From: a virus
IMG/VR virus record: IMGVR_UViG_3300032242_001000
Location: 1-20,386 of that record
Strand: one strand, 5' to 3'
Length of the DNA stretch: 20,386 nucleotides
The notes below the pieces were generated by a model. That model was not told the DNA's origin and made no database searches. It saw nothing but the letters and a program-made list of their open reading frames with translations. Positions within the stretch are counted from its first letter, which is position 1, and the number at the start of each line of letters is the position of its first letter. Both the position numbers and the translations under genes were made by a program. Positions 1 through 20,386 of the stretch are shown one piece after another.

Positions 1-2244
1 ACCGGTCGTGCATGGTCAAGTTTTGATGGTTTATACACAACTAGTAATGTAAGTCCTTATGTTCAAGCCGCTTATGCTCAGGCAAATACCAATTCTGGTA
101 CTACTGCATTAGCACAAGCAGCTTTTAACCAAGCAAACGCTGCCAACATATTAGCTTCATCGGCATATTCTAGTGCTAACGCCAATATCATTTATTTGTT
201 GGCTATTTCTCAAGCGCAAAATGCCAACGTATCAGGAATAAACACATATTCAACTTCAGCGTATGCTTATGCCAATTCTTTAAATACATTTGTTTCATCT
301 GCTTATTCACAGGCAAATAATGCAACTGGTGCTAATGCACTAGCACAAGCAGCGTTTGATAGAGCTAATGCGGCTAACATATTAGCTTCTTCTGCTTATG
401 CAAATTCTAATTCTGTAAGCATTTATTCCATATCTTCTTACAATAGTTCAAATGCGGTCAGCACTTATTCTATATCTGCTTACAATAGTTCAAATGCGGT
501 AAGCACTTATTCAACATCAGCATATAATTATGCTAATAACGTTAATACTTTTGCGCAAGCAGCTTTTGCTCAAGCTAACACACAAGTTGGTTCTGGCAAC
601 TTAGCACAAGCGGCTTTTGATAGAGCAAACTCAGCCAACGTTTTAGCACAATCTTCATATAATTTTGCTAATGCTGTAAGCACCTATTCACAATCAGCAT
701 ATTCAACTGCTAACGGTATTAGTGCATATGCAACGTCAAGTTATTCAACTGCAAATGCGGTTAATTTACTAGCAATATCTGCTTATTCAAATTCTAATTC
801 TGTAAGCACCTATTCACAATCTGCATATACGACAGCTAACGGAGCAAACGGTTTAGCACAATCTGCATACAACAGAGCAAATACATATGCAGGAACTTTT
901 TCAAATAATTCAGGTTACTTAGCAAATACAGTTTTAGTTTCTAATACAACTGGTTTTATTTCAGTTTCTTCTAATATACAATTTTACAACACAAATAGTA
1001 CCTTTATTACCGCTAACGTATATGCAACAAGTGCATTTATATTCCCGGATGGTTCAATACAAACAACTTCTGCTGTTAGTGCTTCATCTAATACCGTTCT
1101 ACTTAAAGGTGCTTTAGATGCGGCTAATGCCAATATTGCTTTATTGTTTGCTTATAGTTTAGCATCAAATGCTAATACTTCTAGTTTAAATACCTATTCA
1201 ACATCAGCATATAATTATTCTAATAACGTTAATAGTTTTACACAGTCAGCATACAATTCAGCAAATAGTAAAGCAAGTTCAACAGGTTATCAAGCAAACT
1301 CGTTCATTTATGTAAATCAAGCGGGCACCATTACAACAACATCACCAATTGTATATGCGGCAAGTAACACCACAACAACTATTACAGGCACAGCAAACGT
1401 AACATCTAATGTCTATATTGCAGGTTCTCTGTTTGTTACAGGTGGTTTTACTGACGGTACACAAGTTTCAATAACTGGCAATACAATTGGTGGTAGCACG
1501 TTATCATATTCAAATATTGTTAGAATAACAAATACAACATCTTCAATATCAAATACTACTGGTGCATTGATTGTTTCTGGTGGTGTTGGTGTAACAGGAA
1601 ACATATACACAGGTAATCATTACATTACAGGTACAGGAAATGGTATTACGTTTGTTGATGGAACAACACAAACTACATCATTCATTGGTCCTTTAAATAC
1701 TGCTAACGCTAATATTTCATACATTTTAACATACGGATTAGCCGCTAATGCTAATATGTCTGCTATTAACACCTATGCAGCTTCTGCTTACAATAAAGCA
1801 AATACGGCAGGTGGCGGTGGTGTTGTTATTACTGATGACACAACAACAAATGCTTCTCGTTATCCTATATTGAGTATTTCAACTTCAGGAACGGCATCTA
1901 CCGGTAATACGTCTAGCACAAAACTATACTTTAACCCTTCTACCGGAACATTAAGTTCAACAATATTTAATTCTCTGTCAGATGAAAACCAAAAAACAAA
2001 TATACAATTAATACCAAATGGTTTACAAATTGTAGAAAATTTAAAAGGTGTTACATTTGATTTCATTGATGGTGAAGTTCCTTCTGCTGGTATTTTAGCA
2101 CAAGATGTTGAGAAATGGTTACCACAATTAATTAATAATGAAAATGGCAACAAAACATTAAACTACAATGGTATCATTGGTGTGTTAGTTGAAGCCGTAA
2201 AAGAATTATCTGAGAGAGTGAAAGCCCTTGAGAAGATTAAATGA
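1..2244 (+). CDS. Tail fibre with S74 intramolecular chaperone domain (5' partial)
   Basis: The frame is open from base 1, so the gene begins upstream; 747 residues are visible. A TTG at 196 could mimic a start, but the same repeat pattern continues upstream of it. Residues about 20-295 are Ala/Ser/Asn/Tyr-rich 14-residue repeats (SAYxxANxVSTYSQ-like, with AQAAFDRAN variants). Fibre motifs FPDGSIQTTS (348-357) and FVDGTTQTTS (551-560) follow. The last 88 residues begin with SDENQK and fit the peptidase S74 family, which helps fibres trimerise and then cleaves itself off. S660 and K665 have the five-residue spacing of the family's Ser-Lys dyad. The gene overlaps the next start by four bases (ATGA). 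The role as a trimeric fibre acting in host adsorption is inferred from the family; the S74 call is firm. Confidence 0.88.
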   Translation, partial: TGRAWSSFDGLYTTSNVSPYVQAAYAQANTNSGTTALAQAAFNQANAANILASSAYSSANANIIYLLAISQAQNANVSGINTYSTSAYAYANSLNTFVSSAYSQANNATGANALAQAAFDRANAANILASSAYANSNSVSIYSISSYNSSNAVSTYSISAYNSSNAVSTYSTSAYNYANNVNTFAQAAFAQANTQVGSGNLAQAAFDRANSANVLAQSSYNFANAVSTYSQSAYSTANGISAYATSSYSTANAVNLLAISAYSNSNSVSTYSQSAYTTANGANGLAQSAYNRANTYAGTFSNNSGYLANTVLVSNTTGFISVSSNIQFYNTNSTFITANVYATSAFIFPDGSIQTTSAVSASSNTVLLKGALDAANANIALLFAYSLASNANTSSLNTYSTSAYNYSNNVNSFTQSAYNSANSKASSTGYQANSFIYVNQAGTITTTSPIVYAASNTTTTITGTANVTSNVYIAGSLFVTGGFTDGTQVSITGNTIGGSTLSYSNIVRITNTTSSISNTTGALIVSGGVGVTGNIYTGNHYITGTGNGITFVDGTTQTTSFIGPLNTANANISYILTYGLAANANMSAINTYAASAYNKANTAGGGGVVITDDTTTNASRYPILSISTSGTASTGNTSSTKLYFNPSTGTLSSTIFNSLSDENQKTNIQLIPNGLQIVENLKGVTFDFIDGEVPSAGILAQDVEKWLPQLINNENGNKTLNYNGIIGVLVEAVKELSERVKALEKIK
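373..885 (+). repeat. 42-bp (14-residue) tandem repeats in the fibre gene
   Basis: Eleven units of 14 codons run in register from 373 (ANILASSAYANSNS), 415, 457, 499 and 541, then resume at 634, 676, 718, 760, 802 and 844. They are interrupted once, at 583-633, by a 17-codon variant (QVGSGNLAQAAFDRANS). The consensus is roughly (V/A)SxYxxSAYxxANx. Neighbouring units are nearly identical in DNA: the segment starting CTTACAATAGTTCAAATGCG at 437 recurs at 479. Two heptads per unit suggest a coiled or fibrous trimer shaft. Degenerate units occur on either side (1-372 and about 1177-1270). Confidence 0.85.
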
Positions 2245-3383
2245 CGACAGGAAATCCTTCTAATTTTTTAAAAGATGATTCAGTCACAGGACAATTAGAT
2301 TTAGATGATGAATATGTAACAGAGTCCTGGTTATTGGAACAGTATGTGGGTAATAATCTTTTCGGACAAGGTTATAATCCAAATGGAGGAATAGGCAATG
2401 GAAATACTACTAGTTTTTCTTCTCCGATTCAAATAGGTAGTTTAACAAATTGGAAGCAAATTGCACAAGGATATGGCCACACCAAAGCAATTAAAACTGA
2501 CGGAACATTATGGTCATGGGGGCAAGATGGATATATTGGTGCTTCTCTTTCTCCCGTTCAAGTAGGAACATCAACTAACTGGAGACAGATTGCGTGTTCA
2601 GGTACTACTTTTGCCTTAACTAACCAAGGAGCTCTGTATTATTTTCAAACTTCTTCTCCTACTCAAATTGGTTCTTTAACCAATTGGAAATCAATTTCGT
2701 CTAGCAGGCTTCACCAAGCAGCTATAAAAACTGACGGTACTTTATGGACATGGGACAACAGCGGAAGCACAGGAAATAATTCTTATGGTGAATTAGGTTT
2801 AGGAAACACGAACGAATATTCTTCTCCAGTTCAAGTAGGTTCTTTAACGAATTGGAAACAAGTTCAAACATTTCATTATCACACACTTGCCATAAAAACA
2901 GATAACACACTATGGGCATGGGGTAGAAATACAGAAGGTCAATTAGGTTTAGGAGATACAACCAATCGTTCTTCTCCTGTTCAAGTTGGTTCTCTAAATG
3001 ATTGGAAACAATTACCTGTAGGTTGTGGTTTTGCAACATACTTTTCTGCTGTTATAAAAACTGATGGTACACTATGGACTTCTGGATATAATAGTTCAGG
3101 TCAATTAGGTTTAGGAAATACGACCGGTCGTTCTACGTTTACACAAGTAGGAAATTCTTCAAATTGGAAACAAGTTTGTTGCGGACAATATGGAATGTCA
3201 GCCACTAAAACTGATGGTACCGCATGGTCATGGGGTGACAATGGTACTGGTGGTGAACTAGGTTTAGGAGACCAAGTTAATCGTTCATCACCTACTCAAA
3301 TTGGTACAATGACAATTTGGAAACAAGCAGCACTTGGTACTAGCGTTATGCATATGACCACTTTCAACGATATAGGACTTTAA
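2241..3383 (+). CDS. RCC1-like seven-bladed beta-propeller protein, N-terminal type A (copy 1)
   Basis: 380 residues. The N-terminal module (1-40) has FLKDDSVTG, DLDDEY and ESWLLEQYVGN, and is shared with the gene at 3387. The rest is seven RCC1-type repeats, each following the pattern [25 protein letters not shown], a variable loop, then [12 protein letters not shown]. I count seven W-(K/R) strands (NWKQIA, NWRQIA, NWKSIS, NWKQVQ, DWKQLP, NWKQVC, IWKQAA). Blades 2 and 3 are shortened, and blade 2 has lost the KTDGTLW strand (TNQGALYYF). It ends FNDIGL. RCC1 repeats fold as a seven-bladed propeller. In a phage late operon directly behind a fibre, a virion surface or receptor-binding role is likely but not shown. 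No signal peptide or membrane segment is seen. Its start codon overlaps the fibre stop. Confidence 0.85.
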   Translation: MTTGNPSNFLKDDSVTGQLDLDDEYVTESWLLEQYVGNNLFGQGYNPNGGIGNGNTTSFSSPIQIGSLTNWKQIAQGYGHTKAIKTDGTLWSWGQDGYIGASLSPVQVGTSTNWRQIACSGTTFALTNQGALYYFQTSSPTQIGSLTNWKSISSSRLHQAAIKTDGTLWTWDNSGSTGNNSYGELGLGNTNEYSSPVQVGSLTNWKQVQTFHYHTLAIKTDNTLWAWGRNTEGQLGLGDTTNRSSPVQVGSLNDWKQLPVGCGFATYFSAVIKTDGTLWTSGYNSSGQLGLGNTTGRSTFTQVGNSSNWKQVCCGQYGMSATKTDGTAWSWGDNGTGGELGLGDQVNRSSPTQIGTMTIWKQAALGTSVMHMTTFNDIGL

Positions 3384-3386
3384 TAT

Positions 3387-4577
3387 ATGCCAACATATTC
3401 ACCTTCTAATTTTCTCAAAGATGATCCAATAACTGGCACTACAGATTTATTTGATGAGTATATGTCAGATTCATGGTTAGTGGAACAGTTTGTCGGTAAT
3501 AGTTTATTAACTTGCGGGTATTCAAGAGGTGGTACTTTGGGTATTGGAGATTCTGCAGGTAATGTTCATTATTCATCTCCTGTTCAAGTTGGAAGTTTAA
3601 ATAATTGGAAACAAGTAGCTTGTGGTTATGCAACTATGTTAGGAATTAAAACAGATGGATCATTATGGGGTTGGGGATTTAATGTCAGCGGAGAATTGGG
3701 TAATGCTTCGGGTGCTTCGTATTCTTCTCCCGTTCAAATAGGAGCATTAACTAATTGGAAACAGATTTCTTTAGACAACAGCAGTTATGCAATTAAAACA
3801 GACGGAACATTATGGTCTGCCGGTGTTAATGGTAATGGTCAACTAGGTATCGGAAGCACTACGGCACAAAATTCTTGGGTGCAAATAGGTTCATTAACTG
3901 GTTGGAAACAAGTTGCGGCAGCAAAATACGCTATGACCGCTATTAGAAATGACGGAACACTATGGGCGTGTGGTTATAATACTTATGGAAATTTGGGGCA
4001 AAATGATAGAACATCACGGTCTAGCCCGGTTCAAATTGGTGCATTAACCAATTGGAAACAAGTATCGGGAGGAACTCCATTTCAACCATTTTGGGTAGCT
4101 ACTAAAACTGACGGAACATTATGGGGTTGTGGGTACAATCAAGCAGGAACTTTAGGTATTGCAAATAATCAGGACGTTTCTTCTCCTGTTCAAGTTGGTT
4201 CATTAACTAACTGGAAACAAGTTTCGGCCGGAGGTCAGCATTGTCTTGCAATTAAAACAGACGGAACATTATGGTCATGGGGTACCAACACCTATGGTCA
4301 ATTAGGCAATGGAAATTCTACAGGATTTTCTAGTCCGATCCAAATAGGAAGTTTAACTAACTGGAAACAAGTATCAGCAGGAAGAACATCATCATCAGCA
4401 ATTAAAGCAGATGGAACATTATGGACGTGGGGGTATGGGCAGTATGGCCAATTAGGTAATGGAACATCAGGATTAGTTTCTTCTCCAATACAAGTTGGAA
4501 GTTTAACTAATTGGAGATATATAGCGCTTAATAGGACTTCTTGGGGTGCGGTAACCTTCAATGACATTGGTTTTTAA
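3387..4577 (+). CDS. RCC1-like seven-bladed beta-propeller protein, N-terminal type A (copy 2)
   Basis: 396 residues, a paralogue of the gene at 2241. The N-terminus SPSNFLKDDPITG, FDEYMSDSWLVEQFVGN aligns with that of copy 1 without gaps, and the C-terminus FNDIGF matches FNDIGL. Seven propeller repeats are visible, with W strands NWKQVA, NWKQIS, GWKQVA, NWKQVS (three times) and NWRYIA. All carry versions of the [12 protein letters not shown] strand, so this copy is more regular than copy 1. Three bases separate it from the upstream stop, and its likely Shine-Dalgarno (AGGA) lies inside the upstream gene's last codons, so translation is probably coupled. A late promoter for the next gene follows immediately. 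Adhesin or decoration function is inferred; the propeller fold is well supported. Confidence 0.86.
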   Translation: MPTYSPSNFLKDDPITGTTDLFDEYMSDSWLVEQFVGNSLLTCGYSRGGTLGIGDSAGNVHYSSPVQVGSLNNWKQVACGYATMLGIKTDGSLWGWGFNVSGELGNASGASYSSPVQIGALTNWKQISLDNSSYAIKTDGTLWSAGVNGNGQLGIGSTTAQNSWVQIGSLTGWKQVAAAKYAMTAIRNDGTLWACGYNTYGNLGQNDRTSRSSPVQIGALTNWKQVSGGTPFQPFWVATKTDGTLWGCGYNQAGTLGIANNQDVSSPVQVGSLTNWKQVSAGGQHCLAIKTDGTLWSWGTNTYGQLGNGNSTGFSSPIQIGSLTNWKQVSAGRTSSSAIKADGTLWTWGYGQYGQLGNGTSGLVSSPIQVGSLTNWRYIALNRTSWGAVTFNDIGF

Positions 4578-4587
4578 TATAATATAA

Positions 4588-4595
4588 TATAAATA
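4588..4595 (+). promoter_or_regulatory. T4-type late promoter (TATAAATA)
   Basis: An exact match to the T4 late promoter octamer TATAAATA lies in the 40-base gap between the second RCC1 gene and the DUF4376-like gene, 22 bases upstream of the start codon. It should drive that gene and the RCC1 genes after it. T4 late promoters are read by host RNA polymerase with the gp55 sigma factor and the sliding clamp; neither gene is in this window. Confidence 0.75.
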
Positions 4596-4617
4596 CTTTA
4601 TAAAAAGAGGATATAAA

Positions 4618-5331
4618 ATGATTAAGTATGTTTTTGTTCAAAATCGTAAAACGATATTATTAGGTCCATTTTTCTGGTCCAAATATAGAACATTCCAATC
4701 GGAGTGTGATGAGTTATTTGAAAACGGAGATTTATCTACTGAATTTAAAATTCCTTCTGAAGAACAAGGATACATCAACATAGGTGAAGGATTTGAAATA
4801 TTTCCTTTAACTGAAAGCACAGGTACAGTTCATCTTGATATGTTTGAAGAACCTGTAGGACCTTATTATAGTTTTGTTGGTAAAGAAGCCAAAGAAAGTT
4901 ATTCGGCTAAAGAGTTACCAATAGAATCAGTTAGAATCAATCTTAAAAAAGTTGTATCTGCTGAAAGATATAATAGAGAAAATTTAAGAACAACAATATA
5001 TGTGGGTAATTCCAGTATTTCTGTTGGTACTGATAGAAATGCTAGAATATATTACTCATCATTACTAACTGGTATTGGTGATTCTCCTATTAATTATAAG
5101 AGTAGTAATGGGTTTATTTCATTAACAGGTGAAGATTTAAAAACTATTGTTGATGGTATTTACTCTTATGTGCAAGAACAATTCAATTGGGAAAAATCTA
5201 TGTCGGAATTAATTGATTCTACAGATTCAGTTGAAGGTCTCAAATCAGTATTAACAACAATACGACCAATAACACCACCAACTCCTTTCACGATACCAAA
5301 TATTCCGGTTGAACCACAAGAAGGTATTTAA
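4618..5331 (+). CDS. DUF4376-like tail-associated protein
   Basis: 237 residues, with its own late promoter and a good ribosome site (AAGAGG, 4605-4610). It has no RCC1 repeats although it sits inside the RCC1 array. Residues about 125-215 resemble the phage DUF4376 domain: an arginine/isoleucine strand, a strand ending FISLTGEDLKTIVDGI, then YVQEQFNWEKSMSELIDS and a short helix (VEGLKSVL). DUF4376 proteins usually lie next to tail fibre genes and are thought of as fibre-associated or assembly factors, but their biochemical role is not established. The C-terminus (about 215-237) is proline-rich (PITPPTPFTIPNIPVEP), probably an extended tail. The N-terminal 110 residues I do not recognise. The stop codon abuts the start of the next gene with no gap, so the two are co-translated. 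Confidence 0.65.
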   Translation: MIKYVFVQNRKTILLGPFFWSKYRTFQSECDELFENGDLSTEFKIPSEEQGYINIGEGFEIFPLTESTGTVHLDMFEEPVGPYYSFVGKEAKESYSAKELPIESVRINLKKVVSAERYNRENLRTTIYVGNSSISVGTDRNARIYYSSLLTGIGDSPINYKSSNGFISLTGEDLKTIVDGIYSYVQEQFNWEKSMSELIDSTDSVEGLKSVLTTIRPITPPTPFTIPNIPVEPQEGI

Positions 5332-6558
5332 ATGCCTGTTAACGGACCAAAAACTGGATTTTCTGTAACCGATCCAAACACAGGAACTTCAACTGATATA
5401 GGTAATACTTTAATTAGTAAAGATTACCTACTCAGCATCTATCCTAATATTGCTAGTCAAACAGGTAATAGAACAAGTCCAGGTTTTTGGACGTGGGGGT
5501 ACGGCCAACAAGGTCAATTAGGAAGCGGTAGTGGTATAGGTACTACTTGGTCATCACCAGTTCAAATAGGAGCATTAACTAATTGGAAACAGGTTAGTTG
5601 TGGCTACAATTTCGGAGGTTCAATAAAAACTGACGGCACTTTATGGATGTGTGGTTACGGTTTAAATGGTCAATTGGGTTTTGGAGGTACTACTACGATA
5701 GCTCCTATCCAACAACTCGGCGCATTGACAGATTGGAGTAAACTTGCCTGTGGTTATTATGCTACCTATGCAATAAAAACCAATGGTACACTGTGGGCCT
5801 GGGGACTTAATAGTGCGGGAGAATTAGGGTTAAACGACACATCAAATCGTAATTCTCCTGTTCAAATAGGAGCGTTAAACAATTGGAAACAGGTTGCTTC
5901 GCATAGTAGAGCTATGTTTGCCATCAAGAATGACGGAACTCTATGGAGTTGTGGTAATAATAATAGTGGTTCATTAGGCAATGGTAATACTACGAATTAT
6001 TCTAGTCCTATTCAAATAGGTAGTTTAACAAATTGGAAACAGGTTGTTGGAGGTACTTTCAATGCTGTTGCTGTTAAAACTGATGGAACATTATGGTCAT
6101 GGGGTTCTAATAGTAACGGTGAATTAGGATTAGGAAATACTACAAATTATTCTTCTCCTGTTCAAGTTGGTTCATTAACTTCTTGGAAATTTGTTTCTGC
6201 AGGCCATACCACTACGGGTCCACAAACAGCAGCTATTAAAACAGATGGAACACTATGGGCATGGGGTAGTAATAATTACGGTCAATTAGGTTTAGGTGAT
6301 ACAACTAATCGTTCCAGTCCTGTTCAAATTGGTTCGTTAACCAATTGGAAATATGTTTCGTGTCGTGGACCTGGTATGTTAGCAATTAAAACTGATGGAA
6401 CACTATGGGCATGGGGAAGAGGTGGTACAACTGGCCAATTAGGATTAGGAAATAATACAAATTATTCTTCTCCTGTTCAAGTTGGTTCATTAACTTCTTG
6501 GAAACAAGTAGAAACACATTATCAATTAACTTATGCAATCCAAGACGGATACATATAA
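5332..6558 (+). CDS. RCC1-like seven-bladed beta-propeller protein, N-terminal type B (copy 1)
   Basis: 408 residues. The N-terminal module is type [34 protein letters not shown], shared almost residue for residue with the gene at 7774. Seven RCC1-type repeats follow; W strands are NWKQVS, DWSKLA, NWKQVA, NWKQVV, SWKFVS, NWKYVS and SWKQVE. It ends TYAIQDGYI, and the other type B copy ends SIAIQDGYI. Blades 5 and 7 share a 68-base DNA segment with one mismatch, a sign of recent intragenic duplication or conversion. The start codon directly follows the upstream stop, with AAGAAGG just before it. The propeller fold is confident. A virion-surface or receptor-binding role is inferred from position and from family expansion. 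Confidence 0.86.
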
Positions 6559-6906
6559 ACTATGGCAAAATTTCCTTCAGGTTATCAATTTCCCATACTA
6601 GATTCTTCTGGTGCTCCTACTAGTACCATAGTGGATGTAGCCGATATGTTTGCTCGTAAAGAATTATTTTTAAATTCTGGATTGTGGGCATGGGGAGAAA
6701 ATACATATGGTCAATTAGGTTTAGGAAATACTACATCATATTCTTCTCCTGTTCAAGTGGGAAGTTTAACGAATTGGAAACAAATATCCATGGGATACTA
6801 TTCTAATTTGGGCATAAAAACAGATGGCACATTATGGTCATGGGGATGGAATTTTCAAGGAGAATTAGGGTTAAACGACACATCAAATCGTAATTCTCCT
6901 GTTCAA
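5818..6906 (+). repeat. Exact 48-bp segment shared between adjacent RCC1 genes
   Basis: Bases 5818-5865 (type B copy 1) and 6859-6906 (type C copy 1) are identical over 48 bases, encoding the [14 protein letters not shown] stretch. The surrounding sequence differs, so this looks like a short exchange between two paralogous genes rather than conservation of the whole region. Only the two ends of the given interval are the repeat. Confidence 0.8.
6122..6504 (+). repeat. Near-identical 68-bp repeats in two blades of the type B copy 1 gene
   Basis: Positions 6122-6189 and 6437-6504 (315 bases apart, about two blades) are the same except for one base, including synonymous positions. Both encode the stretch from LGLGN to LTSWK of blades 5 and 7. 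Confidence 0.85.
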
Positions 6907-7755
6907 GTGGGAAGTTTAACGAATTGGAAACAAATTAGCAATGGATCGTATTCTATATTAGCAATTAAAACTGACGGAACACTATGGGCATGGGGACTTA
7001 ATGATAAAGGTCAATTAGGTTTAGGAAATACTACACCATATTCTTCTCCTGTTCAAGTGGGAAGTTTAACGAATTGGAAAACCGTCTCATGCGGTTATAC
7101 AACTGCGGTTGCAATTAAAACTGACGGAACATTATGGGCATGGGGCCAAAATGCGTATGGCGGATTAGGTCTAGGAAATACTACATCATATTCTTCTCCG
7201 ATTCAGGTTGGGTCTTTAACTGGTTGGAAATCTGCTATATCAATTAATAATGCATTTGTTGCAATCAAGACAGATGGTACACTATGGTCATGTGGGTATA
7301 ATGCTAGCGGACAATTAGGTTTAGGAAATACTACACCATATTCTTCTCCTGTTCAAGTGGGAAGTTTAACGAATTGGAAACAGATTTCTCCAAGTGCCGG
7401 ATATTCTTCCCGATTCTATCATGCAATAAAGACTGATGGAACACTATGGGGATGGGGTTATAATGCTAGCGGACAATTAGGTTTAGGAGACCTAAACAGT
7501 CGTTCTTCTCCCGTTCAAGTAGGATCATTAACCAACTGGAAACAGATAAGTTCCTCATATGCCGGGAATGTGGCCGCTGTCAAAACTGACGGAACATTAT
7601 GGGCATGGGGTGATAATAATAGTGGTGAAAACGGACAAAATGACCGTGGAGTTATTCGTTCTTCTCCTGTTCAAGTAGGAAGTTTATCAAATTGGAAATT
7701 CGTTTCCTCTAGCTCCGAATCTTGTTTGGCAATCCAAGCTCCTGATTTACCTTAA
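6562..7755 (+). CDS. RCC1-like seven-bladed beta-propeller protein, N-terminal type C (copy 1)
   Basis: 397 residues. The N-terminal module is type C: GYQFPILDSSGAPTSTIVD, ADMFARKELFLNS, shared with the gene at 8986. Seven repeats are visible: W strands NWKQIS, NWKQIS, NWKTVS, GWKSAI, NWKQIS, NWKQIS and NWKFVS. This is the most regular propeller in the window; most blades carry a perfect [12 protein letters not shown] or close variant. Blades 1, 3 and 5 share 69 bases that are identical (blades 3 and 5) or differ at one base (blade 1), at exact 300-base spacing. Three bases separate it from the upstream stop. It ends LAIQAPDLP, unlike the AIQDGYI of type B. Function is inferred as for the other members. 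Confidence 0.86.
   Translation: MAKFPSGYQFPILDSSGAPTSTIVDVADMFARKELFLNSGLWAWGENTYGQLGLGNTTSYSSPVQVGSLTNWKQISMGYYSNLGIKTDGTLWSWGWNFQGELGLNDTSNRNSPVQVGSLTNWKQISNGSYSILAIKTDGTLWAWGLNDKGQLGLGNTTPYSSPVQVGSLTNWKTVSCGYTTAVAIKTDGTLWAWGQNAYGGLGLGNTTSYSSPIQVGSLTGWKSAISINNAFVAIKTDGTLWSCGYNASGQLGLGNTTPYSSPVQVGSLTNWKQISPSAGYSSRFYHAIKTDGTLWGWGYNASGQLGLGDLNSRSSPVQVGSLTNWKQISSSYAGNVAAVKTDGTLWAWGDNNSGENGQNDRGVIRSSPVQVGSLSNWKFVSSSSESCLAIQAPDLP
6712..7380 (+). repeat. 300-bp-spaced 69-bp repeats in blades 1, 3 and 5 of the type C copy 1 gene
   Basis: Positions 7012-7080 and 7312-7380 are identical over 69 bases, and 6712-6780 differs from them at one base (codon TCA against CCA). The exact 300-base spacing equals two blades, so the gene appears to have grown, or been homogenised, in two-blade steps. 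Part of the same segment (GTTCAAGTGGGAAGTTTAAC) also occurs at 6901 in blade 2. Confidence 0.9.
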
Positions 7756-7773
7756 TTTTCTATGAGTGAATAA

Positions 7774-8982
7774 ATGCCTGTTACTGGACCAAAAACTGGA
7801 TTTACTGTAATAGACCCTAGTTCAGGATTACCTGTAGACTTGGGTAATAGATACATCAGCAAAGATTATCTTTTAACTGTTTATCCTAATATTGCAGGCC
7901 AATTAGGTGTTAGAAAAAGTTCTGGATTATGGGGCGCTGGTAGAAATTTTTATAACGAATTAAGCACTCCAACTAATGTTGCTTATTCCTCTCCAATTCA
8001 AATAGGAAGTCTAACCAATTGGAAACAAATTAGTGCATCAGGTCATATACTTGGTATTAAAACTGACGGAACACTATGGGCATGGGGTAGTAATGCTAGT
8101 GGTCAGCTAGGTTTAGGTGATATAACAAATCGTTCAACGCCAGTTCAGGTAGGCTCACTAACTAATTGGAAACAGGTTTCGTGTCTTGATAGCCATGTGC
8201 TAGCAATTAAAACTGATGGAACACTATGGACATGGGGACAAAACAATTACGGTCAACTAGGTATAGGAAGTACAACCTATTTTTCTTCTCCCGTCCAAGT
8301 TGGTAGTTTGACAACATGGAAACAAGTAAGTGTTGGTGTCGGATTTAGTTCTTTTGCAATTAAAACTGATGGCACACTATGGGCTTGGGGATTTAATAAT
8401 ATTGGTCAACTAGGTTTAGGAGATATAACTAATAGACTTTCACCCGTTCAAATTAGCGGCTATCCATGGAAGCAAATTGCTACAGGTTCAGGACATACTG
8501 TCGGTATTTATGGAGCCGGAGCTTTATATGCATGGGGACAAAATAGCAGTCAACAATTAGGCCTTGGTTTTAATAGCACAAATTATTCTCTTCCTGTTCA
8601 AGTAGGAAGTTTAACTAATTGGAAATCACTTTCGGTTGGCGGGAGTTCTAGTTTAGCGATTAAGACTGATGGTACATTATGGGCTTGGGGTGATAATACT
8701 TATGGGCAATTAGGTAAAAACGATGTAATTAGTGGAAATAGTCCAGTGCAAATAGGTAATTTGACTAATTGGAAATCTGTTATTATGGGGGGTTACTATA
8801 ATGGTTTAGCAATTAAAACCGATGGTACATTGTGGTCTTGGGGAGATAATAATTATGGCCAATTAAGTTTAGGAAATACTACAAGATATTCTTCACCGGT
8901 TCAGATTGGTTCTCTAACAAGTTGGAAATCAATTTCTTGTGGGTACAGAACTTCTATAGCAATCCAAGACGGGTATATATAA
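7774..8982 (+). CDS. RCC1-like seven-bladed beta-propeller protein, N-terminal type B (copy 2)
   Basis: 402 residues. The N-terminus GPKTGFTVIDPSSG, DLGNRYISKDYLLTVYPNIA matches the gene at 5332, and so does the C-terminus AIQDGYI. Seven repeats: W strands NWKQIS, NWKQVS, TWKQVS, PWKQIA, NWKSLS, NWKSVI and SWKSIS. Blade 4 is divergent: PVQISGYPWK replaces the usual [11 protein letters not shown], and IYGAGALYAWG replaces [11 protein letters not shown]. An 18-base gap precedes it, the largest among the B and C genes, and holds the tiny in-frame string ATGAGTGAATAA directly before the start. This copy and the following type C gene together repeat the preceding B-C pair. Propeller fold confident; role inferred. 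Confidence 0.86.
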   Translation: MPVTGPKTGFTVIDPSSGLPVDLGNRYISKDYLLTVYPNIAGQLGVRKSSGLWGAGRNFYNELSTPTNVAYSSPIQIGSLTNWKQISASGHILGIKTDGTLWAWGSNASGQLGLGDITNRSTPVQVGSLTNWKQVSCLDSHVLAIKTDGTLWTWGQNNYGQLGIGSTTYFSSPVQVGSLTTWKQVSVGVGFSSFAIKTDGTLWAWGFNNIGQLGLGDITNRLSPVQISGYPWKQIATGSGHTVGIYGAGALYAWGQNSSQQLGLGFNSTNYSLPVQVGSLTNWKSLSVGGSSSLAIKTDGTLWAWGDNTYGQLGKNDVISGNSPVQIGNLTNWKSVIMGGYYNGLAIKTDGTLWSWGDNNYGQLSLGNTTRYSSPVQIGSLTSWKSISCGYRTSIAIQDGYI

Positions 8983-8985
8983 TTC

Positions 8986-10233
8986 ATGGCCATAACATCA
9001 GGTTACAAATTTCCCATTTTAGATTCTTCTGGTAATCCTACTAGTACCATAGTAGATATGGCAGATATGTTTATTCGTAAAGAATTATTTTTAACTAGTA
9101 GTTTATATGCTTCTGGAAATAATTCTTATGGTCAATTAGGTATATCAAGTACCACAAATGTTAGTTTTCCTGTTCAAGTAGGTTCATTAACCAATTGGAA
9201 ACAAGTGTCTATAAATAAAACCGGTTATGATGGTACCAAATTTAGATACGGATCGTTAGCAATTAAAACTGATGGCACATTGTGGTATTGGGGTAATGGA
9301 TATTATGCACAAGACGGTCTATTACAAGGTCAAAGTCTAACCAATACTCCACCTTCAACAGGTATATTATCACCAGTTCAAATAGGAACTGCATCTAATT
9401 GGAAACAGGTTGAGATTAATTATTTAAATGCTGCTGCAATAGATACCAAAGGACAAATATATTTTTGGGGATATAATAGTTCTGGTGAGTTTGCTCTACT
9501 GAGTGGTTTTTACACAAATAGTGGAGTCGGTTATTACTCTTTGGGTCCAACCGCTTCAACTCATCCTTTATTGAAAACATTCAGTTTAGGTGGTGGTTGG
9601 TTTCACGGAATAACTATTGAAGGATATTTGTTTACATCTGGCTCTAATAATAATGGCCAATTAGGTTTAGGAGATACTACCAACAGAACGGGAGCCACTC
9701 AAGTTGGTGCATTAAATAATTGGAAACAAATAAGTTCTGGTTATATCGGAAATGTACTTGCAATTAAAACTGATGGAACACTATGGGCATGGGGATATAA
9801 CACTTACGGTCAATTAGGTTTAAATGATATCGTTTCTCGCTCTTCTCCCGTTCAAGTAGGAAGTTTATCAAATTGGAAACAAGTTTCTGCTGGAGACTAC
9901 AGCGGTTTTGCAATAAAAAATGATGGCACTCTGTGGGCATGGGGCAATAATGGTAGTGGCCAATTAGGTATAGGTGATACAACCAATCGTTCTAGTCCCG
10001 TTCAAGTTGGTTCTTTGACAAATTGGAAGCAAGTAAGTGGTGGTGATTTTAATGTTCAAGCAATTAAAACTGACGGAACACTATGGGCATGGGGTTATAA
10101 TTTAGGCGGTCAATTAGGTTTAGGTGATACAATCAATCGTTCCAGTCCTGTTCAAGTAGGTTCATTAACTAATTGGAAACAAACATCAATTTGCGAAGCT
10201 AGTTTTATTGGAATTTCATCAAGCGATTTATAG
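8986..10233 (+). CDS. RCC1-like seven-bladed beta-propeller protein, N-terminal type C (copy 2)
   Basis: 415 residues, the longest of the six. The N-terminus GYKFPILDSSGNPTSTIVD, ADMFIRKELFLTS matches the gene at 6562. Six canonical W strands are present (NWKQVS, NWKQVE, NWKQIS, NWKQVS, NWKQVS, NWKQTS). The third blade is degenerate: around residues 175-215 the W-K strand is replaced by LLKTFSLGGGW, and the KTDGTLW strand by TIEGYLFTSG. Blades 1 and 2 carry longer inserts than usual. It ends FIGISSSDL. It is the last gene of the propeller array; its stop is followed within five bases by a late promoter for the accessory operon. The long loops make this the most divergent copy, as expected if loops define binding specificity, which is inference. 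Confidence 0.85.
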   Translation: MAITSGYKFPILDSSGNPTSTIVDMADMFIRKELFLTSSLYASGNNSYGQLGISSTTNVSFPVQVGSLTNWKQVSINKTGYDGTKFRYGSLAIKTDGTLWYWGNGYYAQDGLLQGQSLTNTPPSTGILSPVQIGTASNWKQVEINYLNAAAIDTKGQIYFWGYNSSGEFALLSGFYTNSGVGYYSLGPTASTHPLLKTFSLGGGWFHGITIEGYLFTSGSNNNGQLGLGDTTNRTGATQVGALNNWKQISSGYIGNVLAIKTDGTLWAWGYNTYGQLGLNDIVSRSSPVQVGSLSNWKQVSAGDYSGFAIKNDGTLWAWGNNGSGQLGIGDTTNRSSPVQVGSLTNWKQVSGGDFNVQAIKTDGTLWAWGYNLGGQLGLGDTINRSSPVQVGSLTNWKQTSICEASFIGISSSDL

Positions 10234-10237
10234 ATAG

Positions 10238-10245
10238 CATAAATA
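10238..10245 (+). promoter_or_regulatory. Probable late promoter (CATAAATA)
   Basis: CATAAATA lies in the 50-base gap between the RCC1 array and the sulfotransferase gene. It matches the T4 late octamer at seven of eight positions and fits the looser NATAAATA form reported for marine T4-like phages. It would start the accessory operon. Confidence 0.6.
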
Positions 10246-10271
10246 ATAGTATAACATCATTTTATTTTATT

Positions 10272-10276
10272 AGGAG
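10272..10276 (+). promoter_or_regulatory. Shine-Dalgarno AGGAG supporting a TTG start
   Basis: AGGAG ends seven bases before the TTG at 10284. No ATG in the frame is as well placed before the conserved SGLPRSGTT motif, so this site fixes the unusual start of the sulfotransferase gene. Confidence 0.7.
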
Positions 10277-10283
10277 TTTTGAA

Positions 10284-11060
10284 TTGAACAAAAAATACCA
10301 TCTTATCTCTGGTTTACCACGTTCTGGTACCACGTTACTTTCAACAATACTGAAACAAAATCCAAGGTTTGAAGCGTCCATCTCAGGACCACTTGCTCGG
10401 TTTGTTCGTGCTATTATCACCGAATCTTCAACACAAGGAGGTTATCGTTTTGAATGTCCTCCGGATAAACGTAAAAAGTTAATTTCTGGTTTATTTGACA
10501 ATTATTATGATGACGAAACAAAAGAAGTAGCGTTCAATACCAATCGTGGCTGGGGTTTATTATTACCAACAATTAAAGATTTATATCCTGAATCTAAAGT
10601 ATTAATGTGTGTTCGTGATATTGGTTGGATACTTGATTCATTTGAAACACTACAAAGAAAAAACCCATATACTTTTACCACAATGTTTGCGCCTGACGAA
10701 AACATCAATGTATATACCAGATGCGAGACACTATTGAATCCTGGTAAAACTCTTGGATTTGCGTATAACGCACTCAAGCAAGCAATCACAGGTGAACATA
10801 AACAATCTATCATGATAATTGATTACGACACGCTAGCAAAAGATCCTGAGATGATGATGAAAGCAATCTATAGTTTTATTGATGAGCCTTATTACCAACA
10901 TGACTTTGATAATGTAGAGGCATCATATGACGAGTTTGATGAAGATGTTCAATTACCCGGTTTACATACAACAAGAAAAAAAGTGGAATATATTCAAAGG
11001 GAATCTATTCTACCGCCTGATATCTGGCAAAGAGTTCAAAATATGGAGGTTTGGAAATGA
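10284..11060 (+). CDS. PAPS-dependent sulfotransferase
   Basis: 258 residues, TTG start. Residues 9-19 read SGLPRSGTTLL, the 5'-phosphosulfate-binding loop of sulfotransferases. R111 and S119 in CVRDIGWILDSFE have the eight-residue R-to-S spacing of the 3'-phosphate-binding motif. Both PAPS contacts are therefore present, and the length fits a full small sulfotransferase domain. The enzyme would move sulfate from PAPS to a hydroxyl, usually of a sugar or small molecule; the acceptor cannot be told from sequence. No signal or membrane segment, so it should act in the host cytoplasm. It is first in an operon with a methyltransferase, a glycosyltransferase-like gene and an APS-kinase-like gene that could supply PAPS. 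Its stop overlaps the next start (ATGA). Confidence 0.85.
   Translation: MNKKYHLISGLPRSGTTLLSTILKQNPRFEASISGPLARFVRAIITESSTQGGYRFECPPDKRKKLISGLFDNYYDDETKEVAFNTNRGWGLLLPTIKDLYPESKVLMCVRDIGWILDSFETLQRKNPYTFTTMFAPDENINVYTRCETLLNPGKTLGFAYNALKQAITGEHKQSIMIIDYDTLAKDPEMMMKAIYSFIDEPYYQHDFDNVEASYDEFDEDVQLPGLHTTRKKVEYIQRESILPPDIWQRVQNMEVWK
11045..11049 (+). promoter_or_regulatory. Shine-Dalgarno GGAGG that decides the methyltransferase start
   Basis: GGAGG lies seven bases before the ATG at 11057 but only one base before the in-frame TTG at 11051. The ATG is therefore the likely start, giving a protein that begins MKVNLGSG. Confidence 0.75.
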
Positions 11061-11638
11061 AAGTGAATTTAGGAAGCGGTTACAGAAGAATAGAAGGATT
11101 TGTGAATGTTGATGATGACCCACTTTGTGAGCCAGAATATCTCGTAAATCTTGAAAAAGATAAGTTGCCATTTGAAGATAATTCGGTGGAAGAAATGATT
11201 GCTCATCATATCTTGGAACACATTGGTGAAGGATTTATTCCTTTGATGCAAGAGATTTATCGTGTGTGTAAGCATGGTGCTATTATTGATATTCGTGTAC
11301 CACATCCTACACATGAATTATTTCTAAATGACCCAACACACAAGCGACCTATCATGGTTGAAGGTATGAGATTGTTTAGTAAAAAATATATGGACGAACA
11401 TTTAAAAACAATTCGTTCAAGTTCAGGCATGGCATATAAGTTTAATGTAGACTTTGAAATTGTTTATTACAATTATATCTACGACACATTTTACCATTCA
11501 ATGATTGAGAGTTTTGTTAAACGGCAGTCAGAAGGTAAAACTTCAAAAGAAGAAGAATGGGCATTTGAAAGATTATTCCGTGAAGCGAATAATGTAGCAA
11601 TGGAAACTGAAATTAAATTAGTGGTGATAAAAGAATGA
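11057..11638 (+). CDS. SAM-dependent methyltransferase (class I, small)
   Basis: 193 residues from the ATG at 11057; an in-frame TTG at 11051 is too close to the ribosome site. Motif I is VNLGSG (3-8), the glycine-rich SAM-binding loop. The acidic strand FVNVDDDP (15-22) follows, then LPFEDNSVEEMIAHHILEHI (37-56), typical of Methyltransf_11-type enzymes that often act on small molecules or sugars. The C-terminal half is helical, with an EEEWAFERLF stretch, and has no other recognisable domain. The substrate is unknown. It overlaps the sulfotransferase stop and the next start by four bases on each side, so the three genes are translationally coupled and probably act on the same product. Glycan O-methylation is one plausible role. 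Confidence 0.8.
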   Translation: MKVNLGSGYRRIEGFVNVDDDPLCEPEYLVNLEKDKLPFEDNSVEEMIAHHILEHIGEGFIPLMQEIYRVCKHGAIIDIRVPHPTHELFLNDPTHKRPIMVEGMRLFSKKYMDEHLKTIRSSSGMAYKFNVDFEIVYYNYIYDTFYHSMIESFVKRQSEGKTSKEEEWAFERLFREANNVAMETEIKLVVIKE

Positions 11639-13062
11639 TAGACAAATACCAAACAGATAATCCTTTAGCAATGGTGATTGAATTTTTAGAAAAACAAAAT
11701 AAAGATTCTTTAGCAAGTGATGTGATTGATGTGTTTGCTGATGTAACACAACAAGCCGCAGAAAATAATCAACACGCTGTTGCACTTGAACAGTTTAATT
11801 TAATAGCTAAACTTTATTTGGATGTTAGAAATATTCCTAAAGCAGAAAAGTTTGCATTGCGTGTTCTAGGTATGTCAAACACCAAAGAACAAACCTATAA
11901 TGCTCGTGCCAATTTAGGTAAACTTTATAACAATGTGAATCAACCTGAAAAGGCTTTGTTTCATTCTAAGTTAAATAATATTGCTTTTCCTAATGACCCC
12001 GATACATTGATGGAAATGGTATTTTCATATTATCTATTGGCACAAAAAGAAGAAGCAGAAAAAATCTTAAGATTTCTAAAAGAAAATGAAGATAAGTTAA
12101 GTGAAAGACACCAAGATATTGTGAATTTCAATTTAGGTACTTATGACTTAGAAAAAGGAAAGTTTAATGAAGGCCTAAGAGGATTTATGTTAAAAGGAAA
12201 GAAACTAAAACTTTGGTTCTCTCATCGTGAATTACCATATAAGTTTTGGGATGGTGGTGCTTTTCCTGGTAAAACTTTAATTCTCTTTGCTGAAGGTGGT
12301 GGTATCGGTGATGAGATGTTAAGTATTCGTTTTATGGATGACCTAAAGGCAATTGGATTTAAACCATTATTTTATACATCAAGAAAAGATTTATGTGATT
12401 TATTTAATCAAAACGGTTACGAAACAATTATGAATTTAGATGGTGTTCCTAAAGATGCTATGTGGACTTACTTCATGCAGGTACCAATTTATCTGAATTC
12501 AAAACCAGAAAAAGTTCTTCGTGAAAAATATTTGTTACCTAACCAAGAAGCAAGAGACAAATGGAGTTTCATTAAAGAATCCAAGAAAATAAAAATTGGT
12601 ATTCGTTGGCAAGGTAACTCTAAAAATGAAAGAGACTTACATCGTAAAGTACCACTTGATGATATCATGCGTTATGTAAATCAATTTAAAACGGATGACA
12701 TTGAATTGTATTCATTACAAATAGGTGACGGCATTGAAGAAATACAAAAGTATCCTGAATTGATTGATGTTTCTGATAAAATACAATCTTATAACGACAC
12801 ACTAGCATTACTAGAAAATTTAGATTATGTAATCACCTCATGTACTTCTGTGTTACACGCAGCTGCTGCTGTTGGAACAAAAACGTTGGCATTAATTCCT
12901 ATTTCTGCTTACTTTACTTGGGTTAGTCCACCAACAACAGGTCGTCCTGAAAATACAAGCATTTGGTATGGTGATAATTTGAGAGTTTTTAAACAATCAG
13001 TTCCTCATTCTTGGAACGAACCACTTGTTGAATTAATTGATTACTTGAAAGCTGAACTATGA
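11635..13062 (+). CDS. TPR-domain, GT-B glycosyltransferase-like protein
   Basis: 475 residues. Residues about 1-190 are helical with TPR-like spacing (AKFALRVLGMS, ARANLGKLYNNVNQPEKALF, FNLGTYDLEKGKFNEGLRGF). Residues about 200-475 resemble the GT9/heptosyltransferase-like GT-B fold seen in many bacterial TPR glycosyltransferases: FAEGGGIGDE (218-227) as the first Rossmann loop, IGIRWQGN (321-328) starting the second, then YNDTLALLENLDYVITSCTS (386-405) and LHAAAAVG (407-414) with H408, and a WYGDNLRVFKQ end. In relatives the second domain binds the nucleotide sugar. Donor and acceptor are unknown. In the sulfotransferase and methyltransferase operon it could build or bind the glycan they decorate. 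Both gene ends overlap their neighbours by four bases. Confidence 0.75.
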   Translation: MIDKYQTDNPLAMVIEFLEKQNKDSLASDVIDVFADVTQQAAENNQHAVALEQFNLIAKLYLDVRNIPKAEKFALRVLGMSNTKEQTYNARANLGKLYNNVNQPEKALFHSKLNNIAFPNDPDTLMEMVFSYYLLAQKEEAEKILRFLKENEDKLSERHQDIVNFNLGTYDLEKGKFNEGLRGFMLKGKKLKLWFSHRELPYKFWDGGAFPGKTLILFAEGGGIGDEMLSIRFMDDLKAIGFKPLFYTSRKDLCDLFNQNGYETIMNLDGVPKDAMWTYFMQVPIYLNSKPEKVLREKYLLPNQEARDKWSFIKESKKIKIGIRWQGNSKNERDLHRKVPLDDIMRYVNQFKTDDIELYSLQIGDGIEEIQKYPELIDVSDKIQSYNDTLALLENLDYVITSCTSVLHAAAAVGTKTLALIPISAYFTWVSPPTTGRPENTSIWYGDNLRVFKQSVPHSWNEPLVELIDYLKAEL

Positions 13063-13877
13063 AAAAAATATTGATTATGGGATTACCAGGTTCTGGTAAA
13101 ACAACGTTAGCAAAAGCATTAAAAGATTATCTTGAAGAATGTTCTGTTACCTATTTGGAAATGATGCCTCTTTTTAAAAAAGTTTCTTGGTTTAATGCTG
13201 ATGAAGTCCGAAAAAAATATAATGATTGGGATTTTTCAGATATGGGTCGTATTCGCCAATCATTAAGGATGGCACAATTTGCATTAGAATCTGGTGGTGA
13301 TTATGTCATTTGTGATTTTGTGGCACCTTTAGTTGAAATGAGAAACAACTTCAAAGCAGATTGGACTATTTGGATGGATACAATAGATAAAGGTCGTTTT
13401 GAAGATACTAACAAAGCATTTATTCCTCCAGACCGTTACGACTTTAGAATTACGGAACAGAACGCAGAGAAGTGGGCTGAGTTTATTGGTGAACGTATCA
13501 TTAAAGATATTAGGCGTCCTGAATTTGATTGGAGAAAAGAGACTGTTCAAATGTTAGGTAGATGGCAACCATGGCATGAAGGTCATCGTGCATTGTTTGA
13601 GAGAGCGATTAAAAAAACAGGCCAAGTAATTATTCAAATTCGTGACTGTCAAGGCTGGCAAGGTTCTAATCCTTTTGCAATTGAACAAGTTAAATCTTTT
13701 ATTAAAAGAGATTTGGATCCTTTGTATCAAGGTCAATATGAAATACAAATTGTTCCCAATATTGTTAACATCACATATGGTCGTGACGTAGGATACAAGA
13801 TTGAACAAGAAATATTTGATGAAGCAATACATTCTATTTCTGCAACTAAAATCCGTAAGGAGATGGGAATTGAGTGA
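13059..13877 (+). CDS. Bifunctional APS-kinase-like P-loop kinase / HxGH nucleotidyltransferase
   Basis: 272 residues in two domains. The N-terminal P-loop kinase has Walker A GLPGSGKTT (8-16), NADEVR (46-51), FSDMGRIRQSLRM and CDFVAPLVEMR, which match the order of motifs in adenylylsulfate (APS) kinase; APS kinase makes PAPS from APS and ATP. From about residue 163 a nucleotidyltransferase domain follows, with GRWQPWHEGH (167-176; HxGH 173-176) and the ISATKIR signature (260-266). This resembles the cytidylyltransferase-like superfamily, which includes NMN adenylyltransferases and, more distantly, ATP sulfurylase. If the second domain makes APS the protein would be a small PAPS synthase, but its motif is closer to NadM-like enzymes, so this is open. 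The downstream sulfotransferase substrate need makes the kinase role credible. Confidence 0.75.
   Translation: MKKILIMGLPGSGKTTLAKALKDYLEECSVTYLEMMPLFKKVSWFNADEVRKKYNDWDFSDMGRIRQSLRMAQFALESGGDYVICDFVAPLVEMRNNFKADWTIWMDTIDKGRFEDTNKAFIPPDRYDFRITEQNAEKWAEFIGERIIKDIRRPEFDWRKETVQMLGRWQPWHEGHRALFERAIKKTGQVIIQIRDCQGWQGSNPFAIEQVKSFIKRDLDPLYQGQYEIQIVPNIVNITYGRDVGYKIEQEIFDEAIHSISATKIRKEMGIE
13857..13862 (+). promoter_or_regulatory. Shine-Dalgarno AAGGAG supporting a TTG start
   Basis: AAGGAG inside the end of the kinase gene ends seven bases before the TTG at 13870. It places the start of the DUF2061 gene there rather than at codons further upstream, which would overlap the kinase heavily. Confidence 0.75.
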
Positions 13878-14073
13878 TACAAATGTAAGAAGTTTAGCAA
13901 AGGCTATATCATGGAGAGTTACTGGTACTATTGATACTTTTATCATTTCTTGGCTAATAACAGGCCAAATTTTATTGGCATCTGGTATTGCATTTACTGA
14001 AATAATGACAAAAATAATTTTATTCTGGTTACACGAAAGGGTATGGAATAAAATTCAATGGGGTAAATCCTAA
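13870..14073 (+). CDS. DUF2061-family small membrane protein
   Basis: 67 residues from a TTG start with an ideal ribosome site. The sequence RSLAKAISWRVTGT (7-20), a TGxxxLAxGI-like centre and LHERVWNKIQWG (54-65) are the hallmarks of DUF2061. Two hydrophobic segments (about 17-31 and 34-54) make it a small inner-membrane protein. The family's function is not known. In bacteria DUF2061 genes are often found near sulfate assimilation genes (cysteine and APS/PAPS steps), and some family members are fused to APS kinase, an association I recall rather than have tested. That would fit its place directly after an APS-kinase-like gene. It overlaps the kinase by eight bases and ends 38 bases before gp16. 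Confidence 0.75.
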   Translation: MSDTNVRSLAKAISWRVTGTIDTFIISWLITGQILLASGIAFTEIMTKIILFWLHERVWNKIQWGKS

Positions 14074-14090
14074 CATATATACCTTTACGG

Positions 14091-14098
14091 CATAAATT
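14091..14098 (+). promoter_or_regulatory. Weak late-promoter-like motif (CATAAATT)
   Basis: CATAAATT sits 13 bases before the gp16 start in a 38-base gap. It misses the last A of NATAAATA and is close to the start, so it is only a candidate. The ribosome site AGGTAA (14103-14108) follows. Confidence 0.25.
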
Positions 14099-14111
14099 GT
14101 ATAGGTAACCA

Positions 14112-14531
14112 ATGAACGATTTTGATAAAAACATGGAAAAAATCTTTGATGTTCCTGCAAAGGACACCAAAGATTTACCTGTTGTTACTAAAACTACACC
14201 ACTCTATAACGCACCTAATATTGAAGAAGATTTAGGTGACGCATATCAACAATCAAGAGAAAATCTTCAAGGCATTATTGACCAAGGTCAAGAAGCAATG
14301 CATGAAATTTTAGAGATAGCAAAAGCAGGCCAACATCCAAGAGCATTTGAAGTTTACAGCGGCCTTCTAAAAAATATGGTTGACGCTAATAAAGAACTTT
14401 TAAACATCCAAAAACAGATGCGTGATATGGACAAGAAAAAAGAAGTCAACAATACCAATATAGATAAAGCCATCTTTGTTGGTAGTACCAATGAACTGGC
14501 TAAATTTCTAAAAGACAATGGCAACAAATAA
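14112..14531 (+). CDS. gp16: Small terminase subunit (gp16-like)
   Basis: 139 residues. It is mostly helical and charged: YQQSRENLQGIIDQGQEAMH then EILEIAKAGQHPRAFEVYSG and LLKNMVDANKELLNIQKQMR correspond to the central helices of T4 gp16 (which has [20 protein letters not shown]). The C-terminal IFVGSTNEL (121-129) matches VFMGSPTEL of T4. Small terminase forms rings, recognises or regulates packaging DNA and stimulates the gp17 ATPase. Position immediately before gp17, with a 14-base overlap, supports the call. It is slightly shorter than T4 gp16. The start has AGGT six bases upstream. Confidence 0.9.
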   Translation: MNDFDKNMEKIFDVPAKDTKDLPVVTKTTPLYNAPNIEEDLGDAYQQSRENLQGIIDQGQEAMHEILEIAKAGQHPRAFEVYSGLLKNMVDANKELLNIQKQMRDMDKKKEVNNTNIDKAIFVGSTNELAKFLKDNGNK

Positions 14532-16194
14532 TAAACAAAGCTACCGTGACAACCCACTCCTAAAACGAGTTGGCGTTTCACTCAATTACTCACAAGAAGA
14601 ACTTGAAGAATACATTAAATGTTCTAAAGACCCTATCTATTTTACCAAATATATAAAAATTATTACACTAGATGATGGTGTGGTACCTTTTGATATGTAT
14701 GATTTTCAAAAGGACATGATTAAGACGTTTCATGATAATCGTTTTGTCATTACAAAATGTCCCCGTCAGGTTGGTAAAACAACCACAGCAGTTGCATATT
14801 TACTTTGGACTATATTATTCCAAGACGCACAGACGATTGCTATTCTTGCCAATCGTGGTGATACTGCTCGTAAGATTTTACAAAAACTTCAGTTAGCATA
14901 TGAAAATTTACCTATGTGGTTACAACAAGGTGTCGTAGAATGGAACAAAGGTCGTATTGAATTAGAAAACAAATCGGTTATTATTGCTGACTCAACATCT
15001 TCATCAGCGGCTCGTTCAGGTTCTTTTAACATTGTGTTCTTAGACGAATTTGCTTTCGTGCCTTCAAATATTGCTTACGAATTCTTTACTTCTGTTTATC
15101 CTGTAATTACTGCTGGTACAAAAACAAAGATTTTAATTGTATCTACACCAAACGGTATGAATCTTTTCTACAAGATTTGGCAAGACGCACTCAATAAAAA
15201 GAATAATTATGTACCGTTTGAAATTCATTGGTCACAAGTTCCAGGTCGTGATGAGGCTTGGAAAGAAGAAACAATTCGTAACACTTCCGAAAGACAGTTT
15301 GACCAAGAATTTAATACCACATTTTTAGGTTCATCAAATACTTTAATCTCAGGTAAAAAATTACAAGAAATAAGTTATGTGGACGCTATTGCTGAACATG
15401 ATGAGTTAATGATATTTGAACATCCAATCAAAGAAATTGAAGATGAACCTACAAAAGACAATTTATATTGTATTACGGTAGACGTTTCAGAAGGTCGTAA
15501 TTTAGACTGTTCTGCTTTTAATGTGATTAATATTTCAACTACTCCTTACAAACAGGTAGCAAGATACAAAAGTTCTACTGTGTCACCTATGTTATTACCA
15601 ACTCATGTATATAATGCGGCAAAGTATTATAATGATGCTTATGTTTTGGTTGAAATTAATAACAATCCACAAGTTGCTGACATTTTACACCAAGACTTTG
15701 AGTATGAAAATCTTTGGAAAGTGTATACAGGTAATAAAAAACCACAAAAGTTATCAGAAGGTTTTCAACGAGGCACACAAATGGGACTTAAAATGTCGCC
15801 TCAAGTCAAACGAATTGGTTGTGCCAATTTAAAAACTTTGATTGAAGGTAACAAATTACTTGTAAATGATTTTGATACCTATTCAGAATTAACCACTTTT
15901 GTCTCACAGAAGAACTCTTTCTCTGCTGAATCTGATGCCAATGATGATTTGGTCATGAGTTTGGTCATGTTTTCATGGGTAACATCACAAGATTATTTCA
16001 AAAAGATTGTCAACCACGACATTCGTAAGCAAATTCAATTAGAAAATATGAATCAGGAGTTTGAAGAAGTATTGCCGGCACCTGTGATTGACAATGGTTT
16101 AGATGTGCCTTTTGATTTGATTGATGGTGATTTATGGGAAAAAGCAGGTAGCGGTGAAGTTTATGCCAATTATTTTAGAGAAATGAAAAGATAA
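14518..16194 (+). CDS. gp17: Large terminase subunit, DNA-packaging ATPase and nuclease (gp17-like)
   Basis: 558 residues; T4 gp17 has 610. ATPase domain: an adenine-binding region with YDFQKDMI (61-68), Walker A CPRQVGKTT (81-89, K87), Walker B IVFLDEFAF (172-180, D176 with catalytic E177), and coupling motif VSTPNG (208-213). Nuclease domain of the RNase H type: ITVDVSEGRNLDCSAF with D322, VEINNN with E379, and ANDDLVMSLVM with D476/D477, giving the acidic triad. All catalytic residues are present, so the motor should be active. It translocates DNA into the prohead through the portal and makes the headful cut. The C-terminal tail (about 505-558) is acidic. The start overlaps gp16 and lacks a strong ribosome site, which suggests coupled translation. 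Confidence 0.97.
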   Translation: MATNNKQSYRDNPLLKRVGVSLNYSQEELEEYIKCSKDPIYFTKYIKIITLDDGVVPFDMYDFQKDMIKTFHDNRFVITKCPRQVGKTTTAVAYLLWTILFQDAQTIAILANRGDTARKILQKLQLAYENLPMWLQQGVVEWNKGRIELENKSVIIADSTSSSAARSGSFNIVFLDEFAFVPSNIAYEFFTSVYPVITAGTKTKILIVSTPNGMNLFYKIWQDALNKKNNYVPFEIHWSQVPGRDEAWKEETIRNTSERQFDQEFNTTFLGSSNTLISGKKLQEISYVDAIAEHDELMIFEHPIKEIEDEPTKDNLYCITVDVSEGRNLDCSAFNVINISTTPYKQVARYKSSTVSPMLLPTHVYNAAKYYNDAYVLVEINNNPQVADILHQDFEYENLWKVYTGNKKPQKLSEGFQRGTQMGLKMSPQVKRIGCANLKTLIEGNKLLVNDFDTYSELTTFVSQKNSFSAESDANDDLVMSLVMFSWVTSQDYFKKIVNHDIRKQIQLENMNQEFEEVLPAPVIDNGLDVPFDLIDGDLWEKAGSGEVYANYFREMKR

Positions 16195-16213
16195 AACTCT
16201 AAATATACGCTTT

Positions 16214-16221
16214 CATAAATA
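16214..16221 (+). promoter_or_regulatory. Probable late promoter (CATAAATA)
   Basis: CATAAATA lies in the 85-base gap before the tail sheath gene, 58 bases before the start. A clear ribosome site (AAGGAG) follows. A dedicated late promoter fits the very high sheath demand. Confidence 0.6.
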
Positions 16222-16279
16222 TTATGATAGTAATCTTGTTGCCAAACATTCATAACATAATAATTTAAGGAGAACACAA

Positions 16280-17992
16280 ATGGCATATTCAATCTCTCCA
16301 GGTGTTTCAGTATCGGAAGTTGATTTAACGACTGTAGTTCCGGCGGTACTGACAACAGCCGGTGCTTTTGCGGGAGCGTTTAGATGGGGTCCAGCATTCA
16401 AAAGAACATTAGTTACCAATCAAACACAATTGGTAAGCACATTTTTTAGTCCAGATACTAACACAGCGGTACCTTTTTTTACAGCAGCATCTTTTTTAGC
16501 ATACGGTAATAACTTACAAGTTGTTCGTGCTTTAGGACAAAATCATAGAAATGCTTCAGCTAATTCGTCAGCAAACACAATTTATGTGACAAATGAAGAT
16601 TCTTTTGAAAATAGTTTTTTATATAATCAAACAAATGCTAATATTGCAGGTCCTTTTATTGCTCGTTACGCAGGAGTATTAGGAAATTCCTTAACTGTTT
16701 CTGTTGCTGATGCTAATACATATTCAAATACCTGGACAGTAAATGGCATAAAAGTTTCTACTTATTTTCCAACAAAACCTAACACTTCTGCTTCAGTTAT
16801 TTCTGCCGGTGGTTCTTTTGACCAAATGCACGTTATAGTTATGGATACTGGTGGTTTATTTACTGGTACAAAAAATACCGTATTAGAAGTATTTCCTTTC
16901 TTATCAAAAGCGTCTGACGCTAAAGATTCTTTAGGTAATTCCAATTATTATAAAAATTATATTTTTAAAAATTCAAAATATGTTTACGCCGCTGATCCTG
17001 CACAATATTCACTAACAAATGGAACATGGGGTTTAGGTTCATCTACTGCATTTGCTAATTTAACTAGCATACAAACTGTTACTTTAGTTAATGGTACTGA
17101 TGATACTCCTAGTGATGCTAATACTCAAACAGCATGGTCTTATTTTAATAACGCTGATGAATCAAACATTTCTTTAGTTATTACTGGTGATGCGTCTGTT
17201 GCAACACAACAATATGTTATTGATAACATTGTAAATTCTCGTTTAGATTGTGTTGCTTTCCTTTCACCACCAAGTTCTGCTGTTATTAATCAAGCTGGTA
17301 ATGAAGTAACAAATATTACAACTTGGAATACATCGTTAGCTCGTTCAACGTCTTATGCTGTTGCTGATTCAGGTTGGAAATATATGTTTGACAAATATAA
17401 TAACGTATATCGTTGGATACCATTGAATGGTGATACAGCAGGTCTTTGTGTATATACCGATTCTGTTCGTGACCCATGGTATTCACCTGCCGGTTACAAT
17501 CGTGGCAATTTAAAGAACGTTGTTAAGTTGGCATGGAATCCAAATAAGACTTATAGAGATGTTTTATATGCTCAAGGTATTAATCCTGTAGTAACATTCC
17601 CAGGACAAGGTACTGTATTATTTGGCGACAAAACACTACAAAGCTTACCATCAGCATTTGATAGAATCAATGTTCGTAGATTGTTTATTGTATTAGAGAA
17701 AGCAATCGCACAAGCATCTAAATTTTCATTATTTGAATTTAATGATGTAACAACAAGAAATCAATTTATTGCTCTTATTACTCCTTTCTTAAGAGATATT
17801 CAAGCACGCCGTGGTATCTATAATTTCCGTGTCGTTTGTGATAATACAAATAACACACAACAAGTTATTGATTCTAATCAATTTGTTGGAGATATTTACA
17901 TTCAGCCTGCTCGTTCTGTTAACTTTATTCAGTTGAATTTTGTTGCTGTTAGAACTGGTGTTGATTTTAATACAGTAGTTGTTACTGCTTAA
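16280..17992 (+). CDS. gp18: Contractile tail sheath protein (gp18-like)
   Basis: 570 residues; T4 gp18 has 659. The N-terminus SPGVSVSEVDLTT with AGAFAGAFRWGP is the conserved sheath start, and the C-terminal part has the conserved sheath core: RINVRRLFIVLEKAI, then FEFND, RDIQARRGIYNFRVVCD, and the end PARSVNFIQLNFVAVRTG, which parallels the LNFVATxTGADF end of T4 gp18. The middle (about 90-330) is the variable surface-exposed insertion and is Asn/Ser/Thr-rich here. The protein forms the hexameric ring stack around the tail tube, and contraction drives injection. AAGGAG before the ATG gives a strong ribosome site. Its stop codon TAA is part of the next late promoter motif. Confidence 0.95.
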   Translation: MAYSISPGVSVSEVDLTTVVPAVLTTAGAFAGAFRWGPAFKRTLVTNQTQLVSTFFSPDTNTAVPFFTAASFLAYGNNLQVVRALGQNHRNASANSSANTIYVTNEDSFENSFLYNQTNANIAGPFIARYAGVLGNSLTVSVADANTYSNTWTVNGIKVSTYFPTKPNTSASVISAGGSFDQMHVIVMDTGGLFTGTKNTVLEVFPFLSKASDAKDSLGNSNYYKNYIFKNSKYVYAADPAQYSLTNGTWGLGSSTAFANLTSIQTVTLVNGTDDTPSDANTQTAWSYFNNADESNISLVITGDASVATQQYVIDNIVNSRLDCVAFLSPPSSAVINQAGNEVTNITTWNTSLARSTSYAVADSGWKYMFDKYNNVYRWIPLNGDTAGLCVYTDSVRDPWYSPAGYNRGNLKNVVKLAWNPNKTYRDVLYAQGINPVVTFPGQGTVLFGDKTLQSLPSAFDRINVRRLFIVLEKAIAQASKFSLFEFNDVTTRNQFIALITPFLRDIQARRGIYNFRVVCDNTNNTQQVIDSNQFVGDIYIQPARSVNFIQLNFVAVRTGVDFNTVVVTA

Positions 17993-17998
17993 TAAATA
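17991..17998 (+). promoter_or_regulatory. Probable late promoter (AATAAATA)
   Basis: AATAAATA overlaps the gp18 stop codon and lies 21 bases before the tail tube start, followed by CAGGAG. It fits the NATAAATA form and would give extra tail tube transcripts on top of read-through from gp18. Confidence 0.5.
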
Positions 17999-18019
17999 AT
18001 ACTACAACAGGAGAAAAAA

Positions 18020-18565
18020 ATGGCATTTAACGTATCTCAATTTAGGTCAAATCTAATTTATGACGGAGCACGTCCGAATTTATTTGATGTCTTATTAAAT
18101 TTTCCAACCATAGTGTCGGATGGGGTAACTTCAACACAAAAAGCTCAATTCATGGCTAAGTCGGCACAGTTACCCGGTTCTTCTATCGGAACAGTTCCAA
18201 TGTACTATTTTGGTCGTGAATTAAAGATGGCAGGAAATAGAACATTTACTGATTGGACAGTAACAATTATCAATGATGAAGATTTTTCAATCCGTAACTC
18301 TTTAGAAGTTTGGATGGGAAAAATGAACAGTCATGCCGGTAATGTTCGTGCGGCAACAGCAAATAATCCAACTGGTTATTCGTCTGATTCTACCGTTACT
18401 CAATATGGTAAAGATGGTTCTATTTTAAAAACCATTAAAATTGTTGGTATGTTCCCGATTGATATTTCTCCAATTGATTTAAGTTGGGATCAAAATGATG
18501 CTATTGAAGAATATCAAGTAACATTTGCATATCAATATTGGACATCAGATTCAACGGATTCCTAA
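18020..18565 (+). CDS. gp19: Tail tube protein (gp19-like)
   Basis: 181 residues; T4 gp19 has 163. Recognised by FRSNLIYDGARPNLFDVLL at the N-terminus, AQLPGSSIG with VPMYYFGRELKMAGNRTF in the middle (the conserved segment of T4-like tube proteins), DWTVTIINDEDFSIRNSLE, and IVGMFPIDISPIDLSWD near the end. The protein stacks as hexameric rings to form the inner tail tube. It follows gp18 by 27 bases and has the good ribosome site CAGGAG. A strong intrinsic terminator follows within 20 bases, so high expression of gp18-gp19 is insulated from gp20. Confidence 0.95.
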   Translation: MAFNVSQFRSNLIYDGARPNLFDVLLNFPTIVSDGVTSTQKAQFMAKSAQLPGSSIGTVPMYYFGRELKMAGNRTFTDWTVTIINDEDFSIRNSLEVWMGKMNSHAGNVRAATANNPTGYSSDSTVTQYGKDGSILKTIKIVGMFPIDISPIDLSWDQNDAIEEYQVTFAYQYWTSDSTDS

Positions 18566-18580
18566 TTTGTATTTTTTTAT

Positions 18581-18612
18581 GAGAGGGTCTCGGCCCTCTC
18601 TTATGTTTTTTT
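18581..18612 (+). terminator. Intrinsic terminator between tail tube and portal genes
   Basis: A perfect 7-bp GC-rich stem GAGAGGG / CCCTCTC with loop TCTCGG (18581-18600) is followed by TTATG and then seven T (18606-18612). It sits 15 bases after the gp19 stop and is the only clear rho-independent terminator in the window. Confidence 0.9.
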
Positions 18613-18637
18613 GAATTGAAATGGAATAGATAATAAT

Positions 18638-20386
18638 ATGGCAAATAACAATAAATTTTCACTCTTTGGTTTTAGCATCTCCCGTGAGAAATCGGAAGAT
18701 GACCAAAAGGTTCAACAATCATTTACACCACCTAATAATGATGATGGCGCCTTAACCATCACCTCTGCGGCTTATTATGGAACATATGTTGATTTAGATG
18801 GTACTGCTAAGAATGAAGTTGAATTAATTTCTCGTTATCGTGAAATGGCCATGCAACCTGAAATTGAATCGGCTATTGATGATATTATCAATGAAGCGAT
18901 TTGTACCGATGATGATGGTAAAAATATTCAAATTGTTTTAGATGATTTACAACAACCAGACAAAATCAAAAAAGCAATCAAGACAGAATTTAATACGATT
19001 CTAAAATTACTCAATTATAGTAACTTAGCACAAGACATTTTTCGTAGATGGTATGTAGACGGTAGAATGTATTACCATATCATTATTGACCGTGAAAATC
19101 CAATTCAAGGTATTCGTGAGTTACGTTATATTGACCCACGCAAGTTGAAAAAAGTTCGTGAAATCAAAAAGAAAAAAGATGAACGTACCGGCGTTGAGGT
19201 AATGAACATCATTAATGAATACTATATCTACAATGATAAAGTGGTAACTGGTGGTTCTTCTAACTTTGGTCCTGTAGGTGTTCGTATTACAACAGATTCT
19301 ATCATCTCCGTTGTATCAGGACTCATGGATTCACGCCGTGCAGTTGTTTTGTCATATCTACACAAAGCAATCAAACCACTCAACCAGTTGCGTATGATTG
19401 AAGATGCAACGGTTATCTATCGTATATCAAGAGCACCAGAAAGAAGAATCTTTTATATTGACGTAGGTAATTTACCTAAGTTGAAAGCAGAACAATATCT
19501 CCGTGATATTATGGTGAAGTATAAGAATAAATTAGTATACGATGCAAATACTGGTGAAGTTCGTGATGACCGTAAATTTATGTCTATGATGGAAGATTTT
19601 TGGTTGCCTCGTAGAGAAGGTGGCAAAGGTACAGAGATTACAACATTACCTGGTGCACAAAACTTAGGTGAATTAGAAGATGTTAAATATTTTGAAAAGA
19701 AACTATATAAAGCATTATGTGTTCCTGTTTCTCGTTTAAATCCAGAAAGTTCTGGTTTTTCATTAGGTCGTACTAATGAGATTACCCGTGATGAATTAAA
19801 ATTTGCTAAATTTGTAGATAGACTTAGAAATAAATTTGCCGATATATTTGACCAAGCACTTCGTGTTCAATGTGTACTAAAAGGTATTTGTACCGATGAT
19901 GAATGGTTAGAAATTCGTGAGCACGTTTATTATGACTTTATCAAAGACAATAACTTCACAGAACTTAAAGATGCCGAATTAATGAAAGAAAGGTTGGCAT
20001 TGTTAGAACAAGTTGACCCGTATACTGGTCGTTACTTCTCACAAGCGTGGATACAAAGACAAGTATTACGTTTAACTGATGACCAAATTAAAGAAATGCA
20101 ATCTGAAATTGATGAAGAAAAAGAAAATGGATTAGGTATGCCAAATCAAGTTATGAATAACGTAGCACAACAATCTATGATGAATCAACTTCCTACACCG
20201 CCAGACGAAGGTCAACAAGCAGATGAATCATATTCACAACATAATAAAGAATTAACAAATTCTATGACAAGTTTTTTTGAAACATTAGTGGAAGATGTTG
20301 ATGGTCAAAATCAACAATTGACAAATTCTATGACAAACTTTTTTGATGCTTTAGTTGAGGACGTTAATGGCCAACTCAAAAAATAA
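18638..20386 (+). CDS. gp20: Portal vertex protein (gp20-like)
   Basis: 582 residues; T4 gp20 has 524. The N-terminal part with AAYYGTYVDLDG, ELISRYREMAMQPEIESAID and DIINEAI is the highly conserved region widely used as a T4-like phage marker. Further conserved blocks are FRRWYVDGRMYYHIIID, GIRELRYIDPRKL, AVVLSYLHKAIKPLNQLRM, ERRIFYIDVGNLP, TLPGAQNLGELEDVKYFEKK and VPVSRLNPE. Portal forms the dodecameric ring at the head vertex, nucleates prohead assembly and is the gp17 docking site. The C-terminus (539-579) carries a tandem duplication, LTNSMTSFFETLVEDVDGQ then LTNSMTNFFDALVEDVNGQ, which would extend the tail end. The ribosome site is weak. The stop codon occupies the last three bases of the window. 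Confidence 0.97.
   Translation: MANNNKFSLFGFSISREKSEDDQKVQQSFTPPNNDDGALTITSAAYYGTYVDLDGTAKNEVELISRYREMAMQPEIESAIDDIINEAICTDDDGKNIQIVLDDLQQPDKIKKAIKTEFNTILKLLNYSNLAQDIFRRWYVDGRMYYHIIIDRENPIQGIRELRYIDPRKLKKVREIKKKKDERTGVEVMNIINEYYIYNDKVVTGGSSNFGPVGVRITTDSIISVVSGLMDSRRAVVLSYLHKAIKPLNQLRMIEDATVIYRISRAPERRIFYIDVGNLPKLKAEQYLRDIMVKYKNKLVYDANTGEVRDDRKFMSMMEDFWLPRREGGKGTEITTLPGAQNLGELEDVKYFEKKLYKALCVPVSRLNPESSGFSLGRTNEITRDELKFAKFVDRLRNKFADIFDQALRVQCVLKGICTDDEWLEIREHVYYDFIKDNNFTELKDAELMKERLALLEQVDPYTGRYFSQAWIQRQVLRLTDDQIKEMQSEIDEEKENGLGMPNQVMNNVAQQSMMNQLPTPPDEGQQADESYSQHNKELTNSMTSFFETLVEDVDGQNQQLTNSMTNFFDALVEDVNGQLKK
20252..20374 (+). repeat. Tandem 66-bp duplication at the 3' end of the portal gene
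   Basis: Two units, 20252-20308 and 20318-20374, offset by 66 bases, encode 19-residue segments that agree at 15 positions, joined by NQQ. DNA differences are mostly synonymous or conservative, so the duplication is old enough to have drifted and is kept in frame. Confidence 0.85.

Follow-up and report, generated by a model that had tools for sequence, protein, structure and literature searches.

Gene content of the window

The window, by which we mean the whole 20,386-nucleotide stretch analysed here, comes from an uncultured T4-like phage that is the source of six tandem propeller genes. These genes, the gene X that lies among them, and their immediate neighbours are as follows.

1..2244, plus strand: F, fibre-like gene, 3' part only (the window start cuts the gene), with a terminal Peptidase_S74 domain (PF13884, E 3.9e-10; PHROG tail families)
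2241..3383, plus strand: A1, class A module (about 2241-2348), then an RCC1 propeller (open reading frame, Pfam, repeat model, and module identity)
3387..4577, plus strand: A2, class A module (about 3387-3494), then an RCC1 propeller (same basis as A1)
4618..5331, plus strand: X, DUF4376-type, 237 aa, putative tail-fibre chaperone (DUF4376 matches; model mean pLDDT 92)
5332..6558, plus strand: B1, class B module (about 5332-5484), then an RCC1 propeller (same basis as A1)
6562..7755, plus strand: C1, class C module (about 6562-6675), then an RCC1 propeller (same basis as A1)
7774..8982, plus strand: B2, class B module (about 7774-7926), then an RCC1 propeller (as A1, plus a predicted structure)
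8986..10233, plus strand: C2, class C module (about 8986-9096), then an RCC1 propeller (as A1; six repeats by the window-built model)
10284..11060, plus strand: S, sulfotransferase gene, the last gene of the cassette in most relatives (PF13469, E 7.6e-14; gene order)

A1 and F share 4 nt. A first-pass annotation had described six adjacent RCC1-propeller genes with a DUF4376 gene between classes A and B, and open reading frames, Pfam matches, and gene order agree on this. A tandem-repeat or assembly artefact can be ruled out: the propellers are just 49-59% identical across all 15 pairs and the frames are intact. As for regulatory signals, TATAAATA was seen twice in the window against 3.2 expected, and we therefore claim no late promoter; promoter and terminator scans of positions 1800-14600 gave no enrichment over shuffles.

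Pfam RCC1 has 38 match sites over the six propeller frames, and WD40_RLD exceeds its cut-off in all six proteins (E 6.7e-54 to 5.3e-81). From A1 to C2, in gene order, a repeat model made from the window counts 7, 7, 7, 7, 7, and 6 repeats; since C2 shows six, one of its blades must have been overlooked by the model. The seven RCC1 repeats expected of an RCC1-like propeller were found. The predicted structure of B2, alone of the six, is indeed a propeller (mean pLDDT 89.2, with low confidence in the class module part). A fold search with this model returned the HERC2 RCC1-like domain 2 (7q40_A; Z 52.6, 348 residues, 1.5 A), as well as BLIP-II (3qhy_B; Z 30.5), a structural neighbour from which it follows that the fold is capable of tight protein binding. 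HERC2, UVR8, RCC1, and BLIP-II share the RCC1-type propeller with the window proteins but differ from them in their partners, and eukaryotic function is not transferable from the fold.

Gene order and gene X in relatives

The order fibre-A-X-B-(...)-C-sulfotransferase is common to related viral contigs and to the cultured Synechococcus phage S-SRM01 (NC_070963, Kyanoviridae), whose gp334-gp337, gp344, and gp345 make up the closest known system to the window cassette. Like the window, S-SRM01 has an annotated long tail fibre, a class A gene, an X-like gene, and a class B gene, and then a class C gene and an annotated sulfotransferase. Unlike the window, it has a single A, B, and C, with six genes between B and C. 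F overlaps A in 31 of 38 distinct loci, and the spacing is at most 60 nt in 48 of 49 cases for X-B and in 38 of 43 for A-X. As would be expected of adhesins, the propeller genes adjoin genes for a fibre and a putative fibre chaperone (order F-A-X-B, with S74 on the F of the window).

Among 23 distinct arrays with both flanks visible, A:B:C is 1:1:1 in 21, 1:1:2 in one, and 2:2:2 in the window only. The earlier remark that six propellers are unusual holds for this cassette, where three is the norm, but not for phages generally: locus L036 has eight RCC1 genes of seven repeats each, phage 121Q has an RCC1 cluster, and eleven RCC1 genes are described for phAPEC6 (PMC7247149), so that a phage record is ruled out as well.

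The assignment of X to DUF4376 holds at the level of the family, with matches at E <= 0.01 in 35 of 37 aligned members (best 5.5e-13); the window protein itself, at E 4.4e-5 and 24.3 bits, is slightly under the 25-bit cut-off. S-SRM01 gp336 was one seed of the X model. A fold search of the PDB with X gave nothing at E <= 0.001, and the 10 pattern matches of the X protein in viral_contigs yielded no confirmed one. A prefoldin likeness (Z up to 6.9) fell in the middling range and was left unused.

It is worthwhile comparing the Alteromonas phages V22 (gp26/gp27) and A5 (gp8/gp9), in which, as in the window, a receptor-binding gene is described as adjoining a DUF4376 gene (PMC7289586, PMC10579305). 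In V22, where the pair has been co-expressed, host-cell recognition by gp26 is reported to require the adjacent DUF4376 protein gp27 (PMC7289586); DUF4376 proteins thus have a proven tail-fibre chaperone among them. Unlike in the window, the fibre described for V22 and A5 is not an RCC1 propeller, and the chaperone role of X here is putative. By analogy, X is probably a tail-fibre chaperone used in maturing A, B, and C.

Module classes and propeller variation

The three N-terminal classes proposed earlier are borne out: module identity is 64% for A1/A2, 65% for B1/B2, and 81% for C1/C2, against 21-50% across classes. Similarly, modules of different phages are 49% identical if of the same class and 27% if not. 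Conservation is higher in the module than in the propeller in 28 of 31 comparisons, which overlap one another. On the question of whether such modules also sit on non-virion enzymes, which the first-pass annotation had raised, RCC1 repeats follow every module found (49/49 A, 57/57 B, and 54/54 C distinct module proteins).

With the B module, the one scanned against bacterial and archaeal genomes, there were 18 pattern matches and none was confirmed. Against named phages, tblastn at E <= 1 gave no match for the 50-aa B module from L018, and the A module of S-SRM01 matched S-SRM01 itself only, in two records. Among proteins without RCC1, the "W...G.W" N-terminus pattern had seven loose matches, of which one was convincing (L044, a protein with no Pfam match). 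"N-terminal" is accurate in the window, but some relatives have about 170 to 970 residues ahead of the module.

The propellers have, on average, no class memory; their likeness is highest inside one genome (63% versus 54%; 0 of 2000 permutations). The nearest neighbour of 27 of 76 propellers belongs to another class in the same genome, and that of 30 to the same class elsewhere. As would be expected of adhesins, the propellers diverge faster than their neighbours. This is clear in close pairs, where related phages with X 79-93% identical have diverged propellers at 59-75%, and is lost relative to X in distant pairs, where X divergence equals propeller divergence.

Within the A, B, and C propellers, variation is restricted to particular loops. 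Mismatch per site is 0.498 and 0.611 in the loops at repeat positions 8-22 and 40-44, and 0.103 and 0.023 in loop 30-33 and turn 49-2. From the strand order, the two variable loops would lie together on one exposed propeller face. It is important to remember that loop variation is a general trait of repeat proteins.

Interpretation as a probable adhesin cassette

We consider it likely that the six genes are a doubled form of a conserved virion adhesin cassette, in which modules dock and propellers bind the host. F would be a fibre carrying an S74 domain for folding, and A, B, and C single-propeller virion proteins made alongside it and probably matured by X. The short class-specific module would dock each protein to a fixed partner, be it the fibre, the baseplate, or one another, and the freely varying face of the seven-bladed propeller would bind host surface ligands. 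Propellers may be swapped or homogenised between modules within a genome, recombination being the presumed cause of their likeness there, and through such exchange docking and binding would evolve independently. Doubling of this set in the window, A to AA and BC to BCBC, would have given two versions per class. The modular part of the surface or receptor-binding system proposed in the first-pass annotation stands, and the conserved classes alongside variable propellers, the S74 fibre and chaperone-type neighbours, and variation on one presumed face would be in keeping with its receptor-binding part.

In print, virion location is given for distant RCC1 proteins of W70 (W70_237-239) and GAP32 (gp1) only. 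W70_237-239, which are tandem and RCC1-like, are reported as detected in virions by ESI-MS/MS under phrog_4219 (PMC11370258), a family that the window proteins also match. Escherichia phage W70 (Vequintavirinae) is like the window in its three adjacent RCC1-like proteins of single-propeller size; unlike the window, its RCC1-like model matches are weak, and its cluster, like that of 121Q, lacks annotated tail genes beside it. Literature hits on RCC1 that proved to be gene names (two, in PMC10218006) or the strain name RCC1878 (at least one more) were dropped.

A fibre-type protein that ends in an RCC1 propeller, a likeness to the window, is also found in SeaP3_12 of the T7-like Pseudomonas phage Ppr_SeaP3 and in the BFVD entries PollyC and Littlefix. 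These differ from the window in that the protein is single and long and its N-terminus is of T7 type, where the window proteins have short class modules; in SeaP3_12 the T7 tail-fibre match, at 23.0 bits, is under the 25.2 cut-off.

A, B, and C might also belong to a single hetero-oligomeric device for host binding, mounted with the S74 fibre, in which each is a subunit or position that the other two cannot replace; their propellers would be exchanged and homogenised among modules by recombination. The 1:1:1 ratio (2:2:2 in the window) would then arise because the three are distinct subunits or positions. We hold this to be rather unlikely; if true, it would join a conserved docking code to a shared, fast-changing pool of binding propellers and be the propeller equivalent of binder systems built on variable loops.

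Loop variation by itself cannot separate binding from relaxed constraint, and the reported virion presence of distant relatives (PMC11370258) would fit equally well if these were virion spacers or decorations without a specific ligand, whose loops vary for want of constraint. We find this unlikely: the variation is strongly one-sided, as the values for loop 30-33 and turn 49-2 indicate, and nearly every array keeps three classes.

For the RCC1 proteins of phAPEC6 and W70, DNA condensation has been proposed in print (PMC7247149, PMC11370258), and A, B, and C might likewise condense or order DNA inside the capsid. Several observations agree with this, namely the distant relatives reported in virions (PMC11370258), the placing of RCC1 families by PHROGs under DNA, RNA and nucleotide metabolism, and a predicted pI (>8 in 92 of 137 A/B/C proteins; median 8.65) compatible with DNA binding. 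The proposal nevertheless fits less well than the adhesin reading, and we regard it as quite improbable. One loop set is hypervariable, although DNA as a ligand does not change; the cassette begins at a fibre gene and holds a gene of tail-fibre-chaperone type; and predicted pI within the window spreads from 5.5 to 9.2. Action inside the cell, for example the inhibition of host proteins in the way that BLIP-II inhibits beta-lactamases through a like propeller, has that structural neighbour in its favour and an intracellular arms race would also match the fast divergence, but it is very improbable for genes that sit in a fibre cassette and whose distant tandem relatives are reported in virions (PMC11370258).

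Many phages have RCC1 proteins, which are annotated under chromosome condensation or under DNA metabolism. The three conserved module classes, the presence of a chaperone-type gene, and propellers that are hypervariable on one side suggest host-binding virion proteins instead, at least in this cassette family. Because S-SRM01, which is grown on Synechococcus sp. KCZYC6, carries the cassette, it can be tested directly whether such proteins are in the virion, need the chaperone, and bind the host. If the adhesin reading is true, the cassette would be a natural case of a regular repeat scaffold turned variable binder.

Layout of the RCC1 cassette in the window

The window, a virus record of 20,386 bases, belongs to a T4-like phage, since its terminase resembles Kyanoviridae gp17 proteins (up to 52% identity) and its last gene encodes a portal protein (phrog_213). 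The putative sheath and tube ORFs between these two are named from gene position. Upstream of the terminase, nine genes lie on a single strand, spaced -4 to +50 nt apart:

1..2244 (+): F, fibre-like gene cut by the window start, with a Peptidase_S74 domain at its end (E 3.9e-10)
2241-10233 (+): A1, A2, B1, C1, B2, and C2, six RCC1 propeller genes, lettered by class of N-terminal module
4618..5331 (+): X, DUF4376-type gene between A2 and B1, putative tail-fibre chaperone
10284..11060 (+): S, sulfotransferase gene

RCC1 repeats matched all six propeller genes, at 38 places. The first-pass annotation had assigned seven repeats to each; a model of the repeat, derived from the window itself, counted 7, 7, 7, 7, 7, and 6, missing one blade in the last gene. 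The three first-pass module classes are real (same-class identities of 64, 65, and 81%; different-class, 21-50%). Unlike the modules, the propellers are 49-59% identical across all 15 pairs.

The predicted structure of B2 has a mean pLDDT of 89.2; confidence is lowest in the class module, whose blocks score about 51 to 77. Among solved structures its best neighbours are RCC1 proteins, including the RCC1-like domains of HERC2 (7q40_A, Z 52.6 over 348 residues at 1.5 A). Further neighbours are BLIP-II, with Z 30.5, and the PLL lectins, with Z about 17; these show that propellers of related type bind proteins and sugars. X was also predicted well (mean pLDDT 92.0), and a fold search among solved structures gave no clear match.

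Some neighbouring features deserve mention. TATAAATA, the T4 late-promoter motif, occurs at 4588-4595, 22 nt 5' of the X start; it is not enriched in the window (2 matches vs 3.2 expected by chance). Between the cassette and the terminase (10284-13877), the sulfotransferase (Pfam) is followed by three further ORFs: one methyltransferase-like and one kinase/nucleotidyltransferase-like, both named from sequence reading, and a long ORF whose only matches, to TPR and glycosyltransferase-9, are weak (E about 0.09). Comparable enzymes also lie near the cassette in the cultured Synechococcus phage S-SRM01; they may alter the surface of the virion or host. At 20240-20371, the end of the portal ORF, a 66-nt direct repeat (79% identical) duplicates a 22-residue stretch.

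The cassette in related phages

In S-SRM01, from a Singapore reservoir, the long tail fibre gene gp334 precedes gp335 (A), gp336 (X-like), and gp337 (B); after six other genes come gp344 (C) and the sulfotransferase gene gp345. Class labels come from module models seeded in part with S-SRM01 proteins. The layout of marine virus AG-345-E08 is similar, but its N-termini differ, and its labels come from sequence reading. Profile scans of viral contigs, with patterns confined to the module core, found 70 A, 67 B, and 16 C loci, many on shared contigs.

Module HMMs recovered 160 distinct proteins (49 A, 57 B, and 54 C). The search for module carriers among phages, proposed at first pass, found RCC1 repeats after the module in 160/160, a figure biased toward RCC1 carriers because the HMMs take in a few first-blade residues. 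Where the 3' end was uncut, exactly seven repeats were counted in 41/48 A, 47/52 B, and 34/40 C proteins.

Most loci run F-A-X-B, with C and S following at variable distance. Exceptions include A without detected X or B (L191-L194), other RCC1 genes interposed (L187, L189), and loci without detected C (L213/L217). With start codons picked by a simple rule, F and A overlap in 31/38 distinct loci, and the X-B distance is at most 60 nt in 48/49. Copy number was likewise checked: among distinct arrays showing both F and S (others were dropped), 21/23 hold a single gene of each class. The remaining two are an array with two C and the window, with two of each class; the window is a doubled version of the conserved set.

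Other RCC1 arrangements were seen. L036 (2115-12205) carries eight seven-repeat genes in a near-tandem row, with proline-rich, unrelated N-termini. A protein of L044 (10441-11703), in which neither RCC1 repeats nor a Pfam match was detected, has an N-terminus resembling that of another RCC1 group, possibly a module swap. Some chains contain 14, 20, or 21 repeats, roughly the number for two or three propellers; they occur in L010 (11784-15251), L032 (2391), L060 (733), L092 (5029), and L111 (5862).

Divergence of modules, propellers, and loops

A, B, and C were all complete in 78 loci (several per contig); filtering out loci whose B propellers were 90% or more identical left 24. Module identity between genomes was 0.487 within a class and 0.272 to 0.279 between classes; for propellers the figures were 0.538 vs 0.534. 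Propellers of different classes within one genome reached 0.625, and shuffling genome labels within class matched this same-genome excess in 0/2000 trials. The nearest neighbour of a module was of its own class in 73/76 cases. For propellers the result was mixed: the nearest neighbour was the same class in another genome in 30/76, another class in its own genome in 27/76, and another class elsewhere in 19/76. By these comparisons, module and propeller evolve separately. The within-genome likeness of propellers probably stems from exchange or gene conversion, and amino-acid usage common to a genome could add to it.

The propellers change fast, as seen in close pairs, related phages with X identity of at least 78%. 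Once RCC1 proteins >90% identical are set aside, identity between diverged propellers is 59-75%, and conservation is higher in the module than in the propeller in 28/31 overlapping comparisons. X is 79-93% identical and, where present, T is 93-100% and S 86-100%; F is not always conserved, as its last 150 residues range from 54 to 93%. In L119/L156, identities are F 92, X 92, T 98, and S 91, against A 66, B 64, and C 60. In L155/L156, B, C, T, and S are all 100 and A is 62, as though only A had been swapped out. In more distant pairs, the divergence of X equals that of the propellers.

Over 209 non-independent pairs (66-95% identical), the mismatch rate by repeat position was high in loops 8-22 (0.498) and 40-44 (0.611) and low in loop 30-33 (0.103) and turn 49-2 (0.023); it peaked at 0.84-0.89 at positions 8, 10, 11, 41, and 42. 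Entropy across 994 distinct repeats agrees. From the strand order of the predicted model, an up-and-down four-stranded blade, the two variable loops would share one blade face, with 30-33 and 49-2 on the opposite face.

Tail context and probable function

Of 37 X-family members, 35 match DUF4376 and 35 match the PHROG tail fiber protein 10508. Phages V22 and A5 each have a DUF4376-type chaperone gene (PMC7289586, PMC10579305); in V22, gp27, with its DUF4376 domain, is required for host-cell recognition by gp26 and is absent from the final complex (PMC7289586). In Cronobacter phage PBES 02 and Clostridioides phage LIBA6276, RCC1 genes adjoin genes annotated as tail fibres; in Bacillus phage SP-15, a baseplate gene is close by. 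SeaP3_12, a protein of a T7-like Pseudomonas phage, joins RCC1 repeats to a weak Phage_T7_tail match (23.0 bits vs a cut-off of 25.2). Structural matches of B2 in BFVD include PollyC and Littlefix entries named there as fibre proteins. Annotation around the RCC1 genes of Brevibacillus phage Jenst and Marinobacter phage PS6 says little, and the RCC1 clusters of 121Q and W70, with no annotated tail genes near, count against a tail context.

RCC1-bearing virion proteins and fibres are already known. Published accounts report W70_237-239 as virion proteins by ESI-MS/MS (PMC11370258), GAP32 gp1 as a virion protein with multiple homologues in 121Q and PBEC04 (PMC5259590), and eleven homologues in phAPEC6 (PMC7247149). 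W70_237-239 matched RCC1 models weakly in our analysis. The W70 and phAPEC6 papers suggest DNA condensation or packing (PMC11370258, PMC7247149); the phrase "chromosome condensation" is absent from the main text of the S-SRM01 paper (PMC8557907). In our searches of the open-access literature, no title or abstract opening described this cassette.

Of the surface or receptor-binding system proposed at first pass, the modular conserved cassette is observed; docking and binding we infer. The cassette is a real, conserved, modular propeller set, doubled in the window. New here are the fixed order of three modules, each conserved by class, together with a DUF4376 gene; the independence of module and propeller; and a hypervariability restricted to loops. 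The propellers are most likely host-surface binders on the virion.

Follow-up and report, generated by a model that had tools for sequence, protein, structure and literature searches.

A probable viral sulfation gene cassette encoding a candidate compact PAPS synthetase

The five-gene cassette and its sulfotransferase

The window, i.e., the whole stretch of DNA analyzed, is a 20.4-kb virus record (20,386 nucleotides) featuring T4-like late genes. Genes encoding the small and large terminase subunits and a tail-tube protein are located within 14.1–20.4 kb, along with sheath-like and portal-like genes called from their translations, while RCC1-repeat and tail-fibre-type genes were found upstream. 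Between the RCC1-repeat tail genes on one side and the terminase on the other, five co-directional, overlapping genes occupy positions 10284–14073 (plus strand). In order, they encode a PF13469 sulfotransferase (hereafter ST), a methyltransferase-like protein, a TPR/GT9-like protein, a fused kinase and nucleotidyltransferase (hereafter KNT) and a DUF2061 membrane protein. Scanning the window against Rfam and for tRNAs gave no matches, and a promoter scan performed no better than on shuffled sequences. Further upstream, six RCC1-repeat proteins, interrupted by one DUF4376-like tail gene, are encoded at positions 2241–10233. RCC1 genes were also observed near KNT in 47 of 81 KNT loci, comprising the window and the best 80 of at least 598 viral relatives.

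The ST gene (10284–11060; 258 aa) possesses a TTG start codon and an AGGAG ribosome site. Its product matched PF13469 with 52.9 bits (E=8e-14; cut-off 27). The 5'-phosphosulfate-binding motif (5'-PSB) SGLPRSGTT is located at residues 9–17 (10308–10334), and the 3'-phosphate-binding (3'-PB) pair R111 and S119 is encoded within 10614–10640. An alignment of 14 phage STs showed G10, P12, R13, S14, G15, T17, R111 and S119 to be invariant. Based on the PF13469 score, the conserved 5'-PSB motif and the 3'-PB R/S pair, the protein is regarded as a putative PAPS-dependent sulfotransferase. No relatives were retrieved from viral contigs with the single window ST as query; relatives were found when the aligned STs were used instead.

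The second gene (11057–11638) overlaps ST by an ATGA and encodes a SAM-dependent methyltransferase-like protein, the ATG at 11057 being the preferred start over a TTG at 11051. The third gene (11635–13062, ATG at 11635) encodes a TPR protein whose C-terminal half is GT9-like. Since the PF08241 match of the former is weak (23.3 bits, cut-off 21.2) and the GT9 match of the latter remains below its cut-off (12.6 versus 22 bits), the names methyltransferase-like and TPR/GT9-like were chosen. In about 35 of the 81 KNT loci, a relative of the TPR/GT9-like protein is fused behind ST within one ORF. An earlier note, prepared from the sequence alone, had described five overlapping genes, an ST with both PAPS-binding motifs, and methyl- and glycosyltransferase genes. 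The overlap of all five genes and both motifs were confirmed; the methyltransferase assignment holds weakly, and the glycosyltransferase assignment does not reach its threshold.

The fifth gene (13870–14073) encodes a small membrane protein assigned to DUF2061 (PF09834, 76 bits in the Pfam search), for which a TTG start at 13870, accompanied by AAGGAG, was preferred over 13801. Titles and abstracts of papers mentioning DUF2061 give no function for this family. In two viral loci (L273:6276–6893 and L275:11149–11766), a KNT-type kinase and DUF2061 form a single 205-aa ORF, and this fusion ties DUF2061 to sulfate activation.

Domain architecture of KNT

The fourth gene (13059–13877, ATG start) encodes the 272-aa KNT, consisting of an APS-kinase-fold domain (residues 1–152; 13059–13514) and an NMNAT/PPAT-type nucleotidyltransferase domain (residues 162–272; 13542–13874). 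The kinase domain features the P-loop GLPGSGKT, residues D48, R51, F59 and R64, and the motif DFVAP-x4-R95. It passes the Pfam APS_kinase cut-off (PF01583; 29.8 versus 21.1 bits) and scores far below that of the NCBIfam apsK equivalog (TIGR00455; 23.1 versus 138.7 bits). Because the APS_kinase match ends at about profile position 93 of 152, conservation does not extend to the canonical C-terminal lid of the kinase. Using a profile of 30 KNT relatives, the APS kinase 2yvu was the best solved-structure match (E=4e-9), and APS kinases were also the top Foldseek matches of the AF2 model of KNT (pLDDT 83, pTM 0.72). Structural alignment with VIA-align yielded Z values of about 17 for APS kinases (2.4 Å, about 140 residues), and gluconate kinase followed as the best other family with Z 14.7. 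The APS-kinase-like P-loop domain that the earlier note had placed three genes after ST is present; the C-terminal nucleotidyltransferase domain was overlooked there. KNT also spans the whole phrog_10255 model (E=1e-51), which is annotated only as 'kinase' with no sulfur link stated. With CysC (PF01583/TIGR00455), the kinase shares the P-loop, D48, R51, F59, R64, the (D)F-V-x-P-x4-R motif and the overall fold, but it lies far under the equivalog cut-off and its C-terminal third has diverged. Judged by the features tested, it merely resembles CysC and is placed outside that family.

Regarding the second domain, NMN adenylyltransferases matched KNT residues 165–230 in the profile of 30 relatives (E=6e-8). 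Modelled alone (pLDDT 89), the domain aligned with PPAT at Z 11.3 and with archaeal NMNAT at Z 10.2–10.3. Three motifs were recognized, namely the HxGH-type motif GRWQPWHEGH (residues 167–176; 13557–13586), YGRDVGY (residues 240–246; 13776–13796) and ISATKIR (residues 260–266; 13836–13856). The pattern GR-x-QP-x-H-x-GH, Q189, YGR-x-VGY and ISAT-x-IR is invariant in phage, SAR11, SAR116, Rhizobium and other relatives. The domain thus exhibits the fold and the hallmarks GRxQPxHxGH and ISxTxxR of NMN adenylyltransferases. However, the corresponding equivalog TIGR01527 was matched with 26.5 bits against a cut-off of 181.2, and the substrate-side NMNAT motif NPFTAGER reads NPFAIEQV in the window, with E and R replaced; in one relative (L102), NPF is absent altogether. 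Archaeal NMN adenylyltransferase, NadM and PPAT (CoaD) are closest to the domain in sequence and fold (1f9a, 1ej2, 2qjt, 5h16), from which it differs by its smaller size, the lost E and R of NPFTAGER and its other genomic company. On sequence and predicted fold, the KNT transferase is nearer to NMNAT/PPAT.

No match to the ATP sulfurylase Sat (PF01747) was found for the window KNT in the Pfam search, and profile searches revealed no match to the PP-loop ATPase CysD, the fold of the transferase being of the HxGH type. With Sat, the domain shares the HxGH superfamily, the GR(D) and IS(G/A)TxIR motifs and, in two relatives (L129 and L130), the position upstream of aprMBA, but it lacks PF01747, is only about 110 aa long and carries GRWQPWHEGH instead of the Sat motif TRNxPHxxH. 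Sat was also absent among the transferase structure matches listed, an absence that carries no weight against a relationship. Direct homology was considered; hhalign profile comparison gave a probability of 14%, which is not significant, and no homology to Sat is claimed. A divergent transferase paralogue (L132:4998–5357, genome G141) is located amid epimerase genes in a surface-glycan-type locus; it features a sub-threshold PF01747 match (19.6 bits) and lacks an equivalent of the conserved arginine R195 of KNT.

Viral and bacterial relatives

KNT is common in aquatic viruses, with at least 598 confirmed relatives, of which the best 80 show 75–85% identity. ST was detected by HMM in 60 of the 81 KNT loci (window included) and in 45 of the 48 viral loci among them with at least 6 kb of upstream sequence. 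One of the three exceptions (L040) harbors a divergent ST match below threshold (19.5 versus 27 bits), and in another (L016) a TauD-family gene lies directly upstream. This 342-aa TauD-family dioxygenase gene just before KNT was seen in two loci (L016:5737–6765 and L041:5966–6994), neither of which contains ST; the family assignment was tested by Pfam in L016, and the protein perhaps represents another sulfur-related partner of KNT. A set of 80 relatives of the window's TerL included three loci with both ST and KNT, none with one of them alone, and 77 with neither. This joint occurrence, never broken, indicates linkage beyond chance (Fisher p=1.2e-5, and p=1.3e-4 for loci with at least 4 kb upstream, both uncorrected for kinship of the loci); given just three positive loci, it lends support without settling the matter.

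Starting from ST, a set of 80 loci contained a full KNT in 12 cases, a kinase of the same family alone in about 14 (including the two DUF2061 fusions), an oxygenase-like protein whose kinase-like domain is degenerate in about 8, and none of these in the remainder. Taken together with the KNT-seeded counts, ST can therefore do without KNT, and KNT is rarely ST-less in these viruses. The oxygenase-like protein comprises about 310 aa and is encoded between ST and KNT or near ST (L021:6037–6999, L056:6016–6999, L264:11896–12819 and others). Its oxygenase-like N-terminal region is followed by a copy of the KNT kinase with a degenerate P-loop (GLPGSSRS and similar); no Pfam match was found for the L021 protein, which is possibly a pseudokinase partner. 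KNT relatives with 38–44% identity also occur in DLP6 and Casjensviridae phages, whose genomes contained no PF13469 ST when searched for this family, and those of Casjensviridae adjoin NADAR and MazG-like genes. These relatives without a PF13469 ST are the chief counter-evidence to PAPS synthesis by KNT for ST.

In bacteria, linkage to sulfotransferases recurs in other arrangements. Rhizobium sp. BK376 encodes a single 555-aa ORF composed of a PF03567 ST, PF01583 (55 bits) and CTP_transf_like; in a SAR116 genome (L090), KNT is followed by a PF00685 ST (90 bits), and in a Rhodospirillales genome, a PF03567 ST (29 bits) comes after the kinase and the transferase, which are encoded there by two distinct ORFs. 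The bacterial STs linked to KNT thus belong to PF00685 or PF03567, whereas PF13469 is the best family for the phage ST. Directly downstream of KNT in a second SAR116 locus (L091), no informative neighbor was found, and no ST or cys neighbor was recognized in the stretches examined around three full KNT fusions of alphaproteobacteria (L143–L145).

An assimilatory context was observed in one small alphaproteobacterial family of six genomes. Its representative operon (L149) encodes, on one strand, CbiX, a TP_methylase (CobA-type), sulfite reductase (NCBIfam PRK13504, 707 bits), CysH (PRK02090, 248 bits; best scored as phosphoadenylyl-sulfate reductase), DUF2061 directly adjoining cysH, the kinase and the transferase. 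The kinase-transferase pair adjoins cysH in five of the six genomes, i.e., in every one with cysH. Sat was detected in one of the six (G176) and CysD above cut-off in none, absences that, like the others described here, are soft because many genomes are drafts and may be incomplete assemblies. Weak CysD profile matches in G404 and G534 proved to be their CysH genes.

Further sulfur contexts were seen in the SAR11 order. The transferase was present in 111 of 147 sampled genomes of this order and Sat in 6. In two of them (L129 and L130), the transferase gene precedes, at a distance of 52–53 nt and on the same strand, an AprM-like gene with aprB and aprA behind it, and no kinase was found within the flanks examined; aprA scored above the NCBIfam cut-off in both, and aprB was tested in L130. 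In Allochromatium vinosum, sat is located immediately upstream of aprMBA (PMC3779200). Sat-type contexts, aprMBA or assimilatory, were accordingly seen in relatives (L129/L130 and L149) and not in the window. Where the kinase-transferase pair occurs close to aprBA in other SAR11 genomes, the two are mostly convergent and so do not form one operon; elsewhere in SAR11, the pair is found near a Sulf_transp gene (L121), or the transferase alone adjoins TauE (L128). Pelagibacter ubique was described as possessing AprBA, suggested to detoxify sulfite, but as lacking sat, cysDNCHIJ and phsABC, which had left the fate of APS in Pelagibacter unclear (PMC5069961). The few Sat-like genes found in SAR11-order and related genomes (L317, L319–L324) are situated beside pyruvate-kinase-like or surface-glycan-type genes, not beside aprBA or cys genes. 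Moreover, a conserved 116-aa protein is encoded after aprA in SAR11-order genomes (L130:9597–9947 and L096:8862–9212), for which neither a Pfam match (L096) nor an NCBIfam match (L130) was obtained.

Proposed function and competing explanations

The bacterial relatives represent the strongest evidence for a role in sulfate activation. The transferase occurs alone where only APS is handled, and the kinase accompanies it in contexts of PAPS consumption by CysH or sulfotransferases. Since ATP sulfurylase and APS kinase would give this very distribution, KNT is read as a two-step PAPS synthetase, and quite probably it is a compact enzyme of this type feeding ST within a portable five-gene sulfation cassette. 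From domains, motifs, predicted folds, linkage and gene fusions, we infer the activities, the direction of sulfate activation and the acceptor as follows. The C-terminal NMNAT/PPAT-type domain would convert ATP and sulfate to APS, i.e., ATP-sulfurylase chemistry performed by an unrelated family, and the N-terminal APS-kinase-fold domain would phosphorylate APS to PAPS. The neighboring ST would then use PAPS to sulfate an acceptor, which the TPR/GT9-like and methyltransferase-like proteins probably modify as well, and DUF2061 may serve as a membrane accessory of sulfate activation. The suggestion of the earlier note that the phage secures PAPS is well supported and is extended by the fused adenylyltransferase domain as candidate APS maker; the glycosylation and methylation proposed alongside it depend on weak matches, and the virion or host-surface target and late timing named in the note are speculative.

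An alternative, considered unlikely, is that KNT acts as an APS kinase on host APS, with the fused transferase employed otherwise, e.g., as a regulatory or salvage adenylyltransferase. The kinase-only relatives near ST indicate that a kinase alone can serve ST, and the proximity of the transferase to NMNAT/PPAT would suit a role other than that of a sulfurylase; against such a role, the transferase heads the aprMBA operon in L129 and L130 with no kinase beside it, and the kinase-transferase pair completes the cysI-cysH operon in genomes mostly devoid of Sat and CysD. Activation of a sugar or polyol by phosphorylation and subsequent nucleotide transfer, supplying glycan decoration by the TPR/GT9-like protein, is very improbable: several KNT loci are rich in glycosyltransferase, methyltransferase and epimerase neighbors, a paralogue resides in a surface-glycan-type locus and gluconate kinase ranks next among the fold matches, but the Z values of APS kinases are higher than those of gluconate kinases by over 2 units, and sulfur operons and ST fusion speak against it. 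The least probable reading, a NadR-like ribosyl-nicotinamide kinase and NMN adenylyltransferase replenishing NAD during infection with incidental ST linkage, draws on the NMNAT-type motifs and matches and on the NADAR gene beside Casjensviridae relatives, and was set aside because the kinase falls among the APS kinases, the NMNAT residues E and R (in L102 the entire NPF) are lost, and ST fusion as well as cysH and aprMBA operons would be left unexplained.

Among the single substrates considered, none other accounts for every context of KNT and its transferase. Besides the step proposed for its kinase, KNT very probably forms APS through the adenylyltransferase domain. KNT would work like Sat, CysDN and CysC in the proposed PAPS synthesis; it lies outside the Sat and CysDN families and is not filed under any of the three because their defining features, as tested, were not found. 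The animal-type PAPS synthetases PAPSS1/2 share with KNT the order of kinase first and HxGH-superfamily nucleotidyltransferase second, and the proposed product PAPS for sulfotransferases. In contrast, KNT comprises 272 aa compared to about 620, its second domain is NMNAT/PPAT-like without PF01747, and the lid region of its kinase is not conserved. A literature search, conducted mostly outside subscription papers, yielded no report naming the transferase or a phage PAPS synthetase.

It appears rather likely that the NMNAT/PPAT-type domain represents a new family of non-orthologous ATP sulfurylases, which includes the missing partner of AprBA in SAR11, and that the phage fusion is an unusually small PAPS synthetase by which sulfation no longer depends on sulfate-activating genes of the host. 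SAR11 bacteria, including Pelagibacter, are among the most abundant bacteria of the ocean. For them, the transferase provides a candidate of 115–130 residues for the missing enzyme, and the question can be reduced to one purified protein. For viruses, the KNT cassette suggests that many aquatic members supply their hosts, which may not possess such a system, with everything needed for sulfation, including the activation of sulfate.
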